From assembly GCF_900114835.1 (NCBI RefSeq), contig NZ_FOUJ01000007.1:1-64000 (forward strand): 64,000 bases of DNA, written 5' to 3'. Shown here piece after piece: positions 1 through 64,000 of this stretch (positions are counted from its first letter, which is position 1; each line of letters opens with the position of its first letter). The notes beneath the pieces are model-generated. The model was not told where the DNA came from. It saw only the letters and a list, made by a program, of their open reading frames with translations, and did no database searches. The position numbers were made by a program, and so were the translations under genes. The DNA comes from Methanolobus profundi. GTDB lineage: Archaea > Halobacteriota > Methanosarcinia > Methanosarcinales > Methanosarcinaceae.

Positions 1-888
1 TTTTACAGTGGAGCAAAGGTGCTTGCAGACTTGATAGATGAGATAGCTGACAAGCTAATAGCAGAAGGCTGGACGGATGGAGACACAACATGGGACACCA
101 CAGACAGGACGGTAGGTGCAAATGACGCAAGAAGGTGCCTGTACCACTCCACAGATGACATATATCTGACCCTGGAATGCCATGACCAATCATATTGGAT
201 ATATAGTACATCATACCAGGCAAAAGGATTGAGGATTGCATTTCATTCGACGTGGGATTCGGTGAACCACACATACCCGAACATGGACTATCATACCTAT
301 ATTCCATTCTTTGGAAGAAGCAGCACAACGCCAGTGACTAACTGTTTCTCGACTCAGCTAACATATTATTGTTGGGTGGATTCTACAGGATTTGTATTGA
401 TGGCAAGACCGGAAGCGAACTCAACTGATAACTTGCAAGTTTCAGCAATTACTGTGGTAGAAAGAATTGCCAGTAAAGAATACAGTGATGGCTTGACGAA
501 TTTCTACAACTACACGAAGTTGAATTACGAAGGCTGGAGGAACACTGCCGGGAACTCTCTAGGAAGATGTCATAACATGTGCAGGCCATTCACCTATACA
601 AATTCCTGGAGCACCGAAGGCATCCAGTTCTGGCACGCTGATTATCATGCGTTCAAGAGCGATGGGAACGGGAAGGTCTACTATGCAAAGCCCCTGATAT
701 TCAACGACCAGGCAGAGACAATGCCCATAGGTCAGAGCGAACTGTTCTTTATGTTCTCAGAAGGTGGCGGCCTTGTGGATGGAGATGTAGTAGCAATAGA
801 CGGAGCTACAACGAAGTTCCTGTGTATAGGAATGGACTCCCCAGACAACACAGGCAGGGTAAACTACGCAATAAAGTATGTAGAGTGA
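1..888 (+). CDS. Provirus structural-type protein, paralogue 1 (5' end outside window)
   Basis: The reading frame is open from base 1, and its first residues (FYSGAKVLADLIDEIAD) align with residues 3-19 of the next gene. The true start therefore lies a few bases before the window, and the GTG at 19 is not the start. About 295 residues are visible. I recognise no named family. The protein is rich in Trp, Tyr, Thr and Asp and has no signal peptide or membrane segment. It shares with the next gene a WDTTDR motif near the N-terminus, a GLR-(I/V)-x-F-x-STWDS segment, YSDGLTNFY, and a C-terminal VAIDGATTKFLC block. The tandem paralogues, tight spacing and nearby integrase suggest a virion (tail or fibre) component of an integrated element. 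That role is inferred from context only. Confidence 0.7.
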   Translation, partial: FYSGAKVLADLIDEIADKLIAEGWTDGDTTWDTTDRTVGANDARRCLYHSTDDIYLTLECHDQSYWIYSTSYQAKGLRIAFHSTWDSVNHTYPNMDYHTYIPFFGRSSTTPVTNCFSTQLTYYCWVDSTGFVLMARPEANSTDNLQVSAITVVERIASKEYSDGLTNFYNYTKLNYEGWRNTAGNSLGRCHNMCRPFTYTNSWSTEGIQFWHADYHAFKSDGNGKVYYAKPLIFNDQAETMPIGQSELFFMFSEGGGLVDGDVVAIDGATTKFLCIGMDSPDNTGRVNYAIKYVE

Positions 889-897
889 GGTGGAAAA

Positions 898-1812
898 ATG
901 GGATTTACAAGTGGAGCAAAAGTATTACCTGACATCGTGGATGAGATCGCTGATGCATTGATTGCATCTTCTGTGAACTGGGTAGAAGGAGATGCGACCT
1001 GGGATACAACTGATCGGAGCACAGAAGCTACGTTGGCTAGAAGATGCTTAAAATATACAGGAGATTCAGCAGACATCTGGATGACGCTGGAAGTTCATAA
1101 CTACAAGACAAGTGAAGCCATAAGGTATCAGGGAAATGATACTGGTGCACAGGGATTAAGGGTTACGTTTACATCAACTTGGGACTCTATAAACCATACC
1201 TGGGGAGACACGAAATTCCAGACATTTATTGGATTTGAGGGAAGGGACTGGTCTTATGATATGTACACCGACATGGCAACCCTTCAGATAAATTATTGGC
1301 TGTGGGTGGATTCTACAGGGTTTGTGGTAATGGGCAAACCAGAACCTTCAAGCAACGACAGGCAGTCAAGTTTCATCTGTGTAATGGAGCACATGGGCAC
1401 CAAAGAATATTCAGATGGCCTGACAAATTTCTATTGTTATACTACCAGAAACGCATGGTGGGCAGGCACTGGGGAACACTCTGGATTGGAAAATTACAGG
1501 ATGACCAGGCCATTCTCATTCCAGGACAGGGATGAAAACGATGGCATACAGTTCTACTATGACACGCCATACGCTCGGAAAAGCAACGGGAACGGGAAAG
1601 TCTATTTCATGAAGCCTGTGATACACAATACAGCAAACAACAAGACCCCAATATATCAGTCGGAGCTGTTTTTCAGGCTATCCATAGATGCAGGACTGGT
1701 GGACGGGGACGTGATAGCCATAGATGGAGCAACGACTAAGTTTCTGTGTAAGATGCTCACATCTCCGGACCATTCAAATGTGCTGGCGTTCGCTATGAAA
1801 TACGTGGCATGA
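898..1812 (+). CDS. Provirus structural-type protein, paralogue 2
   Basis: This 304-residue protein starts at an ATG nine bases after the previous stop, behind a GAGGTGG ribosome site. It is a clear paralogue of the upstream gene along its full length (WDTTDR near residue 40, YSDGLTNFY mid-protein, IDGATTKFLC near the C-terminus), with divergence and small indels between the blocks. No enzyme motif, signal peptide or membrane segment is visible. The next gene follows eight bases later behind a similar GAGGTGA site, so the three genes look like one late-type operon. I do not recognise the family. A virion-surface or tail-associated role is inferred from the neighbouring integrase and the repeat-rich next gene. 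An adhesin-like role cannot be excluded. Confidence 0.75.
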   Translation: MGFTSGAKVLPDIVDEIADALIASSVNWVEGDATWDTTDRSTEATLARRCLKYTGDSADIWMTLEVHNYKTSEAIRYQGNDTGAQGLRVTFTSTWDSINHTWGDTKFQTFIGFEGRDWSYDMYTDMATLQINYWLWVDSTGFVVMGKPEPSSNDRQSSFICVMEHMGTKEYSDGLTNFYCYTTRNAWWAGTGEHSGLENYRMTRPFSFQDRDENDGIQFYYDTPYARKSNGNGKVYFMKPVIHNTANNKTPIYQSELFFRLSIDAGLVDGDVIAIDGATTKFLCKMLTSPDHSNVLAFAMKYVA

Positions 1813-1820
1813 GGTGAAGC

Positions 1821-4562
1821 ATGGCATTTGATGCTGTCGTGTTCGGAACTTATGTTGTGGGAACAGGATTCACTGTGGGAGATTCAATATCTTCAGGCGG
1901 ATTCAGGTGTTTCATAGTGCCACAGGCCACAATAGGCGATGCGCCTCTGGATGTGACTATTACTTATGTAGACCAGTTTGGCAATTCACAAACAGCAGAC
2001 GTTAGCACTTCAGTAGAAGCCTATAAGACGTCGGGCAGTCACATAGAAATAGCTCTCAATGCAGGTGACACAGGGATCAGGAGTGTATCGGCAGTATCAG
2101 TGACAGGCGGGACAACAGGAGATGAGTTCACGCTTGAGAGCTGGAATGAAGGGTTAGGTGGTTCCCTTGCATTGGAATCATCAGATGCAAGCCAGCCAGA
2201 TTCAAATACAGGACTGATTGGTGTAAGGGAATTTTCACCGGCTATGCTGCTGGAAGAGGAAACAGAGAATGACCTGATGTTCACAGAAGGAGTCACTACG
2301 TTAAACGTGGACTATGATGGCGATATGTTCATGCTCCAGACAGAGCAGATCGACATCTATCCAGAGAACTCATCCCACGTAGATACAGATGATGGATTCC
2401 TGCCGGGTATGTTTACTCTGGATAATTCTACAATGAGCATGAAACTGGACCTGGCCGACGAAAGTGATTACAACAAGGTGGATGAGACCTACATGAACAA
2501 AGGGTTTGAGATAATCGCATCAGGCTTTATCCAGATAACCTTTGACTATGATGTAGTGCTGAATTCATCGTACTTCATTGCAGAGCTTGTGGACAGTGAA
2601 GGTACTGTGAAGTGGAGCAAGACAGGGACAGCTTCTGGCACTGGCCAGGTGGTTACCTTTGTAGACGATTACTGTGTATTCCGGGTCAGGTGCATTGCTC
2701 CGAATTCTCCTTCGGTCTGGACTTCGCCTGTGGATCCTTGGGACAACCACATGTACATAGGCAACGTGGTGCTGGACAGGTACAAGACTTCAGGCTACAT
2801 TGAGCAGACGGTTTACAAGTACAAGGAATTCATGAAAGCCTTGAGAATAATAGATCTTGGCTATACACTGGGCACAGCCGATACACAGGTGAAAGCTCAA
2901 ATCGATGTAGGTGACAGTCTGGCATCCACGTCAGGATTTGTAGGCCCGGACGGGACATCGAGCACTTATTATACAGACAACAACGGGAAAATATGGACAG
3001 GAACGGCTGCTGGCAAATACTGGAGAACGAAAGTATGGTTAACCGGTGACGGAAAGTACACGCCTTCATTTGACTTTATACGGTATTATTTCGACATGTG
3101 GATAAAGCACAGATTGCTCAGTTTCCCGGACACGAACCCCGCAACAGTGCTGGTCCCGGTTGATTTTCATCCACTGGTAATAGAGAGTTCACAGGCCAAT
3201 CAACCGGACAGTCAATTCTTTTATTTGTCTAAAAACGAGATGCTGCACTCGGCTCTAACGACAGACATAGAGATATCATTGGAGCACACCGCAGACGTGG
3301 ACAACAAGACCGGTGAGATTGGCCTGAGCACATACAGGATTAACAAAGAAGTGTTCGATGCTACAGATTTTGTATATGGCTGCATCACGAGCGGAGTGGT
3401 GTTCAATAACAATACCTTTGAACTAGAGGAAGAGGAAATCGAACCGAACTATTCAACAGAAATAGATGAGGATGACGGGTTCCTGTCGTGCAATGGCACC
3501 GTTGATGCAGGCAATAAAGAGCTGAAAATAGATCTGTTGGCAGACACTACATACACGGTGATAGATAGTAACTATCCGAATCATGGCTTCATATGGCAAG
3601 AATCAGGTTTTCTGTCGGTGGAGTTTGATTATGATGTGAATATCAACTCGAGCTACTTCATACTGGAGCTGCTGGACGCAGACGGGACGGTGGTATGGTC
3701 AAAGAGCGGTACTACTTCAGGCACCGGTCAGGTGGTCACTATGAACTCGACCAAGTTCCATTTCAGGCTCAGGTGTAAGGCAAATTACACGACACCGACA
3801 GACTACTCCGAAGGAATCACGGTCAGCAATATCAAAATAACCCGATATCCGACAACAGGACTGATAGAGATGCCCTGGTACCTGTGGAGAGAGCATAACA
3901 AGTCGCTGGATATATTCTATATGTCAATCACAGAAGCGGTAGGCTGCGATATAAGAGCACAAATCTACATCAGCGATGACCAGAGCGGAACACCGAATTC
4001 CGGATGGATTGGACCGGATGGTACAAGTACCACATCCTACAGTGCAGGTTATACGCCCATGAATAGTGCAGGATATGCAGGCAAATACTATAAGCTGAAA
4101 ATAATGTTTACCTCTGACGGGATGCACACACCCACATTCCACAGGATAGAGATACAGGAGACAATGTATATTTATCTACGACATCTGAAGTTGGCTACAT
4201 CTTGGTCAGAATCATCGGTAGGTGTGGTCATGTCCGGCTATGCCATTGATCAAGAAAGTAACCCTATAATGAACGCAATAAAAGTGATACTAGAGAGCAC
4301 CTATGTGTTCGGGAGGGATACAATGGGAGTGGTAAATCCGGAAACAGGTTTTTACCAGATATTCGTCAAGGATGCCTATTACGACAAGCGCCACCTGATA
4401 TTACAAGTGCCAGGGAAAACTACGAATCTATCTCTGCGAGGATATGGAACACCGGATGCAGTAGATGCTACATCAGGCATACCAGAGAACCAGGACTTAC
4501 AGTTCTGGAAGGCACCGCTATGCAAGTCCGTGGCTCATGTTGATTCACTTGTCACTTATTGA
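1821..4562 (+). CDS. Large repeat-containing provirus structural protein
   Basis: The protein has 913 residues and starts at an ATG behind GAGGTGA. It contains an internal duplication of roughly 250-300 residues. The first copy, at about 190-440, carries 'DDGFLPG', 'FDYDVVLNSSYFIAELVDSEG' in part, 'SGTGQVVT' and 'GFVGPDGTSSTYY'. The second copy, at about 550-810, carries the equivalents 'DDGFLSC', 'SSYFILELLDADG', 'SGTGQVVT' and 'GWIGPDGTSTTSY'. Residues from about 830 resemble a carboxypeptidase-regulatory-like beta-sandwich (VMSGYAIDQESNPIMNAIKV followed by GFYQIFV), a fold often appended to virion and adhesion proteins. There is no signal peptide or membrane segment. Its 3' end overlaps the convergent integrase gene by 18 bases. 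A virion tail or fibre role is likely but inferred. Confidence 0.75.
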   Translation: MAFDAVVFGTYVVGTGFTVGDSISSGGFRCFIVPQATIGDAPLDVTITYVDQFGNSQTADVSTSVEAYKTSGSHIEIALNAGDTGIRSVSAVSVTGGTTGDEFTLESWNEGLGGSLALESSDASQPDSNTGLIGVREFSPAMLLEEETENDLMFTEGVTTLNVDYDGDMFMLQTEQIDIYPENSSHVDTDDGFLPGMFTLDNSTMSMKLDLADESDYNKVDETYMNKGFEIIASGFIQITFDYDVVLNSSYFIAELVDSEGTVKWSKTGTASGTGQVVTFVDDYCVFRVRCIAPNSPSVWTSPVDPWDNHMYIGNVVLDRYKTSGYIEQTVYKYKEFMKALRIIDLGYTLGTADTQVKAQIDVGDSLASTSGFVGPDGTSSTYYTDNNGKIWTGTAAGKYWRTKVWLTGDGKYTPSFDFIRYYFDMWIKHRLLSFPDTNPATVLVPVDFHPLVIESSQANQPDSQFFYLSKNEMLHSALTTDIEISLEHTADVDNKTGEIGLSTYRINKEVFDATDFVYGCITSGVVFNNNTFELEEEEIEPNYSTEIDEDDGFLSCNGTVDAGNKELKIDLLADTTYTVIDSNYPNHGFIWQESGFLSVEFDYDVNINSSYFILELLDADGTVVWSKSGTTSGTGQVVTMNSTKFHFRLRCKANYTTPTDYSEGITVSNIKITRYPTTGLIEMPWYLWREHNKSLDIFYMSITEAVGCDIRAQIYISDDQSGTPNSGWIGPDGTSTTSYSAGYTPMNSAGYAGKYYKLKIMFTSDGMHTPTFHRIEIQETMYIYLRHLKLATSWSESSVGVVMSGYAIDQESNPIMNAIKVILESTYVFGRDTMGVVNPETGFYQIFVKDAYYDKRHLILQVPGKTTNLSLRGYGTPDAVDATSGIPENQDLQFWKAPLCKSVAHVDSLVTY

Positions 4563-5768
4563 AGTGGAATCACTATCATTCAACGCTTCCTTCAATTTCC
4601 CCAGGTATCCTTGCAATTCTTGGACATCCTTTGGTTCTTTTGCTCCTATTTCAAGAAGCAGTTGCATACCCAATTGTTGCATGTCATCAACATTCGTTGC
4701 TGCAACTGCATTAAGAGCCATTCCACAATTGCTGCAGAAATCTGCTGTTGGGCCATTTGTGGTCTTGCAACGTGGACAATTCTTAGGGGTAAGCTCCGAG
4801 GGCTTGTCCTGCTTTTCCTTTAGTCCATAATGTTCAAGTATGGTGCTGTCAACCTGAGCACCCGCAAGATGAATATATGTGCCGGACTGCCGCGTTCCAT
4901 GTACCCATCCCATGTTTTTTTCCAGCTGTGCCTGTGTCATAAATGTGGCATATTCTGTAATCCTTGAGTGCCTGAAAAGATGGTTATATACACGCTTTTT
5001 TATTCCGGCTTTATTTGCAGCTCTTTTTATGACCATTCGGATGCCGCCATATTTCATTGCCCTGCCTTTGTACTTCCCATAATTGACCCAAAGAGGTGCA
5101 TCTGGATTATCCCTTTCCGGATGCGTATCAAGCCACTTTGATACATAAGGGGCACTGAATACAAGTCGAATTCTGCGCATACCAGTCTTTCCTTTTACCA
5201 TCAGAACTGCACCATATACGTCTGGAACAAAGTGTTTAATCTTCGCTTCTCCCATCTCCCCGACTCTCCCGCCGGCATCATACCACATGGCAACCATAGC
5301 TCTGTTGCGCGGATGATCACATACGTCAATCATTTGCTTCACTTCATCTTCTGTGAGCAATTCTTCTGGCAATATCTGGTCACACTGCTTTATGTTTGTC
5401 TTGATCCATCTGGTTATCTCTGGATCTGTCTCACTATTATGCAACCATCTGAAAAAACGCTTGATTGTTACCTTGTACCCTTGTTTTGTCCATGCCTTTC
5501 GGTCAGATCTCTCAATCTCAGCCACTACTCTATACATATCAGATTTGGTGACTTCATCGAAGTCTTTGTCAAACCAGCTAGCTAGTATGTTTAAATTACT
5601 GAGATATTTGAGTATCCTCGCTTCAGATAGACCTTCAGCGTACAATACGTGAACAAAAGAAAAAATAGTGTCTTTATTTTTTTGAGAATAATCCGCATCA
5701 AGGACGCGTTGCTCAGCACTAGCTATTCTTTTACTGAAATCATATAATCCCATGCCATATACCTTCAT
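4545..5768 (-). CDS. Tyrosine recombinase/integrase with C-terminal zinc ribbon
   Basis: This is a site-specific recombinase of the XerC/D-lambda Int family, 407 residues long. The N-terminal SAM-like DNA-binding domain spans about 20-115 and the catalytic domain about 135-305. The catalytic set is visible: R168 in GGRVGE, K192 or K194, H263-x-x-R266 in HLFRHSR, H290 in GWVHG, and the nucleophile Y298. A short CxxC-x10-CxxC zinc ribbon (C331, C334, C345, C348) follows, then a helical tail. The gene lies next to the 3' end of tRNA-Thr and points away from it, the classic layout of an element integrated at a tRNA gene. A second possible start is MGLYDF, five codons in. The protein should act at attachment sites in the tRNA. 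The family assignment is firm, but activity of the element is unknown. Confidence 0.93.
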   Translation of the reverse strand: MKVYGMGLYDFSKRIASAEQRVLDADYSQKNKDTIFSFVHVLYAEGLSEARILKYLSNLNILASWFDKDFDEVTKSDMYRVVAEIERSDRKAWTKQGYKVTIKRFFRWLHNSETDPEITRWIKTNIKQCDQILPEELLTEDEVKQMIDVCDHPRNRAMVAMWYDAGGRVGEMGEAKIKHFVPDVYGAVLMVKGKTGMRRIRLVFSAPYVSKWLDTHPERDNPDAPLWVNYGKYKGRAMKYGGIRMVIKRAANKAGIKKRVYNHLFRHSRITEYATFMTQAQLEKNMGWVHGTRQSGTYIHLAGAQVDSTILEHYGLKEKQDKPSELTPKNCPRCKTTNGPTADFCSNCGMALNAVAATNVDDMQQLGMQLLLEIGAKEPKDVQELQGYLGKLKEALNDSDSTSISDK

Positions 5769-5820
5769 TTCTTGATTTATATTTGAAATCCAAGCTGGGT
5801 GAAAGTATAGGCTTCAAACT

Positions 5821-5850
5821 GAGAAAATGAAGCCCCGGGCGTGATTTGAA
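5821..5850. other. Candidate attachment-site region at the tRNA-Thr 3' end
   Basis: The integrase start is about 60 bases from the 3' end of tRNA-Thr. Integrases of this type usually recombine within the tRNA T-arm or 3' end. That would place one att core here, with the matching copy beyond the left edge of the window. The duplicate cannot be seen, so the exact core is unproven. Confidence 0.35.
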
Positions 5851-5904
5851 CACGCGACCTAGTGATTACAAATCACTCGCTCTGCCGGGCTGAGCCACCG
5901 AGGC
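5831..5904 (-). tRNA. tRNA-Thr (anticodon TGT)
   Basis: On the minus strand a full 74-base cloverleaf folds. The acceptor stem GCCTCGG/CCGGGGC has one G-T pair. The D-arm contains GGCTCAGCCCGGCAGAGC. The anticodon stem AGTGA/TCACT encloses the loop TTTGTAA with anticodon TGT. The T-arm is GCGTG-TTCAAAT-CACGC and the discriminator base is T. CCA is not encoded. The gene is intact although the neighbouring element is integrated at its 3' side, as expected when integration restores the tRNA end. It is transcribed divergently from the aldolase gene. Confidence 0.95.
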
Positions 5905-5923
5905 ACCATGAATGTGCTCCACA

Positions 5924-5934
5924 TCTATTTATGG
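5924..5934 (-). promoter_or_regulatory. TATA box for tRNA-Thr
   Basis: On the minus strand CCATAAATAG lies 20-30 bases upstream of the tRNA 5' end, the usual distance of an archaeal TATA box from the transcription start. Confidence 0.55.
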
Positions 5935-6001
5935 GAAGCAATCCCTTACATATCATAATAGCAGATAAATTTTATGGTAGCACACTACCTGGAGACATCC
6001 T

Positions 6002-6556
6002 ATGTGGCGTGAAATATCAAGGATAGGAAAAAAACTTGTTGAGAATGGACTGGTAGAATCCCACTTCGGGAACATCAGTGTAAGAGTCGGCGACCGAATG
6101 CTCATCACAAGGAGCGGTTGCGCGCTGGATGAGATCACAGAGGATATGGTAGTAGAGGTCAGTGTGGACGGTTCATGTGCCCTTGACATGATCGCATCAT
6201 CAGAAACAGTTGTCCACAGGGCTATTTACAGTAACACACCGGCACTTGCGATAGTTCATGCCCACTGTCCCTTTGCGGTGACCCTCTCTTTGCTGGAAGA
6301 AAGTGAGAGCATCACTCCGGCAGACAGTGAAGGTCAGTATTTCCTTGGAGAAGTCCCCATTGTCAAAGGTGGCATCGGTTCGGATGAACTGGCGCAGAAC
6401 CTTGCCGCAGCTCTTGCATCACACAAGACAGCTATAATCTATAGTCACGGCACATTTGCCACAGGAAAAGTACTTGAAGAGGCGTACGTGCTCACAACTC
6501 AGGTAGAGCATTCCTGTAAGATCAAATACTGGTATGACCTTGCAAAGAAAAAGTAA
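6002..6556 (+). CDS. Class II aldolase/adducin family protein (FucA-like)
   Basis: This 184-residue protein belongs to the class II aldolase/adducin family. Its zinc-dependent enzymes cleave sugar phosphates such as L-fuculose 1-phosphate to dihydroxyacetone phosphate and lactaldehyde. Visible signatures are an N-terminal LVENGLVESHFGNISVR segment, ITRSG, and the zinc motif in HAHCPFAVTLS. A third histidine lies in the C-terminal YSHGTFATGK. Length fits the family. The ATG sits behind GGAG, and a TATA-like GATAAATTTTAT lies 27-38 bases upstream, so the leader is short. In methanogens a FucA-like enzyme has been proposed to supply lactaldehyde for coenzyme F420, but the true substrate cannot be read from the sequence. 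The next gene is 58 bases downstream, beyond a T-rich stretch. Confidence 0.88.
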   Translation: MWREISRIGKKLVENGLVESHFGNISVRVGDRMLITRSGCALDEITEDMVVEVSVDGSCALDMIASSETVVHRAIYSNTPALAIVHAHCPFAVTLSLLEESESITPADSEGQYFLGEVPIVKGGIGSDELAQNLAAALASHKTAIIYSHGTFATGKVLEEAYVLTTQVEHSCKIKYWYDLAKKK

Positions 6557-6614
6557 TATTCTCTTTTTCCCGGAAAACGTTAAATCATAAAAATGTACAT
6601 TGGGTAGGTTAGTC

Positions 6615-7229
6615 ATGACATTCAATGCTTTAAGACCTGTAGCAACAAAGATACTTGAGCCAATTGCCAGAAAAATGGCAGATGCCGGCATATCTCCAAA
6701 TGCTATATCAATGCTCTCTCTCTTGTTTGCAGCGTTTTCAGGTTTTCTATACTACTACTCGGCCTTTGACCCGCTTCTGGTGCTTGTAGCCGGGCTGCTG
6801 GTAGCCCTGAACTCATTCTTCGATGCAATGGATGGTCTTATAGCCCGATATCTCGATATAGCCAGTGCAAGAGGCGATTTCCTTGACCATGTCATAGATC
6901 GTTATTCGGATGTATTCATCATCTGCGGTATCTTCTTTGGAGGCTATGTTAGCTGGCAGATCGGTGTTGCTACAATAGTCGGTGTGCTTCTAACAAGTTA
7001 TCTTGGTACACAGGCACAGGCACTTCAGCTTGGAAGATACTATGGTGGTATCATTGGAAGGGCTGACAGACTGGTTCTTATCATGCTCTCTTCAGTGGTC
7101 TATTTCGTCTACCAGTCACCAATATATGGTTTCTCGGTCCTTGGATGGATGATCATAATAATCGGAATAGGTAGTCACATAACAGCTTTCCAGCGTATTG
7201 CCCATATCTGGAAACAACTTGGAGAATGA
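6615..7229 (+). CDS. CDP-alcohol phosphatidyltransferase (archaetidylinositol-phosphate synthase-like)
   Basis: This integral membrane enzyme of 204 residues transfers a polar alcohol to a CDP-activated ether lipid. The complete CDP-alcohol phosphotransferase motif is present: D70-x2-D73-G74-x2-A77-R78-x8-G87-x3-D91-x3-D95. About five or six hydrophobic segments follow an amphipathic N-terminus. I chose the ATG at 6615 over the TTG at 6600. Closest in feel are archaeal archaetidylinositol-phosphate synthases, which join CDP-archaeol to inositol 1-phosphate. Archaetidylglycerol-phosphate synthase is the alternative. Pyrimidine-rich sequence after the stop (7234-7268) probably terminates transcription. 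A second member of the superfamily, PssA, occurs at 14300-14971. Confidence 0.88.
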   Translation: MTFNALRPVATKILEPIARKMADAGISPNAISMLSLLFAAFSGFLYYYSAFDPLLVLVAGLLVALNSFFDAMDGLIARYLDIASARGDFLDHVIDRYSDVFIICGIFFGGYVSWQIGVATIVGVLLTSYLGTQAQALQLGRYYGGIIGRADRLVLIMLSSVVYFVYQSPIYGFSVLGWMIIIIGIGSHITAFQRIAHIWKQLGE

Positions 7230-7307
7230 ATATCCATTCCATTCCTTTATTCTATTCTTTTTCTTTTCAGGGGGCTAATTTAATTACACCAGGGACAATT
7301 AAGGTTC

Positions 7308-7751
7308 ATGCCATCTGATATGAACAAGGACTTCGAGTATCTGGAACACACAGCAGATGCCAAATTCAGGGCTTACGGGAAAAGCCTTGGGGAAGCCTTC
7401 GAGAACGCTGCACTTGCCATGCTCAATGTCATGGTGGAGACCGATTCTATTAACAACAGCTCATCGGTAGATGTTGAATTAAGTTCTCCTGATGCAGATG
7501 CTCTTCTCTTTGACTGGCTTTCCGAGATACTGTTCCTTTTCGAGGTAGAAGAAATGGTCTTTGGTGGCGTTAAGGTCAACGAGCTGGAGATAAGTGATGA
7601 GGGTTGCACACTCTCAGCAACATTGTCCGGTGAGGCGATCGATCTTTCAGTACATGTCTTTGACACAGAGGTAAAGGCAGCCACGTACAATGATATGAAG
7701 ATAGAACAGGTCGATGATGGCTGGATGATACAGGCAACAGTGGATACCTGA
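7308..7751 (+). CDS. Archease (RtcB-activating protein)
   Basis: This 147-residue protein matches archease, which speeds guanylylation and turnover of the RNA ligase RtcB and broadens its nucleotide use. The N-terminal signature FEYLEHTADAKFRAYG, the AFENAALAM helix and the FDWLSEILFLFE segment are typical, and acidic residues near the N- and C-termini are of the kind that bind metal. Length is standard. An alternative ATG lies at 7320. The rtcB gene follows after a 106-base gap on the same strand, so the two act together in tRNA splicing and RNA repair. Confidence 0.95.
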   Translation: MPSDMNKDFEYLEHTADAKFRAYGKSLGEAFENAALAMLNVMVETDSINNSSSVDVELSSPDADALLFDWLSEILFLFEVEEMVFGGVKVNELEISDEGCTLSATLSGEAIDLSVHVFDTEVKAATYNDMKIEQVDDGWMIQATVDT

Positions 7752-7857
7752 ATATCCTTTATGTCCTATCAATTTCTTATTATCGATATATTCATACGAT
7801 CAGAGTACATAGTCTTCATTATAGATGCTTGAATGAAGGATTTGACAAGAGGAGTTA

Positions 7858-9327
7858 ATGATGTCAGAGGAAAATGAGAGTTCAGTTTATGATGTTCTTA
7901 CAAAGGTAAATGATAACACATGGGAGGTGCCTGGTAATTTCAAACCCGGCATGAATGTCCCCGGGAGGATATTCGTATCAAAGCCCCTTCTTGACCTGCT
8001 TGATAATGAAACACTTGTCCAGGTTGCAAATGTGGCTTCTCTTCCAGGTATACAACAGTATTCAATGGCAATGCCGGACGCACACCTTGGATACGGTTTT
8101 TCCATAGGTGGGGTTGCAGCTTTCGATAAGGACGACGGTGTGATAAGTCCTGGTGGTGTCGGTTTTGACATTAATTGTGGAGTTCGTCTGATACGCTCCG
8201 ATCTCACAGAAGATGATGTACGCCCAAAACTTCCCGAACTGCTTGATGCATTGTTCGAGGCCATACCTTCAGGCGTTGGTTCAAAGAGCCGCCTCAGGGT
8301 TAACGACACAGAACTTGATGACATATTCGTTCATGGTGTACAGTGGGCTGTGAAGAATGGTTATGGTGTAAAGAACGACCTTGCTCATTGTGAGAGCAAT
8401 GGTATGATGCGTGGTGCAGATCCATCGAAGGTCAGTGTTAAAGCACGTAAAAGAGGCAGACCACAGATCGGTACACTTGGAAGTGGGAACCATTTCCTTG
8501 AGGTGCAATATGTGGACAAGATCTATGATGAGGAAGCTGCTGAAGCATTCGGGCTCAAAGAAGGACAGATCACATTCATGATACACTGTGGTTCCCGTGG
8601 TGCAGGTCATCAGATATGCACTGACCATCTTCAGAAGCTTACACAGGCTTCAAAGAAGTACAAGATCCCTCTGCCTGACAAACAGCTTGCATGTGCCCCT
8701 GCAAGTTCCGAGGAAGCACAGGATTATTTCAAGGCTATGATATGTGCCGCTAACTATGCATGGGTGAACCGTCAGGTGATAATGCACTGGTCCCGTGAGG
8801 TATTCGATGATATCTTCAAGGAAGAGCATGGTGACCTTGGACTTGATCTTGTCTATGATGTGGCACACAATGTTGCCAAACTTGAGAAACACATTATCGA
8901 TGGCGAGGAGAAGAAGGTATATGTTCACAGGAAGGGTGCAACCCGTGCATTCCCTGCCGGACATCCAGAGGTTCCTGATGACTATCGCGATATCGGACAG
9001 CCGGTTATCATTCCCGGAAGTATGGGCACTGCATCCTATGTTCTGAAAGGATGTCCTGCTGCAATGGAACTCACCTTTGGCAGTGCCTGTCATGGTGCAG
9101 GAAGGGTCATGAGCCGAAAGAGTGCAAAGCAAGAGCTTCGTGGCGAGGAGATCCAGAAAGAACTGAGGTCACAGGGTATCATCGTAAGGGCTACTCAGCC
9201 TTCACTGATAGCCGAGGAAGCACCGGAAGTTTACAAGTCAAGCAGCGAGGTTGTCGATGTCGTACACAACCTTGGCATTGCTACAAAGGTTGCACGTGTT
9301 CTCCCAATGGGAGTTGTCAAAGGTTAA
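7858..9327 (+). CDS. rtcB: RNA-splicing ligase RtcB
   Basis: RtcB joins RNA ends bearing 2',3'-cyclic phosphate (or 3'-phosphate) and 5'-OH, using GTP and Mn2+, in tRNA splicing and repair. The 489 residues show the signatures [31 protein letters not shown] (metal-ligand C107), [16 protein letters not shown] and, near the end, [13 protein letters not shown], where H412 should be the guanylylated histidine. No intein is present. It starts at an ATG behind GAGGAG (a second ATG follows directly). A nine-pair hairpin overlaps the stop codon and is followed by a T-tract. Archease lies immediately upstream. Confidence 0.97.
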
Positions 9328-9350
9328 CTCAGGTTGACCTTTTCTTTTTT
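9320..9350 (+). terminator. Hairpin plus T-tract terminator of rtcB
   Basis: AAGGTTAAC (9320-9328) pairs with GTTGACCTT (9333-9341) over nine pairs, one of them T-G, with a TCAG loop. TTCTTTTTT follows. It overlaps the rtcB stop codon. Confidence 0.7.
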
Positions 9351-9729
9351 AATTTAATTTCTACATTGATATATTGTATTTTACAGCCACGGCTATATAT
9401 CATATTATTACTTCAAAATAGCAAAGTCATAACTAAAGGTTGTAATTATTTGTAGAAAAGTTCGTTGCTTTATTGAGCAACGAGGAAACAGGAACATGTT
9501 TGAGGGGATGAATGGTTTTGCTTGGTTACAGTTACTATACCTTTGAATACAGTTACAAGCAGTTGCTCCCGTTTCCTCAACTTATAATTAGTCATTATTA
9601 TATATAAATGTGTTCGATATTCTTTATATAGCAATAATGATTCACTTTCAAAAATAAAATAGGTGAATATCTTTTATTTACCACTAATTAACCGCTATCA
9701 ATTTAAAACTTACATATTATCTAGCGTCT
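9351..9729. other. Intergenic region between rtcB and the PUA gene
   Basis: No plausible protein gene is present. It holds a TATA-like CTATATATCA near 9393, then the hairpin-forming segment described separately (9460-9582), then AT-rich DNA. The TTTAAA-type box at about 9701-9709, some 21-29 bases before the next ATG, probably drives the PUA gene with little or no leader. Confidence 0.5.
9460..9582 (+). ncRNA. Candidate structured non-coding RNA
   Basis: Several complementary segments lie in this GC-richer island of an AT-rich gap. CGTTGCT/AGCAACG (9463-9469 with 9476-9482) forms a seven-pair hairpin with a six-base loop. GAGGAAAC (9482-9489) pairs with GTTTCCTC (9571-9578), extended by GGA/TCC (9491-9493 with 9567-9569). 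Inside this, GCTTG/CAAGC (9520-9524 with 9556-9560) encloses two copies of TACAGTTAC (9527-9535 and 9548-9556). A TATA-like box at about 9393 sits some 70 bases upstream. It is not a tRNA and shows no SRP or RNase P RNA signature. The strand is assigned from the flanking genes. It could instead be a regulatory element in an untranslated leader. Confidence 0.4.
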
Positions 9730-10203
9730 ATGAGCAATATTGATAAAAATCTCAAAAAGGTAAGAATAATGGCTGACATCCAGTTCGGAAAAGGTTGTGG
9801 TGAAGTCCTTTTTCCTGATGATGTCACTTTTCAGCTTTCAAGGACCAAGCGCGTGAGGCAGGTTCAGCATAATGGGAAGCATATAGCTACCGTTCGTGCA
9901 AGGGATGGCAGGCTCACTCTCAGTGTAGATGGTGCAGTTGCCCTTAGTGGTGTGCTCGAAAAGCCTGCATCCAGAGTGGTCATCTGTGAGGACGCTGCTC
10001 CCTTTGTCTCAAAGGGCAAGACCGCTTTTGCAAAGCATGTCATGGCAGTTGACCCGGAACTAAGAGCAGGCGACGAAGTTATAATAGTTGATGATTCTGA
10101 TGCGGTCCTGGCTACAGGCCAGTTATTGTTGTCACCAGGTGAAGCTGTTAGAATGGACAGGGGTCCTGCAGTGGATGTAAGGCGTGGGATAGCACAATCT
10201 TAG
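9730..10203 (+). CDS. PUA domain-containing protein
   Basis: This 157-residue protein consists mainly of a PUA RNA-binding domain like the C-terminal domain of archaeal tRNA-guanine transglycosylase and ArcS. The segment LKKVRIMADIQFGKGCGEVLF matches the VR-x-ADYQFG-x-GAG type entry to that domain. The second half carries FAKHVMAVDPELRAGDEVIIVD and a C-terminal VDVRRG. No catalytic domain is attached, so it probably binds structured RNA or helps a modification enzyme. A TTTAAA-like box close upstream suggests leaderless initiation at the ATG at 9730. An internal ATG at codon 14 has AAGGT upstream, but starting there would cut into the domain. Confidence 0.82.
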   Translation: MSNIDKNLKKVRIMADIQFGKGCGEVLFPDDVTFQLSRTKRVRQVQHNGKHIATVRARDGRLTLSVDGAVALSGVLEKPASRVVICEDAAPFVSKGKTAFAKHVMAVDPELRAGDEVIIVDDSDAVLATGQLLLSPGEAVRMDRGPAVDVRRGIAQS

Positions 10204-10281
10204 AATAACTATTTATAAATCGATATCTATTAAATACGATGCAAATAAAGTCATAGTAATGCCTTTGATGCAGTAAATCCC

Positions 10282-11178
10282 TTGCCGGAGAGTGAAAGCA
10301 TAGAAGAGGAGATATTTAAGACATTTGTAATTCCAGACAACACAAGGATGGAAGAGCATACAATAGTCGTAGATGGGGATGTCATAGCTGGCAATCACTC
10401 TGAGATCAAATACGGTATTATTGCAAATTCTGCAATATTCGGTGAGAGAGTAACTCTTACAGGTGATCTTACAACAACCGGAGATTCTAGGATCGATATA
10501 TGGTCACAGATAGGCGGGAATGTCAAGACCGATAATAATGCCTATATTGGTGAGTTCGTTACCATCGACGGTAAACTGGTGGTAAAGGGTGATCTTGATA
10601 TCGGCAACGATGTTAAGATAAACGGCGGTTTTGAGGCAAAAGGGTGGATAGTTGTAAGGAACCCGGTTCCTGTCATAGTCTATCTTTTCCTTTACATCAG
10701 TGAACTTTTGAGACTTGGAAAGGACGAGGAAGTTGAAAAGGCATTGGAGGATCTGTTCGAGGATGACATGGAGTCCATAGGACTTAATTCCATGATAATC
10801 CCAAACGGTTCCAAATTATCCATGGACTCTATCAGGGTACCATCAAACGCTATAATTGGAAGCAAATGCAGGCTTGTTGGTAATATCAGGGCCACTTCAC
10901 TTGAAATGGCTAACGAGACCACACTTTACGGAAGTATACGTACCATACAGGACGTAAAGTTGGGTAATGATAATATCATCCACGGGAACATCATCTCAAG
11001 GGGTAATGTCTACGTTGCGGCTGGCACTCATATTCTGGGAGAGATAAATTCCCAGTCCATAACTATTCATGAGTCTGCCCGCGTGGATGGAGTGATGCGA
11101 GCACCCGGTGGAATTGTCTTTGAGCGTGAGGATGACGGTGCTTTAAGTGATAATGAGTTGATGGAACTGGATATCTGA
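10282..11178 (+). CDS. Bactofilin-like polymer-forming beta-helix protein
   Basis: The 298 residues are mostly short repeats rich in Gly, Asn, Ile and Val, each about 6-18 residues (for example VDGDVIAGNHSEI, VTLTGDLTTTGDSRIDI, VVKGDLDIGNDVKINGG). This is the pattern of a right- or left-handed beta-helix as in bactofilins or hexapeptide proteins. Two repeat blocks (about 20-125 and 175-285) flank a helical hydrophobic insert (PVIVYLFLYISELL, then acidic helices). No acyltransferase catalytic residues stand out. TTG at 10282 is the only in-frame start near the beginning of the frame, and an ATG at codon 23 is an alternative. A scaffold role is inferred from the family. The membrane protein downstream may be its partner. 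Confidence 0.7.
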   Translation: MPESESIEEEIFKTFVIPDNTRMEEHTIVVDGDVIAGNHSEIKYGIIANSAIFGERVTLTGDLTTTGDSRIDIWSQIGGNVKTDNNAYIGEFVTIDGKLVVKGDLDIGNDVKINGGFEAKGWIVVRNPVPVIVYLFLYISELLRLGKDEEVEKALEDLFEDDMESIGLNSMIIPNGSKLSMDSIRVPSNAIIGSKCRLVGNIRATSLEMANETTLYGSIRTIQDVKLGNDNIIHGNIISRGNVYVAAGTHILGEINSQSITIHESARVDGVMRAPGGIVFEREDDGALSDNELMELDI

Positions 11179-11216
11179 TATCACAGGGTGTTACACACAA
11201 ACATGAGGGGATGGCT

Positions 11217-11558
11217 ATGAACTCTGATCCATTGTTAAATTTACTGGACCTGGCAATGCGGCTCTGTATCGTAATTCTGTCGGTACTGACGTCATATTTG
11301 CTTGTAAAGATAGATCCGGACGTTATCCGGTCACGAATATATGTTTCCTTTAAAAACCTTAAAAAGTACTTCCTTGCACTTACGGTTGGTTTTGTACTAT
11401 ATCTTTTTGAGGTGCTGATAACCATCAATTCTGTTCCGGAAAGTACGCAGTATGATGGTATCAAGGGCATAATGCTTCTTGTATTCCAGCTTAGCATACT
11501 TGTTTTCCTTTATCATCTGTATGTGGCGATAAAGGTCCCGGACAGACGTATCCTTTAG
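11217..11558 (+). CDS. Small three-helix membrane protein, unknown
   Basis: This 113-residue protein has three predicted membrane helices at about 10-28 (CIVILSVLTSYLLV), 45-66 (YFLALTVGFVLYLFEVLI) and 84-105 (IMLLVFQLSILVFLYHLYVA), with basic loops between them. GAGGGG lies six bases before the ATG at 11217. That makes this start better than the ATG at 11211, which directly abuts the site. It is 38 bases after the bactofilin-like gene, so the two are probably cotranscribed. No family is recognised. A membrane anchor or partner for the beta-helix protein is a guess from position. Confidence 0.7.
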   Translation: MNSDPLLNLLDLAMRLCIVILSVLTSYLLVKIDPDVIRSRIYVSFKNLKKYFLALTVGFVLYLFEVLITINSVPESTQYDGIKGIMLLVFQLSILVFLYHLYVAIKVPDRRIL

Positions 11559-11682
11559 ATAGTGATATTTGACCTTTTCAGAGGTCAGTTTCGCTTTTAT
11601 TTTTTCTTCGAGTTGTTTACCATATATGTAGCGATAGTCAGATTTAAAAAAGGTTCCAATATTATAATGGAGAGGTGTTAAT

Positions 11683-12855
11683 TTGCAACAGGACCATAAT
11701 TCATCATCAGATCCACAAAGCATCTTTGATAAAGATTCAAAATACGTAATGCAGACATATGGACGACAGCCGATCGTCCTTGAAAGTGGCAAGGGTTCAC
11801 TTGTATATGATACAGAAGGACGTGAGTATGTCGACTGTGTCGCCGGAATTGCCGTGAACAATGTGGGCCACTGTCACCCACGTCTGGTGGAAGCATTGAA
11901 GAAGCAGGCTGAAAAACTGATCCACGTGTCCAATCTATATTACACGGAGCCTCAGGCAGAGCTTGCTGAGCAGCTAGTGGATGTAACGGGAATGGAACGT
12001 GTATTCTTCTGTAACTCCGGTACAGAGGCAGTTGAAGCAGCAATGAAACTTGCCAGGGTCACTACAAAGAAGACTGATTTTGTAGCTGTTGAGCACTCTT
12101 TCCACGGTCGTACCATGGGTGCCCTGAGCCTGACCTACAAGGATATGTATCGTGCTCCTTTCAAGCCCCTGGTCCAGGAAGAGAAATTCGTTCCTTTCAA
12201 TGATGCACAGGCAGTATCAGATGCTATCACTACGAATACAGCAGCTGTCATAGTTGAACCGATCCAGGGAGAAGGTGGCATAAATGTACCCTCTGAAGGT
12301 TACCTGAAAGAGGTACGTAAGATATGCGATGAGAATGAGACCCTTCTCATATTCGATGAGGTACAGACCGGCTTTGGAAGGACCGGAACCTGGTTCTGCA
12401 AGGAACATTTCGGTGTTGAGCCAGACATCATGACAATGGCAAAGGCTATCGGTGGAGGTTTCCCTATGGGTGCTATAGCAGCCCGTGATGGAATATCATT
12501 TGGGCGTGGTGAACATGCCGCAACATTTGGTGGCGGACCACTGGCATGTGCAGCAGCCCTTGCATCCATTGACATTATCCGTGATGAGAAACTCGTTCAG
12601 CGCTCAAAGGAAATGGGTGAATACTTCAGGAAGGAGCTTAGCCGTCTCTCAACAGATGGTCTTGTAGAGGTACGTGGAAAAGGTCTCATGCTTGGTGTTC
12701 AGTTCGATCGCAAATGTGCTGATCTTGTAGATTATGGCCGTAAGAACGGTATTCTCCTTAACTGCACTTCAGAGACCGTCCTGCGTATAGCACCACCTCT
12801 GGTCATTACAAAAGAGGAGATCGACAGGGTGGTGAACGTACTTGAGCAGGCCTGA
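11683..12855 (+). CDS. argD: Acetylornithine aminotransferase (class III aminotransferase)
   Basis: This PLP enzyme interconverts N-acetylglutamate semialdehyde and acetylornithine in arginine synthesis. Related enzymes act on other omega-amino groups. The 390 residues include [66 protein letters not shown] and the PLP-binding lysine K254 in [12 protein letters not shown]. The start is TTG at 11683, five bases behind GGAGAGGTG. The 3' end overlaps hisC by 14 bases, indicating translational coupling in an amino-acid operon. The ArgD/ArgM/LysJ specificity split cannot be settled from sequence, but ArgD is most likely. Confidence 0.9.
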
Positions 12856-13930
12856 ACTGATCAAAGATGTGGTCTCGTCAATAGCAGAATATGTTCCCGG
12901 TAAGTCCATCGAGGAAATAGCTCAGAAATATGGCATTGCTCCATCTGAGATAATCAAACTGGGATCAAATGAGAATGTACTTGGTCCTTCCCCTATGGCA
13001 GTTGAGGCTCTGTTCTCCACTGCATCGAAGGTCAATATCTATCCTTCTGCTGATGCTACAGAACTTGTAGAGGCTATCTCGGCCTATACAGGTCTTCCTG
13101 TTGAGAATATCTGTGCTTCAGGTCCTGGTATGGATGGGTTGCTTGATAACCTGATGAGGCTCCTTATCGAACCGGGTGATGAGGTTGTTATCCCGACCCC
13201 TACGTTCTCCTATTATGAGATCGCAGCACGTGCTAATGGTGCTGTGGCGGTCCATGTGGCACCGGGAGATGAACTGGAGTTCGATGTGGAAGCTATCAAG
13301 GATGCCATCTCTGACCGGACAAAGGTGATATTCCTTTGTTCACCGAACAATCCAACTGGTAAACTGTTGGCAGAGGATGATGTACGCAAGATCCTTGGAT
13401 CAACAAAGGGTCTGGTTTTTGTGGATGAGGCCTATGTAGAGTTCGCAGACCATGATCTCTCTGGCCTTGTGGCAGAATATGATAATCTCATTATTGGAAG
13501 GACGTTCTCAAAGGCATTCGGACTTGCAGGATTGCGGATCGGGTACGGGCTCATGCCTGCATGGCTTAAAGCCCAGTACATGAAGATCGCAACTCCGTTC
13601 AATGTCAGTCTCCCTGCTGTAATGGCAGGTGTGGCAGCACTTTCGGATACCGAGTATCTTGAAAAGAGCATTTCATGCACAAAGGAAGGTCGTGTGTTCC
13701 TTGCAGAGAACATTCCTTTCAAAGTGTATGATTCCCAGGCAAATTTCGTACTTGTGGATGTATCTCCAATGATCGCTGCTGATGTTGCAGGATCTCTGCT
13801 TGAAAAAGGTATTATCGTCAGAGATTGCAGGTCATTTAAGAACGCAGGTGATTCCCTTATCCGTGTGACCGTGGGAACCCCTGAGCAGAATAAGAAAGTG
13901 GTTGAGGCCTTTAAGGAAGCAAAGGCCTGA
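12842..13930 (+). CDS. hisC: Histidinol-phosphate aminotransferase
   Basis: HisC transaminates imidazole-acetol phosphate with glutamate in histidine synthesis. The 362-residue class I/II aminotransferase shows [41 protein letters not shown] and the PLP lysine K224 in [17 protein letters not shown]. The start TTG lies inside the argD 3' end, so translation is probably coupled. The gene ends two bases before the convergent mptD stop. Aromatic amino acid aminotransferase activity is possible in this family, but HisC fits best. Confidence 0.93.
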
Positions 13931-13931
13931 A

Positions 13932-14291
13932 TCAATATATTTTTTCTATTTTCATAAGCGGATAGTCAAGTTCTGTATCAAATGCAAGACTTACATCTGC
14001 TTTTGCACTTTTAAAATTAGCAGTTATCCTGACATCCAGCATACGGCCTTCCAGTTCACAATAGCCATATTCGCTGTTCAGTTTGGAACTTATCATATCC
14101 CTGTTGATCGACACTTTGATATCCTCTACGCATGGCTGGACCGAGATGCTTTCCTGTATCGCTATCTCAAGGCTGTCCACTGTTCTGAGATTGACAGGTG
14201 AGCCTGTGAACTGGTGATAGAGGGCACCAAGTTTTATTCCGGCTTCGAAAAGCACATTGTCCCTGTCAGTTATTGTTTTATTTTGCTGCAT
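13932..14291 (-). CDS. mptD: Archaeal dihydroneopterin aldolase MptD
   Basis: MptD cleaves 7,8-dihydroneopterin to 6-hydroxymethyl-dihydropterin and glycolaldehyde in tetrahydromethanopterin synthesis. The archaeal family (once DUF381) is recognised from FEAGIKLGALYHQFTGSPV, the central ESISVQPCVEDIKV and the C-terminal YPLMKIEKIY. Length is about 119 residues. An ATG at 14303 overlaps the pssA stop, but the ATG at 14291 lies six bases behind GAGG and is preferred. It is the last gene of the artA-psd-pssA-mptD operon. The link to the lipid genes is positional only. Confidence 0.9.
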   Translation of the reverse strand: MQQNKTITDRDNVLFEAGIKLGALYHQFTGSPVNLRTVDSLEIAIQESISVQPCVEDIKVSINRDMISSKLNSEYGYCELEGRMLDVRITANFKSAKADVSLAFDTELDYPLMKIEKIY

Positions 14292-14299
14292 GATATTCC

Positions 14300-14971
14300 T
14301 CATGTAGTCCTTTTGATAATTGGTGATAGTACATATATCGCCATTATCCCTGACAAGAGGGATGCGAATATATGCATAATTTCGATGTTGATGAAATATG
14401 AGATCATTGTTGCTGCGAAGATCAGTGTCAATGGCATGAGGATTCTCTTGTCCCTTGCTTTCATGTATGGGATATCACTTATCATGAGCACTCCAAGTAT
14501 CAGGACTATTGCGGTCACCAGGTAACCGTTAAGGAAAACCTCTCCCATGAGCAGATATGAGGCTATGGCTATTCCACCTGCAGTGATCGGCAGGCCGCTG
14601 AATGAATTAAGTTCCTGATGCATGGTATTGAACCTTGCAAGTCTGAGTATCCCACAAACGAAATAGAATATCAGTGCCGGAAGCAAGATGTATTGCATTC
14701 TGCTTTCCATGATCGCAAATGTGATTATCACTGGTGTTACTCCAAAAGAGATGACATCTGCAAGTGAGTCCAGATTACTTCCTATCTCACTGGACGAGAA
14801 CTTTCTGGCTATGTGGCCATCAAGGCCATCTGCAACTGCTGCAATGAGGATCAGCAAAGGTGCAAGATAGGTCGGCTCGTTCAACGTCAGAAGAATAGCT
14901 GTTATTCCGCATAATGCATTTAGAAGGGTGACGAGGTCAGGTAATTTTAAAGTATGGAGTATCTGGTTCAC
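14300..14971 (-). CDS. pssA: Archaetidylserine synthase (CDP-alcohol phosphatidyltransferase)
   Basis: The enzyme joins CDP-archaeol and L-serine to give archaetidylserine. The 223 residues form about eight membrane segments and carry the CDP-alcohol phosphotransferase motif in D48-G-L-D51-G52-H-I-A55-R56, then G64, D68 and D72. The SNLDSLADVISFGVTP extension is typical of the phosphatidylserine synthase branch. It follows psd by five bases and overlaps an upstream ATG of mptD. The adjacent decarboxylase, acting on the product, strongly supports the serine assignment. In Haloferax, PssA is required for lipid anchoring of archaeosortase substrates, which makes its position in the artA operon meaningful. 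Confidence 0.93.
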   Translation of the reverse strand: MNQILHTLKLPDLVTLLNALCGITAILLTLNEPTYLAPLLILIAAVADGLDGHIARKFSSSEIGSNLDSLADVISFGVTPVIITFAIMESRMQYILLPALIFYFVCGILRLARFNTMHQELNSFSGLPITAGGIAIASYLLMGEVFLNGYLVTAIVLILGVLMISDIPYMKARDKRILMPLTLIFAATMISYFINIEIMHIFASLLSGIMAIYVLSPIIKRTT

Positions 14972-14976
14972 ATCCT

Positions 14977-15585
14977 TTATCTTATTCTGGCGATAACCGT
15001 TTCTCCGGCAAATACCCTGTCGCCTTTCTTTGTTAGTATCTCAAAGTTCTCAGGGATCGTTACATCTACCCTTGAACCAAAACGGATCATTCCAAAACGC
15101 TGTCCCTGTTGCATGTAATCTCCTTCCTGTACATAGGAGACTATTCTGCGGGTCACGGTTCCGGCGATCTGTATGACCTCCACGATCCCGTGTTCTGTCT
15201 CAATTAGCGTATGGCTTCTTTCATTTCTGTGTGAGTCCTTACAGAAAGCAGGTATGTATCCTCCTTTCTTATGTTCTATCATGTGGACCTTTCCGTTGAT
15301 AGGTGCCCTGTTGACGTGCACGTTCTGGAAGTTCATGAATATGCAGACCTTTCTGTCTCTTATATCCACGATCCTCCCATCGGCTGGTGAGAGCATGTAG
15401 CTGTTATGTTCCTTGATATCTCTTTCAGGGTCCCTGAAAAAGAAAAGAAAGAATATTGTCACACATATAGATAAAAATGCAACCGTATCTGTATATGGTA
15501 TCTTATACAAAAGATAGGTCAGCGAACTGACCATACCTGCAATTACAGATGTCAGTATCCATGGAAAAGAACCTTTCGCAAGCAT
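14977..15585 (-). CDS. psd: Archaetidylserine decarboxylase
   Basis: This is a pyruvoyl-dependent decarboxylase of the phosphatidylserine decarboxylase family, converting archaetidylserine to archaetidylethanolamine. The 202 residues have two N-terminal membrane segments (about 8-28 and 32-50). The core shows FFRDPERD, LSPADGRIVDI, FMNFQNVHVNRAP and, near the C-terminus, RFGSRVDV. Cleavage between G170 and S171 should generate the pyruvoyl group. The short archaeal/bacterial type lacks the long N-terminal region of E. coli Psd. The start ATG directly abuts the artA stop, and pssA follows after five bases. Confidence 0.94.
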   Translation of the reverse strand: MLAKGSFPWILTSVIAGMVSSLTYLLYKIPYTDTVAFLSICVTIFFLFFFRDPERDIKEHNSYMLSPADGRIVDIRDRKVCIFMNFQNVHVNRAPINGKVHMIEHKKGGYIPAFCKDSHRNERSHTLIETEHGIVEVIQIAGTVTRRIVSYVQEGDYMQQGQRFGMIRFGSRVDVTIPENFEILTKKGDRVFAGETVIARIR

Positions 15586-16401
15586 TTATTGGTTTCCTAC
15601 TACTTTATAGAATAGCTTCTGAACGAATCTGGTAACCAATAGCCAGACCCCTTCTATCAGATCTATGAGCTCGGGCAGGATACGCATGACCACATAGGCG
15701 ATAACAAATAGCGCAACACCGGATCCTATCTTTGCGATATTATGATGTGCGATCTCAAAGCTATTTGGGCCAAACCACTGATATCCGTAAGCCATGATGA
15801 CAAATACGTCCCTTATTATATTCAATATGTATATAACAGGTACTGATGCTATGAATGCAGCGGCCAGTCTCTTGAATGGTGCATTTACAGATGCTATAAG
15901 TCCTATGAACAAAGCTATGCTCTCAATTGCAGTACATGCAAGGATGATCTCTACCTGATAGCCGCTGAGTGCTATCTTGTTCCATGCGGTTAGTTCTGCA
16001 GGTACGTTCAGAAGATGCAGCATCCAGAGTACATTATCTGTTACCTGGGCTATTATCCATACATTCAGGAATTCCATTTGTGCGAATGGGAAATAGAACA
16101 GGGAACCAAGGGCTGTAGCACTTGTTGCCATTGTTGTTATGTCCGGACTGGATATATTTCCATCCTTGTACTCTTTGAGCATAGTATATGCTATTATCAG
16201 GCATACTATGCCTACAGTGATGACCAGGGCAACATTAAAATAATCTTTTATCTCAATGTAATGTAATGGCTGGTAGAACCAGTGTATGGAAAAGAATGCC
16301 CATCCTGCGGCAGACAAGGCTCTACGCGGTCTGAAACTTTTTGGGATAATTGACCCGAGTAGCATGAAAGCTACAGCAATCCATAGAATATTCTCGATCA
16401 T
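15586..16401 (-). CDS. artA: Archaeosortase (ArtA-type)
   Basis: This multi-spanning exosortase-like transpeptidase processes proteins bearing C-terminal sorting signals and prepares them for lipid attachment. The 271 residues contain about seven or eight membrane helices. Conserved elements are ACTAIES (C156), NIIRDVFV (R197) and FEIAHHNIAKIG (H219, H220). The 41-residue spacing between Cys and Arg equals that of the catalytic pair reported for Haloferax ArtA (C173, R214). It is the first gene of the operon with psd and pssA. ArtA normally recognises PGF-CTERM, yet the two substrate-like proteins in this window end in PEF-CTERM, so an ArtC-type specificity should be considered. Confidence 0.88.
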   Translation of the reverse strand: MIENILWIAVAFMLLGSIIPKSFRPRRALSAAGWAFFSIHWFYQPLHYIEIKDYFNVALVITVGIVCLIIAYTMLKEYKDGNISSPDITTMATSATALGSLFYFPFAQMEFLNVWIIAQVTDNVLWMLHLLNVPAELTAWNKIALSGYQVEIILACTAIESIALFIGLIASVNAPFKRLAAAFIASVPVIYILNIIRDVFVIMAYGYQWFGPNSFEIAHHNIAKIGSGVALFVIAYVVMRILPELIDLIEGVWLLVTRFVQKLFYKVVGNQ

Positions 16402-16467
16402 TTAAGCACACCTTTAATAGGTATGGCTCCTATATATTTGATGTAGCCTATTAAGTTTTTGTTCATT

Positions 16468-16884
16468 ATGTCTCTTAATACCCCAAAGCTTACAGTTGAT
16501 GCAGTGATCCTATTGGATGAAAAGATCGTTCTCATAGAACGAAAGAATCCTCCGTTCCGGGGCAAATTTGCACTTCCCGGTGGTTTTGTAGATATTGGTG
16601 AGACAACTGAGGAAGCTGTTGCACGTGAGGTTATGGAAGAGACCGGTCTTACAATAGAAATAGTTAAGTTACTTGGGGTATATTCTGAACCTTCGCGCGA
16701 CCCTCGCGGGCATACTGTGAGCATAGTCTATATGGTCCGGGGGAAAGGTGTCCCAAAGGCAGATTCGGATGCAAAAGGAGTATATTTATTTGATATCCAT
16801 GACATACCGGAAATGGCCTTTGACCATAACTTAATAATAGAGAATGCGAGAAGTGATATTTATGGAATTTTGTCCCGAATGTAA
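16468..16884 (+). CDS. Nudix hydrolase
   Basis: This 138-residue pyrophosphohydrolase acts on a nucleoside diphosphate linked to another group. The Nudix box is complete: G39-x5-E45-x7-R53-E54-V-M-E57-E58-T-G60. It is preceded by a VDAVILL strand and followed by a GVYSEPSRDPRGH segment, often seen in ADP-ribose or NDP-sugar types. ATG at 16468 is preferred to an in-frame TTG at 16459. No strong ribosome site is visible, but a TATA-like CTATATATTTG about 30 bases upstream suggests a short leader. The 3' end overlaps the TFS gene by 23 bases. The substrate is unknown. Confidence 0.9.
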   Translation: MSLNTPKLTVDAVILLDEKIVLIERKNPPFRGKFALPGGFVDIGETTEEAVAREVMEETGLTIEIVKLLGVYSEPSRDPRGHTVSIVYMVRGKGVPKADSDAKGVYLFDIHDIPEMAFDHNLIIENARSDIYGILSRM

Positions 16885-17176
16885 AAGTATGATGTTCCCT
16901 TCAGATGGTTCCTTCAAGTGCAGAAAATGCGGTTATGTAAAAGGAAAGAAGGCCGATTCCGATTCCCTTATGTCAAAGTCATCAAGGGAGAACAGGGATG
17001 TGACAGTTCTTGAGGGCAATGTCGATCAGGGTCTCCCTACAACCACTGCAAGGTGTGAGGAATGTGGTCACAATGTCGCATACTGGTGGTTGCGCCAGCT
17101 CAGGTCTGCAGATGAGTCTGAGACACGTTTCTTCAAGTGCACAAAATGTGGATGCACCTGGCGTGAATACGACTGA
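16862..17176 (+). CDS. tfs: Transcription factor S (TFIIS-like cleavage factor)
   Basis: TFS stimulates RNA cleavage by backtracked archaeal RNA polymerase. The 104 residues form two zinc ribbons: N-terminal C4, C7, C20, C23 and C-terminal C65, C68, C93, C96. The RSADESET loop carries the acidic pair (D84, E85) that enters the polymerase active site. The start at 16862 gives the standard MEFCPEC beginning. The longer frame from 16844 would add six unusual residues. The gene overlaps the Nudix 3' end and precedes pcn and priL, a common euryarchaeal order. Confidence 0.96.
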   Translation: MEFCPECKSMMFPSDGSFKCRKCGYVKGKKADSDSLMSKSSRENRDVTVLEGNVDQGLPTTTARCEECGHNVAYWWLRQLRSADESETRFFKCTKCGCTWREYD

Positions 17177-17227
17177 TCCTATTATGTCCGTTAGTTGTTC
17201 GGTCTCGGACATAGATCAAAAAGAAAA

Positions 17228-17236
17228 CTTATATTA
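17228..17236 (+). promoter_or_regulatory. TATA box upstream of pcn
   Basis: CTTATATTA lies about 50 bases before the PCNA ATG, giving a predicted leader of about 25 bases that includes the GGTGG ribosome site. It suggests that pcn-priL has a promoter separate from tfs. Confidence 0.5.
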
Positions 17237-17285
17237 CTTATTAGATATAATGACGTAAAAATTCAAATTATGGTGGCGAATCAAG

Positions 17286-18023
17286 ATGTTCAAGGCAACA
17301 ATTGACGCAGATATCTTAAAAACTGCAATTGAAACTCTTTCTGTTCTTGTCGATGAGGCAAGGTTCAGGATATCTCCTGAAGGACTGGCTGTACGGGCAG
17401 TGGACCCGGCTAATGTAGCCATGGTCAGTTTTGAACTCGGCTCCGGTGCTTTTGATGAGTTCAATGCAGATGACTGTGAGATCGGTATGGACCTTTCAAA
17501 GATAACTGATATCTTTGGCGTCGCAGGCAGGGACGAAAAGGTTGTCATGGAGCTTGATGAGATGTCACAGAAGATGTCTTTGCATCTTGGTGGATTATCC
17601 TATACCCTTGCACTGCTCGATCCTTCAACTATCAGGGCAGAGCCAAGGATCCCACAACTTGAGCTTCCTGCTGAGGTAGTTCTTAATGGTAAGGACCTCC
17701 AGAGGGCTGTAAAGGCTGCTGAGAAGATCAGCGATCACATGTTGCTTGGCGTTGATGAGGATGTCTTCTACATGGAGGCAGAAGGTGACACCGACCGTGT
17801 GCGCCTTGACATGGCACGTGATACTCTTATCGACCTTAGATCTGGCGAGGCACGTTCTTTGTTCTCACTTGATTATCTGTCAGATATCGTAAAGCCTGCA
17901 TCCCGCTCTAATGAGGTTACAGTTGAACTTGGTAAGGACTTCCCTGTAAAGATCGGTTTCTCCATTGCTAATGGTGCAGGAAAGATAGGTTATCTCTTGG
18001 CACCAAGGATCGAGTCTGACTGA
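17286..18023 (+). CDS. pcn: DNA polymerase sliding clamp (PCNA)
   Basis: PCNA is the homotrimeric ring that tethers replicative polymerases, ligase and FEN1 to DNA. The 245-residue length is standard. Signatures are MFKATIDADILKTAIETLS, FRISPEGLAVRAVDPANVAMV, and the C-terminal LGKDFPVKIGFSIANGAGKIGYLLAPRI. GGTGG lies upstream of the ATG. priL starts three bases after the stop, so clamp and primase are cotranscribed. Confidence 0.98.
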   Translation: MFKATIDADILKTAIETLSVLVDEARFRISPEGLAVRAVDPANVAMVSFELGSGAFDEFNADDCEIGMDLSKITDIFGVAGRDEKVVMELDEMSQKMSLHLGGLSYTLALLDPSTIRAEPRIPQLELPAEVVLNGKDLQRAVKAAEKISDHMLLGVDEDVFYMEAEGDTDRVRLDMARDTLIDLRSGEARSLFSLDYLSDIVKPASRSNEVTVELGKDFPVKIGFSIANGAGKIGYLLAPRIESD

Positions 18024-18026
18024 TCT

Positions 18027-19109
18027 ATGGATGAAAAGGACTTTGCTTTATATCCTTATATTTCCGGGGCATCATTACACGTAAAAAGCCTCGGGATGTC
18101 CCTTGACCGTCTTGTCACTTCAAGGGCAATGGAATCTGCACGTGTACGCGGGAAAGAGCGTGTTCTGCAGGCCATTGAGGGCGAACTTACTAAACCTAAT
18201 ATTTCCAGCTCGGATGAACAGAAGATCCTGCTGGAACTACTTTCCTATCCTTTTTCGAGAATACTTGTCTCATGTATCGATGATGCTTTCCTTACAAGGA
18301 GGTATTGTCTTGCCGAAGCTGTAGCCTCATATAGGCTATTGAAGATGCAGAAGCATGATTTTCTGATGGAATTCGCTTCTGACTTTGAGGTCTACCCGGA
18401 CGAGAGTGAGACAGGGTTCAAGCTGCATTTTTCTTCTTATATCAGGATGGCAAGTTCCCTCAAAGCAATGGAATGGAAGCTTGTAAATCGTAAGTTAAGA
18501 CATGGGAATGTCAATGTTTCAAAGGAAGAGCTAGCACGTCTTTTGCAGGAACTGATCAAGACCCGTGTTGAGCATAATCTTCCCATGGCCGTCCCTGATG
18601 AGCTTGCTGAGAAATGCGAACCATATCTCAAAGAGATACGTGAATTCCTGGAAGAGCGAAAAAGTACATTTGGTGAGTCCGAGTTCGAATCTGTGGAAAC
18701 CGACCTGTTCCCTCCATGTGTCACTCATGCCATAGCAAATACCCAGGCAGGTGTGAACCTTGCACACTCTATGAGATTTGCCATGACAGCTTTTCTTCTG
18801 ACGATCGGTATGTCTGTTGATGATATTATCAATATGTTCGGCACGTCACCTGACTTTGATGTGGAGAAGGCAAGGTATCAGGTAGAGCATATTGCAGGTT
18901 CCTCTGGAACTCATTACAAACCTCCGTCCTGTTCTACTATGCAGACCTATGGTAATTGCTATGCACCTGATGATATGTGCAAGAAGATAAGTCATCCTCT
19001 TAATTATTATAGCCGTAAGCTCTGGTTCAAGAAAAGGGATGCTCAAAGGAACAGTGGGAATCAGACCGCTGAAAAGCCCGAACCTGTCGGGAACACAACT
19101 GAAGAATGA
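18027..19109 (+). CDS. priL: DNA primase large subunit PriL
   Basis: PriL is the iron-sulfur subunit of the archaeal heterodimeric primase and partners PriS, which is not in this window. The 360 residues comprise a helical N-terminal domain (about 1-215) and a C-terminal domain with the four [4Fe-4S] cysteines C231 (FPPC), C302 (PPSC), C311 (YGNC) and C318 (MCKK). HYKPPSCSTMQTYGNC is diagnostic. A charged, disordered tail of about 30 residues follows. It is cotranscribed with pcn and ends at a hairpin between convergent genes. Confidence 0.96.
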   Translation: MDEKDFALYPYISGASLHVKSLGMSLDRLVTSRAMESARVRGKERVLQAIEGELTKPNISSSDEQKILLELLSYPFSRILVSCIDDAFLTRRYCLAEAVASYRLLKMQKHDFLMEFASDFEVYPDESETGFKLHFSSYIRMASSLKAMEWKLVNRKLRHGNVNVSKEELARLLQELIKTRVEHNLPMAVPDELAEKCEPYLKEIREFLEERKSTFGESEFESVETDLFPPCVTHAIANTQAGVNLAHSMRFAMTAFLLTIGMSVDDIINMFGTSPDFDVEKARYQVEHIAGSSGTHYKPPSCSTMQTYGNCYAPDDMCKKISHPLNYYSRKLWFKKRDAQRNSGNQTAEKPEPVGNTTEE

Positions 19110-19135
19110 TCAATTTCTAAAATAAAAAAGATATT

Positions 19136-19153
19136 AGGGACAATAAGGTCCCT
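19136..19153. terminator. Bidirectional terminator hairpin between priL and the first PEF-CTERM gene
   Basis: AGGGAC (19136-19141) pairs with GTCCCT (19148-19153) around an AATAAG loop. An A-rich run lies on the left and TTATTTTA on the right, so either strand yields a hairpin next to a U-rich run. Confidence 0.6.
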
Positions 19154-19163
19154 TATTTTAAAT

Positions 19164-19790
19164 TCAGTCCTTTCTGCGCTGCATGAAGAATGCAAGTCCG
19201 ATAATTGCTGCCATTGGGATAGCTACGGTTGGGAACTCCGGAATTTCCTGCTCACAGTTGACCTTTTCAACAGTCACCTGCATGCTTCCGCTGATGCCTG
19301 TTATTGGTTGCTGGTTTATATATAATGTGTCAAATGCGAAGTTATATACTCCTCCTGCAACACCTTCAAATGTTACAGTGCCGGTTACTGGTATTGTTTG
19401 TGTACCTATTATGAGGTCTGCAGTAAAGCCGATCTTATTGTTAAGTACCCATACATCTATTCCTTCAGGGAAATTCAGATTTGCAATATCGATCTGAGCT
19501 GGTAGTGTATATGGTACGGTGGGGTTACTTGTGAATGATTTTACTGTAACAATAGTTCCTTCTTTGCTAACTGTACCATCAGCAACTATATTCATAGTTG
19601 GGGGGATAAGATTTGCATAGTAAGCTGGGATGCATGCAGGGTCAATGTTATAGTTTCCATTGATGCTTATATGGTAGCATCCATCTTCCTGGCTCATCAA
19701 ATAGTGATATGGGTTGATCTGTGCACTTGCAACTAATGTTGTTGAAGACAACATCACCATTAGTATTAATAGTAAACTTGTTTTTTTCAT
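19164..19790 (-). CDS. PEF-CTERM secreted protein 1, unknown function
   Basis: The 208 residues start with a signal peptide (MKKTSLLLILMVMLSSTTLVASA). The mature part is beta-rich, and the end is a tripartite sorting tail: PEFPTV motif, hydrophobic helix (AIPMAAIIGLAFFM) and basic cluster (QRRK). This is the PEF-CTERM signal, an archaeosortase substrate tag replaced by an anchor after processing. The central region has no recognised enzyme motif and four cysteines are spread along the mature chain. GGTGG lies six bases before the ATG, and the same GGTGGTAC leader precedes the second PEF-CTERM gene. Both proteins share the design but little sequence outside the tail. A cell-surface role is inferred. 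Confidence 0.85.
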   Translation of the reverse strand: MKKTSLLLILMVMLSSTTLVASAQINPYHYLMSQEDGCYHISINGNYNIDPACIPAYYANLIPPTMNIVADGTVSKEGTIVTVKSFTSNPTVPYTLPAQIDIANLNFPEGIDVWVLNNKIGFTADLIIGTQTIPVTGTVTFEGVAGGVYNFAFDTLYINQQPITGISGSMQVTVEKVNCEQEIPEFPTVAIPMAAIIGLAFFMQRRKD

Positions 19791-19815
19791 ATTGTACCAC
19801 CAAAATTATTTTACG

Positions 19816-19843
19816 AAATGTATTTATTACCATGAATACATTT
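19816..19843. repeat. Inverted repeat upstream of PEF-CTERM gene 1
   Basis: AAATGTATT (19816-19824) and AATACATTT (19835-19843) form a perfect nine-base inverted repeat with a ten-base spacer. Further AAATGTA copies lie at 19856-19862 and 19904-19910. It sits 26-53 bases upstream of the start codon, so it is a possible operator or part of the core promoter. Confidence 0.55.
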
Positions 19844-19970
19844 GTAATATTCTTTAAATGTAGTACGTAAATTATTGTATATAAGTATTGCTAATATCTT
19901 CCTAAATGTAGCATGAAATATCTGGTGTTATCTGAGAGCTTCAGCTCTTCGATAATTAAACACAAAAATG

Positions 19971-19996
19971 AAAAAAGGTGCAGGGTAGGCCCCTGC
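19971..19996 (-). terminator. Terminator of PEF-CTERM gene 2
   Basis: On the minus strand GCAGGG/CCCTGC (complement of 19980-19985 and 19991-19996) forms a six-pair stem, followed a few bases later by TTTTTT (complement of 19971-19976). It lies 18 bases after the stop codon. Confidence 0.65.
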
Positions 19997-20013
19997 TGAT
20001 CAAAATATTGTTA

Positions 20014-21378
20014 TTACTTCCTGCGCTGCATGAAGAATGCCAGTCCAACGATCGCTGCCACTGGAATAGCTATTGTTGGGAACTCAGGTATCTCTTCCTG
20101 TCCGCATTGGTGCATGTCCAGTGTAAAAGCTCCTGTCAGGTCATACTGCATGTAGCCACCTGTTGGGAGTGGTACTCTTACGTATCCTGAGCTTGATATT
20201 ATGCTCAGGTCACATGCTTTTATCAACATCTCTCCATAGAATGGATATCCCATGTTGCATGTCCCTGTGGCTGTAACTGTTATAACTCCCGTATCTTCGT
20301 CCAGTATGGCTACCACGTTCAAACTTCCTTCATCTATTTCCGGGTAGCTTCCTGTTGTATCCACATTGGTTATTCTTATTATTCCGCTGTCGAAGTCTGC
20401 CTGTATGTCTGCTTTCAGGTTGAACGTTCCCTGTATGTCCTGTGCAGTGTATGTTCCTTCCAGGGTTCCACAGTACATACCATCAGGTAGTTCTGTGCAG
20501 CATTCTCCTATGTCCAGTGTGAACTGTCCGGTGAGGTCATATTGTGTATATCCTCCTGTTAGCAGCGGGATCCTTACGTATCCTGAACTTGACATTATGC
20601 TGAAGTCGCATGCTTTTATCAGCATCTCTCCATAGAATGGATGTCCCATGCCACATGTTCCTGTTGCGGTTACTGTTATGGTCCCTGTATCTTCGTCCAG
20701 TATGGCTACTACGTTCAAACTTCCTTCATCTATTTCCGGGTAGCTTCCTGTTGTATCCACATTGGTTATTCTTATTATTCCACTGTCGAAGTCTGCCTGT
20801 ATGTCTGCTTTCAGGTTGAACGTTCCCTGTATGTCCTGTGCACTGTATGTTCCTTCCAGGGTTCCACAGTAAGTCCCATCAGGTAGCTCCATGCAACATT
20901 CTTCTACGTCCAGTGTGAAATCTCCTTCGAGGTCATATTGTGTATATCCTCCTGTTTGCAGGGGAATCCTTACATATCCTGAATTTGATCTGATGCTGAA
21001 GTCACATGGGTCAATAAGCATCTCTCCGTAGAATGGATAGCTCATTCCACATTTCCCTGTAGCGATAACTTTTATGAGTCCATTGTTCTCAAAGGTTGCA
21101 ATTATGTTCAAAGTACTTTCATCAATAGCAGGGTTACTGCCACTGGTGTCAATATTTGTAATTGTTATCATCTCATTGTCAAGGTCCGCTTTCACATCTG
21201 CCTTAAGGGTGAATGTAGCACCGTACAACGGATGATCTTTGCTTACGTCGGGTGTATAGGTTCCATTTAATGTGCCACAGTATGTCCCATCATCAGGAAG
21301 ACACTGCTTAGCACTTGCATTCGCGATTGTTAACATAAGTATCAATGCGATTACAGTCAGTATGCTCAATTTCTTCAC
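20014..21378 (-). CDS. PEF-CTERM secreted protein 2 with three tandem domains
   Basis: I place the start at GTG 21378, five bases behind GGTGG. The ATG at 21390 contains that ribosome site, and the first PEF-CTERM gene has the same GGTGGTAC leader. This gives 454 residues: signal peptide (KKLSILTVIALILMLTIANASA), three tandem domains with a 132-residue period, and a tail PEFPTI, hydrophobic helix, QRRK. Each domain begins with LPDGTYCGTLEGTY or a variant, contains ADFDSGIIRITNVDT or a variant and FYGEMLI, and ends FTLD-(I/V/M). Each has conserved Cys pairs. The function is unknown. It is probably surface anchored by the archaeosortase system. Near identity at DNA level between the last two domains shows recent duplication or gene conversion. 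Confidence 0.85.
   Translation of the reverse strand: MKKLSILTVIALILMLTIANASAKQCLPDDGTYCGTLNGTYTPDVSKDHPLYGATFTLKADVKADLDNEMITITNIDTSGSNPAIDESTLNIIATFENNGLIKVIATGKCGMSYPFYGEMLIDPCDFSIRSNSGYVRIPLQTGGYTQYDLEGDFTLDVEECCMELPDGTYCGTLEGTYSAQDIQGTFNLKADIQADFDSGIIRITNVDTTGSYPEIDEGSLNVVAILDEDTGTITVTATGTCGMGHPFYGEMLIKACDFSIMSSSGYVRIPLLTGGYTQYDLTGQFTLDIGECCTELPDGMYCGTLEGTYTAQDIQGTFNLKADIQADFDSGIIRITNVDTTGSYPEIDEGSLNVVAILDEDTGVITVTATGTCNMGYPFYGEMLIKACDLSIISSSGYVRVPLPTGGYMQYDLTGAFTLDMHQCGQEEIPEFPTIAIPVAAIVGLAFFMQRRK
20115..21300 (-). repeat. Three tandem 396-bp coding repeats
   Basis: The marker TGTCCAGTGT recurs at 20115, 20511 and (as CGTCCAGTGT) 20907, a constant period of 396 bases or 132 codons. Segments 20305-20480 and 20701-20876 differ at only about three positions. 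The 21100-side repeat is much more diverged and contains a longer loop. Confidence 0.85.
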
Positions 21379-21463
21379 TCGTACCACCATTGGTCATTTA
21401 TTTCTAAACTAATTATTTATAAAGAGATATACATCTTACATATATTTCTAATGTATGTTTGTA

Positions 21464-21507
21464 ATTTGCATATAAATATTTATCGAATTTAACTAATATA
21501 TGCAAAT
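21464..21507. repeat. Inverted repeat upstream of PEF-CTERM gene 2
   Basis: ATTTGCATATA (21464-21474) and TATATGCAAAT (21497-21507) form a perfect 11-base inverted repeat with a 22-base spacer. The right arm overlaps an AAATGTA heptamer (21504-21510) of the kind clustered before PEF-CTERM gene 1. It lies about 45-90 bases upstream of a TATA-like TTTATAAATAA on the minus strand, a position that suits an operator. Confidence 0.5.
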
Positions 21508-21637
21508 GTAAATATTATGTTTTTGGATCCTTGGTATGGGCATCACTCGGGATCAACAATGGTCATTGCATGTATGTAGACGCATCTAATGCCATTATCA
21601 TGCACAAAAAAATAAAAATTAAGGTAAAAGGGATGCT

Positions 21638-22954
21638 TTATCTTTTCTTATATTCTCTACACTTCTCAACAAAGCTCTCTACAGGGAAAGATGCCGGATG
21701 TGCATGTGTATAGCTTGCAAGCGCATTGTATTCAGTAAGTCCGTCCTTACCGTCAACTATGCCCTTTCCTCTTTCCATTTCATAGATGAGTTTTGCGTCA
21801 TTATCACAGTATGTGGCTGAATAATGGAACTCGTGGCCTCTTATGGTTCCCTTGATAAAGTCACCATTAGCCTGTCCCTTGGTGTATCCAAGAGCCTGTA
21901 GCTTCTTTGTCAGCACTGTTTCTGCAGGCAGGACATCTGCCATCTTGTAAACTGTGCCCTCTATCTCATAGGATGTGGAAAGATATTGCAGGCCTCCACA
22001 TTCTCCATAGATGGGTATTCCATCGGCTGACAGGTCTTTCAGGGCCTTTGTTGTTTTAGACTTCTCAAGCTCGGATATGTAGAGTTCAGGATATCCTCCG
22101 CCAAAGTAGAGCCCATCTACTTCTGGAAGTTCATCTTTCAGAGGACTGAAAAAGACCGGCTCTGCACCAGCACTTCTGAACGCATCGAACATGTCCTGAT
22201 AATAGAAACAGAAGGCACTGTCATATGCGATACCTATCTTTATATCTGGTTCCTTTTGTTCCTCATGTACGTATTCTTCCGCATCTGCCGCATTCTCTGC
22301 AAGCGAGATTATAGCATCAAGATCGATGTTCTCTTCTATGAACGATGCAAGACTATCTGTATCGAAGTCCTGTTCATGTGCCATGTAAAGCCCAAGATGG
22401 CGTGAAGGGACAGTTACGTCCTTGTTGCGTGGAAGTGTTCCGACCACGGGTATGTCAGGTATGGAGTCGATGATCATCTGCGCATGTCTGGGGCTGCCTA
22501 CTTTATTGAGGATGACACCCGCTATTTTTACATCCTTGTCAAATTCTGCAAATCCTTTGACTATGGCTGCGGCACTTCGTGACATGCCGTGTACGTTCAC
22601 AATAAGTATTACTGGTATATCCAGTGATTTTGCAACATGGGCAGAACTTGCGGTCTCGGTAGCTCCCATGCCATCAAATAGTCCCATCACTCCTTCGACA
22701 ACATTGATATCTGCATTTTCTGAGTAGTGGGAGAAGGTCTTTTTCACCCCATCAACCTGCATCATGAACGTATCCAGGTTCCTGGATGGTTTGCCACATA
22801 TCGCTGTGTGGTATGTAGGGTCGATGTAATCAGGTCCAACCTTGAATGGCTGTACTTCCATCTGTCTCTTTCTTAGGGCTGCCATAATACCCATGGACAC
22901 TGTTGTTTTTCCAACTCCACTGTTGGTACCTGCAAGTAACACCGCTTTAGTCAT
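21638..22954 (-). CDS. Cobyrinate / Ni-sirohydrochlorin a,c-diamide synthase (CbiA/CfbB family)
   Basis: This ATP- and glutamine-dependent enzyme amidates the a and c side chains of a tetrapyrrole, cobyrinate for cobalamin or Ni-sirohydrochlorin for coenzyme F430. The N-terminal P-loop domain begins AGTNSGVGKTTVSMGIM, then VGPDYIDPTYH and VEGVMGLFDG. The C-terminal class I glutaminase-like domain has LYFGGGYPELY and the nucleophile Cys in YGECGGLQYLS. I start at ATG 22954 (438 residues), where the family begins. A TATA-like ACATATATA about 20-30 bases upstream suggests a short leader. Cofactor specificity cannot be decided from sequence, because methanogens often carry both paralogues. Confidence 0.88.
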   Translation of the reverse strand: MTKAVLLAGTNSGVGKTTVSMGIMAALRKRQMEVQPFKVGPDYIDPTYHTAICGKPSRNLDTFMMQVDGVKKTFSHYSENADINVVEGVMGLFDGMGATETASSAHVAKSLDIPVILIVNVHGMSRSAAAIVKGFAEFDKDVKIAGVILNKVGSPRHAQMIIDSIPDIPVVGTLPRNKDVTVPSRHLGLYMAHEQDFDTDSLASFIEENIDLDAIISLAENAADAEEYVHEEQKEPDIKIGIAYDSAFCFYYQDMFDAFRSAGAEPVFFSPLKDELPEVDGLYFGGGYPELYISELEKSKTTKALKDLSADGIPIYGECGGLQYLSTSYEIEGTVYKMADVLPAETVLTKKLQALGYTKGQANGDFIKGTIRGHEFHYSATYCDNDAKLIYEMERGKGIVDGKDGLTEYNALASYTHAHPASFPVESFVEKCREYKKR

Positions 22955-23044
22955 GGAGTTAATTGTGCACAGTTCGTATATATGTATTATTCTATTGGGT
23001 GAGTTATTCAAAATAGTTAAATAAATAACGAATATCTAGGTACT

Positions 23045-23959
23045 ATGTCTTCCTCAGGAAACGTGGAAGTTCTTACAGACCCCTATGGCCGAACGGTCAG
23101 GAGTCTGAGGATGTCCATAACCGACCGTTGCAATCTGAATTGCATCTACTGCCATAACGAAGGCCATATCGGCCACAGTAAAGAGATGTCAGTGGATACT
23201 ATAGTCAATATAGTGGACGTTGCTTCACAGTTCGGTGTGAACAGGCTGAAACTTTCAGGTGGGGAACCTCTTCTTCGAAAGGACCTTGAGGATGCACTTG
23301 TTCGCCTGCCGGAAATGCGGGACGTTTCCCTTACAACAAATGCTGTTCTATTGAGGGACAGGGCCTCTTCACTTAGAGAAGCAGGTCTTAACAGGGTAAA
23401 TATAAGTCTGGATACCCTTGACCCGGAAAAGTATAATATGATCACCAATTGCGGGAATGGTACTTTTGATAAGGTGCTTGATGGCATACATGCAGCTGTG
23501 GATGCAGGTCTTACTCCCGTAAAGCTGAACATGGTACTTCTAAAGGACCTTAATGACAACGAGATCGCCGATATGCTTGAGTTCACACGTAACTATGGTG
23601 GTAATGTCATCCTGCAGCTGATCGAGCTAATGGATTTCAGGGACCTTCCACAGTACAGGATAAACGCACGCGAAGTTGAGCAGTCTTTGCTCAATGTTTC
23701 TTCGGATGTGAAGGTCCGTGAACTACATAAAAGGAAAAAATATATCATTGATGGTGCAGAAGTCGAGTTCGTAAGACCGGTGGATAACACTGAATTCTGT
23801 GCTAACTGCAACAGGCTAAGGGTCACAGCTGACGGGCAATTGAAACCATGCCTGCTGATAAATGATAATCATGTAGATGTTGCGAATGCCACCAGGGAGG
23901 AACTGCCCGATCTCTTCAGATCAGCAGTTAGCAAGCGTGTACCATTCTGCAGGAATTGA
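23045..23959 (+). CDS. moaA: GTP 3',8-cyclase MoaA
   Basis: This radical SAM enzyme catalyses the first step of molybdopterin/tungstopterin synthesis. The N-terminal cluster is bound by C29, C33 and C36 (CNLNCIYC) and the C-terminal GTP-binding cluster by C252, C255 and C269 (FCANCNRLRVTADG...KPCL). LKLSGGEPLLRKD and VNISLDTLD are typical. The 304-residue length matches short archaeal MoaA. The chain ends FCRN and lacks the double-glycine tail known from bacterial and human MoaA. It serves formylmethanofuran dehydrogenase cofactors in methanogens. A 49-codon gene with its own ribosome site follows 15 bases later. Confidence 0.94.
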   Translation: MSSSGNVEVLTDPYGRTVRSLRMSITDRCNLNCIYCHNEGHIGHSKEMSVDTIVNIVDVASQFGVNRLKLSGGEPLLRKDLEDALVRLPEMRDVSLTTNAVLLRDRASSLREAGLNRVNISLDTLDPEKYNMITNCGNGTFDKVLDGIHAAVDAGLTPVKLNMVLLKDLNDNEIADMLEFTRNYGGNVILQLIELMDFRDLPQYRINAREVEQSLLNVSSDVKVRELHKRKKYIIDGAEVEFVRPVDNTEFCANCNRLRVTADGQLKPCLLINDNHVDVANATREELPDLFRSAVSKRVPFCRN

Positions 23960-23974
23960 CAGGAGTAGTAAAAA

Positions 23975-24124
23975 ATGGAAGTAGTATTGACAGTAGATGG
24001 GAAGGATATTGAGATAAATCATTTTGTTCAGTCCATACTTGGCAGCACAGTTGTCGGTGCAGCCACGACATTGCATGGTGTGGACAAAGATTGTAAAGAG
24101 ATCCTCATTAAAGTAAAACAATAA
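23975..24124 (+). CDS. Small 49-residue protein, unknown
   Basis: An ATG nine bases behind a strong AGGAG site opens a 49-codon frame. The protein reads MEVVLTVDGKDIEINHFVQ, then a hydrophobic stretch (SILGSTVVGAATTLHGV) and a charged strand (KEILIKVKQ). The pattern 'VDGK-I-x-hN-FVQ-I...G' feels like a conserved small archaeal protein, but I cannot name the family. It looks like a single beta-alpha-beta unit, perhaps dimeric. It is probably cotranscribed with moaA. T-rich DNA after the stop (24125-24143) likely ends transcription before convergent surE. Confidence 0.7.
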   Translation: MEVVLTVDGKDIEINHFVQSILGSTVVGAATTLHGVDKDCKEILIKVKQ

Positions 24125-24152
24125 TCTTTCTCTTTTTTATTTTCACACCTGC

Positions 24153-24941
24153 TTATAGCAGGTGCTCTATCTCGGAGAAGTCTATAGGTGATGTAGCATC
24201 AAGTGATATAGGTGTCACAGACACATTCCCATTGTGCATGATCGCATGTACATCGGTGCCTTCTTCCTCATCCACTACAAGGTCCCCGGCGATCCAGTAG
24301 TATGGCCTTCCTCTGGGGTCATGTCTTTCTTCAACATCTGTCTTGAAGAACTTCCTGGCAAGACGTGTGATCTCTATCTCAGGCTCATTTTCAGCGTGAT
24401 GCGGTATGTTGACATTAAGCAGGTCCACATTCTCAGGCAGTCCATGTTCAAGAACTTTCTTTGCTATTCTGTTGACCACTTTTATGGCCACATCATAGTC
24501 ATGCTTGAATTCCCTGTTGTCATCGAACTTATCTCCTTCTTCCATGACCTGTATGGAGGCTGCAATTGCAGGAATGCCGTAGCTTGCACCCTCAAGCGCA
24601 GCACCAATGGTTCCTGACGTTGTTATTGTATCAGTACTTATATTCTCTCCAATATTGAAGCCTGAGACGATCATGTCAGGCATTTGTTTCATTACTGAGA
24701 ATATGCCAAGTATCACTGAATCCGTGGGTGTGCCTGCAATAGCATTGACCTCGATCCCGTTAACAGTTGTCTGTGTGATCCTCAGTGGTTCAAAAATAGA
24801 TATTGAACGGCCAACACCACTTTGCTGTGTCATGGGGGCTGATACAGTTACGTCTCCCAGTTCCTCTACACTTTTGTAAGCGGCATGTATGCCAGTAGAA
24901 TAAACGCCGTCATCATTTGTGACTAATATCTTTTTCGTCAT
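24153..24941 (-). CDS. surE: 5'-nucleotidase SurE
   Basis: SurE is a metal-dependent phosphatase that dephosphorylates nucleoside 5'- and 3'-monophosphates. The 262 residues start with the family signature MTKKILVTNDDGVYSTGI (acidic metal ligands in NDDG), followed by SAPMTQQSGVGRSI, GTPTDSV, VSGFNIGENIS and TSGTIGAALEG. All parts are present and length is normal. A seven-pair hairpin (CACCTGC/GCAGGTG) spans its stop codon. It is probably a single-gene unit, with its promoter in 24942-25019. Confidence 0.95.
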   Translation of the reverse strand: MTKKILVTNDDGVYSTGIHAAYKSVEELGDVTVSAPMTQQSGVGRSISIFEPLRITQTTVNGIEVNAIAGTPTDSVILGIFSVMKQMPDMIVSGFNIGENISTDTITTSGTIGAALEGASYGIPAIAASIQVMEEGDKFDDNREFKHDYDVAIKVVNRIAKKVLEHGLPENVDLLNVNIPHHAENEPEIEITRLARKFFKTDVEERHDPRGRPYYWIAGDLVVDEEEGTDVHAIMHNGNVSVTPISLDATSPIDFSEIEHLL

Positions 24942-25019
24942 GTCTACAAGATTGTAGGTTCATGCCTTAAAATTAATGGATAAAAAAGTATTAAGTAAAA
25001 TAAGGGGGAGGTGATATAT

Positions 25020-25436
25020 TCAAACGTTCGCGTATACTCTGTCCTTGCTGTGAGTGGGAGATGTAAAACCTTCCTGTTCGGACATGTCTGCTAATGCTTT
25101 TACTTCTTCGATGACCTCTATCTTTTCGCTCATCTCATCAAGCTTGAATATCATTTCCTCGACCATTTCGTTTTGCTCTGTGGTGAGGCCGGAACTACCC
25201 TTTACAATTTCCAGTAAAATAGATGCATCATCTATCACCTGGGCCAATATGGTCCTGTCCATGTATGACTTTGCAAGGTCTGAATCCTCGCCTGTAAGTG
25301 TATCGTTGAACTCGTTGAGCTGTTCTTCGAACATTCCTATGTCATAATGTGCGCTTCTGAATATCTTCTTAACATAGTCCTCTCTGTAGACCTGTTTTGA
25401 GTTCTTGAGTACCTTCAGAAGTTTTTTGTAGTCCAT
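25020..25436 (-). CDS. Helical protein of unknown function
   Basis: The 138 residues are predicted almost wholly alpha-helical and acidic (VYREDYVKKIFRSAHYDIGMFEEQLNEF; NEMVEEMIFKLDEMSEKIEVIEEVKALAD). They contain a likely coiled-coil segment at about 85-120. There is no signal peptide, membrane segment, cysteine or enzyme motif, and I recognise no family. A ribosome-site-like AAGGGTG lies before the ATG. The gene is 98 bases downstream of another unknown small gene on the same strand, so the two may be cotranscribed. Confidence 0.6.
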   Translation of the reverse strand: MDYKKLLKVLKNSKQVYREDYVKKIFRSAHYDIGMFEEQLNEFNDTLTGEDSDLAKSYMDRTILAQVIDDASILLEIVKGSSGLTTEQNEMVEEMIFKLDEMSEKIEVIEEVKALADMSEQEGFTSPTHSKDRVYANV

Positions 25437-25534
25437 TGTTTTTCACCCTTAGGTTATGTAGGTGCCTGTTCCCTTCCCGTGCAGTTCTCGTCCTGCCAGG
25501 CCCTACTTGTATGATCATAGGTCTTGTTGCCCAT

Positions 25535-25816
25535 TTACTGGCTGATACTTGCCTCGCTTTCAAGGTTGTGCCTGATATTCTCTGAAGCAAATGCCTTGTT
25601 CATAATGTATGCCTGGCTGAACTGTCCGCCATTCACATCATATTCACTCTGCATATCCATTCCATAATCTTCTTCCATCTCGTCGATTATAGAATCGCAA
25701 AGATAAACCTGCAGGCTGCCATCAGCATCCATAAATACGGATGGTCTGACACCTGTGTTATTATATTCTTCTACAAGCCCTCTGAATACTAATGACATAT
25801 AACGCATTGATTCCAT
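25535..25816 (-). CDS. Small acidic protein of unknown function
   Basis: The 93 residues start at an ATG behind GGTGATG. The sequence begins MESMRYMSLVFRGLVEEYNN and continues with a VFMDADGSLQVYLCDSIIDEMEEDYG segment. It looks like a compact alpha/beta domain followed by a Gln/Ser-rich C-terminal helix. No membrane segment or catalytic motif is visible and no family is recognised. It is transcribed towards the helical protein gene at 25020-25436. The 316-base region upstream is shared with divergent alaS. Confidence 0.6.
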   Translation of the reverse strand: MESMRYMSLVFRGLVEEYNNTGVRPSVFMDADGSLQVYLCDSIIDEMEEDYGMDMQSEYDVNGGQFSQAYIMNKAFASENIRHNLESEASISQ

Positions 25817-26132
25817 CGGTCATCACCAATTATACCTTTTTCATGATCATGCACTTAAACCTAATGTACTATTAATTGGAGTTATGTTCAAGGATTGTTA
25901 ATTCTATGTTCATAGAATCCATGTTTTGTTGTTCGTAATTTGTCGAAAAAAGGGGTCAATAGAAATTATCTGTCATGTATATTTATAATAGGTTTTATAT
26001 ACTACAAATGTACTTTGAGGGTGTATAATATGCCTGGGATAAGAAACGTTTTTAATCATTGATGCGATAGTTGGAAGAATAAATTAGACTTACCTTACAT
26101 TATACTAAAACAATCATCCAGTTGGAATAATT
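25817..26132. other. Divergent intergenic region before alaS
   Basis: It contains a TATA box (GGTTTTATATAC, about 25991-26002) that would start a plus-strand transcript near 26025. It also has a ten-codon open frame (ATG 26030, stop ending 26062) behind GAGGGTG and a second TATA-like CATTATACTA 26-35 bases before the alaS ATG. One AAATGTA heptamer lies at 26006-26012. The hairpin TCTATG-TTCATAGA occurs near 25903-25916. I see no other gene. Confidence 0.4.
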
Positions 26133-28907
26133 ATGCTTGAAGACGAGTATCAGCTTGATTTTTTCTCTGAGAACGGATTTGTTCGTAAACAGTGTTCTAA
26201 ATGTGGAAGCCACTTTTGGACCCGTGATACTGAAAGGGCTACATGTGGGGATGCTCCATGTGATCCGTACTCTTTTATTGGCAATCCTGTTTTTAAGAAA
26301 AAGTTCGACCTTGCTGAAATGAGGGAATATTACCTGAATTTCTTCGAGGAAAGGAGTCATACAAGGCTCGAAAGGTATCCTGTAATTGCACGATGGAGAG
26401 ATGATATATATCTGACCATTGCTTCAATTGCTGATTTTCAGCCTTTTGTCACTTCAGGAGAGGTTCCTCCTCCAGCAAATCCATTGACGATCTCACAGCC
26501 ATGTATACGACTGTCCGATCTTGATGCTGTAGGTAGGAGCGGTCGCCATTTGACCACCTTTGAAATGATGGCCCACCATGCTTTCAACAAGCAGGGTGAC
26601 GAAATATACTGGAAGGACCGGACAATGGAACTATGTGATGAGTTCCTTAATTCACTCGGTGCCGATCCAATGGCCGTGACATACAAAGAGGAACCATGGG
26701 CAGGTGGCGGTAATGCCGGACCATGTGTCGAGGTGCTCATTGGTGGTCTCGAAGTAGGGACACTTGTGTTCATGAACATGGAACAGTCAGATGATGGCGA
26801 CATTGTGATCAAGGGCGAGAACTATCGCAAGATGGACAACTACATTGTGGACACTGGCTATGGTCTTGAAAGACTGGTATGGGCATCAAAAGGTTCACCT
26901 ACAATATATGATGCAGTGTTCCCGGGTATTGTGAATGAGATCATGGACCTTGCAGGTGTCAAACATGAGCTTGATGATTCCGAATATGCTAACATCCTCT
27001 CTCAGAATGCACGTCTGGCAGGTCTTATGGATGTGAGCGAAAAGGCCAATCTTTTCGAGCTAAGGAAACAGGTTGCTTCCAGTATCGGAACGACCGTTGA
27101 GAAGTTATCTTCTATAATGGAACCTGTAGAGAGCGTTTATGCCATAACCGATCACACCCGCTGCCTTACATTCATGCTTGCAGACGGTATAATCCCATCC
27201 AATGTGAAGGCCGGTTATCTTGCAAGACTTGTACTTCGCCGCACTCTGAGGATGATGAAGGATATGGGAATAACGATCCCTCTGTTTGAGATCGTGAAGA
27301 TGCATGTTCATAACCTTCCTGAGTATCCTGAATTCCAGGAAAAGCTCGAAGTCATCGAAGACATACTCTATCATGAAGAACGCAAATTCGCAGACACACT
27401 TGAACGTGGTAAGCGTATGATCCAGAAGTCTGCAAAGCACTACAAGGAGGCAGGCGAGAAAATACCTCTTGACACTCTTATTGAGATGTATGACAGTCAT
27501 GGTATCCCACCGGAGATATCCAAACAGGCAGCATCTGAAGTCGGTGTTGATGTAGATCTTCCTGATAATTTCTATTCACTTGTTGCCGATGGACACAGTA
27601 AGGCAGAAAAGAAGGTTGTAAAAGAGTTCTCTTATTCAGGGAGAGTATCTAAACTTCCAATGACCAAGAAACTGTTCTACGATGAACCTACAAGGATGAG
27701 GTTCGAGGCAGTGGTCCTTGATATATTTGACAATCATCTTGTACTTGATAGTACACTCTTCTATCCGGAAGGTGGAGGGCAGCCAGCTGACCATGGAACT
27801 GTCACTGTGGAGGATGTTGTCCATAACATAATAGATGTTCAGGTAGTGGATGGTGTGGTCGTACACATCATTGAAGAACTTGAAGATGAGCTCCATATCA
27901 GGAAAGGCGATATGGTCTATGGCCATGTGGACGAGGAACGTCGTATGTCCCATGCATGTCATCACACTGCGACCCATATTGTCAATGATGCGGCACGTAA
28001 GGTGCTTGGTGACCATGTATGGCAGGCAGGTGCCCAGAAGTTCGTGGACAAGGCTCGTCTTGACATATCACATTACAAACGTATATCTCAGGAAGAGCTT
28101 AACCAGATAGAGATCCTCGCTAACCGCACTGTTATGGAGAACCAGCGTGTCACTGCTGAATGGATGGACAGGGTCGAGGCTGAGAAGAAATATGGTTTCG
28201 GTCTCTATCAGGGTGGTGTCCCACCAGGAAGTACCATTCGTGTGCTCAAAGTTGCCGATGATATCGAAGCCTGTGGTGGTACGCACTGCGTAAGCACCGG
28301 ACTTGTCGGTCCTATTAAGATGCTGAAGACCGAACGTATCCAGGATGGTGTTGAACGTATAGAGTATGCAGCAGGTCTGGCAGCAGTAAAGGCTATGCAG
28401 GAAATGGAATCCTATCTTACTCAGGCGGCCGATGCGCTGCGTGTGAGGCCGGAACATCTACCTTCTACTATCGACCGTTTCTTTACAGAATGGAAAGAGT
28501 TCAAGAAGGAGAACCAGAGGTTGAAGGATGATCTTGCGCATGTTCATGTTATGCAGATGGCAAATGAAGCTGTAAGTATCGGTGACCTTCGCCTTGTGGC
28601 CACAATGATCCCGAATGCTGACATCGATGAGCTTGTGAAGATCGCTGGTGAGCTGACAACCAACAAGAATATGGTAGTTCTTCTGGCAAGCGATTCTGCA
28701 GGTGTCAAGATCGTAGGCGCCGCCGGTGAGGATGCATTGAAGGCCGGTGCAAATGCCGGGCAGATCGTTAGGGAGATGTCCGCAGTAGTTGGTGGCGGCG
28801 GTGGCGGTAAACCAGCCATGGCCCGTGGTGGCGGTACTGATGCCAGTAAGATCGATGAGGCACTTGAAGCTGGCCGCAGCATGCTTGAAGAACAGATCAA
28901 TAAATAA
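26133..28907 (+). CDS. alaS: Alanyl-tRNA synthetase (archaeal type)
   Basis: AlaRS charges tRNA-Ala. The 924 residues have the archaeal N-terminal zinc-binding extension (CSKCGSHFW...TCGDAPC), then the class II catalytic core (FFEERSHTRLERYPVIARW; GNAGPCVEVL). The editing domain carries the zinc motif HACHHTATHIVND and the later CGGTHC, and a C-terminal DHHA1-type domain ends in the glycine-rich GGGGGGKPAMARGGG. No frameshift or intein is present. Probable promoters are described for the upstream gap. The next gene begins 25 bases after the stop. Confidence 0.97.
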   Translation: MLEDEYQLDFFSENGFVRKQCSKCGSHFWTRDTERATCGDAPCDPYSFIGNPVFKKKFDLAEMREYYLNFFEERSHTRLERYPVIARWRDDIYLTIASIADFQPFVTSGEVPPPANPLTISQPCIRLSDLDAVGRSGRHLTTFEMMAHHAFNKQGDEIYWKDRTMELCDEFLNSLGADPMAVTYKEEPWAGGGNAGPCVEVLIGGLEVGTLVFMNMEQSDDGDIVIKGENYRKMDNYIVDTGYGLERLVWASKGSPTIYDAVFPGIVNEIMDLAGVKHELDDSEYANILSQNARLAGLMDVSEKANLFELRKQVASSIGTTVEKLSSIMEPVESVYAITDHTRCLTFMLADGIIPSNVKAGYLARLVLRRTLRMMKDMGITIPLFEIVKMHVHNLPEYPEFQEKLEVIEDILYHEERKFADTLERGKRMIQKSAKHYKEAGEKIPLDTLIEMYDSHGIPPEISKQAASEVGVDVDLPDNFYSLVADGHSKAEKKVVKEFSYSGRVSKLPMTKKLFYDEPTRMRFEAVVLDIFDNHLVLDSTLFYPEGGGQPADHGTVTVEDVVHNIIDVQVVDGVVVHIIEELEDELHIRKGDMVYGHVDEERRMSHACHHTATHIVNDAARKVLGDHVWQAGAQKFVDKARLDISHYKRISQEELNQIEILANRTVMENQRVTAEWMDRVEAEKKYGFGLYQGGVPPGSTIRVLKVADDIEACGGTHCVSTGLVGPIKMLKTERIQDGVERIEYAAGLAAVKAMQEMESYLTQAADALRVRPEHLPSTIDRFFTEWKEFKKENQRLKDDLAHVHVMQMANEAVSIGDLRLVATMIPNADIDELVKIAGELTTNKNMVVLLASDSAGVKIVGAAGEDALKAGANAGQIVREMSAVVGGGGGGKPAMARGGGTDASKIDEALEAGRSMLEEQINK

Positions 28908-28932
28908 TACAGTGATCTAACAGAGGAATAAA

Positions 28933-30273
28933 ATGATACCCGGTGAGGTAAAGGAGTTCTTCTCCTCCCAGTTTGGCAAGTCCCTTCTCGTAAAGGGAAA
29001 GCCGGGAACAGGAAAGACAACCTTCGTATTTGGAATACTTGATGAGATATGTTCCGAAGGAAATTGTGTTTATATCTCTCCGCGTATCGACAAATCTTCT
29101 GGATATGGTAAATACCCCTGGATAGAGGGAGATTTCAATAACAACGAGGATTTCCTCAGGATGCTTGCCACCCGTATCAAAGAGATATGGGAATCCAGCG
29201 AGACAAAACCAACCATTGTGGTAGATTCCATCGATTCTCTTAGTATCGCTACTACAAGGTCTGCTGACTGGGAGGAGAACAAGTTCGAACTTGAGCGTCT
29301 GCTCTTCGATTTTTCCAGAAAGGTCAATGCAGATCTTATAATGATCACTGAACAGACAGAGGTCAATTCTCTTGACTATCTTGTAGATGGTGTTGTATTT
29401 CTTGACATTGTCGATATATCTGATCGTGATATAAGGAAGATCGATCTTTTGAAGATCCGTGGTGTGGAACTTTCCCAGTCTCGCTATCCATTCACTCTTG
29501 ATGGTGGTGTGTTCACTAGTTTTGAACCTTTCAAGGTATCATATCCACAACAGACCCAGATCCCGCAGCCTCTGCCTGATCCGATCGAAAGCAAGATCTC
29601 AACAGGTATGCCTGATTTTGATAAGATCCTGGATGGTGGTTATCAGAAAGGCAGTTTCAATCTTTTTGAGATAACAAGCGGGGTCGGTGACTCATTTTAC
29701 AGTTTACTTTTACCAACATTCATAAATCACCTTAATATGGGGCGTGGCCTTCTCAGCATGCCCACAGAAGGTACAAGTGTCGAGACCGAAAAAAGGATGA
29801 TCTCCTCTTTCACAGGTGATGACAGGTTCCATGGCCAGTTCATGGGATTTGAGATCCGTGATGTCAACGGGCGCATCCCTGGATATATTGAACCATTCTC
29901 CGGCAATGTCTACAAGGATATGGATATATTCCATAAGTCCAAAAATGAAATGCTGAGGCAATATGGTTCTCCACTTCTTGATTATATCGGTCTTGACAGT
30001 ATGGAGTACAATTACGGTTGGGAGAACATCGGCTCGATCATAGGGCAGATGGCATCCATTACTAAGACAACTGAGAACGTTGTCCTTGCAGTTACAAAGC
30101 ATGGACAAAGGATAACAGAATCCGTGGCTCATATGGCCACAACCCACTGGAAATTTGAAAACGTTGACAAGACCCTTGTTATGTATGGAGTTGTTCCGCG
30201 GACCGGTGTCTTTGCAGTTCATATGGAATTTGTATCCGGTTATCCTCAGGTTAGCCTGATCCCTATGAAATGA
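28933..30273 (+). CDS. GvpD/KaiC-family RecA-like ATPase
   Basis: The 446 residues form two RecA-like domains. The first (about 1-210) has an intact P-loop KGKPGTGKTT (G22-G27-K28-T29) and a Walker B-like TIVVDSIDSL. The second (about 220-446) begins STGMPDFDKILDGGYQKGS, as KaiC domains do, but its P-loop is degenerate (GVGDS at 250-254, Asp in place of Lys). This resembles GvpD and other archaeal KaiC-like regulators, which often work with response regulators. It starts behind GAGG, 25 bases after alaS. The two following genes carry receiver domains and the archaellum operon lies 2.8 kb downstream, so a role in motility or taxis signalling is inferred. Confidence 0.8.
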   Translation: MIPGEVKEFFSSQFGKSLLVKGKPGTGKTTFVFGILDEICSEGNCVYISPRIDKSSGYGKYPWIEGDFNNNEDFLRMLATRIKEIWESSETKPTIVVDSIDSLSIATTRSADWEENKFELERLLFDFSRKVNADLIMITEQTEVNSLDYLVDGVVFLDIVDISDRDIRKIDLLKIRGVELSQSRYPFTLDGGVFTSFEPFKVSYPQQTQIPQPLPDPIESKISTGMPDFDKILDGGYQKGSFNLFEITSGVGDSFYSLLLPTFINHLNMGRGLLSMPTEGTSVETEKRMISSFTGDDRFHGQFMGFEIRDVNGRIPGYIEPFSGNVYKDMDIFHKSKNEMLRQYGSPLLDYIGLDSMEYNYGWENIGSIIGQMASITKTTENVVLAVTKHGQRITESVAHMATTHWKFENVDKTLVMYGVVPRTGVFAVHMEFVSGYPQVSLIPMK

Positions 30274-30369
30274 GCGAATATCTCTGCCGCAAGTATATTT
30301 TCTTCCCAAACATTAATAAGAAAATAAACCTAATAATATTTACTAAACAAAATTAAAAGGTACTTGTCA

Positions 30370-31425
30370 ATGAACGTTCAAACGCAGGAAATCCTTTCAA
30401 CCCTCAGGGGAGAGCTGACCACAAAAAATGCTTTGTTCTTAGCTCCTGTTGACAGTTCTATTGAGCGGCTGGTCTATTTTTACATCTCGGGAATATTACG
30501 GGAAGAGCCGCAGAGAACTGTTGTATGGTTGTGTCTGAGTGCTTCAAGAGATAAGGTACTTAGCAGGTTCGAGGACTTTGGTTTCGATATTGATCCAAAA
30601 GGTCGTATGCTCTTCATTGATATTGATGCTCCCGGCAAGGAACATCATGATGATACCTTATATTGTAGTTCGGTAGCAGATTATACGAAGATGGCCTCGC
30701 ATATATCCAACATCTTCCTGAACAATCCAAGTTCCTTGCTTGTCATGGATAACATGAATGTGCTTGCAAGCGATACAATGCAGGTAGTTGAGAATTTTGT
30801 TCAGTTCATTGAGAAGAAAGTAGCTGAAAATGAAGGTAGCCTTCTTTCTATTCTTTCCAAGAACATCCTTCCTCCTGAAACGGAGGTTCTGATCTCTTCT
30901 TTCTTTGACGTTGTTATTGAGATAACCAACGTGGGTGAGATACATACAGAGATCGGCCTGAAGGATTTTGATTTCAGATATTCAGTGGAGGATGGTTCCA
31001 TTGAGTTCGAGCCTGTACAGAAGAGGATAAAAAGGGACAGGCTGAAGATACTGATAGTTGATGACGAACCGGATATTCCGGAATTGCTGAAACTTTCTCT
31101 TAGCAGTGAGCCATATGATTTCCTTGTGGCACATAACGGTGAAGAAGCGATCGAGCTGACATTAAAAGAGCTTCCTGACCTTATCCTTCTTGATATAATG
31201 ATGCCTGATATGGATGGGTATGAGGTGGTGGAACATCTCAAAAAGAGCAAGTCTGCGAACACTATTCCTGTTATCATGGTCTCTGCCAAGACTGCCATAG
31301 AGGATAAAGTAAAGGGAATGGAACTCGGTATTGATGATTATATTTCCAAGCCATTTGATAAGAGAGAGGTCAAGGCCAGGATAAAGATGGTCATGAGACG
31401 TCTTGGATGGGTGGATGAGGAATAA
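30370..31425 (+). CDS. KaiC-like degenerate domain fused to a response-regulator receiver domain
   Basis: The 351 residues start at ATG 30370, nine bases behind AAAAGG. A TTG at 30364 is the alternative. Residues 1-215 look like a RecA/KaiC fold without a P-loop (TVVWLCLSASRDKVLSRF; SLLVMDNMNVLAS; TEVLISSFFDVVIEITN). The receiver domain spans about 225-345: ILIVDDEPD, phospho-acceptor D275 in LILLDIMMPDMDGYE, and the conserved Lys in DDYISKPF. There is no output domain after the receiver, so the N-terminal half is the likely effector or sensor. It lies between the GvpD-like ATPase and a stand-alone receiver, suggesting a phosphorelay or switch. No histidine kinase is in the window. Confidence 0.82.
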   Translation: MNVQTQEILSTLRGELTTKNALFLAPVDSSIERLVYFYISGILREEPQRTVVWLCLSASRDKVLSRFEDFGFDIDPKGRMLFIDIDAPGKEHHDDTLYCSSVADYTKMASHISNIFLNNPSSLLVMDNMNVLASDTMQVVENFVQFIEKKVAENEGSLLSILSKNILPPETEVLISSFFDVVIEITNVGEIHTEIGLKDFDFRYSVEDGSIEFEPVQKRIKRDRLKILIVDDEPDIPELLKLSLSSEPYDFLVAHNGEEAIELTLKELPDLILLDIMMPDMDGYEVVEHLKKSKSANTIPVIMVSAKTAIEDKVKGMELGIDDYISKPFDKREVKARIKMVMRRLGWVDEE

Positions 31426-31494
31426 TTATCTATCTTCAATATATATTTATAGAATTAATACCATTAGTTCCTTTTCAGGAGCAATTGATCGATC

Positions 31495-31869
31495 ATGTGT
31501 CCCAAAGTAATGGTTGTTGATGATGAACCGGATACCATAGACCTTGTAAAACTTATACTGGGTTCTGAGGATATAGAGGTAGTCGGGGCCAAAAGTGGTT
31601 TTGAATGTCTGGAATCAATAGACAAAGAGAAGCCAGATGCTGTTCTTCTTGATATTATGATGCCTGATATGAATGGATGGGAGACCTTCCATAAAATAAA
31701 GGAACTTCAGCCACGTTTACCTGTGGCCATGCTCACAGTGAAGAGCCAGGAATTCGACAAGATGCTGGGATTGCATGTGTTAAAGGCTGATGATTATATC
31801 ACCAAACCTTTCAGCAGAAAAGAGCTCATAAAAAGAACAAAGGAATTGCTGGAAATGGAATTTCACTGA
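31495..31869 (+). CDS. Single-domain response regulator (CheY-like)
   Basis: This 124-residue receiver domain has no output domain. Acidic residues are in VMVVDDEPD, the phospho-acceptor is D53 in AVLLDIMMPDMNGWE, and Thr and Lys are in MLTVKS and DDYITKPF. It should be phosphorylated by a histidine kinase not present here and then act by protein contact. A TATA-like CAATATATATTTATAG about 45 bases upstream suggests its own promoter. Its 3' end overlaps the convergent methyltransferase gene by seven bases. The nearby archaellum operon makes a taxis role possible. Confidence 0.92.
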   Translation: MCPKVMVVDDEPDTIDLVKLILGSEDIEVVGAKSGFECLESIDKEKPDAVLLDIMMPDMNGWETFHKIKELQPRLPVAMLTVKSQEFDKMLGLHVLKADDYITKPFSRKELIKRTKELLEMEFH

Positions 31870-32882
31870 TCCGGCACTTCACATATTATAGCTTCATTAT
31901 CCTTTACGAAGAGATGTGCTTTTCTTTCTCCCTTCAATCCATTCTCAATATCCTTACGTACTTCCCAATATCTTTCAGGTTCGATAGATGCTCTGATGAT
32001 CACTGTTCCAAATGAGTTCTGCCTGAGATATCTGTTCACTTCATTGAGATTGAATTCCATGACCTTTGAGACCTTATAGGAATTCTTGAACAATCTGCAT
32101 TGCAGAGCTTTCTCTGAACTGATAAGTGTTCTCTTATCATCGATAGTGTATATGCCTGTCCCATCCTCTTCTTTGAAGGAAGCTGCAAGTTGTTCCAGCA
32201 GACCTGCCTTTGTCACACATTCTTCAGGTTCGTATGCATAACGCTTCAGATCGTCGAGTCTTTCTGCATCTTTACTAACATTGCTCTTTCTGATTACCGC
32301 TTCTCCCGGAAGGGCTACTGCGGAGATATCAGCTTTTTTCAGATCGCCAAAATAAAGGTTCAAACGGTTAAGTTTCCCATCCAGGGACATATACTCTTTC
32401 TCACAGTCAAAAGGTATCTTTTCAGGTGATAGTTGAGGTGGTGCCTCGAATGCAAAATTCGAGCTTCTGTCAGCATAAGCTTTCATAACCTCTGGTATTG
32501 AAGGGCTCAGGTTCTCAATGTTCCTTTCTTTTTCAGAAGGAGGTCTTGCAGGGTCTGAGAATACAACATCCAGCTCTGGAAGCTGTGATATGGTATCTGG
32601 TGAAAGTGCATCACCTGTTATGAACTCTATGTTGTCGACACCCATTATCCTGGCATTCTTCCTTGCATAGGCTATCTTCTTTGGGTCGATCTCAACTGCA
32701 TAGACCTTATCACATCTTTGTGCGAAATATATTGCCTGTCCGCCAATGCCGCAGCTGATGTCTGCGATAACTTTACATTGCAATCTCTTTGCCCTGTATT
32801 CTGCAACAGGTTCCGGGGTGGCGAATCTGATGCCATCCTTGTCGGATATCATTTGGGTTTTGAATGTTTTCTTACGTGCCAC
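31863..32882 (-). CDS. Class I SAM-dependent methyltransferase with THUMP-like C-terminus
   Basis: The 339 residues contain a Rossmann methyltransferase core: motif I VIADISCGIGGQA (about 39-50), acidic motif II VYAVEIDPKK (60-69), and a post-core VVFSDPARPPSEKER (107-120). The DPAR-type motif is shared with the TRM5-like/THUMP-like methyltransferase group. The C-terminal 120 residues resemble the THUMP-like domain (YEPEECVTKAGLLEQLAASF; ending in RKDIENGL-type helices). RNA, probably tRNA, is the likely substrate, but neither nucleoside nor position can be inferred. It is convergent with the response regulator and divergent from the archaellum operon. Confidence 0.75.
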   Translation of the reverse strand: MARKKTFKTQMISDKDGIRFATPEPVAEYRAKRLQCKVIADISCGIGGQAIYFAQRCDKVYAVEIDPKKIAYARKNARIMGVDNIEFITGDALSPDTISQLPELDVVFSDPARPPSEKERNIENLSPSIPEVMKAYADRSSNFAFEAPPQLSPEKIPFDCEKEYMSLDGKLNRLNLYFGDLKKADISAVALPGEAVIRKSNVSKDAERLDDLKRYAYEPEECVTKAGLLEQLAASFKEEDGTGIYTIDDKRTLISSEKALQCRLFKNSYKVSKVMEFNLNEVNRYLRQNSFGTVIIRASIEPERYWEVRKDIENGLKGERKAHLFVKDNEAIICEVPDQ

Positions 32883-32930
32883 ATGGATCAGTTATGTAAA
32901 GTCCAATAAATGATTTAAACTCATCCGGTC

Positions 32931-32952
32931 ATTTATCTCTAATTTATCTCTA
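32931..32952. repeat. Perfect tandem 11-bp repeat upstream of the archaellum promoter
   Basis: ATTTATCTCTA occurs twice head to tail (32931-32941 and 32942-32952), one copy per DNA turn, about 28-50 bases upstream of the arl TATA box. A related ATCTATCTCAT follows at about 33024. It is a candidate activator or repressor site. Confidence 0.6.
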
Positions 32953-32980
32953 AAAAACGCCGGCACCATTTTATTCATAA

Positions 32981-32990
32981 TTTATATATA
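32981..32990 (+). promoter_or_regulatory. TATA box of the archaellum operon
   Basis: TTTATATATA, flanked by AT-rich DNA, lies 70-79 bases before the first arl start codon. The predicted transcript begins near 33012-33016 and has a leader of about 45 bases. Confidence 0.6.
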
Positions 32991-33059
32991 TTATTAAGGG
33001 TATACATGATGTAATCTAGATATATCTATCTCATATTATTGATCATTACCAGTGGAACC

Positions 33060-34370
33060 ATGGCCGGATTTAGTGACAAGATAAAAAAGATGACCTCTTC
33101 TCTTTCCAAGAAGGGCAAAAAAAAGGGAGCAGACTCTCCATTCGACTCAGGTTCACCTCCATTTCTTGAAGGACCTGACCTGGGTTCCGTTCCTGATCTA
33201 TCCGCAGGTTTCCCCCCGGCACCACCAGGTGGGCCACCTGGCATGGGTGCTCCTGATGCAGGTGGTTCTCCTCAATTCCCGCCAGGTATGGCTCCTCCGG
33301 GTGCCCCTCCTGGCCCGCCAGGCTCAGCACCACAGGCCCAACAGTCCTCTGTGAGCAATGAGATGGTCGAGGAGAATCGTAAAAAGCTCAAAGATGTTGA
33401 GACCAAGCTCTCAAAGGCAGATGTGACCCTCAATATGGTCCAGAGAGAGAATGAGGAGGTCAAGAAGACCGTAGATAAGATAGACCAGAGTGTCCTTGAA
33501 CTTCTATCCCTCTATGAGATCGTGTCCAATCAGGTAAATCCATTTGTAGGCGATGATGTAGGTTCACGTGCAACTATCGAGCGATTCGAGAAAACAGAGA
33601 CCCGTCTCACCGAAATGGGTGATATGCTGGTTCTCCTGAAGAACGAAATGGATTCTAATGCACAGAAGTTGAGCATGCCTCAGGGTATCTCTACAGAAGT
33701 CGAATCCCGAATGCAGGACCTTGAGTCGAAGATGGATGCATTTGCAGATGCTATGGTCATGCTGCATGAAAGTATCGAAAAATTGTCTGCAAAGTCCGAG
33801 GATGTATTAATTCGTACTGACACTCTTGACCAGAATATAATGGACCTTGCGGAGACAACAGCTAATATTACTTCAAGGCTTGATGATCTGGAAAAGAGAC
33901 CTGTGTCCACAAAAGAAGTAATTACCAAAGAAGAAGGCATCTCTGTGGATGAGAATGGAGATGAGGTCGAAGCTGAGCACGTTGGGTCCGCTGCTCCTAA
34001 AAAGGCTGTTATCCCGATGGTTCGTCTGGAATCCATTAAGGCAGATCCTACAAGTGTCGTTGTTCTTCTTAACTGGATCGAGTTCCTGATGGAACGTGTT
34101 GGAAGGAACAATCTAATGGATGCACTTGATTATTATGTTGATATTGGCTGGATAAGCGAAGATGTCATGTCCGAGATCATGGCCTATGCACGAGGTATCG
34201 ATTATTATGTGGAGAAACCCACATGGCGTCTCCTTCCAGAAGATCATACCAAGTCTCTCCTGTTCATTGAAAGGCTCTCAGGACGTAAGATCGACAGGAA
34301 CATGCTAAGTTCCATAGACAGGGAAATGGCAAAGGTAAAGCACGGTCTGGAGGAACTTTATGGGATTTGA
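33060..34370 (+). CDS. Archaellum cytoplasmic-ring protein, ArlC/D/E fusion type
   Basis: The 436 residues start at ATG 33060, shortly after GTGGAA (an upstream TTG at 33039 is less likely). The N-terminus is a short basic region. A low-complexity Pro/Gly/Ala-rich linker (about 40-95, many PPG repeats) follows, then long coiled coils (about 98-290, FlaC-like). The C-terminal FlaD/E domain (about 325-436) shows VRLESIKADPTSVVVLLNWIE (in part) and ALDYYVDIGWISEDV. ArlC/D/E proteins link the archaellum motor to the chemotaxis adaptor CheF and form the ring below ArlH/ArlI. The coding end overlaps arlF by 11 bases. Confidence 0.88.
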   Translation: MAGFSDKIKKMTSSLSKKGKKKGADSPFDSGSPPFLEGPDLGSVPDLSAGFPPAPPGGPPGMGAPDAGGSPQFPPGMAPPGAPPGPPGSAPQAQQSSVSNEMVEENRKKLKDVETKLSKADVTLNMVQRENEEVKKTVDKIDQSVLELLSLYEIVSNQVNPFVGDDVGSRATIERFEKTETRLTEMGDMLVLLKNEMDSNAQKLSMPQGISTEVESRMQDLESKMDAFADAMVMLHESIEKLSAKSEDVLIRTDTLDQNIMDLAETTANITSRLDDLEKRPVSTKEVITKEEGISVDENGDEVEAEHVGSAAPKKAVIPMVRLESIKADPTSVVVLLNWIEFLMERVGRNNLMDALDYYVDIGWISEDVMSEIMAYARGIDYYVEKPTWRLLPEDHTKSLLFIERLSGRKIDRNMLSSIDREMAKVKHGLEELYGI

Positions 34371-34791
34371 ACTATCTGTTGTAGCTATCATCTTTTTTAT
34401 ATCTGCGATAATTCTGGGAACGTTCTCCTATACAATGCTGAGTAATTCCAATGATGTGATCGACAGTGCTTCTGATGATAAATATCGTATGCAGAGCATG
34501 AAACTTCAAACCGATATAGTTGTGGATGATTCAATACCGGACATCTCAGGTAGTGATTACAATCTGACATTGACAGTTTCTAACACAGGCAGCGAAACTC
34601 TTCATTTTGACAGGTTGAATGTTCTTGTTGACGGGAACCTGCAAGCATATACATATACGGAAACTGCAGATTTCTGGACCCCTGAGGAATCAAGGAACCT
34701 GACCGTTACAGGTCTGTCCGGCTTAGGTATGCACAGGGTCAAGGTAGTGACCGAGAACGGCATTTCAGCTTATGATACATATCTTGTATGA
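34360..34791 (+). CDS. arlF: Archaellum stator protein ArlF
   Basis: The 143-residue protein has one N-terminal membrane helix (about 5-25, VVAIIFFISAIILGTFSY) and an extracellular beta-sandwich (MKLQTDIVVDD...YNLTLTVSNTGSETLHFDRLNVLVDG). This is the layout of ArlF, which binds the S-layer and acts with ArlG as stator of the rotary motor. It is translationally coupled to the upstream ArlC/D/E gene. The archaellin-like N-terminus lacks a class III prepilin cleavage site, separating it from filament subunits. Confidence 0.9.
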   Translation: MGFELSVVAIIFFISAIILGTFSYTMLSNSNDVIDSASDDKYRMQSMKLQTDIVVDDSIPDISGSDYNLTLTVSNTGSETLHFDRLNVLVDGNLQAYTYTETADFWTPEESRNLTVTGLSGLGMHRVKVVTENGISAYDTYLV

Positions 34792-34802
34792 TCAGAATGG
34801 CA

Positions 34803-34813
34803 GTTTTATATAC
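34803..34813 (+). promoter_or_regulatory. Possible internal promoter before arlG
   Basis: TTTTATATACT lies about 55-65 bases before the arlG ATG in a 75-base, very AT-rich gap, the only sizeable gap inside the operon. It could support separate transcription of arlGHIJ. Confidence 0.35.
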
Positions 34814-34866
34814 TATCAATTATATATTAATATAAAATTCGAAGAATTCCGGACTGGCAGAAAAAC

Positions 34867-35373
34867 ATGAGACTCATGCTAACTACAGAGAGAAACAACC
34901 TATTAGAGGATACGGCTGCGGACACAGCTATCACCCATATGATATTTTTCATAGCAGCCATTATTCTTGCTATCAGCGTGGTTGCCGTTATATCAGGGGA
35001 TGTACAGTCAATGATGTCCTCGTCAAGTTCAAGCAGCAGGTTACTCTCTGATCAGATGAGGACCGATATCACGATAGTGAACGATCCTGAGATGATCCCT
35101 TATGATAATACTACCCAGAAATATACCTTCTATGCGAAGAACACCGGAAAAACAGAATTAGTGCCGGAATTTATCACTGTCATTGTTGATGGTATCCTCA
35201 TTGTACCAAACGATGTTGACACAAGTCTTGTAGACGGTGATGTAGTGTGGCGACCAGGAGATGTTCTGACACTCAATGTGACAACTGTTCCTAACCCACT
35301 GGGGTCTGGTGATCACAGAGTACTTGTAGCATCTGAGAATGGCAAGTCCGGTTCAATGAGCTTTAAAACGTAG
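34867..35373 (+). CDS. arlG: Archaellum stator protein ArlG
   Basis: The 168 residues have an N-terminal cytoplasmic segment, one membrane helix (about 24-46, THMIFFIAAIILAISVVAVI), a serine-rich spacer (MMSSSSSSSR) and a beta-sandwich ectodomain (YTFYAKNTGKTELVPEFITVIVDG). ArlG forms filaments capped by ArlF and links the motor to the envelope. It is related to ArlF, as expected. An alternative start four codons in (MLTTERN) is possible. arlH follows after 13 bases behind AGAGG. Confidence 0.9.
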   Translation: MRLMLTTERNNLLEDTAADTAITHMIFFIAAIILAISVVAVISGDVQSMMSSSSSSSRLLSDQMRTDITIVNDPEMIPYDNTTQKYTFYAKNTGKTELVPEFITVIVDGILIVPNDVDTSLVDGDVVWRPGDVLTLNVTTVPNPLGSGDHRVLVASENGKSGSMSFKT

Positions 35374-35386
35374 ATCAGAGGCAAAA

Positions 35387-36082
35387 ATGGCAAAGATCAA
35401 TTCATTTTCGATCCCTAGGGATGACCTTAACGATAAATTAGGTGGCGGTTTTCCAGCTGGTTCACTTGTAGTGATAGAAGGAGGTAGTGGTGGAGGTAAA
35501 AGCTCTATCAGTCAAAGACTCTCATTCGGCCTGAACGAGAACGATGTTAGTGTTACTTTCGTTTCGACCCAGATGACAACAAAAGGTTTCATCAACCAGA
35601 TGTATTCCATGGATTACCCAATAGCTCCGTATCTATTGAACGGCATGTTGCTATACATCCCGGTCATACCTCTGGTACAGGCTGCAAAATCACGTTTTGA
35701 TTTTATCGAGAGACTTATGGCAGCAGAAGAGCTTTTCGAGAAGAATGTGATAATTATCGATACACTTTCCTCTTTGATAAAATACAGCGCCAATACTGAA
35801 AAGAGTCTTGATCTGATATCGTTCTTTAAGAAGCTCAATGGAATGGGCAAGGTCATCATTCTTACAATAGAAGCTAACCAGTTGAGTGAAGACATAGCAT
35901 CGATGTTCCGTTCATCATGCGATGTGTATATCTCACTGAAGACAAAGCCCCTTGGTAGTGAGGTCAAGAGGACGATTCTCGTTAACAAGTTCACCGGTGC
36001 CAAGGCCCCTGTAGGACAGATGATAGGATTCAGGATAGAACCAAAGGTAGGTCTGGTAGTAGAGATCGCTTCTGTATCATGA
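35387..36082 (+). CDS. arlH: Archaellum motor ATP-binding protein ArlH
   Basis: ArlH is a KaiC-like RecA-fold protein that binds ATP, assembles on the ArlI hexamer and contacts the ArlC/D/E ring. The 231 residues show DLNDKLGGGFPAGSLVVIEG and the Walker A GGSGGGKSS (K38, S39). Walker B is in NVIIIDTLSSLIKY (about 120-133). Length and order within the operon are standard. KaiC-type regulation of archaella is of interest because another KaiC-like ATPase lies upstream. Confidence 0.95.
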   Translation: MAKINSFSIPRDDLNDKLGGGFPAGSLVVIEGGSGGGKSSISQRLSFGLNENDVSVTFVSTQMTTKGFINQMYSMDYPIAPYLLNGMLLYIPVIPLVQAAKSRFDFIERLMAAEELFEKNVIIIDTLSSLIKYSANTEKSLDLISFFKKLNGMGKVIILTIEANQLSEDIASMFRSSCDVYISLKTKPLGSEVKRTILVNKFTGAKAPVGQMIGFRIEPKVGLVVEIASVS

Positions 36083-36099
36083 GCTGAAAGGGAGTTTAT

Positions 36100-37755
36100 A
36101 TGAATTCGGAATTTCAGAAAGCTATACAAAGGAACCCTCATCTTGGAACTTACGTAAAGAAGTTCATGCAGGAAACAGGGGATGAAGAGCCAACTTTTAT
36201 GGTAAGTCTCTCAAAGGATATCGACCCTTCGAAAGTGAACATTATCCTTCCAGTAGGGGATCCCGTATTCGTTCATCTTCATGGAGGCGATGAGCTTGGA
36301 GAGATCAAGTATTATGGTGTAGAACCTCAACTCAATAGCACTGAAAAAGCAAAGTACCATACTATTCTGGATATTATTCTTGAAAAATCATCAAGTGAAC
36401 CTGTTCCTGAAACAGAGGCAGATCTTAAGGAACTTATTACCAAGCTGCTTAACTCATCTGTAGATGTTGGTGCAGGTGGCAATGTCGAGGAAGACAGTGG
36501 CAAGACAAGTATTCTCCAGAAACTGATGCCTGTTCAGAAAAAGGTACCTTTGACCCAGGAAGAGTACAACAAGATCTTGTATCATGTCGAAAGGAATATC
36601 ATCGGCTCAGGACCGATCGAGCCTATCATCAGGGATCCCTATCTTGAGGATATCAGTAGTATAGGTGTGGACAATATCTTTATCGTTCACAAGATATTTG
36701 ATACCATAAAGACAGACCTGACATTTGGGGATGAGCAAGGTCTTGACGACTGGCTGCGTAGTATGAGTGAACGTATCGGTCGTCCTGTGAGTGATGCCAG
36801 GCCAATTGCCGATGGTGCACTTCCTGATGGTTCACGTATTAACATCATCTACCCCATAGATGTCAGTAAGCGTGGTAGCAGTTTCACCATGCGTAAGTTC
36901 AGTGAGGTTCCTGTAAGTATTATCCAGCTTATCAACTGGGGTGCACTAGATGCGGAAATGGCAGCTTACATGTGGATGTGTCTTGAGAACGGTATGAGTA
37001 TCTTCTTCAGTGGTGAGACCGCAAGCGGCAAGACCACAATGCTCAATGCATGTCTTGCTTTTGTCAACCCTAAGGCAAAGGTATTCTCTGCAGAGGACAC
37101 AGCCGAGGTTCAGCCACCACAGCCTGTATGGCAGCAACTGATCACTCGTGAGGAAGGTCCTCCGGAATCCAGGGTAGATACATTTGCACTTCTAAAGGCT
37201 GCTCTGCGTTCCAGACCTAACTATATCATTGTAGGTGAAATACGAGGAGCTGAAGGTAACGTTGCTTTCCAGGGTATGCAAACAGGTCACCCTGTACTTG
37301 CAACTTTCCACGCATCTGCCGTGTCAAAGATGATCCAGCGCCTGACAGCAGACCCTATCAACGTACCTGTGACCTTTATTGATAACCTGAACATTGCCAT
37401 GATCCTTTCCGCTGTCTATCGTAAAGGTAAGTTCCTGCGGCGTGCACTTGCCATAGAAGAGATCGAAGGTTATTATGAGGAGATAGGCGGAGTTGCCACA
37501 AGAGCTGTATTCATATGGGAACCTGATAGTGATACCCATAAGTTCCGTGGTCTCAATAACAGTTATATTCTCGAGGACAAGATCGCTTCAAAGCTTGGTT
37601 ACGAGGATAAGAGGATGATCTATCAGGATCTCTTCCTCAGGGCAAAGATACTGGAAGAGATGCGTTCAAGAGGTATCGAGGACTATTATGATGTCCTGGA
37701 GATCGTGGTCAACTTCTACAAACATGGTGTGGACGGACTTCCCTTTACTATTTAG
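36100..37755 (+). CDS. arlI: Archaellum motor ATPase ArlI
   Basis: ArlI is the hexameric secretion-type (GspE/VirB11) ATPase that powers archaellum assembly and rotation. The 551 residues include an N-terminal domain and a RecA-like core with Walker A GETASGKTT (G305-K311-T312). An Asp-box region (VFSAEDTAEV), Walker B (PNYIIVGEIRGAEG) and the His box (GHPVLATFHASAV) follow. It starts behind a GGGAG-type site 18 bases after arlH, and the arlJ frame directly abuts the stop. Confidence 0.97.
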   Translation: MNSEFQKAIQRNPHLGTYVKKFMQETGDEEPTFMVSLSKDIDPSKVNIILPVGDPVFVHLHGGDELGEIKYYGVEPQLNSTEKAKYHTILDIILEKSSSEPVPETEADLKELITKLLNSSVDVGAGGNVEEDSGKTSILQKLMPVQKKVPLTQEEYNKILYHVERNIIGSGPIEPIIRDPYLEDISSIGVDNIFIVHKIFDTIKTDLTFGDEQGLDDWLRSMSERIGRPVSDARPIADGALPDGSRINIIYPIDVSKRGSSFTMRKFSEVPVSIIQLINWGALDAEMAAYMWMCLENGMSIFFSGETASGKTTMLNACLAFVNPKAKVFSAEDTAEVQPPQPVWQQLITREEGPPESRVDTFALLKAALRSRPNYIIVGEIRGAEGNVAFQGMQTGHPVLATFHASAVSKMIQRLTADPINVPVTFIDNLNIAMILSAVYRKGKFLRRALAIEEIEGYYEEIGGVATRAVFIWEPDSDTHKFRGLNNSYILEDKIASKLGYEDKRMIYQDLFLRAKILEEMRSRGIEDYYDVLEIVVNFYKHGVDGLPFTI

Positions 37756-37764
37756 GTGAGTTTT

Positions 37765-39420
37765 ATGAGCTATGAGAAGGCATTCAAGAATCTTGGCATG
37801 GAGCCTAAGGATTATGCCCGAAAATTCGCCATACCTATCATAGCATTTGGTTTTATCTTTTCTATACTACTGTTTGCCGTACTCCCTACACTTTTTACAG
37901 GTACTACGAAGCTTGTGCCTGTATTGATACCAATTGTATGTGTAGCCTTTGCACTTTCATATCCGTTGTCCATACTTGCTGGCAAAGCATCCAGAATAGA
38001 CAACAATATGCACTATTACATTACCCAGATGGGATCGATCGCAACAGCAGAAACTCCGAGGATCGATATCATACGTATCGTTTCTGAGAATGAGGACTAT
38101 CAGGAACTTGCAGAGGAGACCAGGAAGATATATGATCTTGTTACTGTATGGCATCTGAGTCTTGCAGATGCATGTCGGTTCACATCAAAAAGGACACCTT
38201 CTATTATATTTGAGGATTTTCTTGACAGGTTCGCCCATGCACTGCAGTCCGGAGAAGATGTCAAGACCTTCCTTTTCGCAGAGCAGAACGTTGTAATGAA
38301 TGAATATGAGGCCATGTACAATGGTGCTCTTTATACTGTTGAGGTCATCAAAGAACTCTTCGTATCCCTGATAATGTCCCTGATATTCATGGCATCATTT
38401 GCTGTCATAATGCCTGTTATCACGGGCATGAATGCAGAGCTTCTAATGGGTGTTGTCGTGCTCATATTCCTGGTGACCGATCTTGTAATGCTGATGTTCA
38501 CAAAGAGCAAGATACCAAAGGACCCGGCATGGAGCCATTCTAAGAACGTCACTGAGAATAAATTAAAATTATATCGCTCAATTCCTATTTCTATTGCAGG
38601 TTGTATTGTTGTTCTCATTATTGTATTACTATACGGCAAGATCGAAACATCGATCGCTGTTGCAATGGTGCTCACGCCGCTTATGTATACAGGTCATGTT
38701 TCCAGGCAGATAGAGAAGGCTATCCGAAGGAAGGATGAGAATTTCCCTGCATTCATCCGTTCTCTTGGAAGTTCTGCAGGTGCAAGGGGTGGTGTGATCG
38801 ATGACGCTCTCAAGGCTTTGAGGGCACACGACTTCGGTCCTTTGACCAAAGATGTGAACAATCTGTACAAGATGCTTGTTACAAGGATCAATAAGTTCAG
38901 TTCATGGGAATATTTTGCAGCAAATACGGGAAGTAACCTTATACAGCGTTTCTCCGGTATGTTCGTACAGGCAACCAATCTGGGTGGGCAACCAGAGGTC
39001 ATAGGTGACATCATAGCCACAAATTTCCACAGGATCGTAACTCTCAGGAAGAAAAGGTCCCAGTCCTCAGGTAGTCTTGTAGGTGTCCTCTATGGTCTGA
39101 CAGGTGGTATTGGTTTTACCATGTATATCTCACTTGGTGTGGTGGGACTGATGCAGGAAATGTTCACATCTGTTGAGATGCCTGCCGGTATGTCAATGGG
39201 AATGATCCTGTACACAAATGTAGGTAGCATTGATACACTTTCAAACATGGTCCTGGCCATCATGGTAGGTCACTCTCTCATGTCCGCGCTTCTAATTCGT
39301 ATAGTCGATGGAGGGCACATGCTGAGTGCTACCACAGACTTTGTTATCATGGTATGGATATCAGGAGCAAGTGCAGTTGTCACAATGGCTGGAGTATCCT
39401 CACTATTGGGTCTGGCTTAG
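37765..39420 (+). CDS. arlJ: Archaellum platform membrane protein ArlJ
   Basis: ArlJ is the polytopic GspF/TadC-like platform protein that the ArlI motor drives. I start at ATG 37765, behind AGGTGAG, rather than the GTG at 37756. The 551 residues show about nine membrane helices (about 25-70, 195-240, 270-310 and several after 440). A large cytoplasmic loop between them contains basic motifs such as RQIEKAIRRKDENFPAFIRSLG (in part). It is the last gene of the operon and is followed by a bidirectional terminator. Confidence 0.95.
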   Translation: MSYEKAFKNLGMEPKDYARKFAIPIIAFGFIFSILLFAVLPTLFTGTTKLVPVLIPIVCVAFALSYPLSILAGKASRIDNNMHYYITQMGSIATAETPRIDIIRIVSENEDYQELAEETRKIYDLVTVWHLSLADACRFTSKRTPSIIFEDFLDRFAHALQSGEDVKTFLFAEQNVVMNEYEAMYNGALYTVEVIKELFVSLIMSLIFMASFAVIMPVITGMNAELLMGVVVLIFLVTDLVMLMFTKSKIPKDPAWSHSKNVTENKLKLYRSIPISIAGCIVVLIIVLLYGKIETSIAVAMVLTPLMYTGHVSRQIEKAIRRKDENFPAFIRSLGSSAGARGGVIDDALKALRAHDFGPLTKDVNNLYKMLVTRINKFSSWEYFAANTGSNLIQRFSGMFVQATNLGGQPEVIGDIIATNFHRIVTLRKKRSQSSGSLVGVLYGLTGGIGFTMYISLGVVGLMQEMFTSVEMPAGMSMGMILYTNVGSIDTLSNMVLAIMVGHSLMSALLIRIVDGGHMLSATTDFVIMVWISGASAVVTMAGVSSLLGLA

Positions 39421-39440
39421 CACAAAAGAAAAAAAGGACT

Positions 39441-39465
39441 ATAAAAAGCTGATATGGCTTTTTAT
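39441..39465. terminator. Bidirectional terminator between arlJ and the dehydrogenase gene
   Basis: ATAAAAAGC (39441-39449) pairs perfectly with GCTTTTTAT (39457-39465) around a seven-base loop. The stem itself gives a U-run on either strand. It overlaps the stop codon of the convergent gene. Confidence 0.7.
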
Positions 39466-40460
39466 TCAAGTCTTGTTCTGATATATTTTGCAATGATATT
39501 GCCAACTTCTGATGTAGTGTACTTTCCACCAAGATCAGGTGTACAGATACCCATGTTCAGTGCAGAGTCTATAGCTTCCTCTAATATGGCCGCTTCAGCA
39601 ATATCTCCATGCCACTCAAGGAGCATCTTGAGGCTCAGGATGGTGGCGAGGGGGTTTGCCTTGTTCTGACCTGCAATATCCGGTGCGCTTCCATGTACCG
39701 GTTCAAAGAAGGCGTACTTATCACCAATATTGGCGCTTGGAAGAAGCCCCAGTCCTCCAACCAGTGCTCCTGACATATCGCTCAGGATATCTCCAAATAG
39801 GTTAGTTGTAACAATAACATCGTAGTTCCATGGTGATGTGATAAGGTTATAGGCGAATGAGTCAACAAGTTCGTCACGATGAACGATCCCTGTATCAGTT
39901 GCAGTCTCCCTGCAAACATCCAGGAAGAGTTTGTCTGACTTCATTACATTTGACTTGTGGACTATTGTCAGCTTCTTCATCCTGTTGTTTGCAAGCTTGC
40001 AGGCGTAATCAGCTATCCGTTTGGCCCCTTTTCTTGTGATAACCCTCTTTGTGGTGGAAACTTCATCTCCTATTTCCTCTATGCCGGAGTACAGACCTTC
40101 GGTGTTCTCTCTCACAATGATAAAATTAAAGTCATTACGCTCATGAATACCTTTAACTGAGGGTAAGGGACGTATAGGTCGGATATTGGCGTACATATCC
40201 AGTTCTTTGCGGATAGTAAGAAGTACACTCTTATAATTGGGGTCAGGTGGTGTTGTCACTGCACCAAAGAGCACACAATCACATTCTTTCAATGTTTCTA
40301 TATCCTCATCGGTTATTGCAGAACCTGTCCTCTCCCATTTACCATATCCCAGTTCCACAGGTACTTTTTCAATATCCATCTCAAAGGCATCAAGTATCTC
40401 TACTGCTGCAGGGATCACTTCTTTTCCAATGCCATCGCCTTCTACAACTGCAAGTTTCAT
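39462..40460 (-). CDS. Isopropylmalate/homoisocitrate dehydrogenase family protein (LeuB/AksF)
   Basis: This NAD(P)-dependent beta-decarboxylating dehydrogenase has 332 residues. Family signatures are VEGDGIGKEVIP, ANIRPIRPLP, IVRENTEGLYSG, HKSNVMK, TTNLFGDILSDMSG and GLLPSANIG...FEPVHGSAPDIAGQ. The substrate-loop segment (NYKSVLLTIRKELDMY) resembles, from memory, M. jannaschii AksF (homoisocitrate dehydrogenase, MJ1596) more than its LeuB (MJ0720). This would place the enzyme in coenzyme B 2-oxosuberate synthesis. LeuB remains possible. Its start codon overlaps the upstream gene's stop (ATGA). Confidence 0.85.
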   Translation of the reverse strand: MKLAVVEGDGIGKEVIPAAVEILDAFEMDIEKVPVELGYGKWERTGSAITDEDIETLKECDCVLFGAVTTPPDPNYKSVLLTIRKELDMYANIRPIRPLPSVKGIHERNDFNFIIVRENTEGLYSGIEEIGDEVSTTKRVITRKGAKRIADYACKLANNRMKKLTIVHKSNVMKSDKLFLDVCRETATDTGIVHRDELVDSFAYNLITSPWNYDVIVTTNLFGDILSDMSGALVGGLGLLPSANIGDKYAFFEPVHGSAPDIAGQNKANPLATILSLKMLLEWHGDIAEAAILEEAIDSALNMGICTPDLGGKYTTSEVGNIIAKYIRTRLE

Positions 40461-41326
40461 GATAGTGCCTCTTTTTCATCTCTTTCTCTTATGTCTGCTA
40501 CAAGGTCCCAGATCGCCCTGGTAACATCGAATTCAGATGCACCCCAGTGGACCACTGCTCCACGTATCCCATTGATAGTAACAATGCCGGATTTCTCAGA
40601 ACGGCAGCACCTCGTGATGAATGGTCTGGATGGTTTGAATATGTCCGATTTGAATGGACAGATGTTTACAAATGAATACTCAAGTCCGGGGAAACGTGAC
40701 TCAAAAAGGCTCTTGGATATCTCACATCCTACAAGCAAAGCCCCGTCATCTTCGATAATGTCGCAATCAAGACACTTTCCTTTGAGTCCCGAGGATGAAC
40801 ATGGGAAAACCGTGTTATCTCCTTCGAACCTTCTGAGATCGGTCAGGTTATCTGTGAATTTGATGGTCAGGTCGCCGAATATGCCGCTTTCTTCCAGTCT
40901 GCGTACAACGCTTGAAAGCCATGATGGCTCAGGCGGTACTACATCGACGATCTCGATATCAAGGATAGCTTCAATATCCGGTCTGTGTACAAAGGTCAGG
41001 TGCTTGTCTATGCCTGTGAATATCACAGTATTGACCTTACCCTTGCAGAGATCAGTTGCGATCTCAATGAGAAGTGCCCTGTTCTTTATATTAAGCTCTT
41101 TATCGTAGTGAACGACCTCTCGCCCGGAGGCCAGCTCTTTTAAGGATACCACATCTCTCAGTAGATCATCGCCCTCATGAACTACTTCATAAAGCGAATA
41201 ACTATCTCTATCACAATTTTCGACAATGAGGTATTTTGTAAGGAAATAGATGCGCTTATCGTTGTCATCAGGAAGATGCCTGCTATGGCCTACATATTTG
41301 TATTCATCGGGAAATATCATGCTCAT
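40457..41326 (-). CDS. Conserved-looking protein of unknown function in the LeuD/LeuB-type operon
   Basis: The 289 residues match no family I can name. Visible features are an alpha/beta N-terminal part (DKRIYFLTKYLIVENCDRDSYSLYEV), a central KVNTVIFTGIDKHLTFVHRPDIEAILDIEIVDVVPPEPSWL region (quoted only in part here), and a C-terminal cysteine-rich part: FPCSS, KCLDCD, VGCEIS, NICPF, TRCCR. The cysteines could bind a metal or cluster. There is no signal peptide or membrane segment. The gene lies three bases after the hydro-lyase small subunit and overlaps the dehydrogenase start by four bases, so all three are surely cotranscribed. Context suggests a role in the same 2-oxoacid chain-elongation pathway. 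Confidence 0.8.
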   Translation of the reverse strand: MSMIFPDEYKYVGHSRHLPDDNDKRIYFLTKYLIVENCDRDSYSLYEVVHEGDDLLRDVVSLKELASGREVVHYDKELNIKNRALLIEIATDLCKGKVNTVIFTGIDKHLTFVHRPDIEAILDIEIVDVVPPEPSWLSSVVRRLEESGIFGDLTIKFTDNLTDLRRFEGDNTVFPCSSSGLKGKCLDCDIIEDDGALLVGCEISKSLFESRFPGLEYSFVNICPFKSDIFKPSRPFITRCCRSEKSGIVTINGIRGAVVHWGASEFDVTRAIWDLVADIRERDEKEALS

Positions 41327-41329
41327 TGA

Positions 41330-41818
41330 TTACTGAATGTTCTTCTTTGCCTTATGCTGGGCTACAAGTCCGCCTGCCTGTAACATCTCAAGCAGGAAAT
41401 CAGGGAGTTTGTTCCCCTGGAACACTTTACCATTTACTGTTACGATTCCCTGGGTCAGGTCTATTTCTACTTCATCGCCCTCATTACAATCCACGTCTGC
41501 TTCCATCAGTGGAAGTCCTACATTGATAGCGTTCCTGAAGAATATCCTTCCAAATGACCTTGCTACAACACAACCAACACCGGCATACTTCAATGCAAGT
41601 GCTGCCTGTTCCCTGGATGATCCGCATCCGAAGTTATCATCAGCAACAATGATATCTCCTTTCTGTACTTTTTTTGAGAAATCCGGGTCAATTCCTTCCA
41701 TTGCATGGTCTGCAAAGACCTGCATATCCTTTGTGCGCAGGTATTTTCCGGGAATTATTACATCAGTATCGATATCACTGCCGAATATCCATGCTTTTCC
41801 CTTGATCATATTGTCCAA
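41330..41818 (-). CDS. Isopropylmalate isomerase/homoaconitase small subunit (LeuD/HacB)
   Basis: This is the swivelling small subunit of an aconitase-family hydro-lyase, 162 residues. The family core is [52 protein letters not shown]. The substrate loop reads YLRT. In M. jannaschii the homoaconitase subunit MJ1271 has Arg26-Thr27 at this place, whereas the isopropylmalate isomerase subunit MJ1277 has Val-Tyr. The C-terminal part ([15 protein letters not shown]) is more isomerase-like, so the evidence is mixed. TTG at 41818 lies five bases behind AAGGTG; ATG at 41809 is the alternative. The large subunit is not in the window. Confidence 0.88.
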
Positions 41819-41909
41819 TATATCACCTTAGAGCTAGCTTCTGCATGATATTATTTGTAAGTGTCGGGAAAGTGGTCTAAAAAAGAAAAAATGGATGGGA
41901 TAGAAGTCT

Positions 41910-44369
41910 TCAGACTTCTATTGTGTTCCCATTCAGTACGTCCAGTTCGCTAACACTGACCTCTTGTGTGCTGCCTCCATAACTTATTACATAAGGTCCT
42001 GTAGGCATTGCATCGAATTGTGTTTCACCTTCGATAGGGCCTTCTGTAGAGTAAGGCACTGTGAAAGTGTAAGTTCCATCAGATGTTGTGGACTGTGAGT
42101 AGACGAATGTCCTCATCTGACTTGTCAATATGGTCGTACTTATGGTCACTGTCTCATTGGCAGGGGCAGTACCTGTGATGGTTGCACCTTCCACATACTC
42201 GAATATCTTAACATATCCTGTATCTTCTTCAGACACGCTGCCACCAAAGAGTTGATTGTATACGCTCTTGTATCCGGGTTCCTGTGTGCTTCCTGCAGGT
42301 GTTTCATGTACCAGACGATACTGCTTGAGCCCGTTACCATCGAACATGTGAAGTCTTGCTTCCATTGAATTGTAGTATCTTGGTCCGGGTACGGTCATGT
42401 ATCCAGAATCGGTCTGGACCTGTATGTAATAGTTATCTGTATCCAGCGTCCAGGCAGTCATGGCATAGAATTTACCGGTTGCCATCTCAACATCTGAGAC
42501 TATGTAACGTGCCCCTGCCTTTTCAGGGTCAGGATGGACTGCTTCAAGGACTGCAGTTGCCTCTTCTTCGGAAGATGCTGTGAAGAAGGTTGATGCGCCT
42601 GGAATATTTTCTTCTTCGATGCTGTTGGTACGGCCACCAATTCCTTTTTGAAATGGGTTTGAATTTGGAATACGATGTCCAATGACCTCTATCCAATGAC
42701 CATAGTCCCACCAGGACATTACTCCATAGGCTGTATCAGGATATTCGTAGCTTTCTCCACTTGCAGGTATTTCATAGTTTTCGTAGTAATCAAGTCCGGG
42801 GTATGGGGTGTTGTAGTTTAACCACATTGTTGCTTCTATCCAGTAGCCGTTTGGTCCACCTGTTCCTTGATTTTGTTGCATTGCTAGGTTGTAGCTTGGG
42901 TACATCAGAACAAGTACGATGAATATAGCTGAAAGTATGTGCATTGCCTTTATGTTTTTAGCATTGAAAGTCTTGGATCTTATGCTATTGGCTATATCTT
43001 TCCATCCAGTTAGGTCCAGAATTTGGATGCCTACCCATGCACTGAGTATAGCAGCGTTTACTGAGTAATAGTATGCAAAACGGTTCTGCTGGAGCATAGC
43101 CCATATGATCATTAAGGTCCAAACTATTAGGAAAGTGTTCTCAGGTGTGTTCTTTCTTGTAAATGCCTTGTAGATGAGTATTCCAAGTGCAAAGAATGAT
43201 ATGTATCCAAGAGTACCAAAGTTGTACCAGAGTGGTTGAAGAGTGAAAACTCCTCCTGATGATAAGAGTGGGGATGCTTCTGCAATTGTGAGACCGCCAC
43301 CTGTGCGCATGAAGAAACTGAATACACTGGTTATTAGGTCATATGCTGATTCAGAAAGTAACTTTGAAATTGCAACACTTGCAATGAAAAGCAAACAAAT
43401 TGATAATGGGTAATAATATTTTTTAAGATTACTTCTGTTCATCATTTTGGATATGCCACTAAGAACCGGAAATGCAACGATCCCAGCAAAGAGGCCTTTA
43501 ATTGTGAGTGGTTTTGTACTTCCAATATGTGGTGTTGCTAAGACCATTATTAGTGCAACCAAAAAGATCATGATTCCGAAAATTGCAAGATAGTCGCTTT
43601 TTTTCCCTTGCATGTGGTCTACAATATATTGTATTGTTATGTAGATGCCAATTACAAAACTAAAGAATATAGCACCAATCCATGTAATTGAATATGCGCC
43701 CAGTGCAATTCCAGCTAATAGTATGTAGGGGAGGACTTTTTTGAACGATGCAAAATCTTTGTTTTTAATCATATCAAAAGTTAGTTCTTGGTCCTTTGCA
43801 ATCTTAAGAACCATTATTATAAACATTGCTGTAATAGTTGTAAGTAGTGTTTCAGCAATGTGGTGGTCATTGAAACCAATGATCGATCTGGACAAGAATT
43901 GTCCGGGTGCAATTGCTATGAGAAATGCGGAAAGAAGTGCTACACGACTATCAAATATGTTCTTTGCAACAAAATATGTTGGGATAATAACAAGTGCTCC
44001 TAATATAACAGGGTTATAAGCACAAATTGTGTTGATTGTATCCTGGCTTGGATTACCAAGTCCTATTATCCATATAACAGTTGAGAGGAAATAATCAAAA
44101 AATGGTGCAAATACCTGATTTCCACCACTGGGATATTGTGTGTAAGCATCAAACCATAACATGTTTGGATAATTATGTACTATCGATTCTACATTCCTTA
44201 AATGGTACCAGGGATCGTTCCCTCCAAAACGTACAAACGTGTCAGAGATAAATACGCCTGCTTTGGGTATTGTTCTTATGTATATGGAAACAAGCAACGA
44301 AAGTATTATTCCTCCTAAATATACCAACTTGTTTCCAGATATTTTCGATTTTTTGTTTTCGGTGGTCAT
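41910..44369 (-). CDS. aglB: Oligosaccharyltransferase AglB (STT3 family)
   Basis: AglB transfers lipid-linked glycan to Asn in N-x-S/T sequons on the outer membrane face. The 819 residues have about 12-13 N-terminal membrane helices (from about 12 to 490), with acidic loop motifs RFGGNDPWYHLRN and FNDHHIAE. A soluble C-terminal part carries the catalytic WWDYG (W553-G557) in MSWWDYGHW. A beta-rich C-terminal domain follows (about 680-819). It is the first gene reached at the edge of the long glycan locus and is its natural output enzyme. An A-rich stretch after the stop (41880-41892, T-rich on the minus strand) may terminate it. Confidence 0.95.
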   Translation of the reverse strand: MTTENKKSKISGNKLVYLGGIILSLLVSIYIRTIPKAGVFISDTFVRFGGNDPWYHLRNVESIVHNYPNMLWFDAYTQYPSGGNQVFAPFFDYFLSTVIWIIGLGNPSQDTINTICAYNPVILGALVIIPTYFVAKNIFDSRVALLSAFLIAIAPGQFLSRSIIGFNDHHIAETLLTTITAMFIIMVLKIAKDQELTFDMIKNKDFASFKKVLPYILLAGIALGAYSITWIGAIFFSFVIGIYITIQYIVDHMQGKKSDYLAIFGIMIFLVALIMVLATPHIGSTKPLTIKGLFAGIVAFPVLSGISKMMNRSNLKKYYYPLSICLLFIASVAISKLLSESAYDLITSVFSFFMRTGGGLTIAEASPLLSSGGVFTLQPLWYNFGTLGYISFFALGILIYKAFTRKNTPENTFLIVWTLMIIWAMLQQNRFAYYYSVNAAILSAWVGIQILDLTGWKDIANSIRSKTFNAKNIKAMHILSAIFIVLVLMYPSYNLAMQQNQGTGGPNGYWIEATMWLNYNTPYPGLDYYENYEIPASGESYEYPDTAYGVMSWWDYGHWIEVIGHRIPNSNPFQKGIGGRTNSIEEENIPGASTFFTASSEEEATAVLEAVHPDPEKAGARYIVSDVEMATGKFYAMTAWTLDTDNYYIQVQTDSGYMTVPGPRYYNSMEARLHMFDGNGLKQYRLVHETPAGSTQEPGYKSVYNQLFGGSVSEEDTGYVKIFEYVEGATITGTAPANETVTISTTILTSQMRTFVYSQSTTSDGTYTFTVPYSTEGPIEGETQFDAMPTGPYVISYGGSTQEVSVSELDVLNGNTIEV

Positions 44370-44438
44370 TTGCTTATTCTCTCAAATATATCAATTAATT
44401 TAGCACAATAATTGTAATTATTTCCAATAAATTGCATT

Positions 44439-45578
44439 TTATTTATCATTTGTTGAATTAAGATCATATCTTGCATCTTCCACAGCTTCCCAAGAACCAC
44501 CTGTTGGTACAAGGAATGAAAAATTCATTATTAATTGAGTTGTAACAAAAGATACTGCAATTTTCCCAATTTTAGGCAGCACAAGCAGTATAAGAAATCC
44601 TAGATATAAAGGTTCTTTAAGCATTACCAATGGATACAGGATGGTTAATAACAAAATTACAAGTGGGGAGACAATATGTGTGAGTAATGCATAGGGATAT
44701 ATTATTTTTCCAAATCTTCCTTTTCCTATTAATTGGAAATTATTCAGATAAACTTTTCTTAAACCATTTATTCTCTTCATTTTCTGGATGGTGCGTCCCT
44801 TTACAGTTAGTGGAACACGTTCGTATACTACTGCTTTCTTATCGTACACCACTCTATATCCTAATTTTATTATTTTGTAAAGCATATCAGAGTCATCTGC
44901 ATAGGCATTAGGGTCGATTTTTATTTTATGTAACAGTTCGGTTCTAAAACCCATTAAAGGGCCATTACATACAGAAACGGATGCAATTTTGCTTTCTCCC
45001 TGTCTCCATACATCAAAATAGAAACGATAAGAATCTTCCTGTGATTTTGAAAACCTTGCTTTATCAGAAAGAATTACTATTTTTCCTGTAGCTCCTCCTA
45101 TTTTTGGATCAGTAAAGTTCTTTATTATTTGAAGAAGGGCATCTTCTTTTAACAATGCATCTGAATCGGTTATTACTGTAATATCGCTGCTGATTTTTGA
45201 AAAGATCCAGTTTAATCCTCTTGCCTTTCCTTTGCCACCATCATTTTTAACTACTCTGGCTTTCAGGGAGCTTTCATTGATGGCTTTCGTTGAAATCACT
45301 TCAGAACTGTCTGTCGAGTAATCATCTAGTATTATAACTTCCAGTTTGTCTTCTGGATAGTCAATAAGGGATGTATTTTCAATTTTCTCCCGGATCACTT
45401 TTTCTTCGTTGTACATTGGTATTACCAATGTAACTGTTGGAAGCTTGTTATTTATGGGGAGTTGCTCTTCTTTTTTGGAATAGATATACATGACTAAAGT
45501 ATATGAGGAAAAAAGAGCTACTTCAAACACTACCAAAAGTTGCCAGATCAACACCAGATCAATCATATGTAGTAACAT
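44439..45578 (-). CDS. Membrane glycosyltransferase family 2
   Basis: The 379 residues have an N-terminal membrane helix (about 6-30), a GT2 domain (about 45-275) and three or four C-terminal helices. Motifs are LVIPMYNEEKVIREKI, ILDDYSTDSSE, a DxD in ITDSDALLK, and YADDSDMLYKI, with KMKRINGLRK near the end of the domain as in processive and dolichol-linked GT2 enzymes. It probably adds a sugar to a lipid-linked glycan, or makes a polysaccharide, on the inner face. The donor sugar is unknown. It lies just upstream of aglB. Confidence 0.88.
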   Translation of the reverse strand: MLLHMIDLVLIWQLLVVFEVALFSSYTLVMYIYSKKEEQLPINNKLPTVTLVIPMYNEEKVIREKIENTSLIDYPEDKLEVIILDDYSTDSSEVISTKAINESSLKARVVKNDGGKGKARGLNWIFSKISSDITVITDSDALLKEDALLQIIKNFTDPKIGGATGKIVILSDKARFSKSQEDSYRFYFDVWRQGESKIASVSVCNGPLMGFRTELLHKIKIDPNAYADDSDMLYKIIKLGYRVVYDKKAVVYERVPLTVKGRTIQKMKRINGLRKVYLNNFQLIGKGRFGKIIYPYALLTHIVSPLVILLLTILYPLVMLKEPLYLGFLILLVLPKIGKIAVSFVTTQLIMNFSFLVPTGGSWEAVEDARYDLNSTNDK

Positions 45579-45658
45579 TGGTTATAACCATTTATATTTA
45601 TTTAACAATTTGTTTTGTTTCGAATTAATTTATATTTGATGAGGTCTCAGGCGTTTTA

Positions 45659-47128
45659 TCAGGGAAGATGCAGTTTCCACTTAATTTTTCTGATAAGATA
45701 TGCTGTAGTAAATATTATTTTTGATATCATATTTTTTGATAGGAGTTTTGATTTCAATCTTTCAATTTGTGGATTCTTCAGATATTTTCCCATAAAAGTC
45801 CCATGTCTTACGGACTCTGGTTTGTAATATATATATTCGTGGCCGTTAGACACTTGCCAGTATGCAAACTTAATAGCTCCGGTTTTATCCATTGGTTCTA
45901 ACTTTTGATTGATAAGATTGATAAGTTCTTCTCTATTATTTGGTATGTAACATACCTTGATGTCTTCATAGACTGCTCTACCAATAAGTATAGATGGCTT
46001 GCTCCAGAATACACTTTCAATTCCCACTGTTGACCCAAATGTAATTATTTTTTCACAGGCATTCATTAATTCATATGAATCTATTTTGGAATCTGCGGAA
46101 ATAATATGCAGGTTTTGAGATTTTAATTCGTTCAATTCTCTTGTTTGTGTATTCTTTAAACCTTTCAAATTGGGATGTATTCTCAAATAGAACATTATGT
46201 TATCATCAACTTTGAAATTGATGAGTTCTTTTAGTGCAGATGTCTGGTTTTTGTATAATTGATTTTTCCATCCAGTTATGGCTTCAAATTCATCCTGAGA
46301 AGAGATATAAATCGCAATATTTCTTTTTGAGGAATCAAAACCTTCTGGCAAATTTCCTTTTACCTGAGATTTAGTAAAGGAATACCAACTTTGGTCTTTT
46401 CCACCTCTTCGGTCTTCAAACCATTTAATTGCAATTTCATTCTTTTTCGTATTATCTGACTCGTTATCCCAATATTTCTCTATTTGTTTTTTCTGGTATT
46501 CTATATCATGGGGATATGTGTCTTCCGTAAGTGAATACTTGGTTAGGATCCCCGCTCTCTCATGGATGTATGTTTTTATATTCATATCCTGTGCAGCTCT
46601 TAATGCAGGTCTTAATGGTGCGTATCTTCCATTGAATAGGTAGAATACATCAGGATTTATTTGTTTAAGGTGGTGTTTAGTTGCATTATAAACGGCTATT
46701 GCCATTAACAGGTTTTTTTTAATAAAATGTCTATAATGTATTACATTAGGACTAGGTTCACGCACCATGCTGATAAGTGAAGAGGCAACTGCCATTCCAA
46801 TATCGACTCCATCAATCTCAAAGTTCTTTAGTTCTTCCATGGATGAAAAATCAGGTATTTCAATATCTTTTGTAAAATTGCCCAAGGCAAGCTCGTGCCT
46901 ATTTTTGTCAGGAAGTTTTATGATGCCTAATCCTTTATCTCTTCTTGATTTACACAAAAAGCATGTGAGTTTGATGTGGTTTGGGTTTGGTTCACAAGCA
47001 GGTAAATCTCCTGAGCATTGTATGATATGCACCTCGTCCCCTGCATCAATGTGCTTGGTGGCTATTTCGAGGTCCGTTGCAAGATGAGGGACCCAATCGG
47101 CAAAAGGCATGTAGATAAGGATTTTCAT
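45659..47128 (-). CDS. Putative GT-B glycosyltransferase / capsule-type polysaccharide protein
   Basis: The 489 residues begin MKILIYMPFADWVPHLATDLEIATKHIDAG, a Rossmann start typical of GT-B transferases. The N-terminal part contains CEPNPNHIKLTCFLCKSRRDKG, a Cys pair seen in related surface-polysaccharide proteins. The C-terminal part has MFYLRIHPNLKG, the segment ITFGSTVGIESVFWSKPSILIG, and a nucleotide-sugar site-like glycine-rich loop. This resembles the capsule-biosynthesis/CDP-glycerol-transferase-like group. No membrane helix is evident. The substrate is unknown. It stands between aglB-side genes and the nonulosonic acid genes. Confidence 0.72.
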   Translation of the reverse strand: MKILIYMPFADWVPHLATDLEIATKHIDAGDEVHIIQCSGDLPACEPNPNHIKLTCFLCKSRRDKGLGIIKLPDKNRHELALGNFTKDIEIPDFSSMEELKNFEIDGVDIGMAVASSLISMVREPSPNVIHYRHFIKKNLLMAIAVYNATKHHLKQINPDVFYLFNGRYAPLRPALRAAQDMNIKTYIHERAGILTKYSLTEDTYPHDIEYQKKQIEKYWDNESDNTKKNEIAIKWFEDRRGGKDQSWYSFTKSQVKGNLPEGFDSSKRNIAIYISSQDEFEAITGWKNQLYKNQTSALKELINFKVDDNIMFYLRIHPNLKGLKNTQTRELNELKSQNLHIISADSKIDSYELMNACEKIITFGSTVGIESVFWSKPSILIGRAVYEDIKVCYIPNNREELINLINQKLEPMDKTGAIKFAYWQVSNGHEYIYYKPESVRHGTFMGKYLKNPQIERLKSKLLSKNMISKIIFTTAYLIRKIKWKLHLP

Positions 47129-47165
47129 ATTAATCTCAAATTATTATTATAATAAGTATATTTTG

Positions 47166-48074
47166 TCATTGTTTATGTGGATTCAATGTTGCATATATTA
47201 CACAAGTTCTTCCAATCCCTAATTGTGCCATCGAATTATATAGGTCTCTCCGAATTTCATCACTAATGTTTACCTCAAAACTCATTCTTCTCTTATGACA
47301 CTTGCTTCCTTTTTCTTTGTTGTCGACATAGTTATCCTCCATCAACAGAAAGAGTTCCATTGGAAAATCTGTGGTCTGCAGATGAATGTCGAATCCACAT
47401 TTTTTTAATAACTGACTTAAGCTGGAAAAATCAAAGTAATTAATGTGATCAGGTATTGCCAACCAATAACGGGATTTGCATAGTTTTAATCTGTGTGTTT
47501 CTAGCTGGAGTATATTGAAATCATTTGGGACTTCTATACAAATTATTCCTTCTTCTTTTAGTAAATACTTACAAATATTAATTATTTCAGTTGGGTTAGG
47601 GACATGTTCCAGAACACATTTCAAATTAATAAAATCAAAATATCTATACCATTTGTCTTCAATAAAATCTTCAAGCGTTTTATTTTTTACATTCAAGTTT
47701 AAAGAATTAGCTATTTCACTTGCTGTAAATGAAGGTTCTATCCCGTTAGCTTCCCAGCCATTCTCACTCATAAACCTAAGGAATAGTCCATTTCCACAAC
47801 CAACATCTAATAGTCTTTTAGTTTCACTATGATATTTGATATAATTGTTCACTATATCAAGCTTATCTTTATACCACAAGTTTGACCATTGCGTCTCTCT
47901 GATTTCTTTTTCATAGTCAAGAAGATTTGGTTTTGTATCCTGATAGTATTGTTTTTCGTAGTATTTCTTAATTTCTTCTTTGGATGGTATTGGTTGTAAA
48001 TGCTTAAATCCACAAAGTTCACAGTCAATTATTTCAGTTTTTCCATCTTTTACTACAATTTTTCCTTTATGCAC
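47166..48074 (-). CDS. Class I SAM methyltransferase, glycan-locus type
   Basis: The 302 residues start with a half zinc-ribbon (IIDCELCGFKHLQPIPS) and the YYEKQYYQ segment common to sugar-locus methyltransferases. A Rossmann core follows: motif I LLDVGCGNGLFLRF, then NGIEPS, INLKCVLEHVPNP and EEGIICIEVPND. This architecture is typical of methyltransferases that modify nucleotide-linked or lipid-linked sugars. The target is unknown. The gene lies 37 bases upstream of the GT-B-like gene on the same strand. Confidence 0.83.
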   Translation of the reverse strand: MHKGKIVVKDGKTEIIDCELCGFKHLQPIPSKEEIKKYYEKQYYQDTKPNLLDYEKEIRETQWSNLWYKDKLDIVNNYIKYHSETKRLLDVGCGNGLFLRFMSENGWEANGIEPSFTASEIANSLNLNVKNKTLEDFIEDKWYRYFDFINLKCVLEHVPNPTEIINICKYLLKEEGIICIEVPNDFNILQLETHRLKLCKSRYWLAIPDHINYFDFSSLSQLLKKCGFDIHLQTTDFPMELFLLMEDNYVDNKEKGSKCHKRRMSFEVNISDEIRRDLYNSMAQLGIGRTCVIYATLNPHKQ

Positions 48075-48196
48075 AGTTTTCCCTCCTCAAGTCAATTTGA
48101 TAGTAACTATTGAAAAATACTTCTTAGAGTTTATTGTGGCTAGTTTTTGAAGCTAATTGCCACCTATCTCATTTTTGAACCTGTTCAGTTTCATGT

Positions 48197-49243
48197 TTAT
48201 CGTATGATATCCCAACTCAAAGGAGTTCCTTTTTTAAGATCGTTTCTTGCTTTTCGACACAGAACTTCATTTAAATATCTGGTGTGCAATCCAAAACCAG
48301 GTCGTATAGATCTTACATTATCTTTTGTGAAATTCTCTCCGGCTTTTATATCTTTCACAACAAAAAGAGATCTCGAAAAATCTCTGCTCTTTTTTGCATT
48401 TTCTGTCAATTCATAGTTGATTTGACCAAGTGCTTTTTCAGTTTCTCTTACAGCTTCCACCATGTTTTTAAATTCTTGTGCATCAAGTGAGAATGCGGCA
48501 TCAGGACCCCCCATATTTCGATCCAGAATAAAGTGCTTTTCTATTATTCTTGCTCCGAGGGCAACTGCTGCTATTGGTGCAGATATTCCAAGAGTATGGT
48601 CGGAGAGTCCTACCACAGTTTTAAATGTTTCTTTAATATTTGGTATTGTGTTCAAATTAAGCTCTTCAAGAGGTGCGGGATATGCAGATGTGCATTTCAA
48701 AAGTGCTATCTGTTCATTTCCCATTCTTTTACATGCAGCAATGGCTTCTTCTATGTCTGAAAGTGTTGCAATACCAGTGGATATGATTACCGGTTTTCCT
48801 TTTGATGCAACATATTCTATGAGGGGAATATCGGTAATCTCAAAGGATGCGATCTTGTAGGCAGGAACTTCCATATTTTCAAGAAAATCAACTGCAGTTG
48901 CATCAAAAGGGGATGAGAAACAGATAAGTCCAAGCTCTTCGGCTCTTTTTTTAAGCTTCGGCTGCCATTCCCATGGAGTATATGCTTCCTCATAGAGATT
49001 GTAAAGCGTTTTCCCGTCCCATTGAGTCCCATGTTCTATCTGAAAGAAATCATTATCACAGTTGATTGTAATTGTATCCGGTGTATATGTCTGAAGTTTT
49101 ACAGCATCGGCACCCGAATCTTTGATTGCTTTAATTGTATCGACCGCGAGGTCAAAATTCTGAAGATGATTTGCTGAAACTTCTGCTATTATGAATACTG
49201 GATGTCTTTCACCGACGTATCTGTCACCAATTTTAATTTCCAT
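48197..49243 (-). CDS. pseI: Pseudaminic acid synthase (NeuB family)
   Basis: This enzyme condenses phosphoenolpyruvate with a 2,4-diacetamido-trideoxyhexose to form the nonulosonic acid. The 348 residues have the NeuB TIM barrel (FIIAEVSANHLQNFDLA; ADAVKLQTYTPDT; GLICFSSPFDATAVDFLE; KIASFEITDIPLI; KPVIISTGIATL; GLSDHTLGI; EKHFILDRNMGGPDAAFSL). A C-terminal antifreeze-like SAF domain (about 285-348) follows. The segment WDGKTLYNLYEEAYTPWEWQ is characteristic of PseI rather than sialic acid synthase. All upstream pathway steps but one are encoded within 7 kb. Confidence 0.92.
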   Translation of the reverse strand: MEIKIGDRYVGERHPVFIIAEVSANHLQNFDLAVDTIKAIKDSGADAVKLQTYTPDTITINCDNDFFQIEHGTQWDGKTLYNLYEEAYTPWEWQPKLKKRAEELGLICFSSPFDATAVDFLENMEVPAYKIASFEITDIPLIEYVASKGKPVIISTGIATLSDIEEAIAACKRMGNEQIALLKCTSAYPAPLEELNLNTIPNIKETFKTVVGLSDHTLGISAPIAAVALGARIIEKHFILDRNMGGPDAAFSLDAQEFKNMVEAVRETEKALGQINYELTENAKKSRDFSRSLFVVKDIKAGENFTKDNVRSIRPGFGLHTRYLNEVLCRKARNDLKKGTPLSWDIIR

Positions 49244-49297
49244 GTTTCCCTCATTGATATTGGTTATTTGTAATTATTGATATTTTCTACTTAATCG

Positions 49298-49927
49298 TTA
49301 TATATTATTATGCAGGAACTGCATAATTTTCTGCTTTTCATTATCATCCAGCTCATTGCTTATCTGAAAGTACGGTATGTTCAGATCCTTTGCTCCCTGT
49401 ATGTCCGCAACAGGATCATCTCCTATCATTAAGGCTTCAGAAGCCTCTATCTTGTAGAATTGTAGAATCTTCATAAAATATTTAGGATGGGGTTTTGCGA
49501 GGTCCAATCCATCCTGCTGTGAATAATAGATTGTATCAAAATATCTGTCAAGCCTCAAAGACTCGACTTTCATTTTCTGGGGCAGCAACCATCCGTTGGT
49601 GAGCAAGCAGAGCTTGTATTTCCTAGACAATTCCAAGAGGAACATTTCAATGTCTTCCTTCAGGGAAATTTCAGGATAGTGCTCTCTATAAACATCCACT
49701 AGCCTTCTGATAATACTCTTGTCAATGTTTAATTTATTACATAGATAATTGAAGTTTTTTCCTCTTTCATTGATTACAAATGATTCTAACAGCGAAGAGT
49801 AAACTGTGCAATAATCTAGAGACTTTTCTCTAGCTAAAAAAAGAGCAACGGCTTTAAACCCGCTGATTACGTATTCTTTTTCATTGTACAGCGTGTTGTC
49901 GAGATCAAATATTATTACTTTAATCAT
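49298..49927 (-). CDS. HAD-family hydrolase
   Basis: This is a haloacid dehalogenase-like phosphatase of about 209 residues starting at MIKV. A longer start at 49951 would overlap the upstream gene. Motif I is FDLDNTLYNE, motif II LLTNGW, the motif III lysine is in AKPHPKYF and motif IV is MIGDDPVADIQGAK. A helical cap lies between motifs I and II. The N-acylneuraminate-9-phosphatase subgroup has a similar layout, which is suggestive beside a NeuB-type synthase, but the substrate is unproven. It overlaps the ATP-grasp gene by eight bases. Confidence 0.85.
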   Translation of the reverse strand: MIKVIIFDLDNTLYNEKEYVISGFKAVALFLAREKSLDYCTVYSSLLESFVINERGKNFNYLCNKLNIDKSIIRRLVDVYREHYPEISLKEDIEMFLLELSRKYKLCLLTNGWLLPQKMKVESLRLDRYFDTIYYSQQDGLDLAKPHPKYFMKILQFYKIEASEALMIGDDPVADIQGAKDLNIPYFQISNELDDNEKQKIMQFLHNNI

Positions 49928-50879
49928 GTGCATCAATAAATATGTCTTCACTATAACGTAGCATTATGAGTCCTTCTTTGAAAGGTTTCACTTTGATATT
50001 GCTCTTATTCAAGATTTTGATGAGATATAGGGGAGTGCTTCTTCCAGCAGCGAAACTTAAATTAGATGCACCACCAAAACGCGGGTTCACTTCAATGATT
50101 TTTAAGCTTCCAGATGTTGTTTTGAAGCATTGAATTACATTGTGTCCTATTAATTTTATTTTAGTGGCAAGTGAAATACACAGATCTGTTATTTCCTGTT
50201 CATTTACTGTGATTCCTATTTTTGATTCCCCTGAAACCACTTTCATTCTGACTCTAGGTACCTGACTGATATAGTTCCCTTCAAAATCCGTAAAATAATC
50301 TATACTGTATTCTATTCCTTCTATATATTCCTGTATGATAGGATCTTCTATATTTTCAATGAGTTTGTTCAACTCTTCTTTGTCTTTAGCGATGTAGAAT
50401 TTCCTGGCACCAGCTCCTGATCTCGACTTAATTGCGCACGGATACGTGATGTCATCACATATTTCTGTCCATGACATTATTGCTGGAAGGTCATGTTCCT
50501 GCAGGAATCTGAAGAAATTGAATTTATCAGAACATATTTTTGCGACCTCAATATCGGGGACCATGACCTTTGCCATAGTTCTGTTCTCAATGTACTTTTT
50601 ATGTTTTGACAGGTAAAGGACATCTTCATCCCTTGTCGGAACAATAAGTCGAACTTTTTTTTCGATACATAGTTTCTCTAAAAAATTAAGATAGTCTGGA
50701 CTATCAAGTCTGGGGCATATGGCATATTCGTCGCAGAAATAAAGTGCTGCAGAAAGTGGGTCGATATCTATCCCGATAACTCTACCTTTGTCTTTCTCTT
50801 CAGCAAGTGCTTTTTTGAACTCTTTTACAAGCAGTACTTTTGTAGAAACACTGGTAATCAGGACTGTAGTTTCAGTCAT
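49920..50879 (-). CDS. ATP-grasp enzyme of the glycan locus
   Basis: The 319 residues have a Rossmann-like N-terminal domain (TVLITSVSTKVLLVKEF; RVIGIDIDPLSAALYF) followed by an ATP-grasp fold. Its ATP-binding lysine is in CAIKSRSGAGARKFYIA, the hinge in PIIQEYIEGIEYSIDYF and metal ligands in IIEVNPRFGGASNL. These resemble carbamoyl-phosphate-synthase-like ligases that join a carboxylate to an amine. Here it could attach an amino-acid or acyl group to a sugar. The gene sits between an SDR and a HAD phosphatase in the nonulosonic acid block. Confidence 0.85.
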   Translation of the reverse strand: MTETTVLITSVSTKVLLVKEFKKALAEEKDKGRVIGIDIDPLSAALYFCDEYAICPRLDSPDYLNFLEKLCIEKKVRLIVPTRDEDVLYLSKHKKYIENRTMAKVMVPDIEVAKICSDKFNFFRFLQEHDLPAIMSWTEICDDITYPCAIKSRSGAGARKFYIAKDKEELNKLIENIEDPIIQEYIEGIEYSIDYFTDFEGNYISQVPRVRMKVVSGESKIGITVNEQEITDLCISLATKIKLIGHNVIQCFKTTSGSLKIIEVNPRFGGASNLSFAAGRSTPLYLIKILNKSNIKVKPFKEGLIMLRYSEDIFIDAHD

Positions 50880-50881
50880 CT

Positions 50882-51826
50882 TCAGTGATTCCTTTTCTTT
50901 TCATAAGCAATTATTTCCTTTATACCAGATTCAAGATCGTATTCAGGGGACCAAGAAAGCTCATTTTGTAGTTTACTTATATCTGCACAACTTGATTCAA
51001 ATAATTCTTCTCTGGATTCAATTGTATTGACATCGAAATTCCCCAGGTTATTTTTCAGAACTAAAACAACGTCTTTTACTCTGGAAGATACGCCAGTTCC
51101 AAGATTGTAGATAGCTTTGGCATTCTCGTTCTCACCCAATTTTAATAGTCCTGTAGCTACATCCCTTGCAAATATGTAGTCAAAACGGTTGTTTTCATTA
51201 AACAATATAATATCTTCTTTCTGAAGTATGGCTCTTACCCATCTGGAAATAATGTCACGTGACCCTTTACCATATACTCTGAATATCCTTGCAGATACGC
51301 AATCGAATGGATATTCGTTGTTCCTGCTAAGAAACTCCAGATCTGCCTCAGTCTGGAGTTTTGCAACACCGACTGTGTTTCTGGGATTTATAGTAGAACT
51401 TTCATTCAAGATGTTCTCATCTTCTATATTATTATACTGTTTCTCGTCGTATATCAGATAACTAGATGCAAATATCACTTTCTTGAGGGAAGGACACTTG
51501 ATGATCTGTTCTATTAGATTATGAGATGCAAGGATATTGTTCTTAAAGTTAGACTCCCAGAAATCCTTTCTTTCTTCAGTCCTTTCAAAATCCGCGGCTA
51601 AATGAAAAACATATTCTGGTTCAAAGCGGAAAAGAAACTGGTTACCTGGTCTTGAAAGATCCATCTGAAAGTATTCTATGTCGGTCAATTCTGAAGGTTT
51701 TTCCTGAAAATCCACACATCTTATTATGGCACCTTGTTTTCTAAGCATTTCAATGAGTTCTTTTCCAATTACTCCTGCTCCACCAGTCACTAATACTCTT
51801 TTGTTCTTAAAAAACATCATGTTCAC
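50882..51826 (-). CDS. NAD-dependent epimerase/dehydratase (extended SDR)
   Basis: The 314 residues begin with the dinucleotide motif VLVTGGAGVIGKEL and continue with HLAADFERTEE and the SSYLIYDE region. NPRNTVGVAKLQTEADL lacks a clear YxxxK, the usual Tyr position reading T-V-G-V-A-K, so the catalytic Tyr may be absent. RIFRVYGKGSRD and YNLGTGVSSRVKDVV complete the fold. It is probably a nucleotide-sugar modifying enzyme of the same pathway, but the reaction is unknown. It abuts the ATP-grasp gene and follows the acetyltransferase by one base. Confidence 0.82.
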   Translation of the reverse strand: MNMMFFKNKRVLVTGGAGVIGKELIEMLRKQGAIIRCVDFQEKPSELTDIEYFQMDLSRPGNQFLFRFEPEYVFHLAADFERTEERKDFWESNFKNNILASHNLIEQIIKCPSLKKVIFASSYLIYDEKQYNNIEDENILNESSTINPRNTVGVAKLQTEADLEFLSRNNEYPFDCVSARIFRVYGKGSRDIISRWVRAILQKEDIILFNENNRFDYIFARDVATGLLKLGENENAKAIYNLGTGVSSRVKDVVLVLKNNLGNFDVNTIESREELFESSCADISKLQNELSWSPEYDLESGIKEIIAYEKKRNH

Positions 51827-51827
51827 C

Positions 51828-52364
51828 TTATAAATATTCAGATCTTAGCATTGAATGTATCATACTGTCATGGTATTGGCCATTCTTGAAAACGTGTTTT
51901 CTGAGGATGCCATCTCGTTTCAGTCCAAATCTTTCCAGTGTTCGTATGTGTTCTTCCCTGTAAACATAGGTCTCTGTAAATACCTTGTTTAAATTGAGCT
52001 GCCCAAATCCGTATTTTGAGAGCATTTTGAGGACTGCGAGAAGTGTTGTGTCATGTTTGATGCTATTGCGGTCAAGGTCGGTATCCAATAAAAAGGACAA
52101 TTCACCCCTTGATGATATGTAGTCGATATTGGTAAGGCCGCAATAACCAATAAACCTGTCATTCTCATCGATTATTGAAAAGAGGACTGAATCATTGTTG
52201 TTTGCAATAACATCCCAATATTTATCCTGATTCCTGTCGGTAAGGGGTTTCCATTGCCGGAGTACGGACATCTGTTCATTGCGCCATATTTTGATATTTT
52301 CCAGATCAGTGAATTCTATGTTTGATAAATATAAACCATCTGCTTCTAATATTCTCGCTCTCAC
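51828..52364 (-). CDS. GNAT acetyltransferase (PseH/SpsD-like)
   Basis: The 178-residue protein belongs to the RimJ/RimL-type GNAT family. The pattern LYLSNIEFTDLENIKIWRNEQ, FIGYCGLTNIDYISSRGELSFLL and TETYVYREEHIRTLERFGLKRDGILRKHV is shared with PseH, which acetylates the 4-amino group of the PseC product. Its place two genes after pseC supports this. No residue marks the substrate directly. It starts at GTG or ATG close to 52364, 47 bases after the cytidylyltransferase. Confidence 0.82.
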   Translation of the reverse strand: MRARILEADGLYLSNIEFTDLENIKIWRNEQMSVLRQWKPLTDRNQDKYWDVIANNNDSVLFSIIDENDRFIGYCGLTNIDYISSRGELSFLLDTDLDRNSIKHDTTLLAVLKMLSKYGFGQLNLNKVFTETYVYREEHIRTLERFGLKRDGILRKHVFKNGQYHDSMIHSMLRSEYL

Positions 52365-52411
52365 GATTCAGTCTCCTATTAATTTTACAAAAGAATATTA
52401 AATTCTTAATT

Positions 52412-53146
52412 TTAATGTACTGCTTTTTGCATAATATGTTCGTTAATTTTTATTAAATCCGGTCGTTTATTAAATAATTCTTGAATATGTTTTAGCAAAA
52501 ACATTTTTTTTGTGGGGTGCAGATGGCAGTATATCTCTGTGATCAACTCAAAATCTTCTGGTGTATCCAGTGTGAGTCGCAAATGACTTAGGTTCTCTTC
52601 ATTTGAAACATTGCACTGCTTAAAAATATCGGGATGTTCTCTTATATAAGGCGTAACATGCTCTCTTTCATAATCCTCTTTTGCTTCTTTCCATGCTTTT
52701 TCAAGTGCTTTAAATGTGAAAATTTCTGTATCCATCCCCCTTGGATATGTAAGTTCCAGAGTGTTAGAACAGTAATCACATCCGTTAGTCAGAAATTCTT
52801 CGATAACCTTATCTATTATAGTAGGATCTATCAATGGGCAATCTGATGTAATCCTGATAATGATATCAGCTTTTGCCTGTACAGCAGCTTTGTAATATCT
52901 GTCAAGGACGTCGTTCTCGCTTCCTCTTGCCACAGTTATTTTATTATTATATTGTCTAACTGTACTTTCTATAATGTCATTTTCCTCTCCATAAGGTATA
53001 GCAATGACAGTTTCATCAATTAGCATGGAGCTGGAAATTCGATCTATATCCCATAATATCACAGGTTTACCCAGAATAGTTTTCATTACCTTTCCTGGAA
53101 GGCGTGTGGATCCTATTCTTGCTTGAACAATTGCCACAATTTTCAT
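52412..53146 (-). CDS. SpsF/PseF-type CMP-nonulosonate cytidylyltransferase
   Basis: The 244 residues carry the nucleotidyltransferase signature VAIVQARIGSTRLPGKVM, ARGSENDVLDRYYKA and ITSDCPLIDP. This belongs to the SpsF branch, as in Bacillus subtilis spore-coat sugar synthesis, where it activates nonulosonic acids as CMP-sugars. The classic NeuA/PseF motif differs. Lying directly between pseC and the acetyltransferase, it most likely makes CMP-pseudaminic (or related) acid for a glycosyltransferase. Confidence 0.85.
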   Translation of the reverse strand: MKIVAIVQARIGSTRLPGKVMKTILGKPVILWDIDRISSSMLIDETVIAIPYGEENDIIESTVRQYNNKITVARGSENDVLDRYYKAAVQAKADIIIRITSDCPLIDPTIIDKVIEEFLTNGCDYCSNTLELTYPRGMDTEIFTFKALEKAWKEAKEDYEREHVTPYIREHPDIFKQCNVSNEENLSHLRLTLDTPEDFELITEIYCHLHPTKKMFLLKHIQELFNKRPDLIKINEHIMQKAVH

Positions 53147-53157
53147 ATTGACATCCT

Positions 53158-54297
53158 CTATCTCTTATTTTCGATAAAATCCAAAATTGACGATGTAATA
53201 TACTCTACATCCTTTTGTTCCATGTTTGGGTACAATGGCAGTGTAATTATTCTTTTAAATACATCTTCAGTTACAGGGTAATCTTTTTTGTTAAATCCAA
53301 AAGATTCTTGGTAGAAAGTATGTCTGTAAACAGGTATGTAATGAACATTTGTTCCAATGTTCTTTTCTTCTCGTAGGTGTTTGAAAAGTTCATCCCTGTC
53401 TATAGTTTCTTCAAGCAGAATCGTATATAAGTGCCATCCATGTAGGATACCATCCTTGGTGGAGGGAAGACTTATTGATTCCATGTCATGGAATCGTTCC
53501 TGATAGTATGAAGATATATTGTTCCTTCTTTCTATAAAATGGTCTATCTTCTTTAGCTGGGATATTCCCAGAGCCGCCTGGATATCGGTCATGCGATAAT
53601 TACGTCCAAGCATTTTCATATCATATGCCCATTCGGCATTAGGACCGTAGCGGGATATTGCATCTCTGTCTATCCCATGATTATGAAGCATCCTTGCTTT
53701 TTTTGCCAGTTCCGGATCATTTGTAACTAATGCTCCTCCTTCTCCTGTGGTTATAGGTTTGACCGGGTGGAAACTGAATACCGTAAAGTCTGCATAATTT
53801 CCAACTTTTTTTCCGTGGTAGCTAGCTCCAAAGGAATGGCATGCGTCTTCAATCAAATAGAGGTCATGTTCATTTGCGATATCCTGTATCTCTTCTATGT
53901 CGCAGGGATGTCCAGCATAATCCACATATATTATTGCTTTAGTTTTAGGTGTGATCTTCTTTTCAATATCTTCTGGGTCGATATTGCGTGTTTCTATTTC
54001 GATGTCTGCAAAAACGGGTTTCAATGCATTATAAAGAAGTGCATTGCTGGTTGCAGCGAATGTGAATGGAGTCGTAATTACTTCTGAATCCTTCGGCATG
54101 TCCAATGAAGCCACAGCAACATCCAAAGCACTGGTACCGCTATTCATTGCTACAGCATGTCTGCATCCTATGTAGTCACAGATTTTCTTCTCAAATTCGG
54201 ATATTTTTGGTCCAGTAGTTAACCAATCGCTTTTAAGAACCTTTATTACTTCTTCGATATCTTCATTGTCTATCGTCTGATGTCCGTAAGGAATCAT
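53158..54297 (-). CDS. pseC: UDP-4-amino-4,6-dideoxy-N-acetyl-altrosamine transaminase
   Basis: This PLP-dependent DegT/DnrJ/EryC1 aminotransferase converts the PseB 4-keto product to the 4-amino sugar. The 379 residues include MNSGTSALDVAVASL, TTPFTFAATSNA, EDACHSFGASY and the PLP lysine K180 in FSFHPVKPITTGEGG, a form typical of PseC. It overlaps the cupin gene by four bases and is followed by the cytidylyltransferase after 11 bases. Confidence 0.93.
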   Translation of the reverse strand: MIPYGHQTIDNEDIEEVIKVLKSDWLTTGPKISEFEKKICDYIGCRHAVAMNSGTSALDVAVASLDMPKDSEVITTPFTFAATSNALLYNALKPVFADIEIETRNIDPEDIEKKITPKTKAIIYVDYAGHPCDIEEIQDIANEHDLYLIEDACHSFGASYHGKKVGNYADFTVFSFHPVKPITTGEGGALVTNDPELAKKARMLHNHGIDRDAISRYGPNAEWAYDMKMLGRNYRMTDIQAALGISQLKKIDHFIERRNNISSYYQERFHDMESISLPSTKDGILHGWHLYTILLEETIDRDELFKHLREEKNIGTNVHYIPVYRHTFYQESFGFNKKDYPVTEDVFKRIITLPLYPNMEQKDVEYITSSILDFIENKR

Positions 54298-54701
54298 AAT
54301 GCAACCTCATAGGGAATTGTATCTTCTTTATCCTCTGGATTCTTGCTGAATACTATAACGCTTGCTTCACCCTTCGAAATATTCTTTAACGCATGGGCAA
54401 CACATGGCTTGATATGGATTATTTCATAAGTATCTGATGTTGAATCCATAACTATTTCTTCGTATTTTCCTGAAACAACATCTTTTAAGCATAATTTGAT
54501 TGTTCCCGCAGCAAGAGCTAACCATTCCTCTTTTTTTAGGTGATAATGATTGGCTCTGGTCTTCATGGGTTCGATGGACACTACATAAGTATGTACACAA
54601 TTGAATGGTTCATCTACATAGTTCATCGATATTATCTCAGAGAGCCATCCATCCATCCTTTTATGTTTGACACGTGTCAATTTGTCGTATATCGGTGGCA
54701 T
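54294..54701 (-). CDS. Cupin protein of sugar synthesis (WxcM/FdtA/CapF C-terminal-like)
   Basis: This 135-residue single cupin has motif 1 RANHYHLKKEEWLALAAG and motif 2 IKPCVAHALKNISKGEASVIVF. Related domains are sugar 3,4-ketoisomerases or the C-terminal domain of CapF, which act on 4-keto nucleotide sugars such as the PseB product. It starts one base after pseB and overlaps pseC. It could epimerise or isomerise the keto-sugar before transamination, or simply stabilise the complex. Confidence 0.8.
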   Translation of the reverse strand: MPPIYDKLTRVKHKRMDGWLSEIISMNYVDEPFNCVHTYVVSIEPMKTRANHYHLKKEEWLALAAGTIKLCLKDVVSGKYEEIVMDSTSDTYEIIHIKPCVAHALKNISKGEASVIVFSKNPEDKEDTIPYEVAL

Positions 54702-54702
54702 A

Positions 54703-55686
54703 CTACAACATTCTTTTCAGTTCATCACTTGTTAGCCATTTGTCGTTGATGTCACTAGAGTACCGGTAGTTTTCAGGGAGGCTCTTTCCAGAAAGAGTAT
54801 TTTCTTTTTTCCAGAATGAGAACTCTGGTTCGATAACAAAATGTTCTGCGAACTCTTTTGTATGTCTTGATTCATCTTCTGTTATCATTATCTCGTGTAG
54901 TTTTTCTCCTGGTCTGATTCCAGTGAATTTTTTTGTTGCTTCAGGAGCGATTGCATCTGCTAGATCACTTATTTTCATACTGGGTATTTTCGGGATGAAA
55001 ATCTCTCCTCCTTGCATTCTTTGTATAGAGTTCAGTACAAAACGTATACCTTGGTCAAGAGTTAACCAGAAACGTGTCATCCTTTCATCAGTGATTGTTA
55101 GAATACCCTCTTTTTTCTGTTCATTAAACAATGGAATCACGCTTCCACGGCTACCTATGACATTCCCATATCTGACACAACTGAATCGTGTTCTGCCTTT
55201 TCCTGTATAAGTATTACCTTGAATAAACATTTTTTCTGCAACCATTTTTGTCGCCCCATAAAGGTTTACAGGGTGAACGGCTTTGTCTGTGCTTATCGCC
55301 ATCACTTTTTCAACGGCATTGTCAATGGCTGCATCAATGACATTGACAGAGCCATCAATATTTGTCTTTACAGCCTCTATGGGGTTGTACTCGCAAGCTG
55401 GAACCTGTTTTAATGCTGCAGCATGTATAACGATATCAATCCCATTCATTGCACGATAGAGTCTGTCCCTATCCCTAACGTCGCCAATCAGGAATCTGAG
55501 ACGTTTATCACTAAATTCCTGTTTCATTTGATATTGATTAAATTCTCCTCTAGAATATATTCTCAAGCTATTTGGATTACATTCACTAAGTACAATTTCA
55601 GTGAATTTTTTACCAAAAGAACCGGTTCCACCTGTGAGGAGAATATTTTTACCTTCAAATAAAGATGCATCAGTTTCTAATTGCAT
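54703..55686 (-). CDS. pseB: UDP-GlcNAc 4,6-dehydratase (inverting)
   Basis: This SDR enzyme performs the first step of pseudaminic acid synthesis. The 327 residues show the NAD motif TGGTGSFG (G19-G25), YSRGEFNQYQM, HAAALKQVPACEYNP, STDKAVHP (D134, K135) and the catalytic Y143-x3-K147 in NLYGATK. SRGE and STDKA mark the inverting PseB/FlaA1 branch. It is the first gene after a 225-base gap with minus-strand TATA-like sequence (about 55735-55745), so it probably begins the transcript that runs through pseC and beyond. Confidence 0.94.
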   Translation of the reverse strand: MQLETDASLFEGKNILLTGGTGSFGKKFTEIVLSECNPNSLRIYSRGEFNQYQMKQEFSDKRLRFLIGDVRDRDRLYRAMNGIDIVIHAAALKQVPACEYNPIEAVKTNIDGSVNVIDAAIDNAVEKVMAISTDKAVHPVNLYGATKMVAEKMFIQGNTYTGKGRTRFSCVRYGNVIGSRGSVIPLFNEQKKEGILTITDERMTRFWLTLDQGIRFVLNSIQRMQGGEIFIPKIPSMKISDLADAIAPEATKKFTGIRPGEKLHEIMITEDESRHTKEFAEHFVIEPEFSFWKKENTLSGKSLPENYRYSSDINDKWLTSDELKRML

Positions 55687-55911
55687 GTTTCTACCATCTC
55701 TGGATTATGAATATATCACTTATTATGGATATTTTATTATATAAAGTTCGGTTTGAAAGGACATTGCTTCCTATGGGCAAATTCCCTGCATAATATAGGG
55801 TTTGAGAGCAATACAAATATCATTAGTATATAATATAAATATTGTTGAATGGATTTACTCTTTAAGAGCATATGGGTATATGTTTAAAGAGAAAGTGACA
55901 AAACCAAATAG

Positions 55912-57198
55912 TTACCATGTAAAACTTTCCTTTAGTGTGATAAGTGAATTTTCAATGGTACATTCATTGCGTAATTTCAGGATGTTATTTCTAAATTTCT
56001 GGAATTCAGGCTGATATGAATCATAATTTTCAATAATATTTTCCATTTTGCACACAAATTCATCAAGGCTGCTACAACGGATTCCTATTGGATTTTCGTT
56101 TCTGTTAAAGGCGTTGATGCAGTCATTGTCAAAATGCAGGATTGGTTTTGTATAAGACAATGATTCAAGAATCGACCCCGTACAACTAAGTCTATAACGT
56201 GTTTTGTCGTATAATATCAAGAAAGCATCAATATCTTCAGCATACTTTTCCATTTCATTTCTGTCAAGTCTTTTTCCAGGGCTCGGGCATGTGACATTCA
56301 GAAATTCGGAAGTACCTCTGTTATCCATTCCAATTATTCGGATTTCATAATTGTTTTTTAGATTCTTCTGTGAAAGCTTAACCAGTATATTGTGCAATAT
56401 CAATGGGTTTCCATAGCCAAATATTGCAAATTTAACGTATTCATTCTCTGGCTGTTTAGAAGGTTGTCTGAAAACTGTAGGAAGGATAACTGTATACATA
56501 TTCATTTCCTTTACGTTCAGATACCTTGCAGCATTTTCAATAATATGGGTTGACAATGCGATATATCTGTAGTCTGCTGAATGTTTCCAGAGCATCATTT
56601 TTCGGTCCGTGAATACTTTTTTCAACATTAACTGCCAAGGCATAAACTTATTAAAAAAAGATGCAAAAACATGAGGTAACTCTGCGATTTTTACATGTCT
56701 GAGTATTCGAAGCTTATATTTGATATCATTCTGATTTTTTATCTTTTTAATCGGCAATGATAGGGGGTCTGGTTTATCATTTTCATTTGCAACAGTATCA
56801 AAGCTTCCATGAAGGACGAAAGTGAATTTCATTTCATGGTAATCACTCTTTCTCTTCAACTGTTTTAGAGCATAGAGAATTACAGGATTAAATGAAAAGA
56901 AGAAAATTTTGTTTACTTTTACCTCAATTGCATCTTTTAATATTCTATCAAAAGGCGAGTAATATTTGACTATTCCCCTTATACTATACAGGTTTCTGAA
57001 TTTGACAGGAATATATTCGATGTTATCAATAATAATTGCATCATGGTCTAATATATTCTTTATTGCCTCAATATGTGTTATATCTGCATAGAATCTGATT
57101 GTTTCCTGCGGATAAGCTAAGTGTAGTCCATAAATAAAACCACTGTTGACCTTTTCATGAGTTGACCCTCTGGCAATAGGTTCGCAGATTATAATCAT
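55912..57198 (-). CDS. Putative GT-B glycosyltransferase
   Basis: The 428 residues look like a GT4-type GT-B enzyme. The N-terminal half has IICEPIARGSTHEKVNSGFI, KIFFFSFNPVILYALKQL and FTFVLHGSFDTVANEND. The C-terminal half shows VKFAIFGYGNP, IRIIGMDNRGTSEFL and an acceptor/donor loop CTGSILESLSYTKPILHFDN, equivalent to the E-x7-E region. No membrane helix is seen. The sugar donor is unknown. Its start overlaps the previous gene by four bases. Confidence 0.75.
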   Translation of the reverse strand: MIIICEPIARGSTHEKVNSGFIYGLHLAYPQETIRFYADITHIEAIKNILDHDAIIIDNIEYIPVKFRNLYSIRGIVKYYSPFDRILKDAIEVKVNKIFFFSFNPVILYALKQLKRKSDYHEMKFTFVLHGSFDTVANENDKPDPLSLPIKKIKNQNDIKYKLRILRHVKIAELPHVFASFFNKFMPWQLMLKKVFTDRKMMLWKHSADYRYIALSTHIIENAARYLNVKEMNMYTVILPTVFRQPSKQPENEYVKFAIFGYGNPLILHNILVKLSQKNLKNNYEIRIIGMDNRGTSEFLNVTCPSPGKRLDRNEMEKYAEDIDAFLILYDKTRYRLSCTGSILESLSYTKPILHFDNDCINAFNRNENPIGIRCSSLDEFVCKMENIIENYDSYQPEFQKFRNNILKLRNECTIENSLITLKESFTW

Positions 57199-58070
57199 TG
57201 TGTCTCCATCATCATGTCTGCCAGTTCATGGAAGCCAACATTTTGTTTCCAGCCAATACTCTTTATTAATTCAGGATTGCTAACTAATATTTTGTAATCG
57301 GGGACAAAATCGTTATCAATTATCACGTGGTCTTCCCATTTCTTGTTGATTCTTTTAAAGCAGTATTCTACCCATTCACGAATGCTATGGGTTCTCCCAC
57401 ATCCTATTGTTGCCTCAAATATTGTGTCCTGGTTTATCAATGTCCAGACAGCTTCAATCACATCGCCTGCATAATTAAATTCCTTTTTGACATCAATATT
57501 TCCAAGCATGAGTTTTTCAGTACTACCTTTTGCAATTCGTTTTACTGAGTTTACAACTTTTTGGTTTACATGTCTCTCGGATCTTAGGGGGCTGTCGTGG
57601 TTAAAAAAATATCCAACATAAACCTTTAAATTAAAGGCTGAACGATAATATCTACCGGCATAAACAGATTGAATGCGGGATACAGAATATGGGCTGTTTG
57701 CCTCAAAAGGTGTTTGTTCATCGATAGGTAATCCTTCGTTTTTAAACTGCATGGCACTACCTGATAAAAACACCTTGGCTGTTGGACAATGTAATCGGAC
57801 ACATTCCAGAATATTAAGGGTACCTGTGCTTATTGAATTGTGATTTTCAAACAGTGCTGAATGAGCTGTAGTAGAATTGGCTGCAAAATGAAAAATGTAG
57901 TCTGGTTGGTGACTTGTTATTACCTGTTCTACAAAAGAATAATCTGCGACATCTCCTTTAAAATCACCATGGGTGCGGGATATTCCGATTACATCAACTT
58001 TTTTATTGACAAGTAGCTTTGACAGATAATGTCCATCTTGTCCTTTAGCGCCAAATATTATTGCTTTCAT
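57195..58070 (-). CDS. GDP-mannose 4,6-dehydratase-like SDR with altered YxxxK
   Basis: The 291 residues start at ATG 58070, which overlaps the FkbM gene stop as ATGA. The sequence resembles GMD: AIIFGAKGQDGHYLSKLL, HFAANSTTAHSAL, SGSAMQFKNEGLPIDE, FFNHDSPLRSERHVNQKV, MLGNIDVKKEFNYAGDVIEA. The catalytic Y-x3-K of the family reads NSPYSVSR here (Y128, R132), so the conserved lysine is arginine. It is also shorter than Gmd at 62687-63721. It may be a specialised epimerase/reductase, for example an RMD-like 4-reductase acting on the Gmd product, or weakly active. Confidence 0.82.
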   Translation of the reverse strand: MKAIIFGAKGQDGHYLSKLLVNKKVDVIGISRTHGDFKGDVADYSFVEQVITSHQPDYIFHFAANSTTAHSALFENHNSISTGTLNILECVRLHCPTAKVFLSGSAMQFKNEGLPIDEQTPFEANSPYSVSRIQSVYAGRYYRSAFNLKVYVGYFFNHDSPLRSERHVNQKVVNSVKRIAKGSTEKLMLGNIDVKKEFNYAGDVIEAVWTLINQDTIFEATIGCGRTHSIREWVEYCFKRINKKWEDHVIIDNDFVPDYKILVSNPELIKSIGWKQNVGFHELADMMMETQ

Positions 58071-58867
58071 ATATTCTCTTGATGCCATTTTTGAGTGGAT
58101 ATATCATATATCTGATGATTGACAAATTTCTTTTGAATCCAAAAAGAATCAGATTGGATGCCATCTTCCTGTAATTCAAAATGAATTAATTGAAAATCAT
58201 TATCTAAAAGCATATTCGATATGTGTGTCCATGTCTTTTGTCCAACCCATATTGGTATATATTCCGATTCGAGTTGAATTGCTTTTACCCTCTTAAGTTC
58301 ATTACCAAAACCATTCAAAACTTCGTAAGCTGCCCCTTCAACATCAATTTTCAGAAAATCTATTTCATCAATATTATTGATCTCAAAAAAGTCATCCATC
58401 CTTATTGTCTCGACTTCAACATCGAAATAGTCATCTTCCTTATTAAATTTATGTTTCTTTAACGAAGAAATACCAGTGTTTGAAGATTCTAATTTAATTG
58501 CATGAAATGTGATCTTTTCATTTTTATCTGAAATAGCTAATGGATAGCAATTAAATGAAAAGTATCTTTCAGCCTCTGCTATTATTTCTGGGTGTGGCTC
58601 GAAAATATACACGTCGGAGTTTTCCAATCCAAATCTTTTCCTCAAAAATTCAGCATCCTGTCCATAATTCGCACCAATCTCAAAAATATTACTTGGTTTA
58701 AAAGTGGCAATTCTATCAATGTAATCTGCAATGAGTGCCAAATAAGAGGCACTAAATTTAGGAGCATACTTTATTTTCTTTGTTTTGTATATTCCAAGTT
58801 TAACATATATGCTGGTGCCGGTTATCTTTTCAATAAAAGAATGTAAGTTGTTGGTAAATTTACGCAT
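58067..58867 (-). CDS. FkbM-family methyltransferase
   Basis: I start at ATG 58867, seven bases behind AAGGG; the frame extends to a TTG at 58912. The 266 residues contain the FkbM core: NIFEIGANYGQDAEFLRKRF, VYIFEPHPEIIAEA, NIDEIDFLKIDVEGAAYEVLNGFG, KAIQLES. These SAM-dependent enzymes usually O-methylate sugar hydroxyls. Its place among sugar genes fits O-methylation of a surface glycan. Confidence 0.85.
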   Translation of the reverse strand: MRKFTNNLHSFIEKITGTSIYVKLGIYKTKKIKYAPKFSASYLALIADYIDRIATFKPSNIFEIGANYGQDAEFLRKRFGLENSDVYIFEPHPEIIAEAERYFSFNCYPLAISDKNEKITFHAIKLESSNTGISSLKKHKFNKEDDYFDVEVETIRMDDFFEINNIDEIDFLKIDVEGAAYEVLNGFGNELKRVKAIQLESEYIPIWVGQKTWTHISNMLLDNDFQLIHFELQEDGIQSDSFWIQKKFVNHQIYDISTQKWHQENI

Positions 58868-58908
58868 AAGGATTCCCTTGCTTACTATTTTTATTACCTC
58901 TTCAGTTC

Positions 58909-60150
58909 TCAAACAATCTCTATTTTAGGGAGAGGGAAAATGAACTTGCCACCACGCTCCATATATTCTTTTTCACGTTCCAATATACTATCTTTAAAAT
59001 GCCATGGTAGCACTAAAAAATAGTCTGGTTTCGTTTCCATTGCCTCTTTTTCAGAAACTATCGGAATGTTAGTACCTGGTGTGAACGAACCGAATTTATC
59101 TTCATTTACTTCTGCAATACAAGGTATATGCCTAGTTGTTAAATCACAGAATTGAAGCAATACGTTTCCTTTTGTACTGGCACCATATCCAAGTATCTTT
59201 TTACCATCTGCTACTAGAGAATCGATAAGTTCAGTAAGTTCTTTCCTATGCTGGAATACTCTTTCTGCAAAATCAAGGTACGGTTTTGGAGTATCTAATC
59301 CCATCTCTTCTTCCTGCTTAAGAACCCTATCAATAACTGTTAAATTTGATTTGTATGGGGCATTTTCTTTGCATGCTGTCACTGCAAAACTTCCACCATT
59401 GATTTGGTTCATCTCAACATCGATAATTCTCAATCCACAGTTTTGAAGCATATTCTTTATGACTTTTAATGAGTAATATTCCAAATGTTCATGGCAAATA
59501 GTATCATATGAGTTGTTTTGGAGCATGCTAGGCATATAACTTTGTTCAAAATGCCATACTCCATCGTCTTCAAGAACATTTCCAATATCCTTTACAAATG
59601 ATGCCGGTTCTTCCAGATCATAGAACATAGCAATGGATGTTATTATCTTTGCTTTTTTATCAGGGAATTTATCCATGAAAGTTGCAGCTGAAAAGAAGTC
59701 CGGGATCAGAGTTATATCATCGGTATAATATTGCTTAAATTTTTTTCCTGTAGGGTCAATTCCTACTTTTTGGAATTTACCTTTATAGGCCTTAAGTGAA
59801 GTTGCATCATTACTCCCGATATCAATTACAAGTTCATCCTCATTTGGTTTTGCTAGTTGTTCTAAAGTTTGGATCTTTTGTTGCAGATGTTTCACCATCG
59901 AAACATTAAGACCCGAACGGTAACCATAATTATCGCCATACATCTCCTCTAAACTATATGACTGTTTCATTTGTAATAAACCACTATCAGGACACCATAC
60001 AAGGTCTATTGGTCCCTTCGTAATTAACTCATCAGGGGAGTTTGGGAACACACCTGTAAGGTATTGATCTCCAAGTGACAATACCGTGATAAGATTTCTG
60101 CTACCACTAATGCGGCATTTTTCAATTTCTGTATACATTTTACCTGCCAT
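58909..60150 (-). CDS. Sugar C-methyltransferase-type SAM enzyme
   Basis: The 413 residues follow the TylC3/NDP-hexose C-methyltransferase architecture. An N-terminal zinc-binding region (CRISGSRNLITVLSLG, then VWCPDSGLLQ) comes first. Then a Rossmann core follows YGDNYGYRSGLNVSM and contains LVIDIGSNDATSLK, and EHLEYYSLKVIKNMLQ closes it. A C-terminal Methyltransf_14-like domain has KKILGYGASTKGNVLLQF. The usual CxxC pair at the N-terminus is reduced to one Cys (CRIS). The enzyme would methylate a keto-sugar at carbon, giving a branched sugar. A 4-keto substrate from Gmd is plausible. Confidence 0.83.
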   Translation of the reverse strand: MAGKMYTEIEKCRISGSRNLITVLSLGDQYLTGVFPNSPDELITKGPIDLVWCPDSGLLQMKQSYSLEEMYGDNYGYRSGLNVSMVKHLQQKIQTLEQLAKPNEDELVIDIGSNDATSLKAYKGKFQKVGIDPTGKKFKQYYTDDITLIPDFFSAATFMDKFPDKKAKIITSIAMFYDLEEPASFVKDIGNVLEDDGVWHFEQSYMPSMLQNNSYDTICHEHLEYYSLKVIKNMLQNCGLRIIDVEMNQINGGSFAVTACKENAPYKSNLTVIDRVLKQEEEMGLDTPKPYLDFAERVFQHRKELTELIDSLVADGKKILGYGASTKGNVLLQFCDLTTRHIPCIAEVNEDKFGSFTPGTNIPIVSEKEAMETKPDYFLVLPWHFKDSILEREKEYMERGGKFIFPLPKIEIV

Positions 60151-60156
60151 TCATAT

Positions 60157-61098
60157 TTAGTTGGATATATATCTTGCTCTAAATTTTACTAATAAAGTCA
60201 ATGGTTTCCTGAACAGTGATCTTATTATTTTATACAATAGTTGTCTGATTTCTTTTAGTGAAAGTTCGTATATGTCTCCATCCTCATAAGAAACAACACC
60301 ATCCCATCTAGAATAATTTGAATTTATCACAATACCAAGGTAGCCTCTTGCAATATCATCTAGAGTAATGCCTTTTTGTAAGTATTCAATATGGTGGTTC
60401 TTATGGTGGAAATATTTAAAAATGTGTTCTCTGAATTGTATGTCAATAGTTTTATCTTTTTGAAGCCACATGTTGTACCAAGAATACTCATAAGGTGATA
60501 TCTCTATCAAATCTTTATACGTTAAGTTGTTTGGCACGAGGTATTTATTGTGTAGTGATTCCAGGACTTTACAGGAAAGTATTGCAAAACCATGACATGT
60601 TAGCATTCTTTTATCAACAAGACCAATCTCTTTTTGTATTGTACGGATTAATTTCTCTCTTTCCACCCAGTATTTTTTGTAGTACTCTGGCTCTACTGCT
60701 AATTCATTATCTTCAACAAGGATTGTGTATGGAGTATCGGAATCATACATAAAATCAGAGATGTAAAAATCCCGGACAAATTGTCCATCAGAATCCATGC
60801 AAAAATAATTCTCGCATAATTTTTTTTCCCAGAAAGCAAGCTTAATGATTTCCTGATTGATATACCCTAATCTAATGCCATGGATACTGTTGTGAGCTAA
60901 ATTCTTTGTTATTGCCTCTTCCGTGAATAATTCAATACCATCATCGACGAATTTTTGAAATGCTGTTATATCAGAAGATGGAGTGACAATATACAATGGT
61001 ATTTTATCTCTGTTATATTTCTTGTAGTTTGGTATTAACCGTTCTACATATTCGATATCCTTAATATATGTCACAAGCAAAATTGCAATTTTATGCAT
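60157..61098 (-). CDS. Putative glycosyltransferase (DUF6492-like)
   Basis: The 313 residues begin KIAILLVTYIKDIEYVERLIPNYKK (in part), like a GT-A fold, with a DxD in FCMDSDGQFVRDFYISDF. The middle contains CHGFAILSCKVLESL and the end is very basic (LFRKPLTLLVKFRARYISN), perhaps membrane-associated. DUF6492 proteins share the DSD element and the same length. Donor and acceptor are unknown. It lies six bases upstream of the C-methyltransferase gene. Confidence 0.72.
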   Translation of the reverse strand: MHKIAILLVTYIKDIEYVERLIPNYKKYNRDKIPLYIVTPSSDITAFQKFVDDGIELFTEEAITKNLAHNSIHGIRLGYINQEIIKLAFWEKKLCENYFCMDSDGQFVRDFYISDFMYDSDTPYTILVEDNELAVEPEYYKKYWVEREKLIRTIQKEIGLVDKRMLTCHGFAILSCKVLESLHNKYLVPNNLTYKDLIEISPYEYSWYNMWLQKDKTIDIQFREHIFKYFHHKNHHIEYLQKGITLDDIARGYLGIVINSNYSRWDGVVSYEDGDIYELSLKEIRQLLYKIIRSLFRKPLTLLVKFRARYISN

Positions 61099-61183
61099 CT
61101 ATACTCCCTTAAGTTGTTAAATCTTAAATATTCTATGTATTTTTAAACGATGTATTATTTAAATGATATTAATATTTAGTATT

Positions 61184-62644
61184 TCAACTAATCATCTGTA
61201 GCATAACTCCTTTTAGATCAGCATTAATTTTTCGATCGAGTTTTATAATCAGGGTCATATATAATGCTCCACCGAGAGCAACTGGAATTAATGTCAACCA
61301 TACATTCTCTAGTGGTATTAACATTCTATATCCTATGAGCAGGAATCCCATCACAAATGATGCTTTTAATATATTTAGCAAACTATCGGTCTCAATTCTA
61401 ATTTGCAGTATCTTCGACAATATTATCATTGCCAAAAAAGCATTCAGTGTCATAGTGGCAAGCGTGGCGATTGCTGCTCCTAGAATTCCTATCAATGGTA
61501 TCAATAAAGCATTCAATGAAATATTTGCAATTACAGATGCAACAGTGACTGTGAACAGATTTTTGAGTTGATTCATTGCAGTTAGGTATGTTGTGAAGAA
61601 ATAACAAAATATATTGATAATTTGCACAATAAATAATACATTCATTGTCCAATATCCGTTGTCAAAGTCCCCTCCATAAAAGAAATATAGGAGCTTATCT
61701 CCAAGTACAAAACCGCCTATGGTCATTGGTATAGCAAGAATGAGTGAGTATGTGAATGCTTTGGATAATGAAGCTTCTATTGATACAATGTCGCCTGTTT
61801 TGTCCCATCGACTTACTCTTGGATAGAGAGTTGAACGAAGTACGACTGTCATGAACGTAGCCAGAAGCGTGAATTGTAGCACAACACGATAAATGCCTAC
61901 ATCAGCATTACTAAGAAAATAGCCTATCATGATAGTATCTGCTGTTGAGAACACAATTGAACCACTTGATATTAAAAATATCCATATTGAAAAATTTGCT
62001 AGATTTTTGAGATGTTTCAATTTGAAAGGTACAAAGCGTAAATCAAAAAAATACAGTTGCATCAGTGCACTGACAAATAATCCTACAACAAATCCACCAG
62101 CAAGACCTGATATCCCATATCCTAAAGCAACTGCAATGATTTGGAAGATTATTCTTGAAATATTATTTATAAATGATGTAGTTGCAGCAATACCTATTTT
62201 TGCGCAGCCCAGTATACCACTTGCAACAGATCCATAGAATATTCCAACAATCAGTGCTAAAATTAGCCATATAAATGTTCCTGAATCATTAAGATCAACA
62301 AAATACTTTCGAAATACTATTAATACTAACACTACTATCATTACAAAGAAAAAGCGAAGTATGGTAAATGCGCTGAAATATTCACTTTGTTCTTCCCCTT
62401 CACTGATACGTTTGATTGCAGCATCACCAAAACCGCCGTCTGCTACCAGATTTATGACACTAATGTATGCAATGAACAGGAAATATCCTCCCAAGACACT
62501 TGCACCTACTGTATGCGTGAAGTATATTGTGCTCAAAAATCCGATGAAGGTAAGTGCAACCTGCCAGATGAAGGATACTATGCTCTGACGTTTGATTGCA
62601 TCTATGTTCATAATGCGTGAAAAGAAAGTGTTTAATTTGAACAT
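61184..62644 (-). CDS. Oligosaccharide flippase (Wzx-like, MOP superfamily)
   Basis: The 486-residue polytopic protein has about 12-14 membrane helices spread evenly along the chain. It opens with IVSFIWQVALTFIGFLSTIYFTHTVG and includes GGYFLFIAYISVINLVADGGFGDAAIKRISEG (part shown), the pattern of Wzx/RfbX-type lipid-linked oligosaccharide flippases. It would move the completed lipid-linked glycan to the outer face, where AglB uses it. It is the only transporter of this type in the window. A 43-base gap separates it from gmd. Confidence 0.9.
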   Translation of the reverse strand: MFKLNTFFSRIMNIDAIKRQSIVSFIWQVALTFIGFLSTIYFTHTVGASVLGGYFLFIAYISVINLVADGGFGDAAIKRISEGEEQSEYFSAFTILRFFFVMIVVLVLIVFRKYFVDLNDSGTFIWLILALIVGIFYGSVASGILGCAKIGIAATTSFINNISRIIFQIIAVALGYGISGLAGGFVVGLFVSALMQLYFFDLRFVPFKLKHLKNLANFSIWIFLISSGSIVFSTADTIMIGYFLSNADVGIYRVVLQFTLLATFMTVVLRSTLYPRVSRWDKTGDIVSIEASLSKAFTYSLILAIPMTIGGFVLGDKLLYFFYGGDFDNGYWTMNVLFIVQIINIFCYFFTTYLTAMNQLKNLFTVTVASVIANISLNALLIPLIGILGAAIATLATMTLNAFLAMIILSKILQIRIETDSLLNILKASFVMGFLLIGYRMLIPLENVWLTLIPVALGGALYMTLIIKLDRKINADLKGVMLQMIS

Positions 62645-62686
62645 AGTTTTTACTCTTTTATTGAGTTAGGTGCCAAATCTGACCGA

Positions 62687-63721
62687 TTATGTATTTTTCA
62701 TATCCCCTTCTATCATTATTTTAACCAGTTCACGAAGTCCGATTTTTGCTTCCCATCCTAATTTTTCCTTAGCTTTTGTTGGGTCCCCAATCAGAATATC
62801 TACTTCAGTTGGCCTGTAATATTTAGAATCTACTTCTATCAGAACATCACCTGTGGAAACATCCACCCCTACTTCATTTATTCCCTCTCCTCGCCATTCA
62901 ATTTGAATATCTACTTCTTCAAATGCAAGTTCTACAAATTCCCGTACAGAGCGTGTAGTTCCAGTGGCGATTACAAAATCATCTGGTACATCTTGCTGAA
63001 GCATAAGCCACATAGCTTCCACATAATCTCCAGCAAATCCCCAATCTCTCTTTGCATCCAAATTCCCAAGATATAATTTCTTTTGAATTCCTTTCTTTAT
63101 TTTGGAAACGGCCATTGTGATTTTCCTTGTTACAAATGTCTCGCCGCGGATGGGTGATTCGTGATTGAATAAAATACCGTTGCAGGCAAATATTCCATAA
63201 GCTTCACGATAGTTAATGGTAATCCAGTATGAATATAATTTAGCCACTGCATATGGGCTTCTTGGATAGAATGGAGTGTTCTCTTTTTGCGGAATCTCCT
63301 GTACTTTTCCATACAGTTCACTTGTTGAAGCCTGGTAGAATTTTGTTTTCTTTTCTAATCCTAGAATTCGTATGGCTTCTAAAATTCGAAGTGTTCCAAT
63401 TGCATCTGCATTTGCAGTATATTCTGGCGTATCAAATGAGATGTGTACATGACTCTGAGCGGCAAGATTGTATATTTCATCAGGTTGTGTTTCCTGAATT
63501 ATCCTTATCAAATTGGTAGAATCTGTAAGGTCTCCGTAGTGCAAGAAAAAATTCACATTCTTTTCATGTGTGTCTCTGTAAAGATGGTCTATACGTTTGG
63601 TGTTGAAAGATGATGATCGTCTTCTTATACCATGGACGATGTATCCTTTGTTAAGCAGAAACTCGGCTAGGTATGCGCCGTCCTGACCTGTGATTCCTGT
63701 TATCAGTGCTGTTTTTGCCAT
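62687..63721 (-). CDS. gmd: GDP-mannose 4,6-dehydratase
   Basis: Gmd converts GDP-mannose to GDP-4-keto-6-deoxymannose, precursor of GDP-fucose, rhamnose and perosamine. I start at ATG 63721 ([21 protein letters not shown]); the frame extends further upstream but the family begins here. The 344 residues include [45 protein letters not shown] and [15 protein letters not shown] with the intact Y-x3-[36 protein letters not shown] and [23 protein letters not shown] follow. The downstream 4-keto-sugar users may be the altered GMD-like SDR and the C-methyltransferase. Confidence 0.95.
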
Positions 63722-63794
63722 ATTATTGACCTTCTGATTTGTGATTTTTAATGTTTTGAACTGCCAGTAATCGAACATTGACTAAATTTTGATA

Positions 63795-64000
63795 TTATTG
63801 CTCTTTAAGCTCTTTGAAATAATCAATGGTCTGCTTCAAACCTTCTTTCAATCCTATATTTGGTTCCCATCCAAGAACTTCCTTTGCTCTGCTGATGTCC
63901 GGCCTCCTGACTTTTGGATCATCAATGGGAAGATTTTCGAAGGTAATATTGGAATCGCTTTCTATTAGCTTAATAACTTCTTCTGCAAACTCTAACACTG
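63795..64000 (-). CDS. C-terminal end of an NAD-dependent epimerase/decarboxylase (truncated by window edge)
   Basis: The frame stays open to the window edge. The 68 or so visible residues contain EFAEEVIKLIES, LPIDDPKVRRPDISRAKEVLGW and EPNIGLKEGLKQTIDYFKEL. This is the typical C-terminus of UDP-glucuronate decarboxylase (UXS)-like and related nucleotide-sugar SDRs, where the DDPKxRRPDI motif is common. The apparent GTG start at 63998 is not the real start. The substrate cannot be fixed from this fragment. Confidence 0.8.
   Translation of the reverse strand, partial: VLEFAEEVIKLIESDSNITFENLPIDDPKVRRPDISRAKEVLGWEPNIGLKEGLKQTIDYFKELKEQ

What the first reader, a model, noticed from the sequence alone, without database searches (positions are those of the whole stretch)
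13932..16401. Archaeosortase cotranscribed with archaetidylserine synthase and decarboxylase
artA, psd, pssA and mptD are packed with gaps of zero to five bases or overlaps. In Haloferax, PssA and PssD are needed for lipid anchoring of ArtA substrates. The operon here physically joins the sorting enzyme to the supply of the presumed lipid (archaetidylethanolamine). The ArtA Cys-Arg spacing (C156, R197) matches the known pair.
Basis: partly seen in the sequence, partly recalled or inferred. Interest (0 to 1): 0.55.

Follow-up and report, generated by a model that had tools for sequence, protein, structure and literature searches.

The report
Archaeosortase operon with lipid headgroup genes
A methanogen keeps the enzyme that ties surface proteins to membrane lipid in one gene cluster with the two enzymes that make the suspected lipid; this arrangement was already published, but relatives that keep the tying enzyme and have lost both lipid enzymes suggest that the lipid is not the same in all archaea.

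Summary
On the minus strand artA, psd, pssA and mptD follow each other with gaps of 0, 5 and -4 bases, and profiles confirm all four names. I add that the cluster is much wider (80 of 110 ArtA loci sampled, 12 families) and that psd is single-copy here, so the enzymes must also serve bulk lipid. New, and against AE as the universal acceptor: of 119 phylum genomes, all with ArtA and PGF-CTERM signals, 32 lack Psd, and 29 of these lack PssA too. The 30 genomes without a recognisable PssA in that test are the same 30 that carry another CDP-alcohol transferase subfamily ("CAPT-M"), which lies convergent to artA in 76 of 80 Methanomicrobiales loci. Papers say Methanomicrobiales use aminopentanetetrol lipids instead. 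So the operon fits AE supply here, while relatives predict a different ArtA lipid. mptD looks like a passenger.

The parts
15586..16401 (-). artA, archaeosortase A, 271 aa, C156/R197
   Evidence: TIGR04125 270.7 bits, cut-off 75; C156 and R197 invariant in 111 of 111 rows
14977..15585 (-). psd (asd), archaetidylserine decarboxylase, 202 aa, pyruvoyl cleavage site G170-S171
   Evidence: NF003685 274.9 bits, cut-off 183; PF02666 143.1; S171 invariant in 17 of 17 rows, G170 at least 90%
14300..14971 (-). pssA (ass), archaetidylserine synthase, 223 aa, GTG start
   Evidence: TIGR04217 249.4 bits, cut-off 200; PF01066; D48, D51, G52, A55, G64, D68 and D72 invariant in 17 of 17 rows, R56 at least 90%
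13932..14303 (-). mptD, dihydroneopterin aldolase of methanopterin synthesis, 123 aa; probably a passenger of the operon
   Evidence: PF04038 141.6 bits; downstream of the cluster in 41 of 51 clustered loci long enough to show it
16402..16458 (.). 57-base intergenic stretch shared with the divergent Nudix gene; holds a TATA-like AAATATATAGG and an AAAGGTG before artA (read by eye, inferred promoter)
   Evidence: inference
16459..16884 (+). divergent Nudix hydrolase, upstream neighbour (not part of the operon)
   Evidence: PF00293; divergent next to artA in 41 of 42 loci of the window's family

Best explanation
This is a protein lipid-anchoring operon. PssA joins CDP-archaeol and serine to archaetidylserine, Psd decarboxylates it to archaetidylethanolamine (AE), and ArtA cuts PGF-CTERM surface proteins and passes the new C-terminus from its cysteine to an amine of that lipid. 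The enzyme identities are shown by profile and motif. The dependence of ArtA processing on PssA and PssD is shown by others in Haloferax. That AE itself is the acceptor is inferred there and here. The same PssA and Psd must also make bulk archaetidylserine/AE, since the genome has one psd locus and one strong pssA match. mptD belongs to the probable transcript but not to the function.
For: Profile matches above cut-off. Gaps of 0, 5 and -4 bases. artA-psd-pssA in 80 of 110 sampled loci: 80 of 83 in 12 families (the three misses are extra ArtA copies of two f3 genomes), 0 of 27 in 14 other families. Catalytic residues kept. PGF-CTERM signals in the genome, 6 matches. Published deletion, cleavage and lipid-label results (PMC7157517, sections 6 and 11 and passages). 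The related Methanosalsum natronophilum, whose genus by recall includes clustered genome G003, has the serine and ethanolamine headgroups PS 5 and PE 1 percent of peak area (PMC6423904 Table 3).
Against: No expression data. ArtA and its signals persist without Psd in many relatives: 32 of 119 ArtA genomes lack Psd, all 32 with PGF-CTERM matches. The published lipid released from the S-layer protein was archaetidic acid, so the headgroup was never seen. Single-copy enzymes mean that shared housekeeping could explain the linkage.
Confidence: 0.65

Rival explanations
1. The operon is ordinary lipid housekeeping. PssA and Psd make bulk polar lipids; artA and mptD are neighbours by inheritance, and the Haloferax effect is indirect.
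For: psd has one locus and pssA one strong match in the genome, so they must serve bulk lipid. mptD, with an unrelated function, is as closely packed as the others and sits in 41 of 51 long clustered loci. ArtA also occurs without either enzyme.
Against: In Haloferax AE is scarce, yet both deletions block ArtA cleavage and lipid labelling. The trio stays together over 12 families while upstream neighbours differ.
Confidence: 0.25
2. ArtA's acceptor is archaetidylserine or any amine lipid, and Psd only tunes it.
For: G226 (f18) has PssA of the NCBIfam 'protein sorting system' type, 276.4 bits, cut-off 200, but no Psd by two searches. AE was reported absent from Halobacterium salinarum and Haloarcula marismortui (passage).
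Against: In Haloferax the pssD deletion alone blocks cleavage. f18 is 2 genomes only.
Confidence: 0.1

Closest known systems
artA-pssA-pssD synteny of Methanosarcina (Haft 2012, recalled and as cited; Abdul-Halim 2020, PMC7157517)
   Same: Same three gene families next to each other in the same family of methanogens; same proposed function.
   Different: The published text as I read it names Methanosarcina, and several methanogens for artA-pssA; it does not discuss mptD, the wider spread, or ArtA genomes without Psd (sections 6 and 11 and searched passages).
Haloferax volcanii ArtA, HvPssA, HvPssD
   Same: Homologous enzymes; Cys and Arg pair with the same 41-residue spacing.
   Different: Genes unclustered there; third catalytic residue Arg253 there, His-His here; this PssA and Psd score below the haloarchaeal 'protein sorting system' models, 107.2 against 200 and 172.7 against 240 bits.
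Archaeosortase C / PEF-CTERM system
   Same: Second archaeosortase in the same genome (L002, TIGR03762 340.8 bits); two PEF-CTERM proteins lie 3-5 kb from artA in the window.
   Different: Different enzyme and signal; 14 PEF-CTERM against 6 PGF-CTERM matches in the genome. artC lies on another contig, without psd or pssA within the 3.3 kb held.

Membership tests
Archaeosortase A (TIGR04125) | Whole-protein score above curated cut-off | tested here: met
   270.7 bits against 75
Archaeosortase A (TIGR04125) | Catalytic Cys and Arg | tested here: met
   C156, R197; 111 of 111 rows
Archaeosortase A (TIGR04125) | Third catalytic Arg (H. volcanii Arg253) | tested here: not met
   H219-H220 in the window; 102 of 111 rows have H at 219; most haloarchaeal rows have D-R there. 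A lineage difference inside the family (the same His is in Methanosarcina-type and Methanomicrobiales ArtA), so membership is kept on the profile
Archaeosortase A (TIGR04125) | PGF-CTERM substrates in the genome | tested here: met
   6 matches to TIGR04126
Archaeosortase A (TIGR04125) | Cleavage and lipidation activity | not testable with these tools
   needs biochemistry
Archaetidylserine synthase (TIGR04217) | Score above cut-off and CDP-alcohol motif | tested here: met
   249.4 against 200; motif residues conserved
Protein-sorting-system archaetidylserine synthase (NF038086) | Score above cut-off | tested here: not met
   107.2 against 200
Phosphatidyl/archaetidylserine decarboxylase (NF003685, PF02666) | Score above cut-off and Gly-Ser self-cleavage site | tested here: met
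   274.9 against 183; 143.1 against 22; FGSR at 169-172
Archaetidylserine decarboxylase equivalog (TIGR00164) | Score above cut-off | tested here: not met
   196.7 against 230
Dihydroneopterin aldolase MptD (PF04038) | Score above cut-off | tested here: met
   141.6 against 25
CAPT-M as archaetidylinositol phosphate synthase (NF040950) | Score above cut-off | tested here: not met
   84.2-130.9 against 180 in 12 of 12 CAPT-M proteins scanned (9; L224, L226, L228)
CAPT-M as archaetidylserine synthase | Score above a PssA cut-off | tested here: not met
   TIGR00473 at most 31.8 against 107; TIGR04217 at most 23.9 against 200

The most novel reading that the evidence does not exclude
ArtA's lipid partner differs between lineages. 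Where the PssA-Psd pair is kept, as in this operon, surface proteins are tied to archaetidylethanolamine. Where both were lost (Methanomicrobiales, Methanocellales and two further families), a distinct CDP-alcohol transferase subfamily, CAPT-M, replaces PssA, and ArtA uses its product, most likely an aminopentanetetrol phospholipid. CAPT-M would then be the missing synthase of that headgroup.
Probability: 0.25. Interest if true: 0.75.

Novelty: new member of a known kind. Interest (0 to 1): 0.48.

Why it matters
The lipid that ArtA attaches to the S-layer and other surface proteins has, as far as I read, never been seen intact; AE is the working hypothesis. The operon is one more case in its favour. 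The relatives give a clean natural experiment: genomes with ArtA and PGF-CTERM proteins but no route to AE that Psd and PssA searches can find. Analysing one anchored C-terminal peptide in Methanospirillum or Methanoculleus against Methanosarcina would decide whether AE is general. The same comparison names a candidate gene for the unexplained aminopentanetetrol headgroup.

Tried and rejected
CAPT-M as merely the diverged orthologue of the inositol-type transferase: Methanocella-like genomes (f14) hold CAPT-M and, in G156, a separate orthologue of the window's own transferase at 6600-7229. In a tree of 39 rows the 14 CAPT-M rows form one group with support 90/89, in 90% of bootstraps, apart from the other types. 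The support is moderate and deep branches are long, so this is not closed.

artA/CAPT-M adjacency as proof of function: rejected as weak. They are convergent, not an operon, and other neighbours are conserved in the same block. In f14, f20 and f12 CAPT-M is not next to artA.

mptD as a functional partner: no supporting evidence found; it is absent next to the cluster in 10 of 51 long clustered loci.

Nearby PEF-CTERM proteins as ArtA substrates: rejected, since the genome has its own ArtC.

A terminator hairpin after mptD: fold of 13850-13990 no better than shuffles, z 0.24.

Structure prediction and fold search were not used; sequence profiles were decisive for all four genes.

Full report
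What is there. Profiles name them ArtA (270.7 bits, cut-off 75), a serine decarboxylase (NF003685 274.9, cut-off 183; below the cut-off of TIGR00164 and NF038088), archaetidylserine synthase (TIGR04217 249.4, cut-off 200) and dihydroneopterin aldolase (PF04038 141.6). A 57-base stretch separates artA from a divergent Nudix gene; it holds a TATA-like run before artA (read by eye). hisC ends one base from mptD on the other strand, so the cluster stops there. Cotranscription is inferred, not shown.

Residues. C156 and R197 are invariant in 111 of 111 ArtA rows: the window plus 110 ORFs from fetched loci, with two duplicates of the window dropped. Their 41-residue spacing equals that of Cys173 and Arg214 in H. 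volcanii (passage of PMC9263693). The third residue reported there, Arg253, is not conserved: the window has His-His where the haloarchaeal rows have mostly Asp-Arg. Psd keeps its Gly-Ser cleavage site and PssA its CDP-alcohol motif.

What was known. PMC7157517 (sections 6 and 11 and searched passages) reports artA-pssA-pssD synteny in Methanosarcina, credits Haft 2012 for artA-pssA, shows that both lipid enzymes are needed for ArtA cleavage and lipid labelling in Haloferax, and proposes AE as the nucleophile. Haft 2012 itself is not held.

How wide. ArtA is in 149 of 149 genomes of the class (148 over cut-off) and 119 of 119 of the phylum (117 over cut-off). I fetched neighbourhoods for a part of these: 110 loci in 26 families counted, f12 not sampled. 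artA-psd-pssA is together in 80 of 110: 42 of 42 loci in the window's family, 14 of 14 in f5, 6 of 6 in f9, and so on, 80 of 83 in 12 families, and 0 of 27 in the other 14. The three misses among the 83 are extra ArtA copies of f3 genomes. mptD follows in 41 of the 51 clustered loci long enough to tell.

Not dedicated. The window's genome has one psd locus and one strong pssA match. So these enzymes must also make bulk lipid. This makes plain housekeeping linkage a serious rival.

Result against AE as a universal acceptor. Psd (PF02666) is missing from 32 of 119 phylum genomes, all at least 90% complete. A profile from 17 diverse archaeal Psd rows found none in those 32 at E 0.1, and found all 3 positive controls added, two of which come from genomes whose Psd was in the profile. 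By family: f8 6 of 6, f14 4 of 4, f16 5 of 6, f19 4 of 4, f24 2 of 2, f25 1 of 1, f26 3 of 3, f20 2 of 2, f18 2 of 2, f12 2 of 2, and one draft of f10. PssA is also missing from 29 of the 32: a 17-row PssA profile found a real match in G226 and G225, an unclear one in G163, and in G154 a match that is CAPT-M itself. All 119 genomes have PGF-CTERM matches, 118 over cut-off. ArtA in 16 of the 32 genomes (19 rows) keeps Cys and Arg; the other 16 were not fetched. The two f12 genomes have only fragments of ArtA and should be discounted. In the class around G187, Psd is in 1 of 149 genomes. On an ArtA tree of 64 chosen rows the Psd-less label needs 4 changes, 3 forced by well-supported branches, so it is probably not one event; the root is uncertain.

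Who they are. A scan of named genomes with an ArtA profile gave 80 loci titled Methanoregula, Methanoculleus, Methanolinea, Methanospirillum, Methanocalculus and other Methanomicrobiales (a few titles say only Euryarchaeota). DNA matches tie f24 (100% over 6,870 bases), f19 (89%), f16 (86%) and f8 (85%) to such records.

The replacement. In these loci artA is convergent with a CDP-alcohol transferase, here called CAPT-M: 76 of 80 named loci, with 3 too short to tell and 1 with it elsewhere; no Psd and no PssA above 100 bits in any of the 80 flanks held. CAPT-M scores below the cut-offs of all named models. Its profile finds 30 of 119 genomes at 240 bits or more; the next hits are at 114 bits or less. 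These 30 are the 29 Psd- and PssA-less genomes plus G195, which has a divergent Psd but no PssA. Of the other 89, 86 have a PssA-family match at E 8.5e-17 or better and 3 (G163, G184, G221) are unclear. CAPT-M is in 146 of 149 genomes of that class. The profile was built from f8, f14, f16, f19, f24, f25 and f26 members; f12 and f20 were found by it. Shared descent inflates these counts.

Lipids in print. Methanomicrobiales are said to be unique in having aminopentanetetrols (PMC2686161, passage). In Methanospirillum this headgroup, methylated to differing degrees, dominates the archaeol lipids, and the word ethanolamine does not occur in the main text (PMC11346949, passages). Methanocalculus alkaliphilus had 81% of peak area in two such headgroups and no PE, PS or PI, while Methanosalsum natronophilum had PS, PE and PI and none of these (PMC6423904, Table 3 in a passage). 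M. hungatei anchors its S-layer, in the authors' model, by a PGF-CTERM protein (PMC11641113, passages). Genotype and lipids agree.

Limits. The aminopentanetetrol lipids reported in the passages I read are N-methylated; an amide needs a free or monomethyl amine, so a monomethyl or unmethylated form, or an ester, would be required. Synthesis of this headgroup was not described in what I saw of the six papers of the held library that use the word: listings for all six and passages of three. That no one has noted ArtA without Psd rests on searches of an open-licence library only.

Verdict. The finding is real and correctly read, but its core is published. Its value lies in the comparison: AE supply is a good model for this clade and a poor one for about a quarter of the phylum genomes searched.

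Noticed in passing
window 19164-19790 and 20014-21390, minus strand: Two PEF-CTERM surface proteins (31.2 and 36.4 bits, cut-off 23); the second carries three similar repeats. Likely ArtC substrates.
   Followed up: partly
L002 955-1779 (own genome, contig C11): Archaeosortase C, 340.8 bits, so the genome runs two sorting systems.
   Followed up: partly
window 19-5768: Long, partly paralogous ORFs of unknown kind followed by a tyrosine-recombinase-like ORF at 4545-5768 (by eye); perhaps the edge of an integrated element.
   Followed up: no
window 33039-39420: Looks like an archaellum gene block (fla-like ATPase and membrane genes, by eye).
   Followed up: no
L045, L046, L068 (f3 genomes G111 and G102): Second and third ArtA copies outside the lipid cluster.
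   Followed up: no
L104 7993-9783 (f26): Two ArtA-like genes in tandem, separate from the main artA of that genome.
   Followed up: no
L122 1383-2066 (G226, f18): Haloarchaeal sorting-system PssA, 276.4 bits, in a genome without detectable Psd.
   Followed up: partly
L116 1966-2421 and other f10 Psd genes: Short Psd homologues apparently lacking the N-terminal membrane part; artA is unclustered in these genomes.
   Followed up: no
L117 2001-2828 (G195): A divergent 276-aa Psd in an f16 genome (Methanomicrobiales) that has CAPT-M but no PssA; 1 of 149 genomes of the class.
   Followed up: partly
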